Source: Actinomadura barringtoniae (lineage in GTDB: Bacteria; Actinomycetota; Actinomycetes; Streptosporangiales; Streptosporangiaceae). From it: 64,000 nucleotides of DNA. Made by a program: the position numbers and the translations under genes. How positions within the stretch are numbered: the first letter of the stretch is position 1; each line of letters begins with the position of its first letter. The DNA lies in the NCBI RefSeq assembly GCF_017573505.1, contig NZ_JAGEOJ010000006.1, positions 124,001 through 188,000 on the forward strand, in the 5' to 3' direction. Under the pieces are notes generated by a model. That model was given only the letters and a program-made list of their open reading frames with translations, did no database searches and was not told where the DNA came from. Below, in pieces: positions 1-64,000 of this stretch.

Positions 1-1
1 G

Positions 2-511
2 TTCGAGCTGGTCTCCGAATCGGGGAGCCTCCTCGGCCCCTTCAACGAATTCCTGCTGAGTCCGCGGCTCGGCGACGCCCTCCAAAACCTTGGCGCGGCC
101 ATCCGCTACGAGAGCTCCCTCAGCGGCCGCGCGCGCGAGATGGCGATCCTGGTCGTCGCCGCCGCCTGGGACAGCGCGTTCGAACGGTCCGCCCACGAGG
201 CCGTCGGCCGATCCGTCGGGCTCACCGAATCCGAACTGACCGCCATCGCCTCACAGGCACCGCTCGACCTCGACGATCCGCACGAGGCCGCGGTCCTGCG
301 CCTCACCCGCGCGCTCGTGACCGGCGACGTCGACGACGCGACATGGTCGGCCTGCGTCCCCCCGCTCAATCGTGAAACCGTCTTCGAACTGACCACCCTG
401 GTCGGCTACTACGCCACCCTCGCGCTCCAGATGCGAACCTTCCGCATCGCCGACCCGGGCATCCCCGTGCCCGAACGCCGGCCGGATCCCCAAAGGCCCG
501 ACGCCCACTGA
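2..511 (+). CDS. Carboxymuconolactone decarboxylase-like protein, 5' part outside the window
   Basis: The frame is already open at base 2 and stops at 509-511, so the N-terminus is missing; 169 residues are visible. The all-helical pattern, with a helix around SGRAREMAILVVAA, an E/H-containing helix around FERSAHEAVGRSVGL and a C-terminal helix ELTTLVGYYATLALQMRTF, fits the AhpD/CMD superfamily. The Cys-x-x-Cys of AhpD peroxidases is absent, so the decarboxylase or unknown-function branch is more likely. Members often sit beside aromatic catabolism genes, which fits the dehydroshikimate dehydratase 78 bp downstream. The exact substrate cannot be told. Confidence 0.75.
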   Translation, partial: FELVSESGSLLGPFNEFLLSPRLGDALQNLGAAIRYESSLSGRAREMAILVVAAAWDSAFERSAHEAVGRSVGLTESELTAIASQAPLDLDDPHEAAVLRLTRALVTGDVDDATWSACVPPLNRETVFELTTLVGYYATLALQMRTFRIADPGIPVPERRPDPQRPDAH

Positions 512-543
512 ACCGGGTCGGCCTGCAATGAGGCGACTGGGCG

Positions 544-564
544 TAAGATAACGTACTAGTTCGT
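544..564 (+). promoter_or_regulatory. Promoter -10 box and TetR-type operator before the dehydroshikimate dehydratase gene
   Basis: TAAGAT at 544-549 is a good -10 hexamer; no strong -35 is seen. Directly after it, ACGTACTAGTTCGT (551-564) is a near-perfect palindrome (ACG-N-ACTAGT-N-CGT) of the kind bound by TetR-family repressors, and it would cover the transcription start. The TetR gene at 2549 is the obvious candidate regulator; this pairing is inferred. A GGGAGG Shine-Dalgarno lies at 573-578. Confidence 0.5.
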
Positions 565-589
565 CCATTACTGGGAGGCGGGCCGCCGC

Positions 590-2434
590 ATGCGCAAGTC
601 CATCGCCACCGTGTCCCTCAGCGGCTCTCTCGCCGACAAACTGACAGCCGCCCATGCCGCCGGTTTCAGCGGCGTTGAGATCTTCGAGAACGATCTGGTC
701 TCCAGCGCGCCGGCTCCGGAGGACGTGCGGCGCCGCGCCTCCGACCTCGGACTTGAGGTCCTGCTCTACCAGCCGTTCCGCGACTTCGAGGCCGTTCCGC
801 CCGACCGCCTCGCCGCGGGGTTGCGCCGCGCGGAGCACAAGTTCGCCGTGATGGAGCGACTGGGGGTCGAGCAACTGCTCGTGTGCTCCAGCGTCTCGCC
901 GGCGGCGGTGGACGACGATGCGCTCGCCGCGCAACAGCTGCGGATCCTTGCCGAGCGTGCGGCCGAACACGGCATTCGGATCGCCTACGAGGCGCTGGCA
1001 TGGGGTCGCCACGTCAGCGATTACCTGCACGCTTGGCGGATCGTGCGGATGGCCGATCATCCGAACCTCGGCCTGTGCCTGGACAGCTTCCACATCCTGG
1101 CCCGCGAGGTCGCCCCCTACGCCATCGAGACGATCCCCGGCGACAAGATCTTCTTTCTGCAGCTCGCCGACGCGCCCACCCTGCCGATGGACGTCCTGCA
1201 CTGGAGCCGCCACTATCGCTGCTTCCCTGGTCAAGGTGACCTCGATGTGGCGGGGCTCGTGTGCAACGTTCTGCGGGCAGGCTATGACGGGCCACTGTCC
1301 CTGGAGGTGTTCAACGACATCTTCCGGCAGGCGGCAGCCATGCGTACGGCCCAGGACGCGATGCGCTCCCTGATCGCGCTGGAGGAGCAGGTCGGCGCCC
1401 GCCTCGGCGATTCGCCACATGCTGCGGGGTTGGCGCTGCCGCCTCCCCCGGTCGTTCCGACCGGATTCGCGTTCGCGGAGCTGGCGACGCCGGACCCCGG
1501 CTCGCTGGCCGGGCTGCTGAACGCGCTCGGATTCGTCCGTACCGGAACGCACCGGCACAAGTCCGTCAGCCTGTGGGAGCAAGGCGATGCGCGGATCCTG
1601 CTGAACCACGGAAGCCCCGAGAGCCCCGATGGTCCGGCACTCTCCGCGATCGGGCTGGAATCCCCCTCCCCCGCGGCGGCCGTCAAACGCGCCGAGGCGC
1701 TCCTGTCCCCGGTCCTGCCGCGCGTCTGGGATCCGCACGACGCGCCGCTGGACGCCGTCGCCGCCCCGGACGGCACCGATCTGTTCTTCTGCCGGACGGG
1801 ACGGCCGGATCATCCGAGCTGGACCGGCGACTTCTCGGAAGACCGGCAGGACGCGCCGGGCGACCCCGGCGAGATCACTCATATCGACCACGTCGCGCTC
1901 ACCCAGCCGTGGCACCAGTTCGACGAGGCGTCCCTGTTCTACAAGAGCGTCCTAGGTCTGCGCCCCCACGAGAGCCTCGAGCTGCCCGACCCTTACGGCC
2001 TGCTGCGCAGCAGGGCGGTCTCTACCGAGGACTCCGGTGTCCGCATCGCGCTCAACGTCGCCTACATCGGTACGCACGAGACCGATCTCAGCGTGGCCTG
2101 GCAGCACATCGCGCTGGCCAGCCGGGACATCATCGCCACCGCCCGCAGGCTCCGCGCCGCCGGGCTCGCCCCGCTGCCCGTTCCGGCGAACTACTACGAC
2201 GACCTCGAGGCCAGGCACGACCTGCCCCCGGAAAGGCACCGGCTCCTCCGCGAGCTCGGGCTGCTGTACGACCGGGACGACCACGGCGAGTTCCTGCAGT
2301 TCTACACCGTCACCGCAGGCCGGGTGTTCTTCGAGATCGTTCAGCGCATCGGGGGCTATGTGGGCTACGGCGCGGTCAACGCGCCCATCCGCTTGGCCGC
2401 CCAGCACACGTCGCCCCATCACCGCTCCTCCTGA
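590..2434 (+). CDS. QsuB-type 3-dehydroshikimate dehydratase: xylose-isomerase-like barrel fused to an HPPD-like domain
   Basis: A 614-residue two-domain protein. Residues 1-260 form a sugar-phosphate isomerase/AP-endonuclease-type TIM barrel with likely metal ligands Glu134 (YEALAWG), Asp165 and His168 (LCLDSFH) and Glu239 (LSLEVFND). Residues about 285-605 are a 4-hydroxyphenylpyruvate-dioxygenase-like double vicinal-oxygen-chelate region with DHVAL, HIALASRD and FEIVQR supplying a His-His-Glu triad. This architecture matches QsuB-type enzymes that convert 3-dehydroshikimate to protocatechuate, linking quinate/shikimate to the beta-ketoadipate pathway; the C-terminal domain's reaction is not settled in the family. 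The ATG at 590 has a good Shine-Dalgarno and a TetR-like operator upstream. Other ring-cleavage genes are not in the window. Confidence 0.85.
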   Translation: MRKSIATVSLSGSLADKLTAAHAAGFSGVEIFENDLVSSAPAPEDVRRRASDLGLEVLLYQPFRDFEAVPPDRLAAGLRRAEHKFAVMERLGVEQLLVCSSVSPAAVDDDALAAQQLRILAERAAEHGIRIAYEALAWGRHVSDYLHAWRIVRMADHPNLGLCLDSFHILAREVAPYAIETIPGDKIFFLQLADAPTLPMDVLHWSRHYRCFPGQGDLDVAGLVCNVLRAGYDGPLSLEVFNDIFRQAAAMRTAQDAMRSLIALEEQVGARLGDSPHAAGLALPPPPVVPTGFAFAELATPDPGSLAGLLNALGFVRTGTHRHKSVSLWEQGDARILLNHGSPESPDGPALSAIGLESPSPAAAVKRAEALLSPVLPRVWDPHDAPLDAVAAPDGTDLFFCRTGRPDHPSWTGDFSEDRQDAPGDPGEITHIDHVALTQPWHQFDEASLFYKSVLGLRPHESLELPDPYGLLRSRAVSTEDSGVRIALNVAYIGTHETDLSVAWQHIALASRDIIATARRLRAAGLAPLPVPANYYDDLEARHDLPPERHRLLRELGLLYDRDDHGEFLQFYTVTAGRVFFEIVQRIGGYVGYGAVNAPIRLAAQHTSPHHRSS

Positions 2435-2548
2435 GCTGCCGGGCCGACCGCTCCCCCGCCGTCGCCGTCCGGCCACGGTCAGGAGCGGTGGACGGCTCTG
2501 CTTCCGCCGTAGGATGAGTCGCACTCCGAAACCACCTCGTGGAGTCCC

Positions 2549-3232
2549 ATGTCGCCGCAGTCCACCAGACCCGCCACTGGAGAGCGCCAGCGTGACGCCG
2601 ACCGGACCCGAGCGGAGATCCTGGACGTGGCGCAGCGCGAGTTCGCCCGGCACGGGTTCGCGGGCGCGCGGGTGGACGACATGGCGGCGCTCATGCGCAC
2701 GACCAAGCGGATGATCTACTACTACTTCGGGGGCAAGGAGCAGCTGTACGTCGCGGTCCTGGAGAAGGCCTACCGCGAGGTCAGGGAGCTGGAGTCGACG
2801 ATCGACGTCCAGCATCTGGCTCCGGTGGACGCGATCCGCACGCTGGCCGAGCTGACCTTCGACCATCACGAGGCGCACCCGGACTTCATCAAGCTCGTCA
2901 GCATCGAGAACATCCACCAGGCCGAGCACCTGCGCACGTCGCAGGCGCTGGTGAACCTGGGCGCGCCGGTGACCGACCTCATCTGCCAGATCCTCGAGGC
3001 CGGCCGTGCCAGCGGTGACTTCGTCGCCGAGGCCGACGCCGTCGACGTGCACATGATGATCAGCTCGTTCTGCTTCTTCCGGATCGCCAATCAGCACACC
3101 TTCGGCGCTCTCTTCGGCCGGGACATGACCGCCCCGGAACACCGGGACCGTTATCGCAGGATGGTCGGCGAGATGGTCGTCGCCTACCTGACCGGCGCCG
3201 GGAGCAAGGCGGGGGCACACCATCCCGAGTGA
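2549..3232 (+). CDS. TetR/AcrR family transcriptional regulator
   Basis: A 227-residue protein with a TetR helix-turn-helix at residues 20-65 (RAEILDVAQREFARHGFAG, then MRTTKRMIYYYFGGKEQLY). The variable C-terminal ligand-binding domain resembles the TetR_C_33-like group found with aromatic and quinate catabolism genes. It follows the dehydratase gene by 114 bp on the same strand and probably represses it through the palindrome at 551-564. GGAG lies five bases before the ATG at 2549. The ligand is likely a shikimate or aromatic intermediate, which is inferred from position only. Confidence 0.9.
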   Translation: MSPQSTRPATGERQRDADRTRAEILDVAQREFARHGFAGARVDDMAALMRTTKRMIYYYFGGKEQLYVAVLEKAYREVRELESTIDVQHLAPVDAIRTLAELTFDHHEAHPDFIKLVSIENIHQAEHLRTSQALVNLGAPVTDLICQILEAGRASGDFVAEADAVDVHMMISSFCFFRIANQHTFGALFGRDMTAPEHRDRYRRMVGEMVVAYLTGAGSKAGAHHPE

Positions 3233-3277
3233 CCGCCCGCCGTCACCGCGGCATTTCCGCCACGACCGGCGGGCGGT
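3232..3277. terminator. Stem-loop between the convergent TetR and PQQ-dehydrogenase genes
   Basis: ACCGCCCGCCG (3232-3242) pairs perfectly with CGGCGGGCGGT (3267-3277). The left arm starts in the TetR stop codon. Convergent position supports a bidirectional terminator, although there is no T-tract. Confidence 0.5.
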
Positions 3278-3323
3278 TCAGATCGGGACCGTTCAGGATT
3301 CCGACGTGCATCGGCTCTCCGCT

Positions 3324-5483
3324 TCACTGGACGACGATCTTGCCGGTGCTCTGGGGGAAGACGGGGTCGTTGTAGAAGTACTCCCCGGCCTTGGTGAAGG
3401 TGTGCTGGTGCATCTCGCCCGGCTTCAGCCGGCCGGTGGTGAACTCGTGCTCGAAGAACGACGCGGCACCGTGCGTGTGAGCGTTGTCGGCCGGGTTGGC
3501 GAAGGTCACCTCGGTGCCCACTGGCACCGTCATGTGCTGAGGTGACATGGCGTTCTGGGCGACGGTGTTCTCCGCGGCTCCGGGGGCGTTCGCCGCGGCG
3601 TCCCAGATGCGCCCGAGCGTGATGGTGTTGTGCGCGGCGGATCCCGCGACGGCCGGGGTGCGGATCTGGTTTCGCTTGGACGGCGGGGCCGGGGTGGGCG
3701 CGGGGCCGACCTTGCCGCCGAGCTTGAACGCCCAGAGGTGGTCGCCCTTGGGGATGTCGGGATAGGGCAGGCTGTTGCCACCGGCGAGTACGGCGATGTA
3801 CTGCTCGCCGTCGATCTCGTAGCTGATCGGGCTGGTGTGGACGCCTGCGCCGCACTGCCATTTCCACAGGTCGCGGCCGTCGGTGTCGTCCATGGCGACG
3901 AGCACCCCGTCGGGGCCGCCTTGGAACATGACCCGGCCCGCCGTGGTGAGGATCCCGTTGCCGTGGGCGAGCGACCAGTCGCCTTCCTTGCGCCACACGG
4001 GCCGGTTGGTGCGCGGGTCGACGGCCACGATGCCGCCGGAGAAGTACTCCCCGAGAGGCCGCGCGGTGTTCACGCGTCCGCCGTTGGTGTTGGAGTAGGA
4101 CGAGTTGATGAGCCCGTACCCGACGTAGATGAATCCCGTGTGGGGGTTGAAGGAGAGGTACGACCAGTCCGCGCCCCCACCGGCGCCGGGGAACAAGATG
4201 GTGGCTTCGTCCCAGAACGGCGTGTAGATCGCCCCGGTCGGGTAGTACGGGACGGGCCTGGTGGTGTCGTGGTAGCTCGGCGCCTGGTGGATGAAGGGCT
4301 CGCCGCCCGGGAACGGCTGCGTCGGCCAGGTCTTCTGGCGCGCGTCCTGCGGAACGGGGCGTTCGGTGATGCCGTGGACGGGCTTGCCGTTCTCGCGGTC
4401 GAGGATGAAGTACATCCCGCTCTTGCTGCCGTACACCACGACCTTGCGCTTGCGATGGCCGATCTGCAGGTCGGCCAGCACCGGCGCCATGACGTTGTCG
4501 AAGTCCCAGATGTCGTGATGCACGGCTTGGAAGTGCCAGCGTCGCTTACCGGTCTTCGCGTCGATGGCGACCAGGCAGTTGGAGAAGAGGTTGGCGCCGC
4601 CCCGGGTGGAGCCGTTGGTCCGCGGGTACGGGTTGCCGAACGTCCAGTAGACGAGGCCGAGTTCGGGGTCGATCGCGGGGTGGATCCAGCACACCGCGCC
4701 CCCGGTCTTCCAGCTCTCGCCCTCCCAGGTGTCGTTGCCGTACTCGCCCGGCCCCGGCGCGCCCCAGAACGTCCAGACGACCTCGCCCGTCTTGGCGTTC
4801 AGGGCATAGGCACGGCCGCGTGCTCCCGCGGTGCTCCCTTCTGTGCCGACGTAGATCAGGCCGTCCCAGTAGACGATCGCACCGGCGAGGCCCCCGCGAT
4901 TGCCGCCGCACTGGCCGTTCTGCGGGTCACAGCCCGGATCGCCCTCGCCGGGTATGAGCAGCTCCCGCTGCCACACCACGGCACCGGTCTCCTGGTCGAG
5001 GGCGTAGACGATGTTGGCGCCCGAGGTGGTGAAGACCAGTCCCTCCCCCAGGCCGACCCCGCGCATGTTGGTCTGTTGTGAGCCGACGTTGGTCTTCCAC
5101 TTGATCTCGCCGGTGCGGCCGTCGACGGCGAAGACGTTCTGCTGGGCGGACTGGACGTACAGCACGCCGTCCTGGGCGACGATCGTGCTCTGCTGGGCGC
5201 GCCCGGTCGTGCTGCCGCCTTCCACGTTGATGTGCCAGGCACCGCCGAGGTGCCGGACGTTGCCGCGGGTGATCGTGCGGAGCGTGGAGTGGTTCTGGTT
5301 CCCGTAGTCGCCGCCGACCTTGGGGAAGTTCCGCGCTGCCCGGCCGAGCGCGACGGGCTGGCGCGGCACGGGCAGCGCGAGCCGGGAGCCGGCCCCCTCG
5401 GCGGCGGCGGGCTGTTGGCGAAGCGGGTTGAAGGCCACCGTGCCGGCGACCGCAGCGCCGGTCAGGAAGTCCCGTCTCTTCAT
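3324..5483 (-). CDS. Exported PQQ-dehydrogenase-like beta-propeller protein with C-terminal cupredoxin-like domain
   Basis: A 719-residue protein beginning with a twin-arginine signal (MKRRDFLTGAAVAGTVAF), so it is folded in the cytoplasm and exported. Residues about 50-610 form the eight-bladed PQQ alcohol dehydrogenase propeller, with repeated GxxxWxxxxG blades and the family segment AVHHDIWDFDNVMAPVL. The vicinal Cys-Cys ring of methanol dehydrogenases is not seen; Cys residues are spaced (GCDPQNGQCGG). Residues about 640-719 are a plastocyanin-like fold (AHTHGAASF, then GEYFYNDPVFPQSTG), but the copper-ligand Cys of the usual YxCxxH motif is Asn. It replaces the cytochrome c domain of quinohemoproteins. 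The substrate is unknown; it is divergent from the ThuA-like gene. Confidence 0.85.
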   Translation of the reverse strand: MKRRDFLTGAAVAGTVAFNPLRQQPAAAEGAGSRLALPVPRQPVALGRAARNFPKVGGDYGNQNHSTLRTITRGNVRHLGGAWHINVEGGSTTGRAQQSTIVAQDGVLYVQSAQQNVFAVDGRTGEIKWKTNVGSQQTNMRGVGLGEGLVFTTSGANIVYALDQETGAVVWQRELLIPGEGDPGCDPQNGQCGGNRGGLAGAIVYWDGLIYVGTEGSTAGARGRAYALNAKTGEVVWTFWGAPGPGEYGNDTWEGESWKTGGAVCWIHPAIDPELGLVYWTFGNPYPRTNGSTRGGANLFSNCLVAIDAKTGKRRWHFQAVHHDIWDFDNVMAPVLADLQIGHRKRKVVVYGSKSGMYFILDRENGKPVHGITERPVPQDARQKTWPTQPFPGGEPFIHQAPSYHDTTRPVPYYPTGAIYTPFWDEATILFPGAGGGADWSYLSFNPHTGFIYVGYGLINSSYSNTNGGRVNTARPLGEYFSGGIVAVDPRTNRPVWRKEGDWSLAHGNGILTTAGRVMFQGGPDGVLVAMDDTDGRDLWKWQCGAGVHTSPISYEIDGEQYIAVLAGGNSLPYPDIPKGDHLWAFKLGGKVGPAPTPAPPSKRNQIRTPAVAGSAAHNTITLGRIWDAAANAPGAAENTVAQNAMSPQHMTVPVGTEVTFANPADNAHTHGAASFFEHEFTTGRLKPGEMHQHTFTKAGEYFYNDPVFPQSTGKIVVQ

Positions 5484-5502
5484 TCTGCCCTCCGACTCGC
5501 AA

Positions 5503-5527
5503 TCCGCTAGATGGACTTCTTAGTCCA
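5503..5527. promoter_or_regulatory. Operator-like dyad before the PQQ-dehydrogenase gene
   Basis: TGGACT-TCTT-AGTCCA (5512-5527) is a perfect inverted repeat 29 bp before the PQQ-dehydrogenase start. It overlaps the 14-mer TCCGCTAGATGGAC (5503-5516), which recurs exactly at 5670-5683 before the divergent ThuA-like gene. It is probably a repressor or activator site; the regulator is not proven. Confidence 0.5.
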
Positions 5528-5667
5528 ACTGTCGGACGTAAACGTAAGACGCAACGATCGCGGTGACAAGAGGCACGTGGCCATCTCTTGGCCCGAATCT
5601 CCTGTGCAGAACTATTGCCGGAGGCATCGCGGCATGAGATGTTCAGGCAGCTGCGAACGGTTTGAAT

Positions 5668-5684
5668 GGTCCGCTAGATGGACC
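5668..5684. promoter_or_regulatory. Operator-like dyad before the ThuA-like gene
   Basis: GGTCC-GCTAGAT-GGACC is a perfect 5-bp inverted repeat with a 7-bp spacer, 28 bp before the ThuA start. It contains the second exact copy of TCCGCTAGATGGAC. Similar GGTCC boxes lie at 16138-16151 and 16339-16352 around the IclR/aldehyde dehydrogenase promoters. Confidence 0.5.
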
Positions 5685-5711
5685 TGTGGCCTCAGCTGGA
5701 AGGAAGAGCGC

Positions 5712-6704
5712 ATGAAGAGACCCTCGTCCCCTCTGCTCAGCGCGATCGCGGCGTCGGTGACCACTGCGGCCGCGATGGTGTCGCTGACGCTTGTCGGCGG
5801 GCTTCCGGCCTCCGCCGGAGGTGCGCAGGCCGCGCCGAAGGGGGGCGGTGCCCAGCAGCTCGGCGACCCGGACTACGGCGTCTGCCGCGGCACCGACGCC
5901 CGCTGCCATCACGACTGGGGCAACTTCGATCCCGCGAAGGGCTACAAGATCCTGGTCTACAGCCGTACCGCGGGGCCGCGTCACGCCAACCTCGGCCCCG
6001 TTCTCCCCGCCGGGCTCAACCCTCCGCTCACTGATGCCAACGTCGCGCAGAAAGCCCTGGTGAAGCTGGGCGCGGACAACGGGTTCGCGGTCGACTGGAC
6101 CGAGGACGTCGCCCAGCTGGCGACCCCGCAGAAGCTCTTCGCCTACAACGCCATCGTCTTCATGAGCACGTCCCGGGACACCCTCGACGACGCCGCGCAG
6201 ACCTCGTTGCGCCAGTACATCCGGGGTGGCGGCGGGTTCGTCGGAGTGCACAACGCGTTCGGCACCGAATACAACTGGCCCTGGTACGAAGGGCTCCTCG
6301 GCGGCGCCAACTTCTACGACCACGGCCCGAGTCAGCCGGGGACCGTACAGACGGTGGATCGCAAGGACACGTCCACCGCGGGCCTGCCGAGCCGGTGGGC
6401 CTTCACCGACGAGTGGTACAACCTCGTCCCGTTCCCCTCCAGTGTCAGGTTCCTCGCAGCGGTCGACGAGAAGACCCTGACGAAGGGCGTCAGAGGGTCG
6501 CAGGGCCATCCGGGTCATGGCTCGTTCCATCCGGTCGCCTGGTGCCAGTACTACGACGGGGGCCGGTCATGGGTCACCACGCTCGGCCACGACGCCAAGG
6601 CCTTCACCGACGACGGAACGGGCTTCGCCGGCGCGAAGGAATTCCGCAGTCTTCTCCTCGGCGGTATCGAGTCGGCGATGGGTAAGAAGCCCTTCTGCCG
6701 GTAA
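5712..6704 (+). CDS. Secreted ThuA-like domain protein
   Basis: A 330-residue protein whose ATG at 5712 follows an AGGAAGAG Shine-Dalgarno; the upstream in-frame extension has no ribosome site and lacks a signal sequence, so it was not used. Residues 1-38 are a Sec signal peptide (KR, long Ala/Val/Leu stretch, ASAGG). Residues about 80-325 match the ThuA/class I glutamine-amidotransferase-like fold: YKILVYSRTAG, AIVFMSTSRDTLDD, IRGGGGFVGVHNAFGTEYNW, and a C-terminal HDAKAF. ThuA proteins are linked to trehalose and sugar metabolism, but exported versions next to PQQ dehydrogenases have no established reaction. It ends at a strong stem-loop (6714-6753). Confidence 0.8.
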   Translation: MKRPSSPLLSAIAASVTTAAAMVSLTLVGGLPASAGGAQAAPKGGGAQQLGDPDYGVCRGTDARCHHDWGNFDPAKGYKILVYSRTAGPRHANLGPVLPAGLNPPLTDANVAQKALVKLGADNGFAVDWTEDVAQLATPQKLFAYNAIVFMSTSRDTLDDAAQTSLRQYIRGGGGFVGVHNAFGTEYNWPWYEGLLGGANFYDHGPSQPGTVQTVDRKDTSTAGLPSRWAFTDEWYNLVPFPSSVRFLAAVDEKTLTKGVRGSQGHPGHGSFHPVAWCQYYDGGRSWVTTLGHDAKAFTDDGTGFAGAKEFRSLLLGGIESAMGKKPFCR

Positions 6705-6713
6705 CGACGGCTT

Positions 6714-6753
6714 GGCCTTTAGAGAGGCGAAAACACTTGCCTCTCTAAAGGCC
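6714..6753. terminator. Strong bidirectional stem-loop overlapping the livF stop codon
   Basis: A perfect 15-bp inverted repeat, GGCCTTTAGAGAGGC (6714-6728) and GCCTCTCTAAAGGCC (6739-6753), with a 10-base AT-rich loop. It follows the ThuA-like gene (stop 6704), and its right arm contains the livF stop codon (6745-6747), so it can end transcription from both convergent genes. Confidence 0.85.
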
Positions 6754-7503
6754 GAGGTAGATACGTCGAACCTGAACGTCGTCACGTAGTTCACGGGAGG
6801 TCCCGGTCATCGCGACCTCACCGTTCTCCATGACCACGCAGGAGCTGGTCGCCTCGAAGGTCAGCTTGGCGTTCTGCTCCACCAGCAGCATGCTCAGACC
6901 CTCCTCTCGCAGGCGGACCAGAACCGCGAGGATGTCCTCGATGAGCTTGGGCGACAAGCCCATGGAGGGTTCGTCCAGGAGCATCAGGCGGGGTTTGGCC
7001 ATCAGCGCCCGGCCGACGGCCAGCATCTGCTGCTGCCCGCCCGACAGCGCCCCTGCCAACCTGGAGCGCATCTCTCCCAGCACCGGAAACAGGTCGTAGA
7101 CCTCCTCTAGGGTCTCCCTCGTGCCGGGCCCGCGCCAGGAACGCGCGTAAGCGCCGAGCATGAGGTTCTTCTCGACCGTCAGGCCGGGAAAGACGTGCCG
7201 CCCCTCGGGGACGTAGCCGATTCCATGCCGGACGATGTCGCGAGCCTTGACCCGTGTCAGGTCGGTGTCGCCGAAGCGGATGCGGCCGCCACTGCGCGGC
7301 ACCAGGCCCATCAACGCCTTGAGCGTGGAGGTCTTACCGGCACCGTTGGCGCCGATGATGCCCACGGACTGGCCGGGCGCCACCGTGAACCCGATGGACC
7401 TGACGGCGCAGACGCCTCCGTAGTGGACCGAAAGGTCCTCCACTGTGAGGGCCGCCGCCTGGCGATCGGCCGGTGCGGTGCGTTCGGTGGTGCCGGTCTT
7501 CAT
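6745..7503 (-). CDS. livF: Branched-chain amino acid-type ABC transporter ATP-binding protein LivF
   Basis: A 252-residue ABC ATPase. It shows Walker A GANGAGKT, signature LSGGQQQ, Walker B LMLLDEPSMGL and the LivF-typical ending RRIYLGL. The ATG at 7503 overlaps the stop of the upstream LivMG gene in an ATGA, which decides the start over a longer in-frame extension without similarity. It energises uptake with the fused LivMG, LivH and the lipoprotein at 10268. In this operon of dehydrogenases the substrate is more likely an organic or aromatic acid than leucine; that is inferred from neighbours. Confidence 0.95.
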   Translation of the reverse strand: MKTGTTERTAPADRQAAALTVEDLSVHYGGVCAVRSIGFTVAPGQSVGIIGANGAGKTSTLKALMGLVPRSGGRIRFGDTDLTRVKARDIVRHGIGYVPEGRHVFPGLTVEKNLMLGAYARSWRGPGTRETLEEVYDLFPVLGEMRSRLAGALSGGQQQMLAVGRALMAKPRLMLLDEPSMGLSPKLIEDILAVLVRLREEGLSMLLVEQNAKLTFEATSSCVVMENGEVAMTGTSRELRDDVQVRRIYLGL

Positions 7504-9359
7504 GGGCTCACCTCGGTGGTGTTCGGAAGCGGCATGTCGGCCATGGCGGAGTCGCCGAGGTAGGCCTCGATGACGGCGTGGTCGTGAGCGACCTCGGCGG
7601 GCGTTCCTTCGGCGATCACCTCGCCGCCGGCCAGGACGGTGACCCGCTCGCACAGCGACATCACCAGGCCCATGTTGTGCTCGATCAGAACGACGGTGAC
7701 GCCGCTGTCACGGATGGAGCGGACGATCTCCGAGAGCCTCCGGACCTCGTCGCCGTTCAGTCCCGCCGCCGGCTCGTCCAGTAGCAGCAGGCGCGGCTCC
7801 CCCGCCATCGCGCGGGCGATCTCGATGCGGCGCTGGATGCCGTACGGCAGCGAGCCGGGCAACGCTCCACCGAACTCGGCCAGCCCGAAGCGTTCGAGCA
7901 GCTCGTCGGCCTGCCGGTTGAGCCGGCGTTCTTGACGCAGGATCCCCACCGGCCACAGGACGTACTGCCAGATGGCGTAGGTCCGCGTCCGATCCAGCGC
8001 GACGAGCAGGTTGTCGCGTACGGTCAGCTCCCCGAACAGGCGAAGGTTCTGGAACGTGCGGGCCAGGCCGATCCGAGAGAGCCGGTAGGGGCGGCCCCCA
8101 GAAATGACTTGCCCGTCCATGAGAACCCGGCCACCCGAGGCCTTGTAGAAGCCGCTGATGACATTGAACAGGGTGGTCTTGCCGGAGCCGTTCGGCCCGA
8201 CCACCCCGCGGATCTCGCCGCGCTCGACGGTGAGGGAGACGGCCTTGAGCGCCTTCAAGCCCCGAAACTGCTTGGAGACCTCCTCCACGACCAGCATGGG
8301 AGGCAGCGTCTCGGTCTTGATCTCGTCGTCGGTCTCGGCGTCCGGCGGGGCGGGCTCGTACGGCTGGAAGGGGCGCAGCGTCGCGCGATCGGCGGAGGTG
8401 CCGCGCCGCCGGTCCACGACCGCCTTCGCCCTGGCCGGCACTCCCGCCAGCCCGGTGGGGGCGAAGACCACCATGAGCACGACCACGATGCCGAACCCCA
8501 GCTGGGCATAGGTGGGGTAGTCGACCAGCTGCTCGCGGATCAGCGTGAGCCCGACCGCTCCGACGATGCAGCCGACCAGGCTCTGCCGGCCGCCGATCAC
8601 GACCATGGCCAGCAGCAGGAACATGTTGGAGATGTTGAAGGTGTCCGGCGCCACGTAGCGGATGAGACCCGCGTACAGGACGCCCGCGATGCCGCCGAAC
8701 ACGCTCGACAGCATGAACGCGGTCATCCTCAGCAGCGGGATCTCCGCGCCGACGGCGCCCGCGGCCAGGGGGTCGTCCCGCATCGCCATCATCCGGCGCC
8801 CGAGCCCGGTCCGGACGACGAAGAGCCCGAACGCCAGCGCGATCGCGAAGACCACGACCTCCAGGTAGTAGTACAGGTATTCGCTGGACAGATCGATGCC
8901 GAACATGGGCGGAACGGGAATGGCCGAGATGCCCTCGGCGCCGCCCGCGATCTTGGCGTTGGTCGTCCAGTTGATGAACCCGAGCGCGATGCCCAGCGTG
9001 ACGATGCCGAGGTAGTGCGACTGCATGCGCAGCGCCGGAATTCCGACCAGCAGCCCGATCGCCGCGGCGGCCACCATCGCCAGCGCCGCGGCGGGCCAGA
9101 AGCCGAGGCCGCTGTGCGTGGTGAGGATCGCGGTCGCGTAGGCGCTCACGCCGAAGAACGCGACCTGGGCGAGGTTGATCTGACCGGCGATGCCCATGGC
9201 CAGGCCCATGCCGATCGCCAGCAGCGCGAACACCAGCGAGATGTTCACGACATGGATGGCATAGCCGCTGACCTGGTACGGCAGGATCCAGGCGACGACG
9301 ACGCAGACCGAGATCACCCCGAACCTGGGGACGCGAGGATTCCTGAGCAGAGCCCTCAT
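7500..9359 (-). CDS. livMG: Fused LivM permease and LivG ATPase of the ABC importer
   Basis: A single 619-residue frame. Residues 1-320 are the LivM permease, with eight or more hydrophobic segments and the family stretch GLAMGIAGQINLAQVAFFG. A charged linker (about 320-355) leads to a complete LivG ATPase: Walker A GPNGSGKTT near residue 386, signature LPYGIQRR and Walker B LLLLDEPAAGL. LivM and LivG are usually separate genes; fused forms are known in actinobacteria. The fusion fixes 1:1 stoichiometry on one side of the complex. The ATG at 9359 overlaps the livH stop by four bases. Confidence 0.95.
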   Translation of the reverse strand: MRALLRNPRVPRFGVISVCVVVAWILPYQVSGYAIHVVNISLVFALLAIGMGLAMGIAGQINLAQVAFFGVSAYATAILTTHSGLGFWPAAALAMVAAAAIGLLVGIPALRMQSHYLGIVTLGIALGFINWTTNAKIAGGAEGISAIPVPPMFGIDLSSEYLYYYLEVVVFAIALAFGLFVVRTGLGRRMMAMRDDPLAAGAVGAEIPLLRMTAFMLSSVFGGIAGVLYAGLIRYVAPDTFNISNMFLLLAMVVIGGRQSLVGCIVGAVGLTLIREQLVDYPTYAQLGFGIVVVLMVVFAPTGLAGVPARAKAVVDRRRGTSADRATLRPFQPYEPAPPDAETDDEIKTETLPPMLVVEEVSKQFRGLKALKAVSLTVERGEIRGVVGPNGSGKTTLFNVISGFYKASGGRVLMDGQVISGGRPYRLSRIGLARTFQNLRLFGELTVRDNLLVALDRTRTYAIWQYVLWPVGILRQERRLNRQADELLERFGLAEFGGALPGSLPYGIQRRIEIARAMAGEPRLLLLDEPAAGLNGDEVRRLSEIVRSIRDSGVTVVLIEHNMGLVMSLCERVTVLAGGEVIAEGTPAEVAHDHAVIEAYLGDSAMADMPLPNTTEVSP

Positions 9360-10225
9360 GCGCGGCTCACCGTCGTCTCACCGAAGATCCCGGTCGGCCG
9401 GATCATGATCGCCACGGTGAACACCAGGAAGACGACCAGCTCGGAGTAGCCCTGGAAGTGCCCCGCGGCGAACGAGTCCAGGACACCGATCGCGAAGCCG
9501 CCGACGATCGCGCCGGGAATGTTGCCGCAGCCGCCGAGCATGGCGGCCGCGAACCCCTTGATCCCGATCGCCCCGCCCATCGTCGGGTTCACGTACAGCA
9601 ACGGGCCGACGAGCCCGCCGGCAAGGGCGGCGAGCCCGGCGCCGATGGCGAACGCGATCGCGTTGCTGCGGCCGACGTGGATGCCGACGGCGGTCGCTGC
9701 CTCGTGATCCATGGCCACCGCCTGCATCGCCGCCCCCAGCTTGGTGCGCTGCAGGAAGCCCACCAGCAGGACGACGGCGACCGCCGCGATGAGCAGCACG
9801 ACCAGGTCGTAGGTGCGGACGCGCAGCCCGAAGAACTCCAGCGGGGCGCCGCCCACCGGAGAGCGGACCGCGCGTCCCGTCGCGCCCCAGATCAGGACGG
9901 CAACGGCCTGCAGCACCATCCCGAAGCCGATCGTGCCGATCAGCATCAGGGTGAAGTCCTTGTTCTCCAGTGGCCGCAGGACCCGCTCGATGAACAGGCC
10001 GATCAGGCCGGTCACCGCGATCGCCATGGCCATCGAGAGAGCGAACGGCAGCTTGGTCGACATGTAGAACGTCGACGCGGCGTACGCGCCGATCATGAGT
10101 ACGTCGGCGTGCGCGAAGTTGACCAGGCCCATGGTGCGGTAGACGAGGGAGAACCCCATCGCGACCAGGGCGTAGATCGCTCCGAGGCTCATCCCGCCGA
10201 TCAGTGTCTGTAGGAAGACCTGCAT
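9356..10225 (-). CDS. livH: Branched-chain amino acid-type ABC transporter permease LivH
   Basis: A 289-residue membrane protein with about eight transmembrane helices and the LivH signature near the N-terminus (LGAIYALVAMGFSLVYRTMG, VNFAHADVLMIGAY). It pairs with the LivM half of the next gene to form the membrane channel. It lies 42 bp downstream of the substrate-binding lipoprotein gene and overlaps livMG by four bases, so it belongs to the same transcript. Nothing unusual is seen in its length or sequence. Confidence 0.95.
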   Translation of the reverse strand: MQVFLQTLIGGMSLGAIYALVAMGFSLVYRTMGLVNFAHADVLMIGAYAASTFYMSTKLPFALSMAMAIAVTGLIGLFIERVLRPLENKDFTLMLIGTIGFGMVLQAVAVLIWGATGRAVRSPVGGAPLEFFGLRVRTYDLVVLLIAAVAVVLLVGFLQRTKLGAAMQAVAMDHEAATAVGIHVGRSNAIAFAIGAGLAALAGGLVGPLLYVNPTMGGAIGIKGFAAAMLGGCGNIPGAIVGGFAIGVLDSFAAGHFQGYSELVVFLVFTVAIMIRPTGIFGETTVSRA

Positions 10226-10267
10226 GTTCTCGGTGTCCTCCGTGCCCTCCGTGTGCTCCGGTCCGCC

Positions 10268-11437
10268 CTAGGCCTTGACGAGCTTTCCGCCCTTGACGAT
10301 CCCGATCGTGGTGGCCTTGATGCCGACGCCGGTCTCGTCGTAGGCGAAGTCGCCCAGCAGTCCCTGGTACTTCACGGCTCGGATGGCGTCGGCCAGTTTC
10401 TGGCCTGTGCCGACGTTGCTGTTCTTCAGCGCCGTGAGCATGATCTGGGCGCCGTCGTAGGCCTTGGCGCCGTGCAGCTCGGCTTCCTCTCCGTAGGCGG
10501 CCTTGTACGCGGCGGCGAACTTCTTGGACGCCTCGCTGATGTCGTTGCTGAGGTAGGGCGAGCTGACGATGGTGCCCTCGGCGTTCTTCACGCCCGCCGT
10601 GTCCCGGTACACCGGAGTGCCCTGCGGAGCGGCGCCGGCGAACGGCGCGGTGATGCCGAGGTCGCGGGCCTGCTTGACGATCAGACCGGACTCGACCTCC
10701 TCGGCGCCGAGGAAGACGACCTCCGGCGACCGCTGCCTGATCTTGGTCAGCTGCGCGCTGAAGTCCTTCTGGTCGGCGGTGACGACCTCGTCGGCGACCG
10801 GCTTGATGCCTCGCGAGGTCAGGGCCTTGAGGAAGGCGTCGTGCTCCCCCTTGCCGTAGGCGCCGTTGTTGCTGATCATCGCGATCTTCTTCAGCTTCTT
10901 GGTGTCGACGACGTACTTGGCGAGCGTCTCGTCGTAGGTCGTGCTGGTGGGGCCGTTCAGGAACAGGAACGGACTCTTCAGCGCCACCATCCCCGGCGAC
11001 TGCCCCGAGGCGATGTTGGGGATCTCGGCCTGCTTCAGCGACGGGGCCATCGCGATCGTGACCGCGCTCTCGGCGGTGCCGAGCATCGCGATGTAGTTCT
11101 GGCTGTCGATCTTGCGAGCGATGTTGGTGCCGACGGTCGGGTCGCCCTGGTCGTCGAAGACGTCGAGCTTCACGGTGCGGCCGTTGATCCCGCCGGCCTT
11201 GTTCCACTCGTCGATGGCCAGCTTGACGCCTTTGTGCTCCCACTTGCCGAGCGAGCTCAACTGCCCGCTCTGCGCGTCGACTAGAGCGATCTTGATCGGG
11301 CCGGATCCACCGGAGCCGGCGTCCTTCGACTTACCGGGGGCTCCGCAGGCGGCGCTGAGGCTTCCGGCCAGTGCCACGACGGTGACCGCGGCCGCGGCGG
11401 AGTGGCGGACTCTGGAAGTTGTGTGCATCGATGTCAC
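10268..11437 (-). CDS. livK: Substrate-binding lipoprotein of the Liv-type ABC importer
   Basis: A 389-residue periplasmic-binding-protein-like protein with a lipoprotein signal peptide ending in the lipobox LSAAC and a Gly/Ser-rich tether. The mature part is a type I Leu/Ile/Val-binding fold (PIKIALVDAQSGQLSSLG, WNKAGGINGRTVKL, AYDGAQIMLTAL). It captures the solute at the outer face of the membrane and delivers it to LivH/LivMG. It follows the cupin gene by 37 bp. The ligand is unknown; the operon context suggests an aliphatic or aromatic carboxylate or alcohol. Confidence 0.9.
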   Translation of the reverse strand: MTSMHTTSRVRHSAAAAVTVVALAGSLSAACGAPGKSKDAGSGGSGPIKIALVDAQSGQLSSLGKWEHKGVKLAIDEWNKAGGINGRTVKLDVFDDQGDPTVGTNIARKIDSQNYIAMLGTAESAVTIAMAPSLKQAEIPNIASGQSPGMVALKSPFLFLNGPTSTTYDETLAKYVVDTKKLKKIAMISNNGAYGKGEHDAFLKALTSRGIKPVADEVVTADQKDFSAQLTKIRQRSPEVVFLGAEEVESGLIVKQARDLGITAPFAGAAPQGTPVYRDTAGVKNAEGTIVSSPYLSNDISEASKKFAAAYKAAYGEEAELHGAKAYDGAQIMLTALKNSNVGTGQKLADAIRAVKYQGLLGDFAYDETGVGIKATTIGIVKGGKLVKA

Positions 11438-11474
11438 CTCGGGGGGTGGGGCGTCGGGGCGGCAAGGCGCAGGG

Positions 11475-11849
11475 CTACGTGCTGGGCAGCTCGCTGTGCG
11501 GGCCGTAGACGAAGACCAGCCACAGGGGCTCGCGCCCGGTGTTGACGTGCTGATGCTTGACGCCTTTGGGGATGAACATGAAGGTGTGCGCCTCGAACGC
11601 GGTGTGGTGGCCGTCCTCGTCCACCACCTCGCCCGACCCGCGCACGATGTAGTTGATCTCTTCGGAGTCGGGGTGGTCGTGCAGCGAGCTGGCCTCGCCT
11701 GGTTCGAAGATGGTGAGGCCGCCGACGAGGAACTCGCTGGTGTTCAGATCTTGATCGACGACCTTGAAGACCTTGCGGCGGTGGCCGGTGTCGTCGAGGC
11801 CGAGCCAGGTGGGTCGCGCCTGGGCGAACGGGTCGATCACGCGGATCAT
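11475..11849 (-). CDS. Small single-domain cupin protein
   Basis: A 124-residue cupin_2-type beta-barrel. The first motif is HDHPDSEEINYIVRGSGEV and the second is FIPKGVKHQHVN, giving His, His, Glu and His as likely metal ligands. The ATG at 11849 overlaps the stop of the thiamine-diphosphate enzyme in an ATGA, which rules out a longer upstream start. Such cupins can be isomerases, dioxygenases or sensors of small acids. Its place between the decarboxylase and the transporter points to the same pathway, but no reaction can be assigned. Confidence 0.85.
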   Translation of the reverse strand: MIRVIDPFAQARPTWLGLDDTGHRRKVFKVVDQDLNTSEFLVGGLTIFEPGEASSLHDHPDSEEINYIVRGSGEVVDEDGHHTAFEAHTFMFIPKGVKHQHVNTGREPLWLVFVYGPHSELPST

Positions 11850-13648
11850 CTCTGTACCTCCGCGGGGAATACACCCTGGTAGATGTCGGTGATGTTCCAG
11901 TGCCCGGGTGTCGGCACCGGCTCGTTGACCATGGGCACGTCCAGAACGGCGGGCCGCCGCCTGCGGACCGCCGACCGCAGTGCCGACAGCAGGGCCTCGG
12001 TCGTGGGAATGCCGTATCCGTCGGCTCCGCACGCCTCGGCGAACGCGGCGAAGTCCGGGCTGTAGGGGCGCCCGTCCGGGTCGCGGAACTCGCAGCCGTA
12101 CTCGGCGCCGAAGTTGGCCGCCTGCAGGTCAGCGATGGTCCCGTGGGCTCGGTTGTTCATCACCACGAAGATCACCGGAAGGCCCTGTTCGACGGCCATC
12201 GGGACGGCCGGGAGCTGGGCGCTCATCCCGCCGTCGCCCACGAGTGCGACGACGACCCGGTCCGGCTGCGCGACCTGGACCCCGACCGCGGCGGCTGGAC
12301 CAAAGCCCATGGTCGAGGCCCCTCCGGGGGTGATGAAGCGTCCTGTGGCGGGGAGCTCGTAGCACTGGGCCACGCCGTTCTTGTTCCAGCCGACGTCGGT
12401 GACCAGGATCGCGTCGTCCGGCAGCGCCTCCCGCAGGTCGGCCAGGATGCGCTCCGGCCGGAACGGGAGAGCGTCGCTCCGGCCTCGCTCGCGGCTGCCG
12501 GAGAAGAGAGCGGAACGGGCGCCGCGGATCCGTTCGCGCAAGGCCGGGCGGTTCACCGGATCGGGCCGTACGGCGCGCACCGCCTCGGCGATGGCCTGGA
12601 CCGCGTGCGTCACATCGGCGACGGCGCCGATCTCGACCGGGTAGTTGCGGCCGATCTCGGCCGCGTCGATGTCGATCTGGATGAGCCGCCCGGGTGAGCC
12701 CTCGCCATGACCGCCGAGGTTCCAGGTGTAGCGCGGGTCCCACGAGCTGGCGTCGGTCTCGGCGAACCTGGTCGCCAGAGCCAGCACGACGTCGGCGGTG
12801 CGGGTGTAGTCGTTAGTGGTCTCCAGCCCCCAGAACCCCGGCATGCCGAGCAGGAGAGGATGCGTGTCCGGCACGATCCCTTTCCCCATCAGCGAATGCA
12901 CGATGGGGACGTCAAGGTGCTCGGCGAGCGAGAGCAGGGCGTCGCGGCCCGGCCCCTCGCGCAGACCACCTCCGACGTAGATCAGGGGGCGTTCCGCCTC
13001 GGCGAGCAGGAGCGCGATCCGTTCGGCGGTCTCGGCGGGGAGCCCGGGCGCTGACACGATGGCCGGAAGCGGGTGATCGGCCGGCCGGACCGGCCGGGAG
13101 AACAGATCCATGGGAACGTCCAGCAGCACCGCCCCGGGTCGTCCGGACAGGGCCGTCCAGAAGGCGCGCTCGGTGAAGCGTCCGAGGTCCTCGGCCCGGT
13201 GCACGTGCCAGGCGCGCTTGACGAAGGGCCGGTAGATGGCGGTCTGGTCGGCGTCGGCGTGGAGATTGACCTCCTGGTGCGGATGCCTGCCGTGATAGTA
13301 GGAGGGCACGTCACCGGCGATCGCGATGAGCGGCACCGAGTCCAGGGCGGCCGTCGCCACGCCCGTGACGGCGTTCATCATCCCTGGACCGACGTGCAGC
13401 AGCAGGACTCCCGGACGGCCGGAGGCGCGGGCGTACCCGTCGGCGGCGTGCGCGGCCGCCTGTTCGTGCCTGGCGATGACGAACTCGATCGGGCTGCGGC
13501 TCAGCGCGTCCAGCAAGGCGATGTTGGTGTGACCGCAGGTTCCGAAGACGTATTCGACGCCGTAGCCTTCGAGCTGGCCGACCAGCGCTTCGGCCGCGGT
13601 CCTCGCTCCGGCCGCGGTCCTCGTCCCCGCGGGCGCGTCCACGGTCAT
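11846..13648 (-). CDS. Thiamine-diphosphate-dependent 2-oxoacid decarboxylase / acetolactate synthase-like enzyme
   Basis: A 600-residue protein with the three-domain order of the POX/benzoylformate decarboxylase/AHAS family. The N-terminal PYR domain carries the cofactor-activating Glu in ARHEQAAAHAADGYARASG, the middle domain is Rossmann-like, and the C-terminal PP domain has the GDGG...NN motif (VALVGDGG to VVMNN). It probably decarboxylates or condenses a 2-oxoacid to an aldehyde that the adjacent dehydrogenases process. It overlaps the alcohol dehydrogenase gene and the cupin gene by four bases each. True biosynthetic acetolactate synthase is less likely, as no regulatory subunit is adjacent. 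Confidence 0.85.
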   Translation of the reverse strand: MTVDAPAGTRTAAGARTAAEALVGQLEGYGVEYVFGTCGHTNIALLDALSRSPIEFVIARHEQAAAHAADGYARASGRPGVLLLHVGPGMMNAVTGVATAALDSVPLIAIAGDVPSYYHGRHPHQEVNLHADADQTAIYRPFVKRAWHVHRAEDLGRFTERAFWTALSGRPGAVLLDVPMDLFSRPVRPADHPLPAIVSAPGLPAETAERIALLLAEAERPLIYVGGGLREGPGRDALLSLAEHLDVPIVHSLMGKGIVPDTHPLLLGMPGFWGLETTNDYTRTADVVLALATRFAETDASSWDPRYTWNLGGHGEGSPGRLIQIDIDAAEIGRNYPVEIGAVADVTHAVQAIAEAVRAVRPDPVNRPALRERIRGARSALFSGSRERGRSDALPFRPERILADLREALPDDAILVTDVGWNKNGVAQCYELPATGRFITPGGASTMGFGPAAAVGVQVAQPDRVVVALVGDGGMSAQLPAVPMAVEQGLPVIFVVMNNRAHGTIADLQAANFGAEYGCEFRDPDGRPYSPDFAAFAEACGADGYGIPTTEALLSALRSAVRRRRPAVLDVPMVNEPVPTPGHWNITDIYQGVFPAEVQR

Positions 13649-14646
13649 CGGGCCATCTCCTCGTTTCGGGGCAGGCTGATCCAGGTCTTGCCGGCGATGT
13701 CGGCCGCCTGCGCGAACGCCTTGGGTGCCTGCGCCAGGTCGAAGCGCTCGCGCAGCACGCGGCCGGGCCGCAGATCGTGTTCGCCGAGCGTCGCGATCGT
13801 GTGCGCGAAGCCGGCGGGGTGGTCGTAAATGAGGCAGCCGCGCACGGTGAGGCGCCGCTGCACCAGCAAGAAGGTGGAAATGCCGGCCGGTCGGGTGCTC
13901 TGGCCTACGGCGATCAGCGTCCCGCCGGGGGCGGTGCGTTCCAGAGCATGCTCGAACGCCTCAGGCGCTCCCGAGGTCTCGATCACCGCCGGGAAGGTGG
14001 CGTCGGGCGGCAGGACGGCCGGGTCCTGCGCGCCCATCTGGAAGGCCAGCTCGCTGCGGCCCACGTGGGGGTCCACCACGAACGGCACTCCCCCCGCATG
14101 AAGGACGGCCAGCAGGACCAGCAGTCCCTGGGAACCGGCTCCCACCACCAGGCAGGTGTCTCCGGCGGTCAGGCCGCTCATGCGGACCGCGTTGAGAGCC
14201 ACGGTGAACGGCTCGACGCACACCACGTCGGTGACGTCCCATGTCTCGGGCACCGGCCAGGTGAAGCGGGCCGGGACGGCGACGCGTTCGGCGAGCAGTC
14301 CGGGTTCGGAGATGCCGACGGCTCTGCGGTTCCTGCATCCGGCCGTGACGCCGGAGCGGCAGAATCCGCAGGCAAGGCAGGGGTAGTTGGGCTCGACGAC
14401 CACGCGCTGTCCTGGGAAGCGGTGCGCGACGTCGTCGCCGGTGGCGACGATGACGCCGCAGGCCTCATGTCCGAGGACCCAGGGCAAGGCCGGAACCTCG
14501 CGATTGCCGGAGACGACCGCCAGGTCGGACCCGCACAGGCCGACGCCCTGGATGGTGACGATGACCTCGTCCGGCCCGCACGACGGCTCCGGCCAGTCGT
14601 CCATCACGGCGACGGTCCGCGGCGAGACGAGCGCGACGGCCCTCAC
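13645..14646 (-). CDS. Zinc-dependent medium-chain alcohol dehydrogenase
   Basis: A 333-residue MDR protein when started at the GTG (14646), which overlaps the aldehyde dehydrogenase stop in a GTGA; an ATG five codons upstream (14661) is the alternative. Catalytic zinc ligands are in GLCGSD and GHEACG, and structural zinc ligands are the four Cys of CLACGFCRSGVTAGC. The NAD(P) Rossmann motif is GAGSQG. It resembles threonine/sorbitol dehydrogenase-type enzymes. With the adjacent aldehyde dehydrogenase it could oxidise a primary alcohol to an acid in two steps, or act on the decarboxylase product. Confidence 0.9.
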   Translation of the reverse strand: MRAVALVSPRTVAVMDDWPEPSCGPDEVIVTIQGVGLCGSDLAVVSGNREVPALPWVLGHEACGVIVATGDDVAHRFPGQRVVVEPNYPCLACGFCRSGVTAGCRNRRAVGISEPGLLAERVAVPARFTWPVPETWDVTDVVCVEPFTVALNAVRMSGLTAGDTCLVVGAGSQGLLVLLAVLHAGGVPFVVDPHVGRSELAFQMGAQDPAVLPPDATFPAVIETSGAPEAFEHALERTAPGGTLIAVGQSTRPAGISTFLLVQRRLTVRGCLIYDHPAGFAHTIATLGEHDLRPGRVLRERFDLAQAPKAFAQAADIAGKTWISLPRNEEMAR

Positions 14647-16124
14647 CGGTGGTCGCCCCACAGGGAGGTGCCGCGCAGCATCATCGTCTTGATGACGGTG
14701 TAGTCGTCGATCATGCAGCGCGGCGATTCCCGTCCGAAGCCGGAGTCCTTGACGCCGCCGAACGGAACATGGTCGAGGCGGAAGTTCGAGGATCCGTTGA
14801 CGACCAGCCCTCCGACCTCGAGATCTCGCCAGGCGGTGATGATCCGGTCGAAGTCGCGGGTGAACAGTCCGGCCTGCAAGCCGTAGCGGCTCTGGTTACA
14901 GCATTCGATCACCTCGGGGAGGTCGTCGAACGGCATGACCGCGACCAACGCCCCGAAGACCTCTTCCACAACGACCGACGCGTCCGCGGGGGGCTCGGCC
15001 ACGACGGTCGGCATCGCGGTGGCGCCGTCCCTGCGCCCGCCGAGTACGACGCGGGCCCCGGCCGCGGCCGCCTCCGAGCTCCAGCGCACCACTCGTTCGG
15101 CCGCGTCCTCGTCGACCATCGAGCCGACGTCGGTGTGCGGGTCGAGCGGGTCGCCGACGGTCAATGACGCGACCTCGTCGGTGAACAGCTCCAGGAACCG
15201 GGCGTATCGCGACCGCTGGACGTACACCCGCTGCACCGAGATGCAGCTCTGGCCGGAGTTGCTGTATCCGGTGCGCGCGCAGACACGGGCGGCCTCTGCG
15301 ATGTCGGCGTCCTCGCACACGATCGTCGCGGCGTTGCCGCCGAGCTCCAGTACCAGGCGCTTGGCCCCGGCGGCTCTGGCGACCGCCGCGCCCGTGGCGG
15401 CGCTACCGGTGAAGCTGATGACGTCCACCTCGTCCGCGGCGCACAGGGCGGCGCCGACGGCGCCGTCCCCGTGCAGGAGCTGGACCGCCTCGTAGGGCAT
15501 CCCCGCGTCGATCAGCAGCGCCACGATGGCGGTCGAGATCGCGGGGGCCTGGGGCGGCGCCTTCACGATCGTGGTGTTGCCTGCGGCAAACGACGCGCCC
15601 AGCTTGTGCGCGAGCAGGTTGGCCGGCGCGTTGAAGGGCGTGATGGCCAGCGCCACCCCCGCCGGAGCCCGGTAGGTGAACGCGGTGTTGCCGACGCCGC
15701 GGCCCCAGCCGGCGATCGGAAGGGTGTCGCCTCCGATCTGCCGTGCCTCGGCGGCGCACACGGCGAACGTGTCGGCCACGCGATCGATCTCACCGCCGCC
15801 GTCCTTGATCGGCTTGCCCAGCTCAAGGGCGAGGAGCCGGGCCAGGTCCTCGCGGTTCTCCGAGGCGGTGAGGGACGCCCGCTCCAGCACGTCCGCACGG
15901 GCCGCCGGTGCGAGCCGTGCCATCTGCCGCGCGGAGGCTCGCGCATAGGCCCGGGCAGCGTCGATCTCCGCGGCTCCCGCAACCGGTGCCTGGCTGACCA
16001 GCTTCCTCTTGTACGGTCCGATCCGTCCGCTCTGCGGACCTTCCGTTCCCCATTCGCCGCCGACCAGCGCGGCAGCTTGCACGGGCTCATCCTTGGATGC
16101 AGCAGCGAGTACCGCTTCTAGCAT
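14643..16124 (-). CDS. NAD(P)-dependent aldehyde dehydrogenase
   Basis: A 493-residue ALDH superfamily enzyme. The substrate-binding segment TPFNAPANL, the general base Glu in LELGGNA near residue 260 and the nucleophilic Cys in SNSGQSCIS near residue 290 are present, as is the C-terminal FGGVKDSGFGRE. It oxidises an aldehyde to the acid (or acyl-CoA) and is the first gene of the eight-gene minus-strand operon. A TTGACT -35 and GGTCC-type boxes lie in the 298-bp region shared with the divergent IclR gene, which is therefore its likely regulator. Confidence 0.95.
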   Translation of the reverse strand: MLEAVLAAASKDEPVQAAALVGGEWGTEGPQSGRIGPYKRKLVSQAPVAGAAEIDAARAYARASARQMARLAPAARADVLERASLTASENREDLARLLALELGKPIKDGGGEIDRVADTFAVCAAEARQIGGDTLPIAGWGRGVGNTAFTYRAPAGVALAITPFNAPANLLAHKLGASFAAGNTTIVKAPPQAPAISTAIVALLIDAGMPYEAVQLLHGDGAVGAALCAADEVDVISFTGSAATGAAVARAAGAKRLVLELGGNAATIVCEDADIAEAARVCARTGYSNSGQSCISVQRVYVQRSRYARFLELFTDEVASLTVGDPLDPHTDVGSMVDEDAAERVVRWSSEAAAAGARVVLGGRRDGATAMPTVVAEPPADASVVVEEVFGALVAVMPFDDLPEVIECCNQSRYGLQAGLFTRDFDRIITAWRDLEVGGLVVNGSSNFRLDHVPFGGVKDSGFGRESPRCMIDDYTVIKTMMLRGTSLWGDHR

Positions 16125-16137
16125 CGAACCCTCCGAA

Positions 16138-16190
16138 CCGTTAAGTGGACCTCATGTCCCATCGTGCGGACTTCGAGTCAACGTACGGGC
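16138..16190. promoter_or_regulatory. Promoter and operator module of the aldehyde dehydrogenase/liv operon
   Basis: On the minus strand, TTGACT (16181-16176) can be a -35 box with a weak ACATGA -10 (16157-16152) 18 bp later. GGTCCACTTAACGG (16151-16138), similar to the GGTCC boxes at 5668 and 16339, would cover the transcription start. The 26-bp stretch 16165-16190 recurs imperfectly as a direct repeat at 16357-16381 on the IclR side. Confidence 0.45.
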
Positions 16191-16338
16191 CATCCAGACG
16201 GCTGACAAGGGGCGGCCGCCCGGAAGTTCCGCCCCGTTCCTAATGTTCGAACCAGTGAGTTAGTTATAAGTGAGCCAGCCCACAAGGGGAAGGGGGAGGT
16301 GAGTCTTCTCCGAAAGCGAGCGAGCTAGACCGGCTGAC

Positions 16339-16381
16339 GGTCCACCTAGACCACCATGCGGACTCCGTGTAACGTACGGGC
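16339..16381. promoter_or_regulatory. Operator module before the IclR gene
   Basis: GGTCC-ACCTA-GACC-like dyad (16339-16352) followed by TGCGGACTCCGTGT and AACGTACGGGC (16357-16381). The second part repeats 16165-16190 with two substitutions and a one-base gap. Two copies flanking a divergent promoter fit autoregulation by the IclR protein plus control of the operon. Confidence 0.45.
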
Positions 16382-16422
16382 GTCAGCAGCCACCAGGCGG
16401 AGATCGGGGAGACGGCGGACCA

Positions 16423-17214
16423 GTGAGCCCAGCCAAGAAGACCGGAGCCGAGTCACCGGCGGACACGCAGGGCGTTCGCAGCGTCCAGCGCGCCCTCGAG
16501 ATCATGTCGCTCCTGAGCGAGGAACGCCCGGTCATCTCCATCCGGGAGATCGTGGACGCGACGGGCCTGGCGAAGACGACGGTCATCCGGATCGTTCAGA
16601 CCCTTGAGCAGAACGGCCTGCTGTGGGCCGCCCCCAACGGCTACCTGCCCGGCCCCGGCCTTTGGCGCTGGGCGCATCTCGCCCGTAGCAGCTGGGAACT
16701 GCCGCCCGAGACTCGTGCGTTCATGCGCGACCTCGGGGCACGCCGACGCGAGACCGTGAACCTCTACATGCTCCGCGACATCTACCGTGTCTGCGTCGCC
16801 CAGCAGGAGAGCCCGCAACCGCTCCGGCACGTCGTCCACATCGGAGACGAGCTGCCGCTCTGGGCCGGCGCATCGTCCAAGGTCCTCCTGCGCGACGCGC
16901 CCGAAGCACTCCTCCGGCGCATCGCGGTCAGCTCGCCCTACGGCGAGGGCCACGTCCACCGGCTGAAGGAATGGATCGACGAGGCGGCACACCGTGGCTG
17001 GGCCGCCAGTCACGGTGAGCGGGAGAACGGCCTGTCCGCCGTCGCCGTCCCGGTTCTGGGCCGGTCCGGCACCGTCGTCGCGGCGTTGTCGCTGAGCGGC
17101 CCGACCGTCCGCTTCCCCGATGACGTGGTCGAACGGTTCGCCGAGGACCTGAAGCAGGTGGCCAAGGAAATGTCAGAGCGCGGCTTCGATCACCCGCTCA
17201 GCCCCACGCACTGA
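16423..17214 (+). CDS. IclR family transcriptional regulator
   Basis: A 263-residue protein starting at a GTG (16423) with GGGGAGA about ten bases upstream. Residues 15-80 are the IclR winged helix-turn-helix (SVQRALEIMSLLSEERPVIS, GLAKTTVIRIVQTLEQNGLL). Residues 90-255 are the GAF-like IclR effector domain. It is divergent from the aldehyde dehydrogenase/liv operon and 49 bp upstream of the CoA-transferase. It probably senses the imported substrate or its acid product and controls both sides. GGTCC-type dyads near both this promoter and the PQQ/ThuA promoter suggest a wider role; this is inferred. Confidence 0.9.
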   Translation: MSPAKKTGAESPADTQGVRSVQRALEIMSLLSEERPVISIREIVDATGLAKTTVIRIVQTLEQNGLLWAAPNGYLPGPGLWRWAHLARSSWELPPETRAFMRDLGARRRETVNLYMLRDIYRVCVAQQESPQPLRHVVHIGDELPLWAGASSKVLLRDAPEALLRRIAVSSPYGEGHVHRLKEWIDEAAHRGWAASHGERENGLSAVAVPVLGRSGTVVAALSLSGPTVRFPDDVVERFAEDLKQVAKEMSERGFDHPLSPTH

Positions 17215-17263
17215 CCACTCGCGCGTCCGCCCCATCCACGGGCGCGACATAAGGAGCAAGCGC

Positions 17264-18460
17264 ATGCCAACGCGACCGCTCACCGGCATCCGGGTACTCG
17301 ATCTGACCAACGTCCTGGCCGGCCCGTACTGCAGCTACCAGCTGATGCTGCTGGGGGCCGAGGTCGTCAAGATCGAAGTGCCCGGCCAGGGAGATCTCGC
17401 CAGGCGCCTCGGCCCGGAGGCCGAGCTGAACCGCACCGGGCTGGGCGCGTCCTTCCTGGCGCAGAACGCCGGGAAGAAGTCGGTCGAGATCGACCTCAAG
17501 GACGCCGGCGACCGCGCCGACTTCGAGGCGATGGTCCGGGGCGCGGACGTGCTGCTGGAGAACTTCCGGGCCGGCGTGCTCGACCGGCTGGGGTTCGGCT
17601 GGACCCGGCTGCACGAGCTCAACCCGCGCCTGGTCTACTGCGCGATCTCCGGGTTCGGCCAGACCGGCCCCATGAGCCAGGCACCCGCCTACGACCAGAT
17701 CATCCAGGGACTCTCCGGGATGATGAGCATCACCGGCACCGACGAGACCGCCCCGCAGCGGGTGGGGTTCCCGGTATGCGACACCATCGGCGGGCTCACG
17801 GCCGCCCTGCACATCTCCGCGGCCCTCGCCGGCCGATCCACCACCGGAAAGGGAACCTTCCTCGACGTCTCCATGCTCGAGGCGGCAGTGTCGGCCATGG
17901 GATGGGCGATCTCGAACTACCTGGTCAGCGGGGTCCCGCCCCAGCCGATGGGCACCCAGAACGCCACCGCGGCACCATCGGGCACCTTCGAGGCCGCCGA
18001 CGGTCCGCTCAACATCGCCGCCAACCGGCAACAACAGTTCGAGACGCTCTGCGACCTCGTGGACCGGCGAGACCTCATCGACGATCCGCGGTTCGCCGAC
18101 CGCGAGCGACGCAAGCAGCACCGCGACCAGCTCACCACAGAACTGAACGCCGCGCTCCGCCGCCGCACCACCAGGGAATGGGAAGAGATCCTCACTCCCG
18201 CAGGCGTACCGGCCGCCAGAGTCGCCGACGTCCCGCAGACCGTCCGGCTCGACCAGCTGGAACACCGCGGCTTCTTCACAGACCTGCCGTTCCCGGACGG
18301 CTCCGACCGGATCCTGAAGGTCGCCGGAAGCGGCGTCCTCCACAACGGCGAACCTCTCCGTCCCTCCGCCCCGCCCCCGCTCCTCGGACAGCAGAACGCG
18401 GAACGCGACGCCCTCATGGCCCGCTGGAACACTCCTGCCGGAGACGTCATCACCTCATGA
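17264..18460 (+). CDS. CaiB/BaiF class III CoA-transferase
   Basis: A 398-residue family III CoA-transferase. It opens with GIRVLDLTNVLAGPYCSYQL, has the catalytic Asp in PAYDQIIQGLSGMM near residue 145, and retains the GFGQTGPMS and FLDVSMLEAAV segments. It moves CoA between carboxylates, probably activating the acid produced by the aldehyde dehydrogenase. The ATG at 17264 has AAGGAG nine bases upstream. Its stop overlaps the next gene's start in an ATGA, so the two are translationally coupled. Confidence 0.9.
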   Translation: MPTRPLTGIRVLDLTNVLAGPYCSYQLMLLGAEVVKIEVPGQGDLARRLGPEAELNRTGLGASFLAQNAGKKSVEIDLKDAGDRADFEAMVRGADVLLENFRAGVLDRLGFGWTRLHELNPRLVYCAISGFGQTGPMSQAPAYDQIIQGLSGMMSITGTDETAPQRVGFPVCDTIGGLTAALHISAALAGRSTTGKGTFLDVSMLEAAVSAMGWAISNYLVSGVPPQPMGTQNATAAPSGTFEAADGPLNIAANRQQQFETLCDLVDRRDLIDDPRFADRERRKQHRDQLTTELNAALRRRTTREWEEILTPAGVPAARVADVPQTVRLDQLEHRGFFTDLPFPDGSDRILKVAGSGVLHNGEPLRPSAPPPLLGQQNAERDALMARWNTPAGDVITS

Positions 18461-19281
18461 ACGACACCAACGCTCAGCGCGAGATCGACCCGACGGGCGC
18501 CGTCGCCGAATGGTGGGCGACCTCGGTCTCCCGGATGGAGCCGGGCGTCATCGAGCTGCGCGGGCACCCGGTCCAAGACCTGATCGGCACCACCAGCCTG
18601 CCCGCGATGATCTGGCTCATGCTGCGCGGGGACCTCCCCACCGCCCGCCAGGCCGCGCTCCTCGAAGCGGCCCAGGTCGCGGCCGTCGACCACGGCCCCC
18701 AGGCTCCCTCGATCGCCATCGCCCGCATGGCCGCGACCTGCGGTGTCGGCCTCAACAACGCCGTCGCCAGCGCGGTGAACACCCTCGGCGACTCCCACGG
18801 CGGCGCCGGCGAGCAATGCGTCCAGCTGCTCAACGACGTCCTCGACCGCGAGGCCACCGGCCTCGACCTGGAAACGGCAACCGAACGGACAGTCGCAGAG
18901 TGGCCCCGCTACCTCCCGGGTTTCGGCCACCGTTTCCACCCGCTCGACCCCCGCCGCGACCCCCTGCTCTCCCTGGTAGAAGAAGCCGTACGCGACGGAG
19001 TGGTCCCGGGCGACCACCTCCGCGCCGGCAAGGCGATCGAAGCCTTCCTCGCCCGCGGCCGCAACAAGCCCGTCCCCATGAACATCGACGGCGCCACCGC
19101 CATCATCTACGCCGAACTCGGCTTCCCCGCTCCCCTGGCCCGCGGCCTGTTCATCCTCAGCCGCAGCATCGGCATCCTCGCCCACGCATGGGAAGAATCC
19201 CAGGGTGGCCAACGCAACAAGGGCCCCATCCCCCGCGCCCTCCTCCCCGCCCACCACACCCCCACTCGAGCGCACCAATAG
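18457..19281 (+). CDS. Short citrate synthase-like protein (citryl-CoA lyase type)
   Basis: A 274-residue protein with only the catalytic core of citrate synthase. The active-site set is present: His in SHGGAGEQ (about 114), His in PGFGHRFHPLDPR (about 156) and Asp in MNIDGATA (about 210), followed by the family stretch SRSIGILAHAWEE. Normal citrate synthases have about 380-430 residues; short forms act as citryl-CoA or related lyases. Start overlaps the CoA-transferase stop. Together the pair could activate a hydroxyacid and cleave it to an acyl-CoA and an oxoacid, which is an inference. Confidence 0.8.
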   Translation: MNDTNAQREIDPTGAVAEWWATSVSRMEPGVIELRGHPVQDLIGTTSLPAMIWLMLRGDLPTARQAALLEAAQVAAVDHGPQAPSIAIARMAATCGVGLNNAVASAVNTLGDSHGGAGEQCVQLLNDVLDREATGLDLETATERTVAEWPRYLPGFGHRFHPLDPRRDPLLSLVEEAVRDGVVPGDHLRAGKAIEAFLARGRNKPVPMNIDGATAIIYAELGFPAPLARGLFILSRSIGILAHAWEESQGGQRNKGPIPRALLPAHHTPTRAHQ

Positions 19282-19338
19282 GTCAGGACCGGCCGGTCAT
19301 CGGCGGACGGTCACGGTGCAGCCAGGCGGTGCCACGAC

Positions 19339-19356
19339 CTTGTATCGATATACAAG
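19339..19356. promoter_or_regulatory. GntR-like palindromic operator
   Basis: CTTGTAT-CGAT-ATACAAG is a perfect 7-bp inverted repeat with a 4-bp spacer, AT-rich against a GC-rich background. Its form resembles GntR/HutC-family operators, but no GntR gene lies nearby in the window. Confidence 0.45.
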
Positions 19357-19379
19357 CATCACAACGGCGTCCGAAGATC

Positions 19380-19433
19380 GTGTGCAGTTGTGTGCAGGTC
19401 GCGGACGGGCCGTGTGCAATCTCGCTGCACACG
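19380..19433. repeat. GTGTGCAG direct repeats and first TGCACACG inverted repeat
   Basis: GTGTGCAG occurs at 19380-19387 and 19390-19397, followed by CGTGTGCA-N7-TGCACACG (19411-19433). The ten-base phasing of the direct copies and the shared half-site with 19631-19653 indicate a protein-binding array. Confidence 0.55.
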
Positions 19434-19630
19434 GCTTACGCAAATCCGCGGAGAGCAGCGCATCGTGATGGTCAAATCACGTAACGAAACGGTGGCTAGA
19501 ACGCCGTCTGGGCTGGTGGGGGCGGGGATTCGGGGTTGCCTGGGCAATGGCGTAGCGGGGTCAGTGGTTACTGACGAGAAACCACTCACGTCGGCACCAA
19601 CCCCAGCTCAGCGGCGGTCCCTGACAACCC

Positions 19631-19653
19631 CGTGTGCAGACGCACTGCACACG
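19631..19653. promoter_or_regulatory. Second TGCACACG inverted repeat, 30 bp before the recombinase start
   Basis: CGTGTGCAG-ACGCA-CTGCACACG is a perfect 9-bp inverted repeat. The same half-site occurs at 19411-19433. Position directly before the recombinase gene fits an operator or a recombinase arm site. Confidence 0.5.
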
Positions 19654-19682
19654 AGGCCGTAGGTAGTCAGGGGGCAACCGCC

Positions 19683-20816
19683 ATGACTGATACCTACCGA
19701 GGGACGATCTACCCTCACCGCGGCGGCCGGTTCCGGGCCCAGGGGCCTGAGCGCGGTCCTGGAACCAGCAAGATCTGCGCCACCTGGAACGAAGCGGTCC
19801 GGTTCCTCCGCAGCCTTGAGGCCAAGGATCTCTCGGCGAACGGAGCCACTGAGCCTTGGAGTCGCCTGATCACCGCGTGGCTCGCCGACTACGCCATCAA
19901 GGAGACCACCCGCCATCACTACGAAAGCGCGGTAGTACGGTTCGTCTGCACGCACCCTGACGGCGCCCTCCAGGTCAACGAACTCAAGCCGCTGCACGTC
20001 GACCGCGCCCTGAACCGCGCCCCGACACCCTCGATGATGCTGCAACTCGCCAAGCCGCTGCACGGGTTCTTCGACTGGTGCGAGGTCAACGACTACACCA
20101 CCGGCAACCTCTACCGCCGGTCGCAGGCCGAGAAGATGACCAAGCGGGCCGATCTCGAAGCCCGCAACAACCGCCGACCAAAGCAGGTCTGGACGGCCGA
20201 GCAGTTCCGCCGGTTTTGGAAAGCCGAGAAAGATCCCGTGCGGCGAGACCTGTGGTGGACCCTCGCCACCACCGCGACACGCGATGGGGAGGGCATCGGG
20301 CTCACCTGGCCGAACGTTCAACTGGATCACAACACCGCCAAGGTGGCCGACAACCTCGCCTACGCCGGGAAGGTCCATAACACCGGCTCCCCCAAGAACG
20401 GCCTCCACCGAGACATCTACCTCGGCAAACACACAGTCGCCATCCTCCGAGCACGCCAAAAAGAGCAGGAAGCGTACCGAGAGCGGTTCGAGGCCTGGGA
20501 TCCAGCCGGCTGGGTCTTCGATCGCAGGCGAACCGCCAAAGGACAGGCTAAGCCTGGGATCCACTTGCATCCCAACACCGTCATGAACGCCTTCAACAGG
20601 CTCCAGGGACGCCTAGCCCTCCCCTGCCTCGACGGCCCCCACGGCCTTCGACGCACATGGGCCACCCTCGCCGACAGAGAACTCGGCATCCGAGAAGCCG
20701 TCCGCCGCAGGTTCCTCGGACAGGCTGCGGACACACACAGCCGGTACACCATCGTGGAAACAGCCGAGCTTCTCACGGCAGCAACCGCAATGGAGGAGCT
20801 GCTCCTCAGCAGTTGA
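19683..20816 (+). CDS. Tyrosine recombinase/phage-type integrase
   Basis: A 377-residue site-specific recombinase. It has a short N-terminal arm-type region (TDTYRGTIYPHRGGRFRAQG), a SAM-like core-binding domain (about 70-150) and a catalytic domain. The catalytic domain shows Arg near residue 199 (TATRDGEG), His-x-x-Arg (HGLRRTW, about 320-323) and the nucleophile Tyr near 354 (HSRYTIVE). The ATG at 19683 is preferred over longer starts because similarity begins there and GGGGCAACCGCC precedes it. No excisionase, relaxase or replication gene is adjacent. A 179-bp part of this gene recurs at 26376-26554, which suggests it marks one end of a decayed integrative element. Confidence 0.9.
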   Translation: MTDTYRGTIYPHRGGRFRAQGPERGPGTSKICATWNEAVRFLRSLEAKDLSANGATEPWSRLITAWLADYAIKETTRHHYESAVVRFVCTHPDGALQVNELKPLHVDRALNRAPTPSMMLQLAKPLHGFFDWCEVNDYTTGNLYRRSQAEKMTKRADLEARNNRRPKQVWTAEQFRRFWKAEKDPVRRDLWWTLATTATRDGEGIGLTWPNVQLDHNTAKVADNLAYAGKVHNTGSPKNGLHRDIYLGKHTVAILRARQKEQEAYRERFEAWDPAGWVFDRRRTAKGQAKPGIHLHPNTVMNAFNRLQGRLALPCLDGPHGLRRTWATLADRELGIREAVRRRFLGQAADTHSRYTIVETAELLTAATAMEELLLSS

Positions 20817-21145
20817 CCGACAACGTCTCAACGGGACTGCTGCAGAGCCTCAATTCATCACGACCCAGGGATTATGAGTCCCCGGCCCAACCTCGCCTCC
20901 GCGAAGCTTCAGATCACCAATAACCGAAGCCGTCACATATACCCCGAAGTTAGCACCGGACCTGCGGCTTTGCCGAGCACAGGAGATTCCCCACGCGCTC
21001 TAGGCATGTGCAAGAAGTCTCGGAGTCCCCCAGTCGGCCAACGCCAGAGTCCCCCGGTCTACGAGGTTTGGACCAGCAGTAACCGTCGCCAGCGAAGGCG
21101 ACGCGTCCGACGTCTCCGACCGTCTCCGGCGGAGAGGCTCTTCCC
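20817..21145. other. Non-coding region downstream of the recombinase
   Basis: No gene is supported. It is less GC-rich near 20850-20960. CGTCGCC-AGCGAA-GGCGACG (21084-21103) can form a stem-loop before the DUF6069 remnant. A true attachment core cannot be identified without a comparison sequence. Confidence 0.4.
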
Positions 21146-21545
21146 ATGACGCCCTCAACAGCCTGCGTCCGCCACCACCGCCCCCGCCGCATCTCCGCCG
21201 TGCTGGCCGCCACCACGGTCTTCCTTCGTGGTCTGGGCCGCGACCGCGCATCTGGACTTGACCATCCACCGGAACGGCACCGTCCAGGAGATCGGCCCGG
21301 TCACGGTCGTCATGTCCGCGCTCTTCGCCGACCTGGCCGGCTGGGCCCTCCTGACCCTCCTCGAACGCTTCACCAGCCGCCCCCGCCGCAACCGGACGAT
21401 CACCGCGACCACGGCCCTCCTCCTGTCACTGACCGGCCCGCTCACCCAAGCCACCAACCTCACCACAACCCCCACCCTGATCTCGATGCACCTGGTCGTG
21501 GCCACAGTCCTAATCCCCTCCCTTGCCAGGACATCCCGCAGCTGA
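21146..21545 (+). pseudogene. DUF6069 family membrane protein, disrupted by a one-base frameshift
   Basis: The ATG at 21146 has GGAGAGG nine bases upstream and encodes an arginine-rich start plus SAVLAATTVF. Near 21221-21225 the frame shifts by one base; in the other frame the protein continues FVVWAATAHLDLTI, IGPVTVVMSALFADLAGWAL, LLERFT and MHLVVATVLIPSLAR to the stop at 21545. Joined, this gives about 132 residues with four hydrophobic segments, as expected for DUF6069. A GTG at 21228 could rescue a 105-residue form lacking the first membrane helix. A sequencing error would look the same. Confidence 0.65.
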
Positions 21546-21608
21546 CCCCGCACGAAAGGCGGTCTCGCGGCGGCGAGCGGATGCTTGCAGCCAGCGACAC
21601 CGTCCTAG

Positions 21609-21756
21609 ATGGCCTCCGAAATATGGCCGTCGGGTCTGCCCGACCGGCTCTGGGGCAACCCCGACTGTGGCCTGAAGACCGCGCCTCCCCGAGACCGAGG
21701 CGTCCCTGCGCAAACTGGTCACCGCGGTACGCAGCCTCCGCGAGAGCCTGGCCTGA
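21609..21756 (+). pseudogene. C-terminal remnant of a MetE-like methionine synthase
   Basis: RLWGNPDCGLKT (from about 21645) matches the conserved C-terminal zinc-site motif of cobalamin-independent methionine synthase (LWVNPDCGLKTR). A frameshift follows, then LPETEASLRKLVTAVRSLRESLA and a stop at 21754-21756, as in the final helix of that family. Nothing upstream resembles the rest of the roughly 350-760-residue enzyme, so this is a dead 3' fragment left by a deletion or insertion. Confidence 0.65.
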
Positions 21757-22242
21757 CCCACGTCGCCTGGCAACGAACGGCCACGGAAAGGGATCGAACC
21801 GATCCGGAGGCGGACACGAAAACAGCACGCTCCTACCGATCCGCCGCGCCACCATTGAGTACCACTCGGCGAGCGGGACGCGCGTGGCAGGCGCCGGTGT
21901 ACGTGAGTTGCCAACGTAGGCACAGATCGGCCAGGTGACGATTTTCGGTTGCGCTGGGGGATCTGTAAGGCTCTCCCGGCTTACGTTCCCGCACCTCACG
22001 CTAGGTGGGGCGGGGCGGGCGCAGATGAGTAGCAACGCTCATCCAGGGGCGGGTGACCTACTCAATCCGCTTTCCGACGCACCGGGAGCGACGTTCCTCG
22101 AGACCGCGCGGGAACGACACCGCGGCATCAGCCGTGGCCGCCCACGGGTCCGGCACCGCAGGGCAAGTCAGGCGGCCCGTAGGCGTACGATCAGCTCAGC
22201 TCTCCGCCGCGCCGTCCCTCCCCTTCGTCGACAGGACCGGAC
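21757..22242. other. 486-bp region without a supported gene
   Basis: Neither strand holds a convincing coding region. A tRNA-like T-loop string lies on the minus strand at about 21790-21802, but the stems do not pair. The last 200 bases lead into the methyltransferase gene without a clear promoter. Confidence 0.4.
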
Positions 22243-23040
22243 ATGAGTGACTCGGACCCCCAGCTTGCTGCACAGCTGAAGTTCGGTGAGCCGCACGCCG
22301 CGCGGATATGGAACTACTGGATGGGCGGCAAGGACAACTACGAGTCCGACCGGGCCGCCGGGGACGCCGTCGCCCAGGTGTACCCGGAGATCGTGATCAT
22401 GGCGCGCGAGTCGCGGCGGTTCCTCATCCAGGCCGTGCGGTTCCTGGCCGCCGAAGTGGGCATCCGGCAGTTCCTGGACGTGGGCACCGGCCTGCCCACC
22501 ATGCAGAACACTCACGAGGTCGCCCAAGCCATCGCGCCCGAATCACAGGTCGTCTATGTCGACAACGACCCACTGGTGCTCGTGCACGCGCGGGCCCTGC
22601 TGGCCAACACCACCGCCGAGGGCACCACGACCTACGTGCACGCCGACTACCACGACCCAGAGAACATCCTCGCCGAGGCCAGCACCGTGCTGGACTTCGA
22701 CCAGCCCGTCGCGGTGATGTTCATGGGCGTGCTCGGCTACGAACCCGACATGGACGCTGTGCGCTCCATCGTGACCCGGATGCTGGCCGACACGGCATCC
22801 GGCAGCCACCTGGTGCTGTGGGACGGCACCAACACCAGCCAAGCCGTCGTCGATGGCGCCAACCGGCTCGCCGAATCCGGCGGCGTCCCCTACATCCTGC
22901 GCAGCCCCGACGAACTCGCGACCTGCTTCGCCGGCCTGGAGCTCGTCGAACCAGGCCTCACGCCCATCAACCTCTGGCGCCAGGACGACCCCAACACCAA
23001 GGCCATCGACGCCTACGGCGCCGTGGCCCGCAAACCCTGA
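22243..23040 (+). CDS. S-adenosylmethionine-dependent methyltransferase, Methyltransf_19/DUF574 family
   Basis: A 265-residue protein typical of the actinobacterial DUF574 family. The N-terminal PHAARIWNYWMGGKDNYESD is the family signature. The SAM-binding fold follows: FLDVGTGLPT, VVYVDNDPLVLVHARAL and YVHADYHDPENIL. The protein has the usual family length and an intact frame, and the ATG at 22243 fits the family N-terminus. The substrates of this family are mostly unknown. It sits between broken genes but shows no sign of decay itself. Confidence 0.9.
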   Translation: MSDSDPQLAAQLKFGEPHAARIWNYWMGGKDNYESDRAAGDAVAQVYPEIVIMARESRRFLIQAVRFLAAEVGIRQFLDVGTGLPTMQNTHEVAQAIAPESQVVYVDNDPLVLVHARALLANTTAEGTTTYVHADYHDPENILAEASTVLDFDQPVAVMFMGVLGYEPDMDAVRSIVTRMLADTASGSHLVLWDGTNTSQAVVDGANRLAESGGVPYILRSPDELATCFAGLELVEPGLTPINLWRQDDPNTKAIDAYGAVARKP

Positions 23041-23415
23041 ACCCGGCAATGTCGGGTGCTCAGGCCAGGTCGGCCACATGACTGAGATCGAATAAGCCCC
23101 AGCCCCGCGTGAAGGCCCGATGCCGGGGCGAGATGGGGCACACACCGTGCCCGGCACCGGCGTGTCACTCGCGCAGCTGAAAGCGCTGGGAAACGATCAC
23201 CCCACCCGCGGGAAGTGATCTGTGACACGCCCCGTCACCCCTGGGGCAGGGATGCTCGTGAACACCCCCGAACAGCCCCACCATCCGTGGAAACGGATCT
23301 CGCCACGCGGTCAGAGGAACCTGTATCACGCAAGGGCACTGCACATTTCGTGCCGCGCACAGCCACTTCGACCCCGCACGCCCTGACGACCATGCCGTTG
23401 CCGGACAGGGCGTAA
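23041..23415. other. 375-bp region without a supported gene
   Basis: I see no coding region, repeat or strong stem-loop. The lost 5' portion of the AraC-type gene that begins in frame at 23416 should have been here, so this may be unrelated sequence joined by a deletion. Confidence 0.4.
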
Positions 23416-24192
23416 GCGCTTCGGTCCTCAGCCGACCTGGCCGAGGCGTTCCGGTCAGCCACCGACCTTCTTCCCGCCATCACCGACCCCGACAGCACCT
23501 TCGAGGTCTGCCAGGATCCGGCCGGGCGACTGAGGGTCGCCACCCTTCCCGTCCCGACCTTCGGCCGGGTCGGCTCCCTGATCGCCGAGTTCGTCCTCGG
23601 TCTGCTCCTGGAGCAGGCCACCGCCGCCCTTGGCCGACCCGTCATCCCCCAGGCCATCAACATCCCCGGAAAGCCACCCAGATCGCACGACTACCTGGTC
23701 GAGGCGCTCGGCACCCACAACATTCAGTTCGACGCGCCGGTCTCCTCCATCACCTTCTCCGTCCTGGACTCGACCGGACCGCTCCCCGGCACGGACCCGG
23801 CTCTGGTGGCCATCGTCCGCGAGTACGCCGCCTACTCGATCAGCAACGCCCGGCTGGTGCTGGGATGGCTCGACAAGGTCCACGCCGAGATCGCCGCCGC
23901 GTTCGCCGATGGATCACCATCGCTGGATCGGGTCGCCCGGCGCCTGGCGACGAGTCCTCGCACCTTCCAGCGCCGGCTCCACCAGGAGGGCACCACCTGG
24001 AGCGAAGAGGTGGAACGCGCCCGTCAAGCCGAAGCCACCCGTCTCCTGCGCGGCACCGGCCTCAACCTCGACGCCATCGCCGCCCGCATCGGCTATTCCG
24101 ACTTACGCGCCCTCCGCAGAGCCGTCCACCGCTGGCACGGCCAAGCCCCCGCCGACCTCCGCCGCCACCTCACCACCGCCTCCCAGCCGTAG
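23416..24192 (+). pseudogene. AraC family regulator lacking its N-terminus
   Basis: The frame opens after a TAA at 23413-23415 and reads DLAEAFRSATDLLPAITDPD, then TLPVPTFGRVGSLIAEFVL and HNIQFDAPVSSITFSVLDS, which match the N-terminal effector domain (PF12625) of AraC regulators. It ends in a complete double HTH (SLDRVARRLATSPRTFQRRL, LDAIAARIGYSDLRALRRAV). There is no start codon before the GTG at 23806, which would leave only the DNA-binding half (128 residues). About 60 N-terminal residues are missing, so the gene is probably broken, although the short form might be expressed. Confidence 0.7.
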
Positions 24193-24603
24193 CGCGCTCA
24201 TTGGATCCTCGGGCCAGTCGCCGGTCAGACCCGCGGTGAAGCCGTCACGGCACGGTCATGCTGAGGTTCGCCAGGGCAGGAGCGATCGAGATTGACGCGC
24301 TCTTCTCATCGCCCTCCGACGCTGTAGGTGCCGAGCGTGATGACGCCCATGGTCCTCTGCGCGTCGTCGGTTCCGTGCGCGGGGGAGAGGCGGCGTCCGC
24401 GGGTTGATGCCGCCTCTCCCGCGCCAGGACGAGCCAGGACCGGTCCCGGACACAGCCCCGAATTGCCCGAGATGTGCTGATAGTGATCCATTTCGACCAG
24501 AAGCGTCGGATTTGCGTCTTGCGGCCCGTTGATTGTGGGAGTGGACTGAGCGAGCGGCAGCTTCAGCTGCCCGCGCCGGGTCCAAAGACAGGGAGGTCCT
24601 GAC
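24193..24603. other. 411-bp region without a supported gene
   Basis: Only a stem-loop (24383-24420) and the Shine-Dalgarno of the epoxide hydrolase (AGGGAGG, 24589-24595) are clear. Short open frames on the minus strand show no recognisable domain. Confidence 0.4.
24383..24420. terminator. GC-rich stem-loop between the AraC remnant and the epoxide hydrolase
   Basis: GGGAGAGGCGGC (24383-24394) pairs perfectly with GCCGCCTCTCCC (24409-24420) around a 14-base loop; CGC/GCG extends the stem after a bulge. There is no T-tract. Confidence 0.45.
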
Positions 24604-25803
24604 ATGACCACGCCCGAGCAGCAGGCCGGCATCATCCGACCGTTCACCGTGCAGATCCCCGAAGAGGCGCTCGATGATCTGCGTCGCCGCCTGGCGACGA
24701 CGCGCTGGCCGAACAGGGAGCGTGTCGGCGACCGCTCGCAGGGCGTGCAGCTGGCCACGATGGAAGCGCTGTGGCAGTACTGGGCGAAGGAGTACGACGA
24801 GCGGCGGGTCGAAGCCCGGTTGAACGCGCTGCCGCAGTTCATCACTGAGATTGATGGCGTGGACGTCCACTTCGTGCACGTCAGGTCCGAGCACCAGGAC
24901 GCGCTGCCGCTGATCATGACTCACGGCTGGCCCGGCTCGGTCATCGAGATGCTCGATTCGGTCGGCCCGCTCACCGACCCCACCGCGCACGGCGGCACCG
25001 CCACGGACGCGTTCCACCTCGTGCTGCCGTCGCTGCCCGGATATGGCTTCTCGGCGCAGCCGGCCGAGGTCGGGTGGGACCTGGCCCGGACCGCGCGGGC
25101 CTGGTCGGAGCTCATGCGCCGCCTCGGCTACGACCGCTACGTGGCCCAAGGCGGCGACGTCGGTGCCGGCGTCACCGACACGATGGGACGACTGGGCCCT
25201 GAGGGGCTGGCCGGAATCCATACCAACCTGCTCGTGCCGGCGCTCAACGACCCGGCGTCGCTGCCGTCCGACGGGGAGGCCGAACGCGCGGCGCTCTCGG
25301 CGATCAAGACGTTCCAGACCAGCGGGAACGGCTACTTCGTCGAGATGGCCACACGGCCGCAGACGATCGGGTACGCGCTGCTGGACTCGCCGTCCGCTCT
25401 TGCCGCCTGGATGATCGACCACGACACCGACGCCTACTACAAGATCGCCAGCGCGTTCATCGACAGTAAGCCCTCGGGCAACCTCACCCGCGATCACATC
25501 CTCGACAACATCACGGCCTACTGGCTGACCGGCACAGGAGCCTCCGCGGCCCGCTCGTACTGGGAGGCCTACGGACCCGACGCGCCCGCCGCGGGCAGCA
25601 AGCCGCTCCCGCCGCCGCGGATCCCGGTCGGCTTCAGCACCTTCCCCGGCGAGATCTGGCGCACACCGCGCAGCTGGGCCGAGCAGGCCTACCCCACCCT
25701 CACCTACTTCGGCGAAGCCGAACAAGGCGGCCACTTCGCCGCCTGGGAAGAGCCGGAACTGTTCGCAGCCGAGCTACGAGCCGCATTCCGCTCTCTTCGC
25801 TGA
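24604..25803 (+). CDS. Epoxide hydrolase, EHN-type alpha/beta hydrolase
   Basis: A 399-residue protein. Residues 12-115 are the epoxide hydrolase N-terminal domain (IIRPFTVQIPEEALDDLRRR). The alpha/beta hydrolase core has the oxyanion-hole motif HGWPGS and the nucleophile Asp in GGDVGAGV near residue 185. Conserved Tyr residues in the lid and a C-terminal His in GGHFAAWE complete the active site. It opens epoxides to diols, probably in detoxification or secondary metabolism. The ATG is preceded by AGGGAGG. It is intact and stands alone between broken genes. Confidence 0.92.
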   Translation: MTTPEQQAGIIRPFTVQIPEEALDDLRRRLATTRWPNRERVGDRSQGVQLATMEALWQYWAKEYDERRVEARLNALPQFITEIDGVDVHFVHVRSEHQDALPLIMTHGWPGSVIEMLDSVGPLTDPTAHGGTATDAFHLVLPSLPGYGFSAQPAEVGWDLARTARAWSELMRRLGYDRYVAQGGDVGAGVTDTMGRLGPEGLAGIHTNLLVPALNDPASLPSDGEAERAALSAIKTFQTSGNGYFVEMATRPQTIGYALLDSPSALAAWMIDHDTDAYYKIASAFIDSKPSGNLTRDHILDNITAYWLTGTGASAARSYWEAYGPDAPAAGSKPLPPPRIPVGFSTFPGEIWRTPRSWAEQAYPTLTYFGEAEQGGHFAAWEEPELFAAELRAAFRSLR

Positions 25804-25883
25804 CCCCAGGTTACCGAGCCTCTCGCTAACCGACCGTGGTGCGCCCTGCGTGCCGGCCGCGACGAAGGGCAGAGGGCAGACCG

Positions 25884-25921
25884 CCGTGCCCGCGCCCTGC
25901 TTGCGCGGGGCGCGGGCACGG
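25884..25921. terminator. Strong GC-rich stem-loop after the epoxide hydrolase gene
   Basis: CCGTGCCCGCGCCC (25884-25897) pairs perfectly with GGGCGCGGGCACGG (25908-25921), a 14-bp stem with a 10-base loop. It lies between the epoxide hydrolase stop and the 3' end of the convergent GH25 remnant, so it can serve both strands. Confidence 0.7.
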
Positions 25922-25944
25922 CGCGTGCGGTGCGGTGCGTGGGC

Positions 25945-26375
25945 TCAGCCGTTGGCCAGCGCCTGGAGCCGGTCGTAGGCGCCGTAGCGCGGGATCCACA
26001 GCGGGTTGATCGCGCCGAAGCCGCTGTAGTTGCCCGTGCAGGTCTCCCACCAACTGGTAGATGTGTAGATCACGGCGTCCCGGCCGGTGCGCGACTTGTA
26101 GGTCGCGAACCACCGGCGCATCCAGCTGACCAGGGCGCTGGCGCTCATCGAGTAGCAGGTCCGGCGGTACCAGCCGCCACCGTGGTCGACGAAGTAGTTC
26201 GCCTCTACGCCGCTCCGCTGGAGCTGCTGGGGACCGCGAAATGGTACGGCGGCGCCTCACCGGGCGGGTCGGTCTCGTGCTTGGCGATCTCCGACCCGGC
26301 CCAATGCTGGTCGGGTCCGTTGGGCGGGGCGGCGGTCGCCGCAGCGGGCGACACGATCGCGGACGCGAAAAGGAG
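25945..26375 (-). pseudogene. GH25 muramidase (lysozyme) remnant, catalytic segment deleted
   Basis: Read on the minus strand, this begins inside a signal peptide (ALLFASAIVSPAAATAAPP), then YHFAVPSSSSGAA and a stop. After a frameshift it continues EANYFVDHGGGW, and after a gap TCYSMSASALVSWMRRWFAT, GRDAVIYTSTSWWETCTGN and INPLWIPRYGAY to the stop at 25945. These match secreted GH25 N-acetylmuramidases in order, but the DIEYNP-type segment carrying the catalytic acids between GGGW and TCY is missing and the early (beta/alpha) strands are lost. The 5' end is cut by the recombinase fragment at 26376. It cannot be an active enzyme. Confidence 0.8.
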
Positions 26376-26554
26376 TGCGGTTCGTCTGCATGCGCCCTGA
26401 CGGCGCCCTCCAGGTCAACGAACTCAGGCCGCCACACATCGACCGCGCCCTGAACCGCGCCCCGACGCCGTCGATGATGCTGCAGCTCGTCAAGCCGTTG
26501 CACGGGTCCTTCGACTGGTGCGAAGTCAATGACCACACCACCGGCAACCTCTAC
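26376..26554 (+). pseudogene. Recombinase fragment duplicating part of the 19683-20816 gene
   Basis: These 179 bases align without gaps to 19936-20114. They encode RFVCMRPDGALQVNELRPP, IDRALNRAPTPSMMLQLVKP and SFDWCEVNDHTTGNLY, part of the core-binding domain. Both the start and catalytic region are absent. The divergence, with several silent third-position changes, suggests an older related element rather than a recent copying event. It abuts the truncated 5' end of the GH25 remnant. Confidence 0.85.
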
Positions 26555-26682
26555 GAGGGCCGCATCACCCGGGCGTGGACCAGCACCAGGACCGCGCCCA
26601 GCGCGTCGGGATCGCGGGTGAGCGGTGCTGGCCTGAGGTGCCGCGCTCGGCAGTGCGGACGGGCGCTGGCTCGGGGCGGGGG

Positions 26683-27786
26683 CTACGCGTCCTTCTCGTC
26701 CCGCCAGCCGCCGGGTTCGGGATGGTAGCCGTAGGCGGCGGCCCGCACCGTGTCCTCGTCCTCCAGCCCGGAGCCGATCGCGCCGCCGACGGTGGCCAGC
26801 GAGCTGATGATCCAGGCCAGCATCAGATAGTCGGTGGGATCGACCGGCCGCTGCAGCGTATCCTCCAGCACCGATGTGTCGATCAGGAGCGCCGCGGCGA
26901 GTGCCGTTCCGGCGAACAGCACCAGATAGGACACCGCGGTGGCCAGGGTAAGGGTGAGGACCGTGCCGAGGTTGAACAGCCGGGCCAGCTCAGCCGGGGT
27001 CTCCCGGTCCGGCTTCTCCCACAGGTCGTTCGCAATGATCAGCCAGGCCACCAGTGCGGTCAGCCCGAGAAGCATGATCGCGGTGAGACGGAGTCCGCCG
27101 AGTGCATCGCCCAGCTTCCAGATGGTGTTGGTGGCGAGCGCGAACGCGGCCGTACCGAAGGCGCCGACCAGCAGTTTGGACAATCCCAGGAAGGCGCGTC
27201 CCGGGCGGTTGGCCCGGACCATTCCGGTCACCAGCCGCACCCGGCCGATCAGCCGCGAGGCGACGTAGCGCAGTTCCCCGGCATCGGTCTCGCCGACCAT
27301 GCGGTGAATGGCGGCAACCCGGCCGTCCATCGGTGCCCCGCCGGCCGGCGGCACCCGCTCCTCGGCAGCGTCGGCGAGCAGCCGGCCCACGAGATCAGGA
27401 ACGGCTGCGCGGACCGCTCGCAGCTGGCGCAGCCCCAGCGCGGGCAAGGACACCATCGCGGCTGCGCGCCGGACGGACGTCTGCGCGACCAGCGGCACCC
27501 GCTCGGTGTGCAGCGGCAGGTCGGTCAGGCAGATCGCGACGTCCCACCGGGCGTCGGCGCGCCGGTCGGCAAGATCGTCCAGTAGCGCCTCAACGCCGCC
27601 GTCGCGGCGCGGAGCCACCTCACCCCAGCTTTCCCTGACGGTCCACCGCACGTCCGCGTCCACCCGCTCGGCGAGCAGGTCGGCGAGCTCGGCGGTGAAC
27701 CGCGCGACCACCTGGGCCGGATAGTCGGGCGGGGTGGCCACGAGTCCGACGACGATCTCCGGCCGACGCTGATCACTGGTGGCCAT
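26683..27786 (-). CDS. Conserved actinobacterial membrane protein of unknown function
   Basis: A 367-residue protein starting at an ATG with GGAG five bases upstream. Residues 1-190 are soluble (EIVVGLVATPPDYPAQVVAR, WDVAICLTDLPLHTERVPLV) and resemble actinobacterial proteins sometimes misnamed methylene-tetrahydrofolate dehydrogenases. Residues 200-345 contain four to five transmembrane helices (GLSKLLVGAFGTAAFALATN, LTAIMLLGLTALVAWLIIAN, VSYLVLFAGTALAAALLI). It is on the same strand as the STAS/HspR-like/Hsp20 group but 217 bp away. No function is known to me. Confidence 0.75.
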   Translation of the reverse strand: MATSDQRRPEIVVGLVATPPDYPAQVVARFTAELADLLAERVDADVRWTVRESWGEVAPRRDGGVEALLDDLADRRADARWDVAICLTDLPLHTERVPLVAQTSVRRAAAMVSLPALGLRQLRAVRAAVPDLVGRLLADAAEERVPPAGGAPMDGRVAAIHRMVGETDAGELRYVASRLIGRVRLVTGMVRANRPGRAFLGLSKLLVGAFGTAAFALATNTIWKLGDALGGLRLTAIMLLGLTALVAWLIIANDLWEKPDRETPAELARLFNLGTVLTLTLATAVSYLVLFAGTALAAALLIDTSVLEDTLQRPVDPTDYLMLAWIISSLATVGGAIGSGLEDEDTVRAAAYGYHPEPGGWRDEKDA

Positions 27787-28003
27787 GGACGCTCCTCACC
27801 GGCAGCCGGGAAAGATCACACGACTGACTACCCGCAGTCGCGCGACACATGCGTCATGCACCAGACCATGCTTCGTGTCGAGCCGCCTGCGCCATGGCGC
27901 GGAGGACCGCACCACCACGGTGGCCAGTGTGGTCGACCAGGCCCGCGCGGACGCGGCCGCTCACTGCGCCGCACTCTTGGGGCGGTCCGCATCGGGCGGG
28001 CCC

Positions 28004-28528
28004 TCAGTTGGACTGGGCGGGGTCCTGGTGGTCGCTGGGATCGCGCTGCCGGTGGGCGTGTGCGAGGACGGCCGCGTCCACGCTTCGGTAGATGGGGAAG
28101 AGCCGGGTCATGCCGGTGATGCGCAGCAGCTTACGGATGCGGTCGTTCAGCCCGACCAGCGTCACGCAGTCCTCCGGCGGGCTGGCGGAGGATGCGGTGA
28201 GACGGCCGCTGCGCAGGAGTTTGTGGGTGGCGGTCAGCAGGCTCAGACCGGTGGAGTCCATGAAGGTGACCGCGGACAGATCGAGGATCACAGAGCGGGC
28301 GCCGAGACCGAACAGGATCGCGATCCGGTCCCGGAGCTGACCGGTGGTGGTGAGGTCGACCAGGCCGGCCACGGTCACGATCGCCAAACCGGGATAGTCG
28401 GGGTGCAGGTGGCCGTCGATCCTCAGCGGCGGGCTCGAACCGGCCCGTCCTGTGCACGAGTCGACAGGGCGCGGCTTGGACATCGCCCGGGACTGGGACG
28501 TCGGGGAGGGGGTCGCGGTTGCGGACAT
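28004..28528 (-). CDS. STAS-domain anti-sigma factor antagonist
   Basis: A 174-residue protein with a disordered Ser/Thr-rich N-terminus and a SpoIIAA-like STAS domain at about 45-150. The phosphoacceptor motif VILDLSAVTFMDSTGLSLL is intact. Such proteins release sigma factors of the SigB/SigF type by capturing their anti-sigma kinases. The ATG overlaps the stop of the upstream MerR gene by one base (TGATG), so both are co-translated. The cognate kinase and sigma factor are not in the window. Confidence 0.88.
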   Translation of the reverse strand: MSATATPSPTSQSRAMSKPRPVDSCTGRAGSSPPLRIDGHLHPDYPGLAIVTVAGLVDLTTTGQLRDRIAILFGLGARSVILDLSAVTFMDSTGLSLLTATHKLLRSGRLTASSASPPEDCVTLVGLNDRIRKLLRITGMTRLFPIYRSVDAAVLAHAHRQRDPSDHQDPAQSN

Positions 28529-28866
28529 CAGTGCTCCGGACCTTCGCGCGGGTCGGTCTGCGGAACGGGTTGCGTGTGGGCCGCCAGGCGGCGGGTGAGT
28601 TCGTCGCGTTCGCGGGTCATCTCGGCGAGTTCGTGCTGGAGCTGGAAGATGCGGCGGATGCCGGGCAGGGTCATGCCGTCGTTCATCATCGACACGACTT
28701 CCTGGATGCGGCCGATCTCGCGGCGACTGTAGCGGCGCTGCCCACCGGCCGACCGCTGCGGGGTGACGACGTCCTGGTCGTCGATGCGGCGCAGGAAAGC
28801 CTGCTGCACGTGCAGCATGTCGGCGACCTGTCCCACGGTGAAAAGGGCCGCGTGCTCATCATCCAT
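28528..28866 (-). CDS. HspR-like MerR family regulator
   Basis: A 112-residue protein from the ATG at 28866 (a start 35 codons upstream adds only a basic region without similarity). The MerR winged helix (FTVGQVADMLHVQQAFLRRI, QRSAGGQRRYSRREIGRIQE) is followed by a coiled coil (IRRIFQLQHELAEMTRERDE). The sequence is closest in style to HspR, the repressor of actinobacterial heat-shock genes. It sits 198 bp downstream of the hsp20 gene and overlaps the STAS gene. A classical HAIR operator (CTTGAGT-N7-ACTCAAG) is not present nearby; only a weak half-site TTGAGT lies in the hsp20 promoter region. Confidence 0.8.
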   Translation of the reverse strand: MDDEHAALFTVGQVADMLHVQQAFLRRIDDQDVVTPQRSAGGQRRYSRREIGRIQEVVSMMNDGMTLPGIRRIFQLQHELAEMTRERDELTRRLAAHTQPVPQTDPREGPEH

Positions 28867-28975
28867 CGAAAGCGTCACGGGCACCTTCCAGGCAGGTCGA
28901 CGGGTCGCCGGTCGGCTGGTGACGGCGACGGCCCGCCATGGCGGTGTGTCCAGCTCGCGCCGACGAGCCACGCGT

Positions 28976-29053
28976 ACAGAGGTGACAGGCGTGGAGAGCG
29001 TGCTGATGAGGGTGGGGCCGGACTGGCACGCCCTCCACGCCTGTCACCTCTGT
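28976..29053 (-). terminator. Perfect 21-bp inverted repeat between hsp20 and the HspR-like gene
   Basis: ACAGAGGTGACAGG-CGTGGAG (28976-28996) and its exact complement (29033-29053) flank a 36-base loop, 11 bases after the hsp20 stop. Three TGTCAC copies lie at the hsp20 end. It may be a terminator or attenuator, or a binding site controlling the downstream regulator. Confidence 0.6.
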
Positions 29054-29063
29054 CACGTCTCTG

Positions 29064-29504
29064 TCACGCCTTGATGGACTTGGCGGTGTCGCCGGTCTGC
29101 TGGATGGAGACCTTGCGCGGCTTGGCCTTCTCCAGCACCGGGATCCGCACGGCCAGCACGCCGTTGTTGTAGGCGGCCTCGATCGCTTCGGCATCCAGGT
29201 GCTCGGACAGGTAAACGCGGCGGGTGAAGGTCCCCATCGGCCGTTCGCGGACGAACACACGCTCATCCTCGGCGAACTCCTCCTCGCGCCGCGCGCTGAC
29301 CGACAGCACACCGCGGTCGACGGTCACCTCGATCGAGCCGGGGTCGATGCCGGGCAGGTCGAACCGCAGCACGACGTCGTCGGCGCGGCGGATCCCGTCC
29401 ATCGGCATGCCCGAACCGCCGGACTGGCTCCTGAGCTGGCGGACCGCCTGGTCGAACTGGCGCTCGAACTCCTGCACGAACGGGTCGATCGACGTCAGCA
29501 ACAT
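29064..29504 (-). CDS. Small heat shock protein (Hsp20/alpha-crystallin family)
   Basis: A 146-residue chaperone. The alpha-crystallin domain spans about 38-130 (DDVVLRFDLPGIDPGSIEVT, GVLSVSARREEE, RRVYLSEHLDAEAIEAAYNN, GVLAVRIPVLEKAKPR) and ends with the A-x-x-x-n-GVL and I-P-V motifs. It holds unfolding proteins for refolding by DnaK and ClpB, which are encoded 8-15 kb away. A sigma-70-type promoter is visible at 29577-29606. It is followed by a 21-bp inverted repeat and the HspR-like gene. Confidence 0.95.
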   Translation of the reverse strand: MLLTSIDPFVQEFERQFDQAVRQLRSQSGGSGMPMDGIRRADDVVLRFDLPGIDPGSIEVTVDRGVLSVSARREEEFAEDERVFVRERPMGTFTRRVYLSEHLDAEAIEAAYNNGVLAVRIPVLEKAKPRKVSIQQTGDTAKSIKA

Positions 29505-29576
29505 AGTCGCTTCACCTCCGAAGGATCCCCCGGACCTCCAGACCGGGGTCGTTCACCTGAGAGAACCTACGACTCA

Positions 29577-29606
29577 ATTTATAGGTAGCCCCTCCCCATG
29601 ATGTCA
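29577..29606 (-). promoter_or_regulatory. Vegetative-type promoter of hsp20
   Basis: On the minus strand, TTGACA (29606-29601) and TATAAA (29582-29577) are separated by 18 bp, a near-consensus HrdB-type promoter. TTGAGT directly after the -10 is a possible half of a HAIR site; the other half is poor (TCTCAGG at nine-base spacing). Confidence 0.7.
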
Positions 29607-29751
29607 AGCAGTGACTCTAAAGGCACCGGAAGAAGGCTCTGAACAGCAAATACATCTACAAGACTGTTCTTCCTGGACCAACCTGGGGAGCGTCTACCCT
29701 GACCGAGAGCAAGATCCCGGTGAGCATGGGATCGGCAACCTGCAGCTGGGG

Positions 29752-29781
29752 TTGACAGATTTCTGGGGGCATGGGTAGAGG
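29752..29781 (+). promoter_or_regulatory. Promoter giving a leaderless transcript for the 29788 gene
   Basis: TTGACA (29752-29757) and TAGAGG (29776-29781) are spaced by 18 bp. The GTG at 29788 lies where transcription would start, typical of leaderless actinobacterial genes. Confidence 0.5.
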
Positions 29782-29787
29782 AATTGG

Positions 29788-30264
29788 GTGTATCGGTCGG
29801 ACCTGGTGAAGCTGCTCGGTTCGGGAGTGATCGAGATACAGACCTTGACGCCACGGCAGGCAGAGCGCGAGTTCGCAGAGCTGATCTGTGCCGATGACCA
29901 GTGGCTGCACGCAGAATTCAACGCCCTGATCACAGCGAACTGCGGCGCGCCGCCCGCCTGGCCCGGGCCGCCTGCCCCGCCCGTCACGCCGCCCGCCGGA
30001 CGACCGCAGCGATATCCGCTCCCCTCCGCCTGGGGCATCCGCACCCAGACCCGGCGGCAGCGAGACGACCCCGTCCAGCGACCTGCGCAGGCAATACTCA
30101 CCCCCGCATCCGGCCCGTACATGCCGGTCCGCCACGCCTCTCGCGTGGCGGACCAGCTCTTGAGCCGGAGAGAGGTCTCGGTGTCGTACGGAGGTGTGGC
30201 TCTATCGCCCACCATCTGGCGGACATCGGCACGGCGCTCGCTGACCTGTCCAACGATCACGTGA
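29788..30264 (+). CDS. Hypothetical protein, possibly truncated or frameshifted
   Basis: A frame of up to 158 residues from a GTG at the predicted transcription start. The first 75 residues look real: RQAEREFAELICADDQWLHA, EFNALITANCGAPP and a proline-rich stretch resemble short actinobacterial proteins of unknown role. The second half is low in recognisable pattern and contains a perfect hairpin (30126-30154), so the authentic gene may end earlier after a frameshift. No function can be given. Confidence 0.4.
   Translation: MYRSDLVKLLGSGVIEIQTLTPRQAEREFAELICADDQWLHAEFNALITANCGAPPAWPGPPAPPVTPPAGRPQRYPLPSAWGIRTQTRRQRDDPVQRPAQAILTPASGPYMPVRHASRVADQLLSRREVSVSYGGVALSPTIWRTSARRSLTCPTIT
30126..30154. 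terminator. Perfect 12-bp stem-loop
   Basis: GGTCCGCCACGC-CTCTC-GCGTGGCGGACC, a textbook terminator-like hairpin without a T-tract. It lies within the distal part of the 29788 frame and about 200 bp beyond the 3' end of the AraC gene on the other strand. Confidence 0.5.
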
Positions 30265-30347
30265 AGTCGCTGTCACTGCGGCGGCGCCTGGGAACCGCAG
30301 CCGCCCGCGAATGGGCACGACAGCGGCTCGATCGGCGGCGACGCGGT

Positions 30348-31307
30348 TCAGGAGTGGAGGGTTCGGCGCGGCGTGCAGCCGTAGCGCTCGCGGTAGGCGA
30401 CGGCGAACCGGCCGTGATGGTGAAACCCCCACGCGGTCGCGATCGCCGCCACGCTGTCGCCCGCCGTCGGGTCGGCCGCCTGCAGATCCAGATGCGCGCG
30501 GTTGAGGCGCACCTCGCGCAAGTACGCGGTCGGGGTCGTGCCCCGGTGCCTGCGGAAGGCCGCCTGGAGCGCACGCGGGCCGACCCGGGCGGCCTCGGCG
30601 ATCTCGGTCAGGCCGATCTCTCGGTGGGCGTTGTCGTCGATGAACGCGACCGCGCGCCGTACTGCGGCCGGCTCGACGAGGCCGTGCGGCGCGGTGTCGT
30701 CCACGGTGACCCGGAAGGTCTCGATCAGGGCGGTCGCGAGCAGGCGGAACAGCTCTGTGCGCAGCAGCGGGCTGGCCATGGCGACCGGATCGGACATGAA
30801 GTCGCGGGACACATGTCTGACCACCGACCGCCAGTACCGGGCCCGTCCGGCCGAGACCGGCGGGGCGAGTGGGAAACGGGCACCGTCGCCGATCGTCTCC
30901 GCCGCGATCCCGGCGACCGCCTCGGTGTCGAGCCGGACGATGCCCAGCTTGGGGCCCCGCCAGCGCAGGTTCAGCCGGGCGTCGGGTGCGATGAGGAACT
31001 CGTCTCCCTCGCCTGCGCACACCTCGTTGCGACGGCTTGCCAATCGGATGTGACCGGCCAGTACATGCGGAACGAGGAGCGCCCGGTAGGGCTCGACGAC
31101 CGTGTCCAACTCCATCGAGTGCGAGACGAATTCTATGCCGAACCGTTCTTCCTGGACGGTATGGGCCCGGAACTCGAACCGCTCCCGGTCGCCCGAGAGC
31201 CGTGCGGCGTGGTCGGCGTATTCAGAGCGCAGGTAGTCGTGCGCCACGTCCGTATCGGTGGTGCTGAATTCGGCACGAACCATCGCCGAGTCTGACGCTG
31301 CTGGCAT
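30348..31307 (-). CDS. AraC family regulator with AraC-binding-like N-terminal domain
   Basis: A 319-residue protein. Residues 15-180 match the AraC_binding_2 sensor domain (VPHVLAGHIRLASRRNEVCA, LNLRWRGPKLGIVRLD). Residues 215-319 form the double HTH: AVAFIDDNAHREIGLTEIAE, RVGPRALQAAFRRHRG, then VAAIATAWGFHHHGRFAVAY. It stands alone, with 288 bp to the upstream LuxR gene on the same strand. No target can be inferred. Confidence 0.9.
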   Translation of the reverse strand: MPAASDSAMVRAEFSTTDTDVAHDYLRSEYADHAARLSGDRERFEFRAHTVQEERFGIEFVSHSMELDTVVEPYRALLVPHVLAGHIRLASRRNEVCAGEGDEFLIAPDARLNLRWRGPKLGIVRLDTEAVAGIAAETIGDGARFPLAPPVSAGRARYWRSVVRHVSRDFMSDPVAMASPLLRTELFRLLATALIETFRVTVDDTAPHGLVEPAAVRRAVAFIDDNAHREIGLTEIAEAARVGPRALQAAFRRHRGTTPTAYLREVRLNRAHLDLQAADPTAGDSVAAIATAWGFHHHGRFAVAYRERYGCTPRRTLHS

Positions 31308-31458
31308 GAGAACCCTCTAAATGCACGTTCGGACTGCATGCCCAGGGTGGCCGGTCGGTGACTCCGCGGTCAACTGTCCATTGCGCGAAGGGACAGTCCG
31401 CCCCACGAGGAGGACGCTTGCCTGGCGTCCCGGCTGCTCGTTAACTGGGGCTCCGGGC

Positions 31459-31485
31459 TTCGAGCGGCTCCCCCGGCCGCTCGAA
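31459..31485. terminator. Stem-loop downstream of the LuxR-type regulator
   Basis: TTCGAGCGGC-TCCCCCG-GCCGCTCGAA, a perfect 10-bp stem about 110 bp after the stop of the minus-strand LuxR gene and about 150 bp before the AraC start. Confidence 0.5.
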
Positions 31486-31595
31486 ATCCGGATGGGCGGA
31501 GGACATCCTGGGAGGGTTGTGCAGTCCTCGGGAGGGGCGTGCGTGTCCTCCGCCCTACCTAGCTTCCTCTCTTCAATGAGAGCCAACGTTTCGGG

Positions 31596-34379
31596 TCAGG
31601 AACCGTTACGGGACCGGGCGTGCGATTCGGGTGCGAGCCGGGCCAGTTCGACGCGGGAGCCGATGCCGAGCTTGCGGTAGATCTGCCGGAGATGGAACGC
31701 GACCGTGTGCACGCTGAGGAACAGCCGGTCAGCGGACTCCTGGTTCGTGAGACCCTCGGCGACCAGCTCGGCCACCTTGGACTCGGTCTCGGTCAGGCTC
31801 TCCCAGCCTGTGGCCGGCCGGTCGTCCCGCTTCCAGTGCCGGTGCCGGACGCCGAGCCGCCGGAGTCGGCGTCGCAGCCGGGCGGCGTCACGTTCGGCGC
31901 CGACTTCTGTGAAACCGGCTTGCGCGGCCTCCAGGCTCTTGACGGCCCCCGGACCGAATCCGATGAGGACGCCGATGTCCTCCTCCGCGGAGGCCTTGGC
32001 CCACGGATCACGATGCCCCGCAGAGGCTCGCCGGAGCGCTTCCATGTCACTGTCCAGAAGACCGCGGGCATGGGTGGCGGTCACGGCCAGCCCGGGAAAA
32101 CCGAGGTTTCCCTTGGCCAAGCGTTCGGCGACGGCGGCGGCGTGGCCGGCCCGTTGAGCGTCGTCTGCGGCGAGCGCTACGCGTGCGAGCCACGGCGCGG
32201 CTGTCACGTCACCGACGAGCAGGCCCTCGTGCTCCTCAAGCCGGTCCCACACGTCGACGTGTTCTGTCAGTGCCTGCGCGGGCCCGTCCTTGGCTTCGGT
32301 GGCACGGGCCATGGCGAGCATGGTCTTGGCGCGGGTGAGCGGGAGGCCGGGCCTGAGCTCCAGCGCCGCCCCGTCCAAGTCGCCCATCCGAAGCCCGGCG
32401 GTCGCTAGCAGCGGGAGGGCCGCCGCCTCAAGGAGGCGGTTGCCAAGCACTCTGCTACGGGTAACGGCGAGCGTCGCCTCTGCCTTGGCCGGACCAAGGC
32501 TGCCTGTAGCCAGGAGCATGCCCGCCTGCAGTAGATGGCGGAACGGCGTCCACAGCCGATGAGCCGACACACCGTCCCCGAACCCGATCGGCGCGGCGTG
32601 AGCCTCCTGGACCGGGCCCACCTCGTTCAGCATGATGGCGAGGACCAGCCTCGGCGGGATGGTGCAGTCGTCCGGCGAGGCTTGGCCTGAGACCATGACG
32701 GCCTCCTTGGCCTTCGCGAGTCCTTCATCCAGCCGCCCGGCGTTCCAGGCGTCAAGCGCAAGCCTCAGCAGCGCACCGCCGACCAGGCCGTCACCGTACG
32801 AGGCGCGGTCGCCGAGGATCTGTTCGGCGCGGATGCCGCCATCCGGATCGGCACCGTCCAAGCCCAGTGTCAGTAGGCACAGCTCGGCCTCGTCGCGAAG
32901 TTCCCCGCCGATGTCCGGGTCGGCCAGGACCGCCTCCACCGCTCCTTCCGCCTCCTCAGCGCATCCCGACAGGCTCAGGATCCGTGCCCGCGCGCACCGA
33001 AGCCGGGCCGCCGCCGCGACCGGCATCGGCTCGTTCTCCGCCGCGTGGGCGAGGTCGGCGGCGGTGTCCAGGCGCCCGGCGGCGGCGACCGCCTTGGCTG
33101 CGGCGAGGACACGTCCCGCCCGCTTCGGCCGCGCGCGCGGGGTGAGCGCCAGTGCTCGCATGGCGAGCTTCGCTCCGGTTCGTGGGGCCGAAATGCTCGC
33201 CTGCGCCGCCGCGCGGTCAAGGCCGGCCAAGGCCCGCTCGTTGCCCTGCCGTGCGGCCTCGGCCAGATGCTCGCCCGCCGCCGTGGAATCACCTTGGCTG
33301 AGCAACAGCTCACCGATCTGCTGATGCAGCGCCCACCGCGTCGCTGCCGGGACGGCGTCGCAGGCCGCCCACCACATGAGCTCGTATTGGAAGGAGACCT
33401 CCTCGCCATCGGCGCTGAGGACCCCCAGATCGCTTGCCTCCTCCAGCGCGGGCAGGAGCGAGCTCGGCGTCTCGCCGACCAGGTCCGCGAAGTCGGCGAA
33501 ACTAAACGACCGGCCGAACACGGCGGCAACGCTCGTCAACCGGCGGGCGGCCGGCGACAGGTGGTCCAGCACATGCAGCGCCGCGGCGCGTGCCCGAGCC
33601 GGCAGGACGTGGGCTCGCACTGGCAAAGCGTGGCCAGTCAGATCGGCACGTCCGGAGTGGACGTCGACCATGTCCTCTTCCATCAGCCCCGCCAGCAGTT
33701 CGGTCAGCAGATATGGATTACCTCCTGCGGTGGCGATGAGCTCCCGGAGCCCTTCGCCCGGCTTGGCCCCCAGGGCGTCGACGACCACATCGACCTGTGC
33801 CGCCGTCCCCAGCGGGCCGAGCGTGATCCGTTCGCCGCCGCGCCGTTCCAGCGCATCGAACAGGAGAGCGGAGTCGTCGCGGGGGGTGGCGCGGGAGATC
33901 ACCCAGCTCACGCGGGCGTCCTCAAGGCGTTCGTTCAGCGCCCGCAGCACGGCGAGTGTGAACGGATCGGCCCACTGCAGATCGTCCAGATTGATCAGGA
34001 CGGGACGGGCCGCGGCACGCTCGGCCAGGTGATCACTGAGCCGCTCGACCAGCCCGGCTTCGTCCCCCGGCTCCGAGACCTCGCCCAGTGCCGTGAGCAA
34101 CGGCTCCAGCGGGATGAGGTGACCCAGCTCGAACGACCGCCCGGCCGCGACCTGAACCCCACGTTCGTTCGCGGCGCGGACGATCTCGGCGTGAAGGGTC
34201 GTCCGGCCCATCCCCCGCCCGCCCTCCACGAGCAGGCTGCCCTGCTCACCCGCGGCGACACGGTCCAGAAAGGCAAGGACCGAACACCATTCGTTTTCGC
34301 GGCCGCGCTGACGGTGGCTCGTCGCGGACCGCGTTCCCGGCAGCGGAGCAGTACGCGCCCTTCCCTGAATTCCCGGCAT
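31596..34379 (-). CDS. Large LuxR-family ATPase regulator (LAL/MalT type)
   Basis: A 927-residue STAND-type regulator. An AAA/AAA_16 module near the N-terminus has Walker A GGRGMGRTT and Walker B-like VLINLDDLQWAD. A helical TPR-like middle follows. The C-terminal LuxR HTH is at about 865-915 (LTETESKVAELVAEGLTNQE, LFLSVHTVAFHLRQIYRKL). Such proteins are ATP-dependent activators responding to small molecules. It is divergent from the PucR gene, with two GGTCC-N5-GGACC dyads in between. The HTH differs clearly from those of the two tandem regulators at 49-55 kb. Confidence 0.9.
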   Translation of the reverse strand: MPGIQGRARTAPLPGTRSATSHRQRGRENEWCSVLAFLDRVAAGEQGSLLVEGGRGMGRTTLHAEIVRAANERGVQVAAGRSFELGHLIPLEPLLTALGEVSEPGDEAGLVERLSDHLAERAAARPVLINLDDLQWADPFTLAVLRALNERLEDARVSWVISRATPRDDSALLFDALERRGGERITLGPLGTAAQVDVVVDALGAKPGEGLRELIATAGGNPYLLTELLAGLMEEDMVDVHSGRADLTGHALPVRAHVLPARARAAALHVLDHLSPAARRLTSVAAVFGRSFSFADFADLVGETPSSLLPALEEASDLGVLSADGEEVSFQYELMWWAACDAVPAATRWALHQQIGELLLSQGDSTAAGEHLAEAARQGNERALAGLDRAAAQASISAPRTGAKLAMRALALTPRARPKRAGRVLAAAKAVAAAGRLDTAADLAHAAENEPMPVAAAARLRCARARILSLSGCAEEAEGAVEAVLADPDIGGELRDEAELCLLTLGLDGADPDGGIRAEQILGDRASYGDGLVGGALLRLALDAWNAGRLDEGLAKAKEAVMVSGQASPDDCTIPPRLVLAIMLNEVGPVQEAHAAPIGFGDGVSAHRLWTPFRHLLQAGMLLATGSLGPAKAEATLAVTRSRVLGNRLLEAAALPLLATAGLRMGDLDGAALELRPGLPLTRAKTMLAMARATEAKDGPAQALTEHVDVWDRLEEHEGLLVGDVTAAPWLARVALAADDAQRAGHAAAVAERLAKGNLGFPGLAVTATHARGLLDSDMEALRRASAGHRDPWAKASAEEDIGVLIGFGPGAVKSLEAAQAGFTEVGAERDAARLRRRLRRLGVRHRHWKRDDRPATGWESLTETESKVAELVAEGLTNQESADRLFLSVHTVAFHLRQIYRKLGIGSRVELARLAPESHARSRNGS

Positions 34380-34425
34380 AGCCCCGACAATGCGCTGACC
34401 TGGCTCGCTATATCAGGTCATGGCG

Positions 34426-34494
34426 GGTCCAATCTGGACCTTCGCCCTATCATGGAGCGAGCGGTCACCAATCGAATCTGGTCCCCACAGGACC
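34426..34494. promoter_or_regulatory. Two GGTCC-N5-GGACC dyads in the divergent LuxR/PucR region
   Basis: GGTCC-AATCT-GGACC (34426-34440) and GGTCC-CCACA-GGACC (34480-34494), with centres 54 bp apart. TCTGGTCC occurs again at 34509-34516. Repeated dyads between divergent regulator genes fit operators for one of them. Confidence 0.5.
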
Positions 34495-34587
34495 AATTCG
34501 AGTCGAGGTCTGGTCCCGTCGGTACGAGCGTGTCAGGGCGATCGCCGCGGGAAGGGTGATGGGAGACGACCGGAGGAGCTGAGTGCG

Positions 34588-36282
34588 GTGGCGATGTCGG
34601 GGCTGCCCGACCCTGCCTCCAAGGCGGGGCTCCGGGACCAGCTCTCCAAGCTTCGCGCGCTGCTGGCCCTGTCCATGGTCATGACCGAGAGTTCGGACGA
34701 GGCCGGCATCGTCGAGCTGGCCTGCACCGCGGTCGGAGCATTAGGTGACTACCGGGTGGCCGGCGTCCACCTCACCGATGGTGGGTGGCAGGAGTGCCGG
34801 ACCCCCCTGCCCGAGCCCGATTCGCGGGCGGATCTGGAGGCGCAGTTCGCCGTGCTTGGCAGTGCGGGGGGCGTGATCGCCATGGTCGGCGAGGACTGGA
34901 CCTGGGCCTATCCGCTGCGCAGCCTTGAGGACGACCTGGGGTATCTGATCGTCTCCGCCGACGACGAGCCGCAGGTCGCCCACCAGTTCCTGTTGCGAGT
35001 GCTCGCCCAGCAGACCGGGATCGCGGTCAACAACGCCCGGGTGCACGAACGGCAGCGGGCCGGTGCCGAGCAGCTCCGCACCACCAACACCAAGCTCGCC
35101 GAGACCGTCACCGCCCTGGAGCGCAGCACCGCGATCCACGACCGGCTGACCCGGGCCGCGGTCGGCGGCGACGGTATGGCGGGGATCGCCGAGGTGCTGC
35201 ACGACCTGACCGGGTTGCCGGTCGCGGTCGAAGATCGGCGCGGCAACCTGCAGGCCTGGGCCGGGCCCGGTCCCCCTCACCCGTATCCGAAGGAGTCCGC
35301 GACGTCCCGCGAGCGGCTCTTCGAGCACATGCACGAGAGACAGACCCCCGTTCGGCACCAGGGTCGGCTGGTCGCCGTGGCCGGGCCGCGCGAGGCCGCG
35401 CTCGGCGTGCTGGCGCTCATCGACCCCGACGAGACGGCAGGCGCCCAGGAGCAGGTGGCGCTGGAGCATGCCGCCACCGTCCTGTCGGTCGAGCTGGCCC
35501 ATCTGCAGAACCTCGCGGAGACGGAGTCGCGCCTCGGCCGCGACCTGGTGGAGGAGCTGCTGTCGGGCGCCGACGAGGCCACCGCCCTCGCCCGCGCCCA
35601 AGCCCTCGGCCACGATCTGAACGCCTTCCACCGGGTCGTGGTGATAGACCGCCCGGGAGGCGTGCGAAACATCGACGCGCTCTGCCGGGCCGTCCAGCGC
35701 GTGGCCCGTGTCTCGCGCCCCGACCCGCTGCTCGCGGGGCGGGGCCGGGAGGTGGTGCTCCTGGCCGGCGCGGACGAGGACTGGTCGCGGTTCCGCGCTG
35801 CCGTCGAGGAGGAGGCGGGCATCGTCGGCTGCCGCGTGGGCGTCGGCGGCTCGTGCGCCCGCCCCGGCGAGATCTCCCGCTCCTACGGGCAAGCCAGGCT
35901 GGCGCTGCGCATCCAGACGGCGGCCGGTGGCAGGCCGGTCAGCGAGTTCGACCGGCTGGGGGTCTATCAGCTCCTCGCGGAGAGCGGTGCGCCCGGCGCG
36001 ATGGAACGCTTTGTCGACGGCTGGCTCGGGTCGTTGCTGGAGTACGACGCCCGACGGAACGCCGATCTGGTCAACACACTTGGCACGTTCCTGGAATCCG
36101 GCGGTGGGTACGACCCGACGGCGTCCGCGCTGTCGATCCACCGCAGCACGCTCAAGTACCGGTTGCAGCGCATCAGGGAGATCTCCGGTCATGATCTTTC
36201 GGATCCGGACACGCTGTTCAATCTGCAGTTCGCCACGCGCGCCTGGCGCACTCTGGCGGCGCTTCGCCATGGCGATCATTGA
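34588..36282 (+). CDS. PucR/CdaR family regulator with GAF domain
   Basis: A 564-residue protein started at the GTG at 34588, nine bases after GGAGGAG; an ATG two codons later is also possible. Residues 25-190 form a GAF-type sensor (MTESSDEAGIVELACTAVGA). The central part resembles the GGDEF-like CdaR domain (AFHRVVVIDRPGGVRN), and the C-terminus is the PucR HTH (TASALSIHRSTLKYRLQRIR). Family members sense purines, diacids or sugars and activate catabolic genes. It is divergent from the LuxR-type gene and 60 bp before the MEDS gene. Confidence 0.9.
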   Translation: MAMSGLPDPASKAGLRDQLSKLRALLALSMVMTESSDEAGIVELACTAVGALGDYRVAGVHLTDGGWQECRTPLPEPDSRADLEAQFAVLGSAGGVIAMVGEDWTWAYPLRSLEDDLGYLIVSADDEPQVAHQFLLRVLAQQTGIAVNNARVHERQRAGAEQLRTTNTKLAETVTALERSTAIHDRLTRAAVGGDGMAGIAEVLHDLTGLPVAVEDRRGNLQAWAGPGPPHPYPKESATSRERLFEHMHERQTPVRHQGRLVAVAGPREAALGVLALIDPDETAGAQEQVALEHAATVLSVELAHLQNLAETESRLGRDLVEELLSGADEATALARAQALGHDLNAFHRVVVIDRPGGVRNIDALCRAVQRVARVSRPDPLLAGRGREVVLLAGADEDWSRFRAAVEEEAGIVGCRVGVGGSCARPGEISRSYGQARLALRIQTAAGGRPVSEFDRLGVYQLLAESGAPGAMERFVDGWLGSLLEYDARRNADLVNTLGTFLESGGGYDPTASALSIHRSTLKYRLQRIREISGHDLSDPDTLFNLQFATRAWRTLAALRHGDH

Positions 36283-36342
36283 GCCCGCCGAGGCCGGCTC
36301 GGGACTGTTGCCCGACCCGCGAGCAGAACGTAACGTCGCATC

Positions 36343-37014
36343 ATGACGGCGAGCGTGAGATTCGGGCTGCCGGGAGTGACGATCAGTCCCGGCCATCACG
36401 TCTGCGGCCTCTACTCCAAGGACTCCGAGCGGGACCGGATGATGGTCCCCTACTTCCGCGCAGGCCTTCAGGACGGTGACAGCTGCGTCGTCGTCGTGGA
36501 CGACGAAGACCCCTCCCCCGTCCTCGCCGAAATGGGCACCGGCAGCCAGGTCGCGTCCTGGCGGGCCTCCGGTCGCCTTGACACGCGGACGGCGGTCCCG
36601 CCCAGGCGGGGAACGGCGGGCCTCAACGTCGACGAGATGCTCGCACAGTGGGACGAGACCATGGCCGAGGCCCAAGATCCACACGGAGAGGGCTTCATCC
36701 GCCTCGGAGGAGAAGCGAGTTGGTGGCTTCCGCAGGCCACCGGCGGGAGCATTGTCGGCTACGAGATCGAGTTGACCCGGCGCATCCCCGAGCGGATCGG
36801 GGTGCTGTGCCTGTACGACCTCACCCGGTTCGGCGGCCGCACTCTGGTGAACGCCATCGCCACCCATCCTCTCGTACTGGTCGGCGCCGAGATCATCGAG
36901 AACCCCTACTACACGCCACCCGAGCAGATGGCGGAGCGGCTGAAGAGGGGCGAGACCACAGAGGGTCACGCGGACGAGATACGTGACCGCCTTCATCAGG
37001 TCTCCCGGCCGTAG
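36343..37014 (+). CDS. MEDS-domain sensory protein (DcmR type)
   Basis: A 223-residue single MEDS domain protein (PGHHVCGLYSKDSERDRMMV, YFRAGLQDGDSCVVVVDDED, GVLCLYDLTRFGG, HPLVLVGAEIIENPYYTPPE). MEDS domains are named from methanogen and methylotroph sensors such as DcmR and are thought to bind hydrocarbon-derived ligands; actinobacterial stand-alone forms often accompany STAS or anti-sigma regulators. It follows the PucR gene by 60 bp and may be co-transcribed. No output domain is fused. Confidence 0.85.
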   Translation: MTASVRFGLPGVTISPGHHVCGLYSKDSERDRMMVPYFRAGLQDGDSCVVVVDDEDPSPVLAEMGTGSQVASWRASGRLDTRTAVPPRRGTAGLNVDEMLAQWDETMAEAQDPHGEGFIRLGGEASWWLPQATGGSIVGYEIELTRRIPERIGVLCLYDLTRFGGRTLVNAIATHPLVLVGAEIIENPYYTPPEQMAERLKRGETTEGHADEIRDRLHQVSRP

Positions 37015-37070
37015 AACCGTAGGTGCGCCCGGGGCCGTGCTCGCTTCCTGAGGTGTCCCGGAGGCTCGGC

Positions 37071-37514
37071 TCATCGCGGAGTGGCGGAGCGGTTCACCGC
37101 CGCCTCCACCCAGGCCCGCATGTCGGCCGCCGAGGTCGCGCCCGGGCGGCGGTCCACCACCTCGCCCCGGCGCATGATCATGAGGGTCGGGATGTGCCGG
37201 ACGGTGAAGCGTTCGGCGAGCCCCTGTGAGTCGTCGACGTTCACCTTGACGAGCTTGATCCGTCCGGCCATCTCGCGGGCGATCTGATCGAGCACCGGGC
37301 TGACGAATCTGCACGGCCCGCACCACGGCGCCCAGAAATCCACCAGGACCGGCAGATCCGCCTTCTCCGCGATCTCGGCGAAGTCACCGTCGCCCGCCTC
37401 CGCGGGCCACGGCAGCGGCGAATGGCAGTTCCCGCACCGCGGAACGCCGTCCGCCACGGCGGGCACGCGGTTCTTCTTCCCGCAGTTGGTGCACTCCACG
37501 ATCTGCGCCGACAT
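37071..37514 (-). CDS. trxC: Thioredoxin with N-terminal zinc-ribbon (thioredoxin 2 type)
   Basis: A 147-residue protein. Cys8, Cys11, Cys27 and Cys30 form a zinc ribbon (CTNCGKKN, RCGNCHS), and Cys65-Gly-Pro-Cys68 (WAPWCGPC) is the redox site. This matches thioredoxin 2 (TrxC), a general disulfide reductase favoured under oxidative stress. It is the last gene of the chaperone operon, 24 bp after clpB. It may keep cysteine-containing client proteins reduced during refolding. Confidence 0.92.
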   Translation of the reverse strand: MSAQIVECTNCGKKNRVPAVADGVPRCGNCHSPLPWPAEAGDGDFAEIAEKADLPVLVDFWAPWCGPCRFVSPVLDQIAREMAGRIKLVKVNVDDSQGLAERFTVRHIPTLMIMRRGEVVDRRPGATSAADMRAWVEAAVNRSATPR

Positions 37515-37538
37515 GGCGTCCTCCTTTCGCCGTGAGGT

Positions 37539-40141
<2,603 letters not shown>

Positions 40142-40160
<19 letters not shown>

Positions 40161-40483
40161 CTTCGGCCTCCGGTAGGTCGGTACTGGCTGTTTCGGTCGC
40201 GGAGCGCCGCCTCCAGCAGGGCGATGCGGTCGAGCAGATCGGCGACCAGGCCCAGGGCGGCGTAATTAAGGGAGAACGCGGCGCGCAGCCGCTGGAGGCG
40301 GGCCATGGCGGCGAGCTGGCCCGGCGGGAAGCGAAGGTTTCCGTACGTGTCGCGTTCGGGGTCCAGAGCGCCGAGCTCGACGAGCCTGCTCACAAGGTCG
40401 GGATGCGTGCCGGTGGCCCGGGCGAACGAATCCAGATCGAGTCGCACCGGGCGTGCGACAGGGATCAGCGCGTACGGCATCAC
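40142..40483 (-). CDS. cbpM: CbpM-like chaperone modulator (MerR-related)
   Basis: A 113-residue protein with a MerR-like helical fold ([35 protein letters not shown]) and a C-terminal helix ([20 protein letters not shown]). CbpM proteins bind the J-domain of CbpA and block its action on DnaK. It overlaps the CbpA stop in an ATGA and the clpB start by 19 bases. A role as an HspR-type repressor of the operon is an alternative, but the sequence lacks a clear second DNA-binding element. Confidence 0.85.
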
Positions 40484-41469
40484 GTCCTCCTCGGGTCGAA
40501 CGTCGAGACCTTGGCCAGCTCCTCGAACAGCCGGCGCTCCTCATCGGTCGGCTTGGGCGGCACCATGATTCGTATCTCCGCGAAGAGATCACCCGGTTTC
40601 CCGCGGGGGTTGGGCAGCCCGCGGCCGCGCAGTCGCAGTCGCCGCCCGCTCGACGAACCCGGCGGTACGCGGAGCGTGGCCCGCCCGCCCGGCGTCTCAA
40701 TCGGCACCGACGTGCCGAGCGCGGCCTCCCACGGGGCCAGCCGCAGCTCGACGGTCAGGTCGCGGCCGTCGACCCGGTAGCGCGGATGCGGCGCGATCCG
40801 CACGACCAGATACAGGTCGCCGTCCGAGGCTCCTCCGTCGCCCCGGCCCCCCTGTCCGGCCAGCCTGATGCGCTGGCCGTCGGTGACGCCGGCGGGGATG
40901 TCGACCTCCACGGTGCGGCCGCCGCCGGGGCCGTCGAAGGTGAGCGTGCGCCGGCCGCCGCGGTAGGCATCCTCGACGGTGAGCTCCAGTTCGGCCTCCT
41001 GGTCCGCGCCGGGGACCGGCCCCCAGCCGCGGCCGCCGCGCCGGCCGCCGAACATGCCGCCGAGCAGATCCTCAAGATCAACGTCGACGCCCTCACCGAA
41101 GCGTGTTTCGAAGCCTCCGTCCCGGAACCCCGCGCCCCCCACGCCGCCGTCCCGGAACCCGCTCGCCCCGCCGGACCGGGCTCCACTGCGCGCGCCCGCG
41201 CGCTGCCGCGAACGCGCCCACGTCTCGGGGTCCACATCCGGTGGCACCTGCCGGAAGTCCGCGCCGAACGCGTCGTACCGGCGGCGCTGCTCGGGATCGG
41301 ACAGGATCGCGTACGCCTCCGAGATGTCCTTGAACCTCTCCTCGGCCTCGGGGGCCTTGTTGATATCGGGATGATGCTTGCGGGCGAGTTTGCGGTAGGC
41401 GCCTTGGATCTCGTCCTGGCTCGCGGTCCGCGACACGCCCAGCACCTCGTAGGGGTCCCGTACGGCCAT
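40480..41469 (-). CDS. cbpA: CbpA-type DnaJ co-chaperone
   Basis: A 329-residue class B J-protein. The J-domain at 1-70 has HPD in [11 protein letters not shown] Gly/Arg-rich linker with repeats of FRDGG follows, then two substrate-binding beta domains (about 160-320). The zinc-finger CxxCxGxG repeats of DnaJ are absent, which separates it from DnaJ. It stimulates DnaK ATPase and delivers clients. Its ATG shares one base with the grpE stop, and its stop overlaps cbpM. Confidence 0.93.
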
Positions 41470-41949
41470 CAGCGGTCATCCTTCGCGTCCTCCGAGGCGA
41501 CCTCGTCTTTCGAGGCGACCGCGACCAGCGCCGGCCTGAGCTGTGCCTCGCCATCGCCATAACCCGGCCGCAGCACCTCCACGACCGTGCCGGGCGCCGC
41601 GCCGGTGTCGTCCCGCACGACCACGGCCTCATGGCGGGCGGGGTCGAACGGCGCCCCGATGTCGTCGCGGCGCGGGAAGCCGAGCCGTTCGAGCAGCCTG
41701 ACGGCCTGGTCCCGGACCGCCTGGACGCCCGCCACGATCGATTCGGGGTCGGAACGGGCATGTTCCAGCGCGCGTTCGAGATCGTCGAGCAGCGGGAGCC
41801 ACTCAGCCGCCACCCGCGCCCGTTCCCTGCGGCGCTCGCGCTCCAGGTCGCGGGCGAACCGCTTGCGCGCGTTGTCCAGGTCGGCGGCGGTCCGCCGCCA
41901 CAGGTCCTCCAGCTCGGCGACGCGCTCGTCGGGGCGCCCCTGTGCCGGG

Positions 41950-43846
<1,897 letters not shown>

Positions 43847-43854
<8 letters not shown>

Positions 43855-44773
43855 GGCTTTGCCTTCCTCTCGTGAGAGCCAGGAGCGTTCCGATGCCGAG
43901 CAGGGACACCAAGGCGAGCCCACCGACGGACAGCGCGGTGAACAGGTGCACCTGCTCTTCGGTCGGGTCGGGTACATAACCGGACTCGATGAGCCCGTAC
44001 TGCCACGAGCTGCCGGTCAGCAGGTAGGTCAGGACGACCGCGATGGAGTTCATGGAGTCCCAGAGCCCGTGCAGGAGGGAGACCCACAGGTAGGCCCCCA
44101 GCACGGACCAGGTGTACCGGCCCGCCGCGAAGAGCACCCCGCCGAGAATCGCCGTCCACAGCCCGTGCCCCACCGGGGCGAGCAGGCCGCGCAGCACCTC
44201 GGTCTCGACGAGAGCGCGCAGCGAGAGCCCCTTCACGGTCAGCGCCGCGGTGAGGGCGTATCCCGCGCTCTCGAACGCGGCGAAGCCGAAACCCACAGCA
44301 GCGCCGAGCAGCATGCCGTCGCGCGCGTGCCTGCGAGTCATGTGACGGGTGACCCAGACCAGAGCGGCGAGCTTGGCCGCTTCCTCGATCAGTCCGACGC
44401 CGAGGTAGACGAACGGGGAAGGACCGAGGAGGTAGGTCTCCAGGAGTGACGCGCCGAGAATGCCGAGGACGCCGCCCGCGACGAACGCGGTGACGACGAG
44501 CTCCGTCGTGATGTGCTCGTCGCGCCAGCGCTCGAACGCCCAGGCGACGAAAGTGACCGGGATCAGGAAGCTGCCCAGCAGCACCAGCGTCGGCACCAGG
44601 TTCGGGTTCCCGGTCAGGAGGGTGACCATGACGCTGATCAGCCAGAGCGTCAGGCCGCCCAGGAACACGCGGGGCCAGTGGCGCGGGCGCCGGGTCCCGG
44701 CGGCCGGCGCGACCCCCGGGACCGGGCCGTACGATCTCGGGGGTCCCGGGCGGAAACCTTCGGAGAACATCAT
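43847..44773 (-). CDS. PrsW-family intramembrane protease-like protein
   Basis: A 308-residue protein with a proline-rich cytoplasmic start and about eight transmembrane helices. The PrsW/CPBP-type motifs are present: Glu130-Glu131-x-x-Lys134 (LIEEAAKL), F-x-x-x-E with Glu168 (AAFESAGY), His203 (VGHGLW) and His235-x-x-x-Asp239 (HGLWDS). PrsW cleaves anti-sigma factors in Bacillus; here it may cleave a membrane regulator under stress, which is inferred. The gene overlaps dnaK by eight bases and follows the stress protein by 24 bp, which ties it to the chaperone operon. Confidence 0.85.
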
Positions 44774-44797
44774 CGGTTCCGTCGTCCCTCCCCCGCC

Positions 44798-45289
44798 TCA
44801 GCCCGCATCGGAGCGCCGAGACTCCAGGAGGCGGCGGGCCTCGGCGACATGGTCGGGATGGACCAGGACCTCGTAGCGGCCGGCCTCCAGGCCACTCTGC
44901 GAGTAGAAGTCCCGGCGGCCGCTGGTCAGCGCGTACGAGAACAGGCCGAACAGCGCCCCGGCGACCGCGCCCCAGACCAGCCCCCACAGGATCACCCCCA
45001 GCGAGTTGCTCAGGTCGGGAGTGAAGATCGCGAAGAACAGGCCGATCAGGAGGCCGAACCAGGCGCCCGTCGCGGCGCCCATCGCCGCCGCCCGCCCGTA
45101 GTTGAGCCGCCCCAGCACCCGCTCGACGAGCCGGAGATCGACGCCCACGATCAGGGTGTTCTCCACGGGGAAGTGCCGGTCGGACAGCGCGTCCACGACC
45201 TCTTGAGCCTCGGCGTAGGCGGTGAATGCGGCGACCGGTTCGTACCGGGTGATGTCCCGGACCGGTGGCCCGGACTGCGAAATGGTCAT
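44798..45289 (-). CDS. General stress protein 17M/YflT-like membrane protein
   Basis: A 163-residue protein. The N-terminal 65 residues (FTAYAEAQEVVDALSDRHFP, VENTLIVGVDLRLVERV) match the general stress protein 17M-like domain. Two Gly/Ala-rich transmembrane hairpins follow (GAATGAWFGLLIGLFFAIFT, GLVWGAVAGALFGLFSYAL), then a short cytoplasmic domain. The ATG at 45289 is chosen over a longer unsupported start. It is the first gene of the chaperone operon. The role is unknown; related proteins are induced by heat, salt and ethanol stress. Confidence 0.8.
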   Translation of the reverse strand: MTISQSGPPVRDITRYEPVAAFTAYAEAQEVVDALSDRHFPVENTLIVGVDLRLVERVLGRLNYGRAAAMGAATGAWFGLLIGLFFAIFTPDLSNSLGVILWGLVWGAVAGALFGLFSYALTSGRRDFYSQSGLEAGRYEVLVHPDHVAEARRLLESRRSDAG

Positions 45290-45300
45290 TGATGGACCTC

Positions 45301-45353
45301 CCACATCCTGCGGTGAGTTCCACCGTCGGCGCGGAGGGGTTCCTGCCACATCC
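45301..45353. promoter_or_regulatory. CCACATCC repeats upstream of the chaperone operon
   Basis: CCACATCC occurs at 45301-45308 and 45346-45353, upstream of the first gene (start 45289). The same octamer lies at 47650-47657 and its near-complement at 47691-47698 in the hsp20/DUF1931 promoter. It may be a shared stress-regulator half-site. Confidence 0.3.
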
Positions 45354-45371
45354 CCAAGTCGGGTAGGCCGT

Positions 45372-45410
45372 CCCGCGCGGCCTTCCCACGCGGCCTTTCC
45401 GCGCGGCCTC
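45372..45410. repeat. Three tandem 13-bp repeats after the oxidoreductase gene
   Basis: CCCGCGCGGCCTT, CCCACGCGGCCTT and TCCGCGCGGCCTC lie end to end directly before the stop codon (45412-45414, minus strand) of the oxidoreductase gene, in its 3' untranslated region and upstream of the chaperone operon. Confidence 0.7.
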
Positions 45411-45411
45411 C

Positions 45412-47055
45412 CTAGCGGACTCGTCCGCCCAGGTGACGGTGCACGAGCTGTACTGCCATGGCGCCTTCACCGACCGCTGAGGCGACCCGCTTGGTGGATC
45501 CGCTGCGCACGTCCCCGGCAGCGAAGACCCCGTCCCAGCTGGTCCCCAGCGGAGTGCGCGGGCCGGTGCGCACGAAACCGGCGCGGTCGAGCTCCACGCT
45601 CCCGGCGAGCCAGCCCGTGTGCGGCGACGCGCCGATGAACACGAACATCGCCCGGGCGGGGATCTCGTTCTTCTCCCCGGTCCCGGTGTTCTCGACCGTG
45701 ACGGACGCGAGCGCGCGGTCGCCGACCACCTCGCGAACCTCGGTGGACCGGCGCACGTCGATCAGCGGCGACCGCTCGATCTGCTCCACGAGGTAGCGCG
45801 ACATGTTCGCGGTGAGGTCCGGGCCTCGGACGATCAAGGTGACCCGGGCCGCGGACCTGGCGAGGAAGAGTGAGGCCTGACCGGCCGAGTTCCCGCCGCC
45901 GACCACGACCACGGGATCGGACCCGCACATCCGGGCCTCGACCATGGTGGCCGCGTAGAAGACGCTCGTGCCCTCGAACCGCTCCAGGCCGGACACGTCG
46001 AGGCGGCGGTAGCGCGCTCCGGTGGCGATGACGACGGTACGGGCGAGCAGCGGCTCGCCGCCCTCGACCGCGACCTCGAACAGCCCTTCGCGCCTGCGCA
46101 GCCCGGTGACCTCGGCGGGCACGCCGATCCGGGCGCCGAACCTGGCCGCCTGGATCGCCGCGCGCTCGGCGAGTTCGGACCCGGAGACCCCGGCCGGGAA
46201 GCCGAGATAGTTCTCGATCCGTGGCGAGGTCCCCGCCTGGCCCCCGGTGGCGACGGCGTCCAGCACGACAGTGGTCAGCCCCTCGGACGCCCCGTAGACG
46301 GCGGCGGCGAGTCCCGCCGGTCCCGCGCCGACCACGGCCAGATCGATGTCGGTGTCGGGTGAGACGGCGGGCGCGGGCAGCCCGATCGCCCTGGCCAGCT
46401 CGGCGTTGCCGGGGTTGCGCAGCACCGCGGCCTCGCCCATGACCACCACCGGGGTCTCCTCAGGGGTGACGCCGAGGCGGCGCAGCAGAGACTCGGCGGA
46501 CGGTTCGTCCTCCAGGTCGATCCAGCGGTGCGGCAGCCGGTTGCGGGCGGCGAACTCCAGCAGCCGCTGGGTGTCGGGCGAGAACCGCGACCCCACGATG
46601 CGGAACCCGGTGCCGGCGTCGATCAGCATCGCCCGGCGCATCACGTACGCCCGAAGGATCAGGTCGGCGAGCCCGGGATCGCGGCCGAGCAGCTCGCGAA
46701 GCCGGGCCACCGGCACGGCCAGCACCTCGCCCGGTTCGTACACCACCGTCGTGAGGAACGACCGCTGGCCGGTGAGCACCCCCAGCTCGCCGAGGAATCG
46801 GCGCTCCCCGTGCACCCTGAGCACGACGGGCTCGCCGTTGTCGTCGGACTGCTCGATGACGGCGACCTTGCCCCTGAGGATCACGAAGAAGTCCGGGCAC
46901 TGGTCGCCCTCGCGGAACAGCACGTCGCCGCGTTCGGTCGTCCGCCTGGTCCCGTGCGCGGCCAGCAGCGCCAGCTGGGCGTCGCTCATTCTGGGGAACG
47001 CGCCGTTCAGGTCGGGCGTCTCCTCGAGTTCGACGATCTTGCTCTCGTCCGTCAT
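45412..47055 (-). CDS. Cyclic-nucleotide-binding, glutaredoxin-like and thioredoxin-reductase-like fusion flavoprotein
   Basis: A 547-residue three-part protein. Residues about 20-140 are a CRP-type cyclic nucleotide-binding domain (DVLFREGDQCPDFFVILRGK, RFLGELGVLTG). Residues 150-225 are a glutaredoxin-like fold (GSRFSPDTQRLLEFAARNRL) lacking a redox Cys. Residues 235-547 are a thioredoxin reductase-like FAD/NADPH module (VVGAGPAGLAAAVYGA, VVVGGGNSAGQASLFLARSA, GVFAAGDVRSGS). The CxxC of thioredoxin reductase is replaced by AATM followed by a lone Cys, so disulfide transfer is unlikely. Similar fusions occur in actinobacteria and are thought to couple cyclic nucleotides to redox activity. 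Confidence 0.88.
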   Translation of the reverse strand: MTDESKIVELEETPDLNGAFPRMSDAQLALLAAHGTRRTTERGDVLFREGDQCPDFFVILRGKVAVIEQSDDNGEPVVLRVHGERRFLGELGVLTGQRSFLTTVVYEPGEVLAVPVARLRELLGRDPGLADLILRAYVMRRAMLIDAGTGFRIVGSRFSPDTQRLLEFAARNRLPHRWIDLEDEPSAESLLRRLGVTPEETPVVVMGEAAVLRNPGNAELARAIGLPAPAVSPDTDIDLAVVGAGPAGLAAAVYGASEGLTTVVLDAVATGGQAGTSPRIENYLGFPAGVSGSELAERAAIQAARFGARIGVPAEVTGLRRREGLFEVAVEGGEPLLARTVVIATGARYRRLDVSGLERFEGTSVFYAATMVEARMCGSDPVVVVGGGNSAGQASLFLARSAARVTLIVRGPDLTANMSRYLVEQIERSPLIDVRRSTEVREVVGDRALASVTVENTGTGEKNEIPARAMFVFIGASPHTGWLAGSVELDRAGFVRTGPRTPLGTSWDGVFAAGDVRSGSTKRVASAVGEGAMAVQLVHRHLGGRVR

Positions 47056-47077
47056 GGGCTCCCCTCCCAGAAAGCCG

Positions 47078-47113
47078 CCGGCCGGCCGCTGAGTACGGGA
47101 CGCGGCCGGCCGG
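47078..47113 (-). terminator. Stem-loop after the second hsp20 gene
   Basis: CCGGCCGGCCGC (47078-47089) and GCGGCCGGCCGG (47102-47113) form a perfect 12-bp stem with a 12-base loop, 13 bases after the hsp20 stop and before the oxidoreductase start. Confidence 0.6.
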
Positions 47114-47125
47114 AAGCCATTCGGA

Positions 47126-47593
47126 TCACGCCGAGACTTCGATGTGCCTCGGCTTGGCGGTCTCGGCCTTGGGCAGGTTGAGCGTGAGCACGCCGTCCCT
47201 GAGGCGTGCGTCGACCATGTCGGAGTTCACGTCACCGGGCAGGATCGCGCGGAACTCGAAGCGGCCCACGCGGCGGGTCTTGCGGCGGAGCTTGCCCTTC
47301 TCGCGCTCCTTTTCCACGATCTCCCCGCCGACGACCAGCTCGCGGTCGTTGAGCTGGATGTCGATGTCGTCCTTGCTGATCCCGGGCAGCTCGATCTCGA
47401 CGGTGTAGGCGTCCTCCGATTCGGAGATGTCGGCCGGCGGCACCCACGGGAAGTCCTGCCGGGCCTCCTGGCCGGGAGCGCCGAAGGCGAAGTTCAGGAG
47501 CTGTCCCATCTGGTCGTACAGATCCTCGAACTGATGGGCCGGGCTGTAGGCGGCCACCTGCCTCCCGGTCCGGCGGACGGGTTGCTGCGCCAT
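47126..47593 (-). CDS. Small heat shock protein (Hsp20), second copy
   Basis: A 155-residue chaperone of the Hsp18/HSP16.5 type. The alpha-crystallin domain spans about 45-150 (PPADISESEDAYTVEIELPG, ISKDDIDIQLNDRELVVGGE, RVGRFEFRAILPGDVNSD, GVLTLNLPKAE) and ends in the I-E-V tail. It differs strongly from the 29064 copy, so the two probably have different clients or induction. It is divergent from the DUF1931 gene; the 135-bp spacer holds an 11-bp dyad. Confidence 0.95.
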   Translation of the reverse strand: MAQQPVRRTGRQVAAYSPAHQFEDLYDQMGQLLNFAFGAPGQEARQDFPWVPPADISESEDAYTVEIELPGISKDDIDIQLNDRELVVGGEIVEKEREKGKLRRKTRRVGRFEFRAILPGDVNSDMVDARLRDGVLTLNLPKAETAKPRHIEVSA

Positions 47594-47650
47594 CTCAAAG
47601 CCTCCTCAGCTGACGTCGGATTACCGATGCTTCGCCGTCCTCCCGCGGCC

Positions 47651-47698
47651 CACATCCTCAGACCGTGTAGTCGTAGTTCTGTCAAAGCTGAGGATGTG
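47651..47698. promoter_or_regulatory. Dyad in the divergent hsp20/DUF1931 promoter
   Basis: CACATCCTCAG (47651-47661) and CTGAGGATGTG (47688-47698) form a perfect 11-bp inverted repeat with a 26-bp spacer. TTGACA on the minus strand (47686-47681) lies between the arms. It probably controls both genes. Confidence 0.55.
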
Positions 47699-47728
47699 CG
47701 TGACACCGGTCCCCATCAGGCTCAGAAC

Positions 47729-48178
47729 ATGACAGTCATGGGAGTGGCCCGGTTCGAGCGCTTCTTCCGCGCAGCCGCAGGCCTCAACATCGATAAGAGC
47801 GACCTCAAGCGCTACAACGACTTCATCGACCAGAAGCTCTACGACCTACTGCTGATGGGCGCCGCCGTCGCCAAGGCCAACCGGCGGGACGTCCTGGAGC
47901 CTCACGACCTGCCGATCACCAAAGGCCTGCAGGAGTGCGTGCACCGCTTCCGCAGGCTCGACGAGGAGGTCGAGGTCGAGCCGTTGCTGGAACGGCTGGC
48001 CCGGCGTCCCCCGCTGGACGCGACGCCGAGCGAGGAGACCGAGCACCGGCTCCCGGAGATCGCCGGCGGCCTGTCGGTCGCGCTCGCCGAGGCGTTCAAG
48101 ATCATCGACCCCAAGCTGAAGAACCCACAGACCCGCCACTGGGAGCACGTCACCAGCCTGTTCGATCTCCTCATCTAG
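47729..48178 (+). CDS. DUF1931 histone-fold protein
   Basis: A 149-residue protein from the ATG at 47729 (a second ATG three codons later is possible). It consists of two histone-fold-like repeats: MGVARFERFFRAAAGLNIDK to HDLPITKGLQECV, and LARRPPLDATPSEETEHRLP to SLFDLLI. The family includes an Aquifex protein of known histone-like structure. DNA binding is suspected but not established. It is one of the few histone-fold proteins in bacteria and here is divergent from a heat-shock gene, which suggests a stress-linked nucleoid role (inference). Confidence 0.85.
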   Translation: MTVMGVARFERFFRAAAGLNIDKSDLKRYNDFIDQKLYDLLLMGAAVAKANRRDVLEPHDLPITKGLQECVHRFRRLDEEVEVEPLLERLARRPPLDATPSEETEHRLPEIAGGLSVALAEAFKIIDPKLKNPQTRHWEHVTSLFDLLI

Positions 48179-48226
48179 CGCGCCTGGTCGCGTCGACCGT
48201 TCGGTGCCGGCAGGGTCAGGTCGCGG

Positions 48227-48994
48227 TCACCATGTCTGGTCGCTGGCGCGGACCAGCATCTGGTTGACGGCGACCCGTCCCTCCCGCGTGACGACGTAGC
48301 CGATGGCGTCCGCGATGTCCTCTGGTCGCAGTGCCTCGATGCCCGCGACCCGGCTGCGGGACAGGTCCCGGACGGTCTCGTTCAGGTGGTCCACCAATTC
48401 GGTGTCGACGGTGCCGGGCTCGACCATGCTGACCCGGACCCGTTCACTGAGCAGCTCCTGGCGAAGCGACTCGGTGAAGGCGCCGAGGCCTGATTTGGTC
48501 ATGCTGTAGACGCTGCTCCCCGGCCGGGCGGCCCGTCCGGCCGCCGCGCCGATGTTCACCAGGTCCGCCACCTGCCGGGGCGAGGTCGACGCCGCGTAGA
48601 TCAGGTGCGGGACGGCCGCATGCGTGATGTGCAGCAGTCCCGCCACGTTGAGCGAGACCATCCGGTCCCACTCCTCGACGGTGGTGTGCAGGGCCGAGCT
48701 GAGCAGCATGATCCCGGCGTTGTTGACGAGGATGTCCAGGCGCCCGAGCCGGTCCAGCGTCTCCTGCACCGCCTCCTCGGCGCGTTCGGGGTCGGTGATG
48801 TCGGCCGGCACCGCGACCGCGTGTCCGCCCGACTCCGCGATGCCACTCGCGACCTGGTCCAGGCGGTCGCGGCGGCGGGCGACCAGGGCGACCGCCGCGC
48901 CCTCCCGGGCCAGGCGGCGCGCGGTCGCGGCGCCTATCCCGCTGCTGGCGCCGGTGACGAGTGCGATAGCTCCGTCCAGCGGCTGATCGGACAT
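48227..48994 (-). CDS. Short-chain dehydrogenase/reductase (first copy)
   Basis: A 255-residue classical SDR. The cofactor motif is TGASSGIG, the structural motif NNAG, and the catalytic Ser-Tyr-x-x-x-Lys appears as VYSMTKSG (Tyr-Ser-Met-Thr-Lys). ARRRDR after strand 2 suggests NADP preference. The ATG at 48994 was chosen over a long unsupported N-terminal extension. A 24-bp dyad element lies 90 bp upstream (49084-49107). It is related to the SDR at 60262, with the shared ending VAVNQMLVRASDQTW versus VAVNEILIRPTDQTR. The substrate is unknown. Confidence 0.92.
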   Translation of the reverse strand: MSDQPLDGAIALVTGASSGIGAATARRLAREGAAVALVARRRDRLDQVASGIAESGGHAVAVPADITDPERAEEAVQETLDRLGRLDILVNNAGIMLLSSALHTTVEEWDRMVSLNVAGLLHITHAAVPHLIYAASTSPRQVADLVNIGAAAGRAARPGSSVYSMTKSGLGAFTESLRQELLSERVRVSMVEPGTVDTELVDHLNETVRDLSRSRVAGIEALRPEDIADAIGYVVTREGRVAVNQMLVRASDQTW

Positions 48995-49083
48995 GACGGC
49001 CTCATTCCCTTCCCGATCACGGAGTCGGATCCATGATCTGCGCCCGGCTACATGATCAGCCTGGCCGGGATCGCCGCCGGACC

Positions 49084-49107
49084 GCACCAGGGTGTCTCCC
49101 TGGTCGA
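49084..49107. promoter_or_regulatory. 24-bp dyad element, site a (before the first SDR)
   Basis: GCACCAGGGT-GTCT-CCCTGGTCGA contains the dyad CCAGGG-N5-CCCTGG. It begins 90 bp upstream of the SDR start at 48994 and is in the 3' flank of the LuxR-type gene. Matching elements lie at 56775, 59149 and 60085. Confidence 0.6.
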
Positions 49108-49122
49108 CACGGGCCAGGGACC

Positions 49123-51894
49123 CTACCGGGGTGTGGAGTCGTCGCGCGGGAGGGCCTCGGGGAGCTGCTTGCGGGAGCTGATCCCGAGCTTGGCGAAGAT
49201 CTTGCGGAGGTGCCACTCGACGGTGCGCGGGCTCAGGAAGAGCCGGGCCCCGACCTCCGGGTTGGACAGGCCGTCCCGCACGAGCAGAGCGATCTGCCGC
49301 TCCTGCGTGGTCAAGTCACCGCTCGCCGGGGTCTCGGTCCTGCGTTTGCGGACGGTCTCGCCGGTGGCGAGGAGCTCGCGCCGGGCGCGCTCGGCGAACG
49401 CGTCCATCCCGATCGAGGTGAACATCTCGTAGGCGGACCGCAGGTGGGCCCGCGCCTCGTCCCGCTGCCGGCCCCGCCGCAGCCACTCGCCGTACAGCAG
49501 GTGAGCGCGCGCCAGTTCGGGGCGCATGATCGTCCGGCCCAGCCTCTCGATCGCCTCGCGGTAGAGGTCGTCCGCGGCGGCGTCGTCGCTCATCAGGGCC
49601 CGGCAGCGTGCCAGGACCCCCTGGGCCCAGTCGGTGTCGCACGGTTCCGCCACGTCCGCCAGGTCTTCGAACGCCTCGTGGGCGGCCGTGTCGTCCCCGG
49701 CGCGCGCCGCCGCCTCGACGAACTCGGGCAGCGCCCATTGGGAGACGAGCGCGTTGGCGCTCTCGATGGTGGCCCTGGCCTCCGACAGCGCCCGCTCGTG
49801 ATTGGCGAGGCCGTTGTGGAGGATCGCGGCCGCCCAGTGCGCCGATGCGACGCCGTTCAGCTGGCCGGCGGCGCCGTCCTCCTCGATCGTGGCGGCGATC
49901 AGGGTCACGGCCTCGGCCGCCCGGCCCTGCATCGCCGTCAGCAGGAGCCTGGTGTGCTGGGTCATGCGCCCGCCCGTCGCGGCGGTGACCGCGTCGACCT
50001 CCGCGATCATCGCGGCCGCGGTGTCGAAATCGCCGGCCAGCGAGGACGTTATCCCTCGCGAGTGGAGATAAATGGGCAGCTCGTACAGGGCGCCGACCGC
50101 GCGTAGCTCCTCGATCACCCTGATGGGCCACTCGGTCGTGGGCCGGTCCTCCCAGACGAGCGCCGGCAGCGCGCCGGCGGCCCAGCTCCACTTCATGAGG
50201 TTCTCCGCCGGAGCCTCAATGAGCGCCCGCGCGCCCCTTCGCAGCGTGGGAAGCGCGGCGCTCCGGCCGTCGGTGACCAGCAGCGCGAACCCCTCGAGCG
50301 CGAGATCGACGGCGGTCGGCTCGCCGTCGGGGGGAGGAAGTCTCCTGATCGCCCGGGAGATCGCCATGAGGCTGTCCCGGTTCGCGGCCCCGTACGACGC
50401 GCTCCCCCAGGCGATGAGGTAGGTCTCCCGCGCCAGGGCCATGTCGAAGGGCTCCAGCCGCTGCGCGGCGGCGAGCAGCATCGGCGGCGCCTGGTTGTTG
50501 AAGCCGGCGGCGAAGGTGATGTGGCTGCGGACGAGCTGGGCCCGCACGCGCTGGAACTCGCTCTGGGCGTCCCGGTCGGCGATCTCGGCGAGGTTCTGTC
50601 CGACGTCGAGGTCGCCCGCGCGAAGGCTCGCGTCGGCGGCCGCCAGGGCGCGCTCGGCCCGCAGCGAGGCGTCCGCGGTCAGCGCCACCGACCGCTGCAG
50701 GAACGCCGCCGCGGTCGCCAGCCCGCCGCGCGCCTGCGCCCGGCCCGCGGACCGCTCCAGTTCCTCGGCGACCGACTCGTCCGGCATGGTCGTCGCGGAC
50801 GCCAGGTGCCAGGCGCGGCGGTCCGGGTCGGCCTTCGGGTCGGTGACCTCCGCCAGCGCCAGATGCACCGCCCGGCGGTCCTTCTGCTTCGCAGATCTGT
50901 ACACGGCGGAGCGAACGAGCGGGTGGCGGAAGACGACGCGCGTGTCGAACACCAATAGCCCGTCCGTCCCGCTCGCCAGGGCCGCCGACGGAGAGATCTC
51001 AAGCCGTTCCGCGGCCTGCCAGACCAGGGACGGATCGCCGGTCGGCTCTGCGGCGGCGACCAGGAGGAGCAACCGGGTCTGCTCGGGCAGGTCCTCGATC
51101 CGGGACAGGAAGCTCTGCTCGATCCGGCCCGGCAGCGTGTCGGCGTGCAGCAGGCCGAATCCGCCCGCCATCTGCGTCATGGTCAGCCCGCGCGGCAGCT
51201 CCAGCAGGGCGAGCGGGTTGCCCTGGGCCTCGGCCACGAAGCGCTCACGGATGTGCTGGTCCAGCCGGACGGGCGTCACCGAGTCCAGCAGGGCGTAGGC
51301 GTCGGCGTCCTTCAGCCCCGCGACCGCCAGCTCCGGTAGCCCGAGCAGGTCCCGGGGCTGCTCCCGGGATCCGAAGACGAGGGCGACCGACTCGGCCAGC
51401 AGCCGGCGGGCGACGAAGCCGAGTACCTGAGCCGAGGCCCGGTCCGTCCACTGCGCGTCGTCGACCACGCACAGCAGAGGGCCCTTCTCGGAGGCCGCCG
51501 ACAGCAGGCTCAATACCGCCAGCCCGACCATGAAGCGCTCCGGCGGGGCGTCCGCGCGCGTCCCGAACACGACCTCGAGCGCATGGCGCTGCGGCCCCGG
51601 CAGATCTCCCAGCCGATCCAGCAGCGGCGCGCACAACTGGTGCAGGGTGGCGAAAGCCAGCTCCATCTCGGACTCGACCCCGCCCGCACGCAGCACCTGC
51701 ATGCCCGTCGCCGCGCCCTCGGCGTACCTCAGCAGCGCCGACTTCCCGACGCCCGGCGCGCCGTGGAGCGCCAGAACGCGGCTCTGTCCGGTGCGGACGG
51801 CCGCGATCGTCCCATCGAGGACGGCGCATTCCGGGCCTCGCCCGAGCAGCTCGGCATTCTCTCCGCGCCAGGCACCGCCTGTCTGTACGCCCAC
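49123..51894 (-). CDS. LuxR-family ATPase regulator, tandem copy 1
   Basis: A 923-residue STAND/LAL regulator starting at a GTG. Walker A is HGAPGVGKSALL, Walker B VVDDAQW; the middle is a helical repeat region with HLASATTMPDESVAEELERS. The C-terminal LuxR HTH is LTTQERQIALLVRDGLSNPE, then LFLSPRTVEWHLRKIFAKL. It is closely related throughout to the next gene (52001), and the recognition helices are identical, so both may bind the same site, possibly the CCAGGG-N5-CCCTGG dyads at four neighbouring promoters. It likely responds to a small ligand; none is known. Confidence 0.92.
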   Translation of the reverse strand: MGVQTGGAWRGENAELLGRGPECAVLDGTIAAVRTGQSRVLALHGAPGVGKSALLRYAEGAATGMQVLRAGGVESEMELAFATLHQLCAPLLDRLGDLPGPQRHALEVVFGTRADAPPERFMVGLAVLSLLSAASEKGPLLCVVDDAQWTDRASAQVLGFVARRLLAESVALVFGSREQPRDLLGLPELAVAGLKDADAYALLDSVTPVRLDQHIRERFVAEAQGNPLALLELPRGLTMTQMAGGFGLLHADTLPGRIEQSFLSRIEDLPEQTRLLLLVAAAEPTGDPSLVWQAAERLEISPSAALASGTDGLLVFDTRVVFRHPLVRSAVYRSAKQKDRRAVHLALAEVTDPKADPDRRAWHLASATTMPDESVAEELERSAGRAQARGGLATAAAFLQRSVALTADASLRAERALAAADASLRAGDLDVGQNLAEIADRDAQSEFQRVRAQLVRSHITFAAGFNNQAPPMLLAAAQRLEPFDMALARETYLIAWGSASYGAANRDSLMAISRAIRRLPPPDGEPTAVDLALEGFALLVTDGRSAALPTLRRGARALIEAPAENLMKWSWAAGALPALVWEDRPTTEWPIRVIEELRAVGALYELPIYLHSRGITSSLAGDFDTAAAMIAEVDAVTAATGGRMTQHTRLLLTAMQGRAAEAVTLIAATIEEDGAAGQLNGVASAHWAAAILHNGLANHERALSEARATIESANALVSQWALPEFVEAAARAGDDTAAHEAFEDLADVAEPCDTDWAQGVLARCRALMSDDAAADDLYREAIERLGRTIMRPELARAHLLYGEWLRRGRQRDEARAHLRSAYEMFTSIGMDAFAERARRELLATGETVRKRRTETPASGDLTTQERQIALLVRDGLSNPEVGARLFLSPRTVEWHLRKIFAKLGISSRKQLPEALPRDDSTPR

Positions 51895-51911
51895 CCGCCA
51901 CCCGCCCCCAT

Positions 51912-51955
51912 TGCAGCTAATTACTATTGTCTGTGCAATTATGTCCGAAAATGTG
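51912..51955 (-). promoter_or_regulatory. AT-rich promoter region of tandem regulator 1
   Basis: The only AT-rich stretch between the two tandem genes. On the minus strand it contains TAATTGCAC and CAATAGTAAT; TAGTAA with a TTCGGA 17 bp upstream is a plausible promoter. It suggests that copy 1 is transcribed separately from copy 2. Confidence 0.35.
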
Positions 51956-52000
51956 GCCGATGCGTGCTCGATGAGGGAGCCGGACCGGGCCGCCGTGCAC

Positions 52001-54778
52001 TCACCTAGGCGTCGAGGCGTGCTCGCTCGGCGGCAGGACGTCGCGCAGCTGCCTGCGCGAGGTGATCGACAGCTTGGCGAAGATCTTGCGCAGGTGCCAC
52101 TCGACCGTGCGCGGGCTGAGGAAGAGCCGGGTCCCGATCTCCGGGTTGGACAGGCCCTCCCGTACGAGCAGCGCGATCTGCCGTTCCTGCGGCGTCAGCT
52201 CCTCGCCGGACGCGGCCTCGACCGCCTGTTTGCGAACGCTCTCGCCCGTGGCCAGCAGCTCGCGGTGGGCCCGCTCGGCGAACGCTTCCATCCCGATCGC
52301 CTTGAACATCTCGTAGGCCGTGCGCAGCTGGTCACGCGCCTCGACCCGCTGCCTGCTCCGGCGCAGCCACTCGCCGTACAGCAGATGGGCACGCGCGAGC
52401 TCCGGGCGCAGCTCCGTGCGGCCCAGCCGCTCGATCGCCTCGCGATGGAGCTCCGCCGCGGCCGCCCCGTCGCTCAGCAGCGCCCGGGAGCGGGCGAGCA
52501 CGCCGAGCGCCCAGTCCGTGCCGCACGGCCGCGCCGCCTCGGCCAGGTCCTCGATCGCCGCGCGGGCGACATCGTCCTCACCGGCGCGCACCGCCGCCTC
52601 GACCAGTTCGGGGAGCGCCCAGACCGACACCCAGAGCTCGGCCATCCGGGTGCAGACCTGGGCCGCCGACAGCGCCTGCCGGTAGCGGCCGAGGCCGTTG
52701 TAGAGGACCGCGGCCGCCCACTGGGCGACCGTGACTCCCATCAGCTGACCGCCGGCGCCGGCCTCCTCGATCGTGGCGGCGATCAGCGCCTCGGCCTCGG
52801 CCTCGCGGCCGCGCAGGGCGTTCAGCCGGAGCTCGACGTGCGCGGCGATGGGCACCCCGGTCGCAGCGGAGACGTCCTCGATCTCCGCGATGATCGCGGC
52901 GGTGGCGTCGAAGTCCCCAGTCCAGGCGATGGCTATCCCGAGCGAGGTCAGGCAGAACGGGAGCTCGGTCAGGGCGCCGGCGGCGCGCACCCCCTCGACG
53001 ACCCGGCCGACGAGGACGCGCATCGCCTGGTCGTCCCAGACGGCGGCGCTCACCGCGTTGGCGACCCAGCCCCATTTCAGGACCTCGCGCACCGGCAGGT
53101 CCGTGAGCGCGGCCAGCGCTTGCCGCAGCACCGGGACTGCGGCGGCCCGGCTCTCTGTGACGAGCAGTGCGTAGCCCTTGAGTACGAGGTCAAGGGTCTG
53201 CGGGGTTCCCGCCGGGGCCGGAAGCGCTTTCATCGCCGCCGAGATCGCCTTGAGGCTGTCGGAATGTGCGGCGAGCAGCGCCGCGGTGCCCCACGCGATC
53301 AGGTAGGTCTCGCGCGCGAGGTCCATGTCGAACGGCTCGAGCCGCTGCGCGGCCGTCAGCAGCAGCGGCGGCGCCTCCTGGTTGAGGCCGGCCGCGAAGG
53401 TGATCCGGCTCCGGACCAGGTGCGCCCGGACGCGCTGGAACTCGTCCTGGGCGTTGCGGTCGGCGATGTCGGCGAACCGGCGCGCGGCTTCGAGGTCGCC
53501 GGCCTGAAGGGTGGCGTCGGCGGCGGCGGCCGCGCGCTCGGCGCGCCGCGACGAGTCGACGGTCAGCGCGACGCATCGCTGCAGGAACGCCGCTGCGGCG
53601 GCCAGCCCGCCACGCGCCTGCGCCCGGCCCGCGGACCGCTCGAGTTCCGCGGCGACGGACTCGTCCGGTGCGGCCGCCGCGGACGCCAGGTGCCAGGCCC
53701 GGCGGTCCGGGTCGATCTTCGGGTCGGTCACCTCCGCCAGCGCCAGGTGCACCTCCCGGAGGTCCTCCTTCGGCGCCGACCGGTACACGGCCGACCGCAC
53801 CAGCGGATGACGGAACGTCACGCGCGCTTCCAGCGACAGCCATTCCCGCGTGCCGTCGGCGAGCGCCTCCTCCGGCGTCACACCGAGCCGACCCGCGGCG
53901 CCCCAGACCAGAGTGGGGTCGCCGACCGGTTCGGCCGCGGCGATCAGCAGGAGCAGCCGGGACTGTTCGGGCAGGCCGCCGATCCGGGACAGGAAGCTCT
54001 CCTCGATCCGGCCCGGCAGCGTGTCCGAGCGCAGGAGACCGAACCCGCCCGCCATCTGGGTCACGGTCAGCCCGCGCGGCAACTCCAGCAGGGCGAGCGG
54101 ATTGCCCCTGGTCTCGGTCACGATCCGATTGCGGACGTGCTGGTCGAGACGGCCGTAGGTGACCGAGTCCAGCAGGGTGTGGGCGTCGGTGTCCCGGAGG
54201 CCGGTGATCTCTAGTTCGGGGAGCCCGAGCAGGCCCTGGGAGCGCTCCCGTGCGCCGAAGAGAAGAACGACCGACTCCGCCAGCAGCCGCCGGGCCACGA
54301 AGCTGATCACCTGCAAGGACGCCTGGTCCACCCACTGAGCGTCATCGACCACGCAGAGCAGCGGGCGGTCCTGCGAGGCGTCCGACAGGAGGCTGAGCAC
54401 CGCCAGCCCGACCAGGAATCGCTCGGGTGGCGTCCCGGCCCGGATCCCGAACACCGTCTCAAGGGCGGCCCGCTGCGGCGCGGGAAGGTGCGGCAGCCGG
54501 TCCAGCAGGGGCGCGCACAACTGGTGCAGCGTGGCGAACGGCAGCTCCATCTCCGACTCGACGCCGACCGCGCGCAGCACGTGCATGCCCGTCGCCGCGT
54601 TCTCCGCGTACCCGAGCAGCGCCGACTTCCCGACGCCCGGCGCGCCGTGCACCACGAGCACGCGGCTCTCACCCGTATCGACGGCCGCGAGCACCTGATC
54701 GACGACGGCGCGCTCCGGTCCCCGCCCGAGCAAGGCGACGTTCTCCCCGTGGCCCGCGCCGTGCCTGCGTTGTTCCAC
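52001..54778 (-). CDS. LuxR-family ATPase regulator, tandem copy 2
   Basis: A 925-residue paralogue of the 49123 gene, starting at a GTG with GGTAAGG upstream. Walker A is HGAPGVGKSALL and Walker B CVVDDAQWVD; the HTH is LTPQERQIALLVREGLSNPE and LFLSPRTVEWHLRKIFAKL. Large parts align without gaps to copy 1, including ESEMELPFATLHQLCAPLLD, and divergence is greatest in the presumed ligand-sensing repeats. The tandem pair most likely arose by duplication and may read different signals while acting on the same promoters. Confidence 0.92.
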   Translation of the reverse strand: MEQRRHGAGHGENVALLGRGPERAVVDQVLAAVDTGESRVLVVHGAPGVGKSALLGYAENAATGMHVLRAVGVESEMELPFATLHQLCAPLLDRLPHLPAPQRAALETVFGIRAGTPPERFLVGLAVLSLLSDASQDRPLLCVVDDAQWVDQASLQVISFVARRLLAESVVLLFGARERSQGLLGLPELEITGLRDTDAHTLLDSVTYGRLDQHVRNRIVTETRGNPLALLELPRGLTVTQMAGGFGLLRSDTLPGRIEESFLSRIGGLPEQSRLLLLIAAAEPVGDPTLVWGAAGRLGVTPEEALADGTREWLSLEARVTFRHPLVRSAVYRSAPKEDLREVHLALAEVTDPKIDPDRRAWHLASAAAAPDESVAAELERSAGRAQARGGLAAAAAFLQRCVALTVDSSRRAERAAAAADATLQAGDLEAARRFADIADRNAQDEFQRVRAHLVRSRITFAAGLNQEAPPLLLTAAQRLEPFDMDLARETYLIAWGTAALLAAHSDSLKAISAAMKALPAPAGTPQTLDLVLKGYALLVTESRAAAVPVLRQALAALTDLPVREVLKWGWVANAVSAAVWDDQAMRVLVGRVVEGVRAAGALTELPFCLTSLGIAIAWTGDFDATAAIIAEIEDVSAATGVPIAAHVELRLNALRGREAEAEALIAATIEEAGAGGQLMGVTVAQWAAAVLYNGLGRYRQALSAAQVCTRMAELWVSVWALPELVEAAVRAGEDDVARAAIEDLAEAARPCGTDWALGVLARSRALLSDGAAAAELHREAIERLGRTELRPELARAHLLYGEWLRRSRQRVEARDQLRTAYEMFKAIGMEAFAERAHRELLATGESVRKQAVEAASGEELTPQERQIALLVREGLSNPEIGTRLFLSPRTVEWHLRKIFAKLSITSRRQLRDVLPPSEHASTPR

Positions 54779-54937
54779 CCTTACCGCCTCCGTCGCACGC
54801 CCGGACTGCGGTCGACCTTGTGTCGGGACGGCCCCATCGTGCCCCGAATGATCGCCCGCTCCGAATCCATGATCCCAGAGTCGGCGGCCTCCGTAACAGC
54901 CCTGGTGGAAGCCTTTTAGCGGCGCGTTTGTGACAGC

Positions 54938-54970
54938 GGCCCGCCCGGCGGAGAAACCGCCGGGCGGGCC
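54938..54970 (-). terminator. Strong stem-loop after the hydrolase pair
   Basis: GGCCCGCCCGGCGG (54938-54951) and CCGCCGGGCGGGCC (54957-54970) form a perfect 14-bp stem with an AGAAA loop, 30 bp after the stop of the minus-strand hydrolase. Confidence 0.75.
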
Positions 54971-54999
54971 GGTGAGGAGGGACGATGAGAGGGCTTGGT

Positions 55000-55725
55000 T
55001 CAGCCCTCCCGGCCGCCGACTGCGTCGAGGATGGAGGCGGCCACCGCCTCCGGCTGGGAGGCGGCGATCGCGTGCGAGGCGCCGGCGATCTCGCGGGTCC
55101 CCCGCGCAGAGGCCCGTTCGGCCATGTATCGCTGCAGCTCGGCCGGGATGTTGAGGTCCTGATCGCCGAAGACGAACCAGGACGGCTTGGTGCGCCAGGC
55201 CGCCTCGTTCGGCTCCAGCCCGTCGGTCAGCGCCTTCTCCGTCACCGGGCGCTGGGTGGCCGCCATCAGGGCGGCCTCACCGGCCTCCAGATCGGCGCAG
55301 AACTGGGCGTGGTACCTGTCGTCGGCGATCCGGAACTCGTTGCCGCCGGAAGTGACCGGGTAGGCGGCCAGGGCTCCCCCCAGGGTGCTGCCCTCGAACT
55401 TGCCGGACAGCTGCAGGGCGCTCTCGCCGGTCTCGGGGGCGAAGGCGGCGACGTAGACCAGGGACTGGACGGCGGGGTCGCCGGCCGCCGCCTGGGTGAT
55501 CACCATGCCGCCGTAGGAGTGGCCGACGAGGACGACCGGCTGGCCGATCCCGCTGATCACGTCGCGCAGGTAGGCGGCGTCGCCCGCCACGCTGCGCAGC
55601 GGATTGGCCACGGCGACGGCCTCCAGGCCGCGGCCGTGCAGGCGCTCGATGACGCGGTTCCAGCTCGCCGATTCGGCGAACGCTCCGTGGACCAGGACGA
55701 TGACGGGCTGCTCTGTGGTGTTCAA
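55000..55725 (-). CDS. Alpha/beta hydrolase of the salicylate esterase/hydroxynitrile lyase-like group
   Basis: A 241-residue alpha/beta hydrolase beginning with VIVLVHGAFAESASWN. The nucleophile elbow is GHSYGGM, the acid probably Asp in FGDQDLN and the base His in GASHAIAASQP. The start is a TTG (55725) that overlaps the upstream esterase stop as TTGA and has AAAGGAAG just before it; no ATG or GTG fits. It belongs to a family of small esterases and lactonases often annotated as alpha/beta fold hydrolases. It is coupled to the HSL-type esterase; both may handle the same ester or lactone. Confidence 0.88.
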   Translation of the reverse strand: MNTTEQPVIVLVHGAFAESASWNRVIERLHGRGLEAVAVANPLRSVAGDAAYLRDVISGIGQPVVLVGHSYGGMVITQAAAGDPAVQSLVYVAAFAPETGESALQLSGKFEGSTLGGALAAYPVTSGGNEFRIADDRYHAQFCADLEAGEAALMAATQRPVTEKALTDGLEPNEAAWRTKPSWFVFGDQDLNIPAELQRYMAERASARGTREIAGASHAIAASQPEAVAASILDAVGGREG

Positions 55726-56687
55726 CGGTCTTCCTTTCGGGTGTGCAGGGCGAAGGTGAGGGCGGTGATGGCCTGGGCAGTGGCGGCTCGCGCGGCGCGG
55801 GTGCCGCTGACGGGGTTGAGCATCATGAAGTCGTGGAGCGTGCCGTTGTAGCGGACGCTGGTGGTGGGCACTCCGGCCTCGGTGAGGCGGCGGGCGTAGG
55901 CCTCGCCCTCGTCGCGCAGCACGTCGTTCTCGTCCACGAGGACGAGGGCGGGCGGCAACCCGGCCAGGTCGTCGAGGGTGGCGCGCAGCGGTGAGGCGGT
56001 GATCTCGGCGCGCTCGGCGGGATCGGTGGTGTAGGCGTCCCAGAACCAGGCCATGGCCTTGGCGGTCAGGTAGGGGCCGTCGGCGAACTCGCGATAGCTG
56101 CCCGTGTCCTGGGCGGCGTCGGTGACGGGGTAGTAGAGCGACTGGTGGACGAAGATCACATCGCCGCGCCGCTTGGCCAGGATGGTCAGCGCGGCGGTCA
56201 TGTTCCCGCCGACCGAGTCCCCGGCGACCGCCAGCCGGGAGGCGTCCAGCCCCTCGTCCGCGCCGTGCCGGGTGATCCACTGCGCGGCGGCGTAGGCCTG
56301 CTCGATCGCCACCGGATAGCGAGCCTCGGGCGACCGGTCGTACTCGACGAAGGCGACCGCCGCGCCAGTGCCGGCCGCCAGCTCGCGTACCAACCGGTCG
56401 TGGGTCCCGGCGTTGCCGAGCACCCAGCCGCCGCCGTGCACGTACAGCACGACCGGCAGGGTCTCACCGGCCGTCCCAGCGGGCCTGACGATGCGGACCC
56501 GGACGTCGCCGACCCCGGCCGGCACGGTGATCCACTTCTCGTCGACCTCAGGCTTGCCGATCGGGGCGGACTGGAGGTCGTCCAGGACCTTGCGGGCCCC
56601 CTCGGTGCCCAGCTCGTACAGGAACGGGGGCTTGGAGGTGGCGTCGGCGAGCTCCTGCGCCGCCGGCTCTAGAACGTGCTCACTCAT
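55722..56687 (-). CDS. HSL-family esterase/lipase (alpha/beta hydrolase)
   Basis: A 321-residue hormone-sensitive-lipase-type esterase. The oxyanion motif HGGGW, nucleophile elbow GDSVGG, acid in DENDVLRDEG and base His in GTLHDFM are all present. The ATG at 56687 has GGAAAGGAAG upstream and is preferred to an ATG 12 codons earlier. The 24-bp dyad element (56775-56798) begins 88 bp upstream. The stop overlaps the TTG start of the next hydrolase. Likely cytoplasmic, acting on short-chain esters. Confidence 0.92.
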   Translation of the reverse strand: MSEHVLEPAAQELADATSKPPFLYELGTEGARKVLDDLQSAPIGKPEVDEKWITVPAGVGDVRVRIVRPAGTAGETLPVVLYVHGGGWVLGNAGTHDRLVRELAAGTGAAVAFVEYDRSPEARYPVAIEQAYAAAQWITRHGADEGLDASRLAVAGDSVGGNMTAALTILAKRRGDVIFVHQSLYYPVTDAAQDTGSYREFADGPYLTAKAMAWFWDAYTTDPAERAEITASPLRATLDDLAGLPPALVLVDENDVLRDEGEAYARRLTEAGVPTTSVRYNGTLHDFMMLNPVSGTRAARAATAQAITALTFALHTRKEDR

Positions 56688-56774
56688 CGGTGCTTCCTTT
56701 CCGAAACTGTTCTTGATCGTCATTGGCCTCTCCGGGCCGTTGTCCATCACGGTCGCCCGACCGGGGATCCCGGG

Positions 56775-56798
56775 GCACCCGGGTGGGACCCTGGGCGA
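56775..56798. promoter_or_regulatory. 24-bp dyad element, site b (before the esterase pair)
   Basis: GCACCCGGGT-GGGA-CCCTGGGCGA, 88 bp upstream of the esterase start at 56687. It differs from site a at five of 24 positions, and with the next eight bases (GTCCCTGGGG) it matches the site c region at 59151-59182 in 27 of 32 positions. Confidence 0.6.
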
Positions 56799-56854
56799 GT
56801 CCCTGGGGCGGTGGAAATCCCCTGGTGGCCGTACCGCGGCGCCGTCACCGGGGG

Positions 56855-58216
56855 TCAGTGGAGGTCGTCCAGTGCCGCTTCCACGGCCCGGTGGAAGGTC
56901 GGATAGGTGTAGATCATGTGCTTGAGGCGGTCGGTGGGCGTCTCGGTGTGGACGGCGACGTTCAGCCCGTACAGCACCTCGCCTCCCGTGGGACCGGCCG
57001 AGGTGGCGCCGACCAGGACACCGCGCCCGGCGTCCTCGACGAGCTTGACGAACCCCTCGTTGCCGGGTCCGTGCACCAGGCCGCGCGAGGACGAGGCGAT
57101 CGGCACCAGGCCGGTGCGCACGCGCATGCCCCGATCGCGGGCCTGCTGCTCGGTCAGCCCCACGGCCCCGATCTCGGGGTCGGTGAAGGTGACCCGGGGC
57201 AGCGCCCGGTAGTCGGCGTCCGGGCCGGGCTGACCGAGGATGTCGCGGACGGCGATCCGTGCCTCGTACATCGAGACGTGGGTGAAGGCGCCGCGGCCGG
57301 TTATGTCGCCGATCGCCCATAGCCCTTCCCCCGCTCGCATCTGGCCGTCGGTGTGCACGGCCGGCGCGGTCGGGTCGAGGCCCACCGTGTCGACCGCCAG
57401 CGCGCCAAGGTCCGTCCGGCGGCCCGTCGCGACAAGTAGGCGTTCGGCGCGAAGCGGTTCCAGACCGCCTTCGAGCAGGGCTTCGAAGGCGGCGCCGTCG
57501 TGCTCGATCTGGACGGCTCGGGCGCCGGTGCGCACGCTGACGCCATCGGCCCGCAGCGCCTTCGCCGCCAGCTCCCCGGCCTCCGGTTCCTCCTGGGCGA
57601 GCAGCCGGTCCCCGCCCTCCAGGACGGTGACCGCGCATCCGAAGCGGGCGAAGACCTGGGCGAGTTCCACACCGATCGCGCCGCCGCCGAGCACCAGCAT
57701 CGAGGCGGGCATCTCCTCGGTCGCGATGGCGTCCCGGTTCGTCCAGTAGGGCGTCTCCGCCAGGCCCGGCACCGGGGGGATGCGTGGGCCGGACCCGGTG
57801 GCCACGACGACACCCCGCCCGGCCCGGAACGTGCGGTCGCCCACGATCACCCGGCCCGGGCCCGCGAGCCGCCCCTTCCCTCGGACCAGTCGCACACCCT
57901 TGGCCGCCAGGCGGTCGGCGGCCAGCTGGTCGTCCCAACCGCCGGTGGCCTCCCTGCGGACGCGTTCGGCGACTCGGCTCCAGTCGGGCACCGCCTTCGC
58001 CTCACCGGCCAGGTCGGGGACGCGGCCGGCCTCGGCGAGCACGTTCCCGGCGCGGATCATCATCTTGCTGGGGATGCATCCCCAGTACGGGCACTCGCCT
58101 CCGACGAGCTCCGCCTCCACCCCGACCACGTCCAGTCCCGCCTCGGCCAGCGCGCCCGCGGCGAACTCGCCGCCCGGCCCTAGCCCCAGGACCACCACAT
58201 CGGCCTGTTCCGTCAT
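56855..58216 (-). CDS. FAD-dependent pyridine nucleotide-disulfide oxidoreductase
   Basis: A 453-residue class I flavoprotein disulfide reductase. FAD motif VLGLGPGG, redox pair Cys42 and Cys47 in GGECPYWGCIPSK, NAD(P) motif VLGGGAIGVELAQ and the second FAD motif GLWAIGDITGRG are present. The C-terminal His-Glu pair of lipoamide dehydrogenase (HAHPTxxE) is altered to YTYPTFHRAVE, so the substrate may not be a dithiol like lipoamide. The ATG at 58216 overlaps the STAS stop as ATGA. Relatives are annotated as mercuric reductase or dihydrolipoamide dehydrogenase-like. The partner could be a low-molecular-weight thiol or WhiB-linked redox sensing (inference). Confidence 0.9.
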   Translation of the reverse strand: MTEQADVVVLGLGPGGEFAAGALAEAGLDVVGVEAELVGGECPYWGCIPSKMMIRAGNVLAEAGRVPDLAGEAKAVPDWSRVAERVRREATGGWDDQLAADRLAAKGVRLVRGKGRLAGPGRVIVGDRTFRAGRGVVVATGSGPRIPPVPGLAETPYWTNRDAIATEEMPASMLVLGGGAIGVELAQVFARFGCAVTVLEGGDRLLAQEEPEAGELAAKALRADGVSVRTGARAVQIEHDGAAFEALLEGGLEPLRAERLLVATGRRTDLGALAVDTVGLDPTAPAVHTDGQMRAGEGLWAIGDITGRGAFTHVSMYEARIAVRDILGQPGPDADYRALPRVTFTDPEIGAVGLTEQQARDRGMRVRTGLVPIASSSRGLVHGPGNEGFVKLVEDAGRGVLVGATSAGPTGGEVLYGLNVAVHTETPTDRLKHMIYTYPTFHRAVEAALDDLH

Positions 58217-58713
58217 GACGTTCTCATCTCCTTGGGTGCCGTTCCGGCCCTGCATTTCCTGATGGCCTCGACCGGCATCCCGTCCGGCAGCGGGGCCCGT
58301 CGCGGGGCCCGTGACGGGCCCGACGCGGCCAGGGCGGCGGCGAGCGCCTGCCGCACCGTGGTGTGGACGGGGATGTGGTCGCCCAGCCGCAGCACGTCGA
58401 AGACGCGGGTGACCAGCGGGGACGGGGCGGCGACCCGTACGGTCGTACCGTGTTGTTCAGCCGCGAGGTGGGCGTCCACCAGGATCTTGACGCCGCTGGA
58501 GTCCAGGAAGGTCACCTCGGTCAGGTCGAGGACGAGGTGCCGTCCGCGGTCGGGCCGGGCGTGCCGCTCGCAGTAGGCGCGCAGTTGCGGCGCGGTGGCG
58601 ATGTCGATCTCACCGGCGATGGCGATCAGCGTGACGCGGTTCAGCAGGACACGGTGATCGATCCGCAACTCGCCCGGCCGCGGGGCCTCTTCCTCGACGA
58701 GTAGACGGGTCAT
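58213..58713 (-). CDS. STAS-domain anti-sigma factor antagonist
   Basis: A 166-residue protein. The STAS domain at about 15-120 has VLDLTEVTFLDSSGVKIL with the phosphoacceptor Ser, followed by a basic tail (PSRAPRRAPLPDG). It starts in the whiB stop and ends in the start of the flavoprotein gene, both as ATGA overlaps, so the three form one tightly coupled unit. It likely releases an alternative sigma factor when dephosphorylated. It differs from the 28004 STAS protein in its flanking regions. Confidence 0.9.
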   Translation of the reverse strand: MTRLLVEEEAPRPGELRIDHRVLLNRVTLIAIAGEIDIATAPQLRAYCERHARPDRGRHLVLDLTEVTFLDSSGVKILVDAHLAAEQHGTTVRVAAPSPLVTRVFDVLRLGDHIPVHTTVRQALAAALAASGPSRAPRRAPLPDGMPVEAIRKCRAGTAPKEMRTS

Positions 58714-59012
58714 GCGGCATCGGCCTTCCGGGCGCGGGAGTGAGCGGGATCGGTCGCGGGGCCGGGGTTTCTCCGGGCCGCCCGGAGGCGGCGGCGCTCG
58801 CCAGGGGTGGTGCCGGCCCAGATACCGTCCGGCTCGCCGGTGGCCAGGGCCCATTCCAGGCAGCGGCTCGCGGCGGGGCAGGCCGCGCAGACCTGGCGGA
58901 TCGCCTCGATCTGCGTCATGTAGACGGTCTCCCCGGCCACCGGGAAGAACAGGTCGGGATCGAGCGAGCGGCACGACGCCGCCTCATCCCAGTCCAAGGT
59001 CGTCTTGGTCAT
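58710..59012 (-). CDS. WhiB-family iron-sulfur transcription factor
   Basis: A 100-residue WhiB-like protein. Four cluster-binding Cys residues lie at 14, 42, 45 and 51 (C-x27-C-x2-C-x5-C), followed by the beta-turn GIWAGTT (63-69) and a basic tail (GERRRLRAARR) for DNA contact. The ATG at 59012 starts at MTKTTLDWDE; an ATG nine codons upstream (59039) is possible. A dyad element (59149) lies 110-137 bp upstream. WhiB proteins bind the main sigma factor and sense oxygen or NO through a 4Fe-4S cluster. Confidence 0.93.
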   Translation of the reverse strand: MTKTTLDWDEAASCRSLDPDLFFPVAGETVYMTQIEAIRQVCAACPAASRCLEWALATGEPDGIWAGTTPGERRRLRAARRNPGPATDPAHSRARKADAA

Positions 59013-59148
59013 GGCCGTACCCGCGCGGGCAAGAGCCATCGTCCGGCGCGGTCTGTGCCGGTGCCGTCGTCGGTCGTCACTGTCCCTCCAGTCATTGCTT
59101 CGTTCTCGGGGCGACATCAACAAAGGTCGTCTGACCAGGTATGGGGTG

Positions 59149-59172
59149 AGACCCGGGTGAGTCACTGGGCGG
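59149..59172. promoter_or_regulatory. 24-bp dyad element, site c (before whiB-STAS-reductase)
   Basis: AGACCCGGGT-GAGT-CACTGGGCGG, the most divergent copy, but its extended form matches site b in 27 of 32 positions. It begins 110 bp before the upstream whiB start (59039) or 137 bp before 59012. Confidence 0.5.
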
Positions 59173-59295
59173 GTCCCTGGGCACGTGGCGCTCCCCGGGA
59201 GCGCGGGTGCTCCGATGAGAACCAGGCACAAGATCCGCCGACGAGCGTCACAGGCGCGCGCTGTGCGCAGGCGGCTCCAGTACGCCGCCTCCGGA

Positions 59296-59997
59296 TCACG
59301 CCACGCGGTCGCCATGCAGGGCGGCCGACCTCATCGCGCCTCTGCCGCGGCTTTTGAACGGGCCGGCGGCGTTAGCGGCGAAGTGGTCCTCAAGGGCGGC
59401 GGTGTCCCCTGTCTGGGCGGCGCTGAGGAAGATCTCCACGAGGCGGCGGTGCTCGGCCCTGTCGATCGGCCCACGTCGCGCCGTGGTCAGATGCTTGCGG
59501 GCGCGGGTCACGAGCTGGCGGGTGTTGACCGGGCTGACCTGCAGGACCTCCGCGATCTGTGCGTACGGATAGTCGAACGCCTCGCGCAGGATGTAGGCGG
59601 CCCGTTCGGTCGGGGTGAGCCGCTGGAGCAACAGCAGGAGCGCGAGTTCGAGCGCCTCGCCCCGTTCGGCTTCGAGGGCGGGGTCGGTGCCGGTGCCGAC
59701 GCGCTCGGGCAGCCAGGGGCCGATGGAGGTCTCGCGCTGTGATCGGGCGGATTTGGAGATGTTGATGGCCAGCCGCGTGGTGATCAATGCCAGGAAGGCC
59801 GTCGGGTTCGCGATGGCCGGGCGGTCGGCGCCCTGCCAGCGCAACCAGGTGTCCTGGACGACGTCCTCGGCTTCGGCGACGCTGCCGAGCACCCGATAGG
59901 CGATGCCGAACAGGCGCGGGCGCGTCCGCGTGAAGACGGAGGTGGCCTGTTCGAGCGTCCCGTCCAGCCGCTCGGGTTCCGGCATGTGCTTGGTCAT
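59296..59997 (-). CDS. ECF sigma factor (SigJ/ECF41-like) with truncated C-terminus
   Basis: A 233-residue sigma-70-family protein. Region 2 is RPRLFGIAYRVLGSVAEAED then VVQDTWLRW; region 4 is LTPTERAAYILREAFDYPYA and VSPVNTRQLVTRARKHL. ECF41-type factors continue with a SnoaL/NTF2-like domain of about 100 residues, but here only its first helix (VEIFLSAAQTGDTAALEDHF) remains before unrelated sequence and a stop. The end RSAALHGDRVA faintly recalls a later piece of that domain, so an internal deletion is likely. In this group the extension controls activity, so the factor may be deregulated. The ATG at 59997 is preferred; 59985 is an alternative. Confidence 0.85.
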   Translation of the reverse strand: MTKHMPEPERLDGTLEQATSVFTRTRPRLFGIAYRVLGSVAEAEDVVQDTWLRWQGADRPAIANPTAFLALITTRLAINISKSARSQRETSIGPWLPERVGTGTDPALEAERGEALELALLLLLQRLTPTERAAYILREAFDYPYAQIAEVLQVSPVNTRQLVTRARKHLTTARRGPIDRAEHRRLVEIFLSAAQTGDTAALEDHFAANAAGPFKSRGRGAMRSAALHGDRVA

Positions 59998-60084
59998 GGG
60001 CGGTTGTCCCTTCCGTCCTGCTCCGCGGGTCCCGATCGGCGTCTCGCCGATAGCGATCACGCTCGCCGGGCCAGGCAGGGAAAG

Positions 60085-60108
60085 GCACCAGGGTCGCTCC
60101 CTGGCCGA
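60085..60108. promoter_or_regulatory. 24-bp dyad element, site d (before the ECF sigma gene)
   Basis: GCACCAGGGT-CGCT-CCCTGGCCGA differs from site a at three of 24 positions and begins exactly 88 bp upstream of the ECF start at 59997, the same distance as site b. Confidence 0.6.
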
Positions 60109-60180
60109 TTCACGGGGGGCTCTCGATCCCTGGGTATGCCGCACCGATCCCCGGGCAAAAGGGCATTCCCCAGAGCACGA

Positions 60181-60223
60181 CACGGGCCGAGTCCCTGGTG
60201 CGGCACCAGGGACTCGGCCCGTG
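60181..60223. terminator. Perfect 20-bp stem-loop containing two GCACCAGGG half-sites
   Basis: CACGGGCCGAGTCCCTGGTG (60181-60200) and its exact complement (60204-60223) with a CGG loop. It follows the minus-strand SDR gene (stop 60262) as a terminator would. It also carries GCACCAGGG on both strands, the half-site of the dyad elements, so it may double as a protein-binding site. Confidence 0.6.
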
Positions 60224-60228
60224 TTCGG

Positions 60229-60252
60229 ATCCGCCCTCCGCGGAGGGCGGAT
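60229..60252 (-). terminator. 24-bp perfect palindrome after the second SDR gene
   Basis: ATCCGCCCTCCG and CGGAGGGCGGAT abut without a spacer, 10 bases after the SDR stop. With the 60181-60223 stem it makes a tandem terminator. Confidence 0.6.
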
Positions 60253-60261
60253 GGCTCTCAG

Positions 60262-60999
60262 CTAACGCGTCTGATCGGTCGGGCGGATGAGGATCTCGTT
60301 GACCGCGACATGCTCGGGCTGAGTGACCGCATACACGACGGCGTCGGCGATGTCCCCGGGCTGCAGGGTGCGCATGGACGCGGCCATGTCCCCCGCCGCC
60401 GCCCGCATCGTGGGATCGGTGATGTGCCCGGCCAGTTCGGTCGCGACGAAGCCGGGTTCGATGATCACCACGCGTACGCCCTGGGCGGTGACCTCCTGCC
60501 GTAGCGCCTCGGAGAAGGCGTTGACGCCGAACTTCGTCGCGGCGTAGACCCCGTTGTAGGCCGATGCGATCCGGCCCGATGTCGAGGAGACCTGCACGAC
60601 GATGCCCTTGGCCTCCAGCAGATGCGGCAGCGCCGCATGGACCGTGTGCATCGACCCGAGCAGGTTGGTCTCGACCATGCGCGTCCATTCCGTGGTGTCC
60701 GCACCGGCGATCGGGCCGCTGAGCATCACCCCGGCGTTGTTCACCAGGACGTCCAGGGCGCCGAAGCGCTCGACGGTCGCGGCGACCGCGGCTCGCACCG
60801 ACTCCTGATCGGTCACGTCCAGATCGAGGGTCAGGACCTCTCCGGGCGCCTTGCGGGCCAGGGACTCCAACCGGTCGCCGCGCCGGGCCCCGGCCGCGAC
60901 GCGGGTCCCCTCCGCCGAGAGGGCCAGCACAGTGGCCTCGCCGATGCCCGACGACGCTCCCGTGACGAGGACGACCTTGCCGTTCAATATGTCGTTCAT
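60262..60999 (-). CDS. Short-chain dehydrogenase/reductase (second copy)
   Basis: A 245-residue classical SDR with TGASSGIG, NNAG and the catalytic Ser (VSSTSG) plus Tyr-Ala-Ala-Thr-Lys (VYAATKFG). The Arg-rich turn after strand 2 (GARRGDR) suggests NADP preference. It resembles the 48227 SDR in length and in the C-terminal VAVNEILIRPTDQ. CTGGGA-GG-TCCCAG, a small palindrome, lies 13 bp before the start (61012-61025). Two strong stem-loops follow it. The substrate is unknown. Confidence 0.93.
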   Translation of the reverse strand: MNDILNGKVVLVTGASSGIGEATVLALSAEGTRVAAGARRGDRLESLARKAPGEVLTLDLDVTDQESVRAAVAATVERFGALDVLVNNAGVMLSGPIAGADTTEWTRMVETNLLGSMHTVHAALPHLLEAKGIVVQVSSTSGRIASAYNGVYAATKFGVNAFSEALRQEVTAQGVRVVIIEPGFVATELAGHITDPTMRAAAGDMAASMRTLQPGDIADAVVYAVTQPEHVAVNEILIRPTDQTR

Positions 61000-61027
61000 A
61001 ATGCTGCCTTTCTGGGAGGTCCCAGCG

Positions 61028-61053
61028 GCTGCCGGGCCACCGCGCCCGGCAGC
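61028..61053 (-). terminator. Stem-loop after the SdhA/FrdA-like gene
   Basis: GCTGCCGGG-CCACCGCG-CCCGGCAGC, a perfect 9-bp stem seven bases after the stop of the flavoprotein gene. Confidence 0.5.
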
Positions 61054-61059
61054 GGCCTG

Positions 61060-62790
61060 CTATTCGACGAGCTTTCCGTGGGTGGAGACCTCGCGCATGA
61101 GGGCGGCGATCTCGGCGGGGATCGGCGGCAGGGGCTCACGTTCGATCTTGCCGGGCCCCGACCACACCAGGTTGACCCGCAAGGAGGTGTCGGTCTCCGG
61201 GTGATCGGAGCGGTTGTGGCAGCCGCGCGTCTCGCGGCGTTCGAGCGCCGCCTCCAGCGTGGCGCGGGCGGCCAGGACGGTGGACTTCAGGTCGAACGCG
61301 TGCGCGAGGTCCTGGTAGCCAGCCAGGTCGGGGTGGACGCCCAGGTCGCCCATCCGAGCCTCGACCGCCGCCAGCTCGACCAGTCCCTGGCGCAGCCCCG
61401 CCTCATCGCGGACGACGCCGCCGTGCTCGGTCATGATGTCCCGGACCGCGCGCTGCAGTGCCCGGACGTTTTCCGGGCCGTCGCACGCAAGCAGGTCGTC
61501 CACCTCCTGGCGGGCCTCGGCGAGCGCGGACCCGCCGCGCCGCTGGGTGTCGCGGGACGCCGCATAGGCGGCCGCGGCCGCCCCTGTGATCCGGCCGTAC
61601 ACCAGCAGCTCGATGAGGGAGTTGCCGCCGAGCCGGTTCGCTCCGTGCAGGCCGCTGGCGGCCTCCCCGATCGCATACAGGCCGTCGACGTCGGTGCCGT
61701 GGTCCTCTGGCCGGACCCACACCCCGCCCATCGAGTAGTGCGCGGTCGGGGCGACCTCGATGGGGTCCTTGGTGATGTCGAGCATCTGCAGCTCCAGCAG
61801 CGTCTGGTAGACGCGCGGCAACCGGGTCATGATCGTGGCCCGGGGCAGGTGCGAGACGTCCAGCAGGACGCCGCCGGCCGGGGTGCCACGCCCCTCCTTG
61901 ATCTCGGTGTAGGCGGCCAGCGCGACCCGGTCACGGGTGGACAGCTCCATCCGCTCGGGGTCGTACCGCGCCATGAACCGCTCCCCGAGAGCGTTCAGCA
62001 GCCGTCCGCCCTCGCCCCGGGCCGCCTCCGACACCAGCGTCCCCGCCGCGTTCTCGGGCTCGATGAGGCCGGACGGATGGAACTGCACGAGCTCGGGGTC
62101 GCGGATGCGGGCGCCCGCGAGGACGGCCAGGCGGAACGAGTCGCCGGTGTTCTCGTCGCGGCGGGACGAGGTGCGGCGCCAGATCCGGGTGTGTCCACCG
62201 GTGGCCAGGATGACCGCGTCGGCGTGGATGACGTAGCGGGCGCCGTCGTTCAGATCGAACCCGTAGGCACCGAAGATGACGTTGTCTCGGACCAGCAGGC
62301 GGGTGATGCAGACGGTGTCGAGGATCGGCACCTTCAGCTGGGCCGCCCGATTGACGAGGGTGCGCTGGATCTCCAGCCCGGTGTAGTCGCCGCTGAAGGC
62401 GGTGCGCCGCCAGGTGTGGGCACCGAAGAAGCGCTGCGAGATCCGCCCGTCGGCCTCGCGTGCGAACGGCATCCCGTAGTGGACGAGGTCGTCGATGCCG
62501 CGTGCCGCGTTCTCGGTCACGATGCGCACGATGCGCGGGTCGGCCAGCAGGTAGCTCTCCTGCAGGGTGTCGGCGGCGTGCTGCTGCCAGGTGTCCTGCG
62601 GGTCCATCGTCGCCAGTGCCGCGTTGATGCCGCCGGCGGCGAGCGTGGTGTGCGCGTCGCCCTTCGGCCGCTTGCCGATCGCAAGGACGCCCATACCTCG
62701 TTCGGCGAGCTCGATCGCGGCACGCAACCCCGCTCCGCCGGTACCGATCACCAGCACCGGCGTCGCGATCCGCCGCTCGGAATCAGGCAC
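61060..62790 (-). CDS. Stand-alone SdhA/FrdA-like FAD-binding flavoprotein
   Basis: A 576-residue flavoprotein from the GTG at 62790, which overlaps the upstream gene's stop by eight bases; an ATG at 62865 would overlap by 83 bases and adds only a Thr/Ser-rich leader. FAD motif VLVIGTGGAGLRAAIELAE, the AHTTLAAGG segment with the His that covalently binds FAD in SdhA/FrdA, active-site stretch ARGEGGRLLN and TAHYSMGGVW, and GLYAIGEAASGLHGANRLGG are all seen. A short C-terminal helical domain is present. No sdhB/sdhC partner is adjacent. L-aspartate oxidase is less likely because of the conserved His. Confidence 0.85.
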   Translation of the reverse strand: MPDSERRIATPVLVIGTGGAGLRAAIELAERGMGVLAIGKRPKGDAHTTLAAGGINAALATMDPQDTWQQHAADTLQESYLLADPRIVRIVTENAARGIDDLVHYGMPFAREADGRISQRFFGAHTWRRTAFSGDYTGLEIQRTLVNRAAQLKVPILDTVCITRLLVRDNVIFGAYGFDLNDGARYVIHADAVILATGGHTRIWRRTSSRRDENTGDSFRLAVLAGARIRDPELVQFHPSGLIEPENAAGTLVSEAARGEGGRLLNALGERFMARYDPERMELSTRDRVALAAYTEIKEGRGTPAGGVLLDVSHLPRATIMTRLPRVYQTLLELQMLDITKDPIEVAPTAHYSMGGVWVRPEDHGTDVDGLYAIGEAASGLHGANRLGGNSLIELLVYGRITGAAAAAYAASRDTQRRGGSALAEARQEVDDLLACDGPENVRALQRAVRDIMTEHGGVVRDEAGLRQGLVELAAVEARMGDLGVHPDLAGYQDLAHAFDLKSTVLAARATLEAALERRETRGCHNRSDHPETDTSLRVNLVWSGPGKIEREPLPPIPAEIAALMREVSTHGKLVE

Positions 62791-64000
62791 GGTCGTGCTC
62801 CGTTCCGGAGAGACGGCTGTCGCCCGCGTGCTCTTCACGGAAGTCGATCTTGCGGTGCGTGCCATCGCACAGCGGCTTGCCGGCCGAGTGGCCGCAGCGG
62901 CACAGGGTCACTCGGTTGCGGGTCTCCAGCGGCCGGCCGTCCGCACGGTGCACCGGCACGCCGCCGGTGACCCACAGGGCACTGGCCAGTCCGTCCTCCT
63001 CCTCCAGGACCGAGATGGCCCGCGGGAGGTCGGCTTCGATCGTCTCGCCCCCGCGTTGGAGGGCGTAGCTGTAGGAGCCGGAGGGGCAGTGATCGATGCG
63101 CCCCATGATGTTGGAGCGGACGTCGCTGTCGGCGGTGTCGGCCAGCATCTCGGCGATCGGCCGGGTGCGGCCGATGCAGAACGCGGCGTGGATGCACAGC
63201 TCGCCGACGCGCTGCCCGGAGATGCCCACTCCGTCGTGCACGTGCTGCAGTTCCTTGTAGGGCCGGACGTCGGCGTTCTCGGTGCCGTCGAACCCGATCC
63301 GGGCGTGCGTCCCGTCGCAGAACGGCTTGGACCCCGACTGGCCGCAGCGGCATAGCGCGTAGGTGGGCTCGGTCTGCAGGGTGTCACCGGTCTGCCAGGT
63401 GAGCGCGTTGCCCTCGGCGGAGACGATCTTGCGTTTGCGGCGGAGCGGGACGCCGCCGTGGACGAGGTACGGGCCGTCGGGGAGCACCGTGATGCGCTGC
63501 GGCTCGTCGCCGGCGGTCCATCCGCGCTCCGGCGGCGGGACGTACTCGAACGTGGGGCCGGCCGTCGTGCCGTCGCCGTCGGGCGTCCGCATCAGAGCCT
63601 GGGCCTGCGCCTTGAGCTTGTGCATGGTGGCGACGGCGACCGCGAGCAGCCGCGGGCTGCCGTTGAACGCCTGCTCCAGCAAGTGCAGGAGGGTGCAGTA
63701 CGTCCGGTTGAACTCCTCCTGGGCGTTGCGGATCGCGCTGCCCGGGGGGTGGTCGGTGATCTTCGGGTTGGGCCGCATCGGAAGGACGCCGGCGAAGTCC
63801 ACGCCGAGCGGCTCGCCGGTCGGCCCGGACCGCGGGGTGTCGCCGCGGCGGTAGCGGCGGCCGGCCCTGAGCTCCTGGAAGCGGTAGTAGTGGGCGACCT
63901 CGTCCCGGTCGGGATGGTGGACGTCCGGGTCGCCGTCCCAGACCGCGCCGCGGGACGTGCCCTCGCCCTCCTCGACGATCTCCTCCAGCGCGGCCAGCGC
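62783..64000 (-). CDS. Ferritin-like and double CDGSH iron-sulfur protein, 5' end outside the window
   Basis: The frame is open from base 64000 down to the stop at 62783; about 405 residues are visible and the N-terminus is cut off. The visible part starts with a ferritin-like helical region (ALAALEEIVEEGEG, RDEVAHYYRFQELRAGRRY, AIRNAQEEFNRTYCTLLHLL), followed by a CDGSH motif (CRCGQSGSKPFCDGTH), a Fer4_19-like segment (CIHAAFCIGRTRP) and a second CDGSH motif (CRCGHSAGKPLCDGTH). CDGSH motifs bind 2Fe-2S with three Cys and one His and transfer electrons or clusters. It overlaps the SdhA-like gene by eight bases, so it is the probable electron partner of that flavoprotein (inference). Confidence 0.88.
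   Translation of the reverse strand, partial: ALAALEEIVEEGEGTSRGAVWDGDPDVHHPDRDEVAHYYRFQELRAGRRYRRGDTPRSGPTGEPLGVDFAGVLPMRPNPKITDHPPGSAIRNAQEEFNRTYCTLLHLLEQAFNGSPRLLAVAVATMHKLKAQAQALMRTPDGDGTTAGPTFEYVPPPERGWTAGDEPQRITVLPDGPYLVHGGVPLRRKRKIVSAEGNALTWQTGDTLQTEPTYALCRCGQSGSKPFCDGTHARIGFDGTENADVRPYKELQHVHDGVGISGQRVGELCIHAAFCIGRTRPIAEMLADTADSDVRSNIMGRIDHCPSGSYSYALQRGGETIEADLPRAISVLEEEDGLASALWVTGGVPVHRADGRPLETRNRVTLCRCGHSAGKPLCDGTHRKIDFREEHAGDSRLSGTEHDRA

Follow-up and report, generated by a model that had tools for sequence, protein, structure and literature searches.

Around two tandem genes for large LuxR-type regulators (LALs) in the genome of an Actinomadura, a soil actinomycete, four promoters carry what looks like the same G+C-rich dyad, and the question raised by this locus is whether they form a regulon and which protein reads them. 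We analyzed a stretch of 64 kb (64,000 nucleotides, hereafter the window) together with the whole genome and relatives. The dyad is probably a LAL binding site, because in relatives it is kept beside one class of LuxR-type regulators, and the four window elements are probably bound by that class.

The four shared elements listed in the first-pass annotation turned out to be real. The 24-mer GCACCMGGGTNNNNCCCTGGNCGA occurs exactly at 49084, 56775 and 60085, each on the plus strand, and with up to three mismatches it gives 3 matches in the window against 0.18 expected, at least three being reached in 0 of 100 shuffles. The fourth site, at 59149, fits the core CCAGKGNNNNACMCKGGT exactly and differs from the 24-mer by four mismatches; it is the weakest in this sense, as had been claimed, but the two relatives that retain it, G027 and G103, show good conservation. 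The elements and the accompanying candidate promoter features are:

49087..49103, minus strand: SDR1 operator dyad CCAGGGAGACACCCTGG, within an exact 24-mer match, kept in 8 promoters
49058..49063, minus strand: SDR1 candidate -10, CAGGCT, from the spacing analysis
56778..56794, minus strand: esterase-pair operator dyad CCAGGGTCCCACCCGGG, within an exact 24-mer match, also supported by relatives
56800..56806, minus strand: esterase upstream half-box CCAGGGA, 12 bp before the dyad
56749..56754, minus strand: esterase candidate -10, GACCGT, from the spacing analysis
59152..59168, minus strand: whiB-STAS-reductase operator dyad CCAGTGACTCACCCGGG, core match, kept in G027 and G103
59174..59180, minus strand: whiB upstream half-box CCAGGGA, 12 bp before the dyad
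59123..59128, minus strand: whiB candidate -10, GACCTT, from the spacing analysis
60088..60104, minus strand: ECF sigma operator dyad CCAGGGAGCGACCCTGG, within an exact 24-mer match, also supported by relatives
60059..60064, minus strand: ECF candidate -10, GAGCGT, from the spacing analysis

Near-perfect sites concentrate at this locus and are not scattered over the genome. The core has six exact matches in the 11.7 Mb, four of them being the window promoters, which lie within 11 kb; the 24-mer has three exact matches (all in the window), none at one mismatch and six at two. With up to one mismatch the core gives 43 matches against 34 for the reversed pattern, and since this is little excess, only near-perfect sites are informative. 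Among 57 near-matches (27 from the 24-mer scan and 30, including the four window sites, from the core scan), a -10 is predicted in eight: all four in the window, but just 4 of the 53 others. The best score among those others, 19.5 (L005), comes without a -10. A wider regulon in this genome was rejected on these grounds, and further, weaker targets may exist. Regarding the LAL genes themselves, neither promoter in the window has an operator (score 2.9 near LAL2).

What stays constant is the spacing from the dyad to the -10, whereas the start codon has no fixed place. Of 31 promoters taken from this genome and its relatives, which cover five target classes and include 16 that also built the scoring matrix, 30 have an ANNNT starting 23-24 bp downstream of the 17-bp dyad; at non-overlapping offsets it appears in 0-5 of the 31. 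The hexamer takes the form GANNNT in 27 of them. Outside this set lie the G103 promoter of the ECF gene, in which the dyad is degenerate, four sites from G001 that score 9.0-14.1, G050:C533, G050:C110, G050:C177 and the genomes of the 341-genome composite scan. The start-codon distances previously given as 90, 88 and 88 bp are correct here, as are the 110-137 bp before whiB (for an ATG at 59039 or 59012), but a fixed distance had to be rejected: it varies from 88 to 220 bp, and orthologues, with start codons placed at the ends of tblastn alignments, show 90-144 bp for SDR1 (8 promoters), 88 and 102 for the esterase, and 88, 133 and 220 for the ECF gene. TRTCGGC was dropped as a -10, since the L100 start codon falls on it and the ANNNT closer to the dyad keeps its position much better. 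A 22-bp downstream box taken from L166, GRCGACAGTGGTCGRTATCGGC, matches many esterase, ECF, NmrA-like and whiB promoters at offset 19-20 and none of the 8 SDR1 promoters above shuffles; it was rejected as a separate element and is retained merely as the -10 plus start region.

The genes downstream of the four dyads, identified with Pfam and, for the esterase and the sigma factor, also with NCBIfam, are:

48227..48994, minus strand: SDR1, short-chain dehydrogenase, candidate target
55722..56687, minus strand: esterase, Abhydrolase_3, candidate target
55000..55725, minus strand: Abhydrolase_6, overlapping the esterase gene
58710..59012, minus strand: WhiB, 100 aa, candidate target
58213..58713, minus strand: STAS protein, overlapping whiB
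56855..58216, minus strand: pyridine nucleotide-disulphide oxidoreductase, overlapping the STAS gene
59296..59997, minus strand: ECF sigma factor, apparently SigJ/ECF41-like with a shortened C-terminal part, candidate target

Given these overlaps, the Abhydrolase_6 and esterase genes are probably in the same operon, and so, probably, are whiB, the STAS gene and the oxidoreductase gene. The sigma factor (233 aa) scores best against SigX4 (236.5 bits) and SigJ (216 bits), below the cut-offs of 323.25 and 271; the SigX4 profile is matched to position 204 of 281, leaving a short tail after region 4, and the full SnoaL-like C-terminal extension of ECF41 is absent from this protein. NmrA-like genes carry ECF41-type promoters (TGTCAC[AG]-N16-TGTC). 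One of them, at C55:190288, is separated from the sigma gene by about 6 kb and lies 2.3 kb beyond the window; its promoter reads TGTCACA-N16-TGTC, with the -10 one letter off the ECF41 consensus. The apparent similarity of the sigma factor to SigJ/ECF41, together with these promoters, suggests a cascade from LAL to ECF41-like sigma factor to NmrA-like genes. No ECF41 promoter was found within the 64-kb window. NmrA-like genes of this genome were rejected as direct LAL targets, there being no operator upstream of them.

The likely binders are encoded between the SDR1 and esterase dyads:

49123..51894, minus strand: LAL1, AAA_16 ATPase and C-terminal GerE HTH, helix SPRTVEWHLRKIF
52001..54778, minus strand: LAL2, AAA_16 ATPase and C-terminal GerE HTH, helix SPRTVEWHLRKIF

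With 923 and 925 aa, LAL1 and LAL2 are in the LAL range of about 900-1000 aa. Both have AAA_16 Pfam matches and a Walker A motif, GAPGVGKS, at residue 45; a strict hhhhD[DE] search for Walker B gave no match in either, DDAQWVDQ being present. PF00196 (LuxR/GerE HTH) covers residues 861-911 of LAL1 and 860-912 of LAL2, and the recognition helices are identical, as the first-pass annotation had noted.

We consider it likely that the four elements serve as operators in a regulon controlled by LALs with the RTVEWHLR helix, here LAL1 and LAL2, which would bind as dimers and activate. A LAL dimer would occupy the dyad CCAGKGNNNNACMCKGG, whose centre would lie about 44 bp ahead of the transcription start and which would adjoin the -35 position on its upstream side; several promoters have an additional half-site 12 bp upstream of the dyad. 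The bound dimer would recruit RNA polymerase, the -10 of these promoters being a weak GANNNT. The output would be SDR1, the esterase pair, whiB-STAS-disulphide reductase and the ECF41-like sigma factor, which would then probably read the NmrA-like gene beyond the window. A small-molecule inducer may act on the LAL ATPase domain. One could argue that the LALs are repressors instead, blocking RNA polymerase until an inducer releases them, as the dyad lies just upstream of the -35 and SCO6993, a LAL, represses actII-ORF4 and redD according to the cited passages of PMC9628970. We regard this as improbable: there is no good -35 hexamer and the -10 deviates from TANNNT at its first base, which suggests that an activator is needed, and most LALs quoted in the literature cited here are activators.

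The activator reading assigns the dyad to the LALs rather than to their neighbors, and this agrees with the distribution of the recognition helix. In a comparison of 30 loci from 45 matches, all 12 Actinomadura genomes positive for the composite pattern (dyad plus -10) have a LAL with the RTVEWHLR helix, while of the 48 genomes that lack this helix 0 have a composite site. When LALs of the training loci are set aside, the best nearby site scores are higher for 13 Trp-helix LALs than for 34 others (p 5.7e-6). The association is partly shared descent, because the Trp-helix LALs are related to each other, and it comprises just four independent pairs. In G056 a dyad without the helix adjoins LAL and esterase fragments. 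That another regulator (the ECF sigma factor, WhiB or an unlinked factor) recognizes the dyad, the LALs being mere neighbors, seems quite unlikely: WhiB and the sigma factor belong to the target set and might regulate their own genes, and Streptomyces orthologues of LAL2 (L136, L146) have the helix and, like those of Lentzea (L140, L142), which also have it, no composite site in the stretches scanned, but across genomes the sites follow the helix type, the stretches analyzed from G050, G002 and G025 hold a LAL, the site and SDR1 without ECF or WhiB genes, and the site lies upstream of a conserved -10 instead of replacing it.

Both claims of the first-pass annotation, a regulon with shared operators and the LALs as its likely binders, hold up under the sequence checks it had proposed. 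In relatives, the same target families adjoin paralogous LALs with the same helix. The SDR1 site is conserved in 8 promoters despite diverged flanks. Conservation is incomplete, since no site of its own precedes the esterase gene in G015 and G103 or whiB in G041 and G102. Across 341 family genomes the composite pattern is matched 35 times, against 0 for the reversed pattern, and 31 of the 35 matches precede SDR, esterase, WhiB/STAS, ECF sigma, NmrA-like, SnoaL-like or LAL genes. In Nonomuraea L137 the LAL2 orthologue lies between two composite promoters; the G102 LAL2 locus has no composite site, and 1 of 22 cross-genus loci scanned has a composite promoter. Chance G+C-rich palindromes or RNA hairpins can hardly explain the dyads, for although the enrichment of the bare dyad CCAGGGN5CCCTGG at two mismatches is only mild in the window (17 matches, 9.4 expected), the -10 spacing and the composite scan already contradict this reading, the sites are conserved amid diverged flanks and the predicted transcript begins downstream of the dyad.

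Target families beyond the four first described also occur elsewhere. On balance, we favor the view that the RTVEWHLR helix defines a specificity class of LALs across the Actinomadura-Nonomuraea family. Several paralogous LALs per cell would share one operator and promoter grammar, with target families (esterase, SDR, WhiB, NmrA-like, SnoaL-like, ECF41-like sigma and even another LAL) reshuffled between species and NmrA-like genes switching between joint control by a LAL and ECF41 and control by ECF41 alone.

In actinomycetes, LALs regulate both antibiotics and catabolism, but mapped LAL operators are few; the family is called poorly studied in the cited text of PMC3282765, and no consensus could be predicted for SCO6993, as stated in the passages cited from PMC9628970. 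Taken together, the helix type, the 17-bp operator, the fixed -10 spacing and the target list make a helix-to-operator code directly testable, and the proposed regulon would link a LAL with WhiB, STAS and an ECF sigma factor. We found no description of this operator or of such a link in the open-licence literature.

The LAL prototype is MalT, of about 900 aa with an N-terminal ATPase and a C-terminal LuxR HTH, whose promoters carry several half-sites and which acts near the -35. LAL1 and LAL2 resemble it in domains and size, in the several half-sites per promoter and in the proposed activation near the -35. Unlike MalT sites, the operator here is an inverted dyad with an N5 spacer plus a direct half-box, and MalT boxes, quoted as GGA[TG]GA in PMC9628970, are absent from the four window promoters. 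PAS-LuxR regulators such as PimM, with the dyad CTVGGGAWWTCCCBAG at the -35 region in the part of PMC9774167 cited, also combine a LuxR HTH with a G+C-rich dyad, but with a spacer of N4, and Pfam finds no PAS domain in LAL1 or LAL2; their motif has no match in the window or in the 31 promoters. TpdR, a LAL of Rhodococcus jostii, is described in the cited part of PMC6099782 as an activator of small-molecule catabolism with a repeat that spans -51 to -37 and overlaps the -35; the proposed activation from a site near the -35 is alike, whereas TpdR has 15-nt direct repeats and other targets. Finally, the system resembles ECF41 and its COE genes (consensus TGTCACA-n16-CGTC in the cited text of PMC3426412) in its apparently SigJ/SigX4-like sigma factor and in the promoters of the NmrA-like genes, and differs in that the window sigma factor is C-terminally shortened and its gene is itself preceded by a LAL-type promoter.

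The host genome (G000; genomes, contigs and loci are numbered G, C and L) comprises 11.7 Mb in 75 contigs, and the window spans C55:124001-188000. Orthologues of the regulator LAL2 with 85-91% identity come from named Actinomadura strains, which places the host in that genus. The genes concerned lie on the minus strand of the window:

minus strand, SDR1
49123-51894, minus strand, LuxR regulator LAL1
52001-54778, minus strand, LuxR regulator LAL2
minus strand, Abhydrolase_6
minus strand, esterase
minus strand, disulphide reductase
minus strand, STAS
minus strand, WhiB
59296-59997, minus strand, ECF sigma

Four candidate operators (49084, 56775, 59149 and 60085) precede SDR1, the esterase pair, whiB-STAS-reductase and the ECF sigma gene; in the sense of the genes, the motif reads CGNCCAGGGNNNNACCCKGGTGC. 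The window holds three exact matches to the 24-mer defined by the first-pass annotation (0.18 expected at up to three mismatches; at least three in 0 of 100 shuffles). Near-perfect sites are not scattered: the whole genome has three exact matches, all in the window, none at one mismatch and six at two. That annotation called 59149 the weakest site, which is true of the 24-mer (four mismatches), but this site fits the core CCAGKGNNNNACMCKGGT exactly. The core has six exact matches in the genome: four are at the promoters, a fifth (L192) falls within a coding-like frame, and the sixth (L197, at C55:253617) scores 14.2 and has no -10. A Poisson estimate based on the last two puts the probability of four in any 11.1-kb stretch at 6e-10, a figure that is only rough because the core was picked after the sites were seen. 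At up to one mismatch there is little excess, with 43 core matches vs 34 for the reversed control. Adjoining the regulon is a stress block (37539-47593) with ClpB-like AAA, DnaJ, GrpE, Hsp70, PrsW protease, YflT and Hsp20 genes, as well as a cNMP-binding/pyridine-nucleotide reductase fusion.

We searched for LAL2 in 65 Actinomadura genomes and read nine orthologous loci. Conservation of the sites together with their genes holds in part: SDR1, esterase, whiB/STAS and ECF sites recur, but some genes stand without one. Eight promoters retain the SDR1 site (the window, G027, G041, G015, G103, G050, G002 and G025); in the stretches read from G050, G002 and G025, only LAL, site and SDR1 are present. 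Among the nine loci, G027 keeps the esterase, whiB/STAS and ECF sites; G103 also has the whiB/STAS site and a degenerate ECF site, and G015 has the ECF site. The esterase genes of G015 and G103, both closely behind another gene, have no site of their own; none was seen either at whiB in G041 and G102 or at the LAL2 locus of G102. In G001, genes for a glyoxalase/VOC protein and a muconolactone isomerase are preceded by two back-to-back dyads. In CCNGGG-Nn-CCCNGG across the nine loci, n=5 occurs 15 times, the next commonest spacing 9. LAL1 of G041 is reduced to a C-terminal HTH piece (L088 7932-8150) beside an intact LAL2, with the SDR1 site kept. In the window, a GTG at 59080 with a good ribosome site opens a 23-codon frame (59006-59080, VTTDDGTG...), whose end overlaps the whiB ATG at 59012 in a different reading frame; G027 and G103 lack the WhiB body, and there the GTG frame leads directly into STAS.

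Downstream of the dyad and the T that flanks it, an ungapped column scan of 17 promoters gave its strongest signal at two columns, an A and a T, four apart. We then compared 31 promoters from five target classes (8 SDR1, 9 esterase, 5 WhiB, 3 ECF and 6 NmrA-like). ANNNT starts 23-24 bp after the dyad in 30 of them, against a background mean of 0.8 and maximum of 5 (offsets 0-61 minus 21-25); GANNNT accounts for 27 of these 30 hexamers, including 11 GACAGT. A CCAGGGA box (at least six of seven letters) starts 12 bp before the dyad in 18/31 promoters, comprising esterase 9/9, WhiB 5/5, NmrA-like 4/6, SDR1 0/8 and ECF 0/3. In its place, an inverted half-site is found 16-17 bp upstream of the dyad in 7/8 SDR1 promoters. 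The start codons of an esterase (L100) and of a Nonomuraea SDR (L137) fall 35 bp downstream of the dyad and 6-7 nt past the hexamer; taken as leaderless, they place +1 at these codons and centre the dyad near -44. This is the position of a class II activator, which touches sigma at -35.

To link operator and regulator, a matrix built from 16 sites was run on LAL loci outside the training set. Within about 660 bp of the gene, the best scores of 13 LALs with the recognition helix RTVEWHLR (Trp helix) ran from 27.4 down to -1.0, while 34 LALs with another residue (one of unknown helix) reached at most 10.0 (Mann-Whitney p 5.7e-6, with related rows). Downstream of sites near Trp-helix LALs we found esterase (L097, L098, L099, L100, L113), WhiB (L114, L115) and NmrA-like genes (L109, L112). 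The helix DNA pattern occurs in 17/65 genomes, in G023 within a protein unlike LAL2 and in G008 within a broken LAL. SNCCAGKGNNNNACMCKGGT gave 45 matches in 27/65 genomes (reversed control, 17); in 30 loci of these 45 matches, sites with a -10 came from 12 genomes, each of which has the helix, and from 0/48 genomes without it (Fisher p 1.5e-9), the match in G049, one of the 12, resembling chance by eye. The dyad of G056 is accompanied by neither a -10 nor the helix, and the LAL and esterase of this genome are both fragmentary. When 62 LALs were placed on a tree that left out the HTH columns, four changes were needed to account for the Trp helix; a score of at least 12 within 660 bp was seen for 21/34 Trp LALs and 0/28 others, training loci included. 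A sign test cannot decide the link, because there are only 4 independent pairs. The weak G049 match (L101 8046; score 9.1, with -10) has a LAL on one side and, on the other, a fumarate-reductase-like flavoprotein with a homologue at window 61060-62865, which may represent a further target family.

At the family scale, CCAGKGNNNNACMCKGGTN{21,22}GANNNT has 35 matches in 24/341 genomes, and the reversed pattern none in the same 341. Assigned by neighbouring genes, 31 precede SDR1 (8), NmrA-like (7), esterase (5), SnoaL-like (4), ECF (3), whiB/STAS (2) or LAL (2) genes; for the remaining four (G111, G123, G136, G223), the loci of 1.7-3 kb contain no known neighbour. Beyond the genus, a LAL with the helix lies within 3 kb of the SDR1 sites of G170, G174 and G244 and of the SnoaL-like sites of G262, G276 and G344; 13 kb of G270 contain no LAL. 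Among 22 cross-genus loci, composite promoters occur only in Nonomuraea NEAU-A123 (L137), where the two lie on either side of the LAL2 orthologue, one preceding an SDR gene and the other a DJ-1/PfpI gene. The helix-operator rule is not universal, because the scanned loci of Streptomyces (L136, L146), Lentzea (L140, L142) and M. aquaticum (L143) have the helix without a composite promoter. Composite operators also precede a second LAL in G262 (L296 6579) and G276 (L297 5644; helix SPRTVSSHLYRVF), with a Trp-helix LAL 2-3 kb away, so that one LAL may control another.

The ECF product (59296-59997) is SigJ/SigX4-like, under curated cut-offs, and its C-terminal SnoaL-like part stops about 60 residues past region 4. 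Passages of PMC3426412 describe ECF41 factors as recognising TGTCACA-n16-CGTC before COE genes. [TC]GTCAC[AG]-N16-TGTC lies just upstream of all five LAL-operator NmrA-like genes read (G033, G048, G025, G002, G050). The host's two best NmrA-like copies, C55:190288 (73%) and C74:132450 (71%), have TGTCACA-N16 with TGTC or GGTC upstream and no LAL operator. Position and tighter letters matter here, because the loose pattern has 11 other matches in the same seven loci. We infer that the window sigma reads NmrA-like promoters; the simplest reading would be a cascade here, from LAL through the ECF41-like sigma to NmrA, and elsewhere joint action of LAL and sigma on one gene. A perfect 21-bp hairpin (60181-60223; -51.3 kcal/mol with flanks, z -6.95), kept in G027, lies between SDR 60262-60999 and the ECF promoter and has GCACCAGGGACTC in each arm, half-sites resembling the operator; it could be a terminator, a decoy or both.

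Among the predicted targets are hydrolases and NAD(P)-dependent enzymes that act on small molecules, alongside redox and sigma regulators. Tentatively, and with some doubt, the LAL ATPase domain might sense a small ester, lactone or carbonyl compound and switch on its removal together with a redox response. By size, ATPase and HTH, LAL1 and LAL2 are LALs. The operator was not found described in the portions consulted of the open-licence literature searched (PMC9628970, PMC9774167, PMC6099782, PMC3426412, PMC10100954, PMC11784345, PMC6022936, PMC3282765). It differs from that of MalT, whose boxes do not occur in the four window promoters, and from that of PAS-LuxR, whose consensus is missing from the window and from 31/31 promoters. 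Judged by these sequence comparisons, the system would be a new case of a LAL activator, one that is unusually well delimited.
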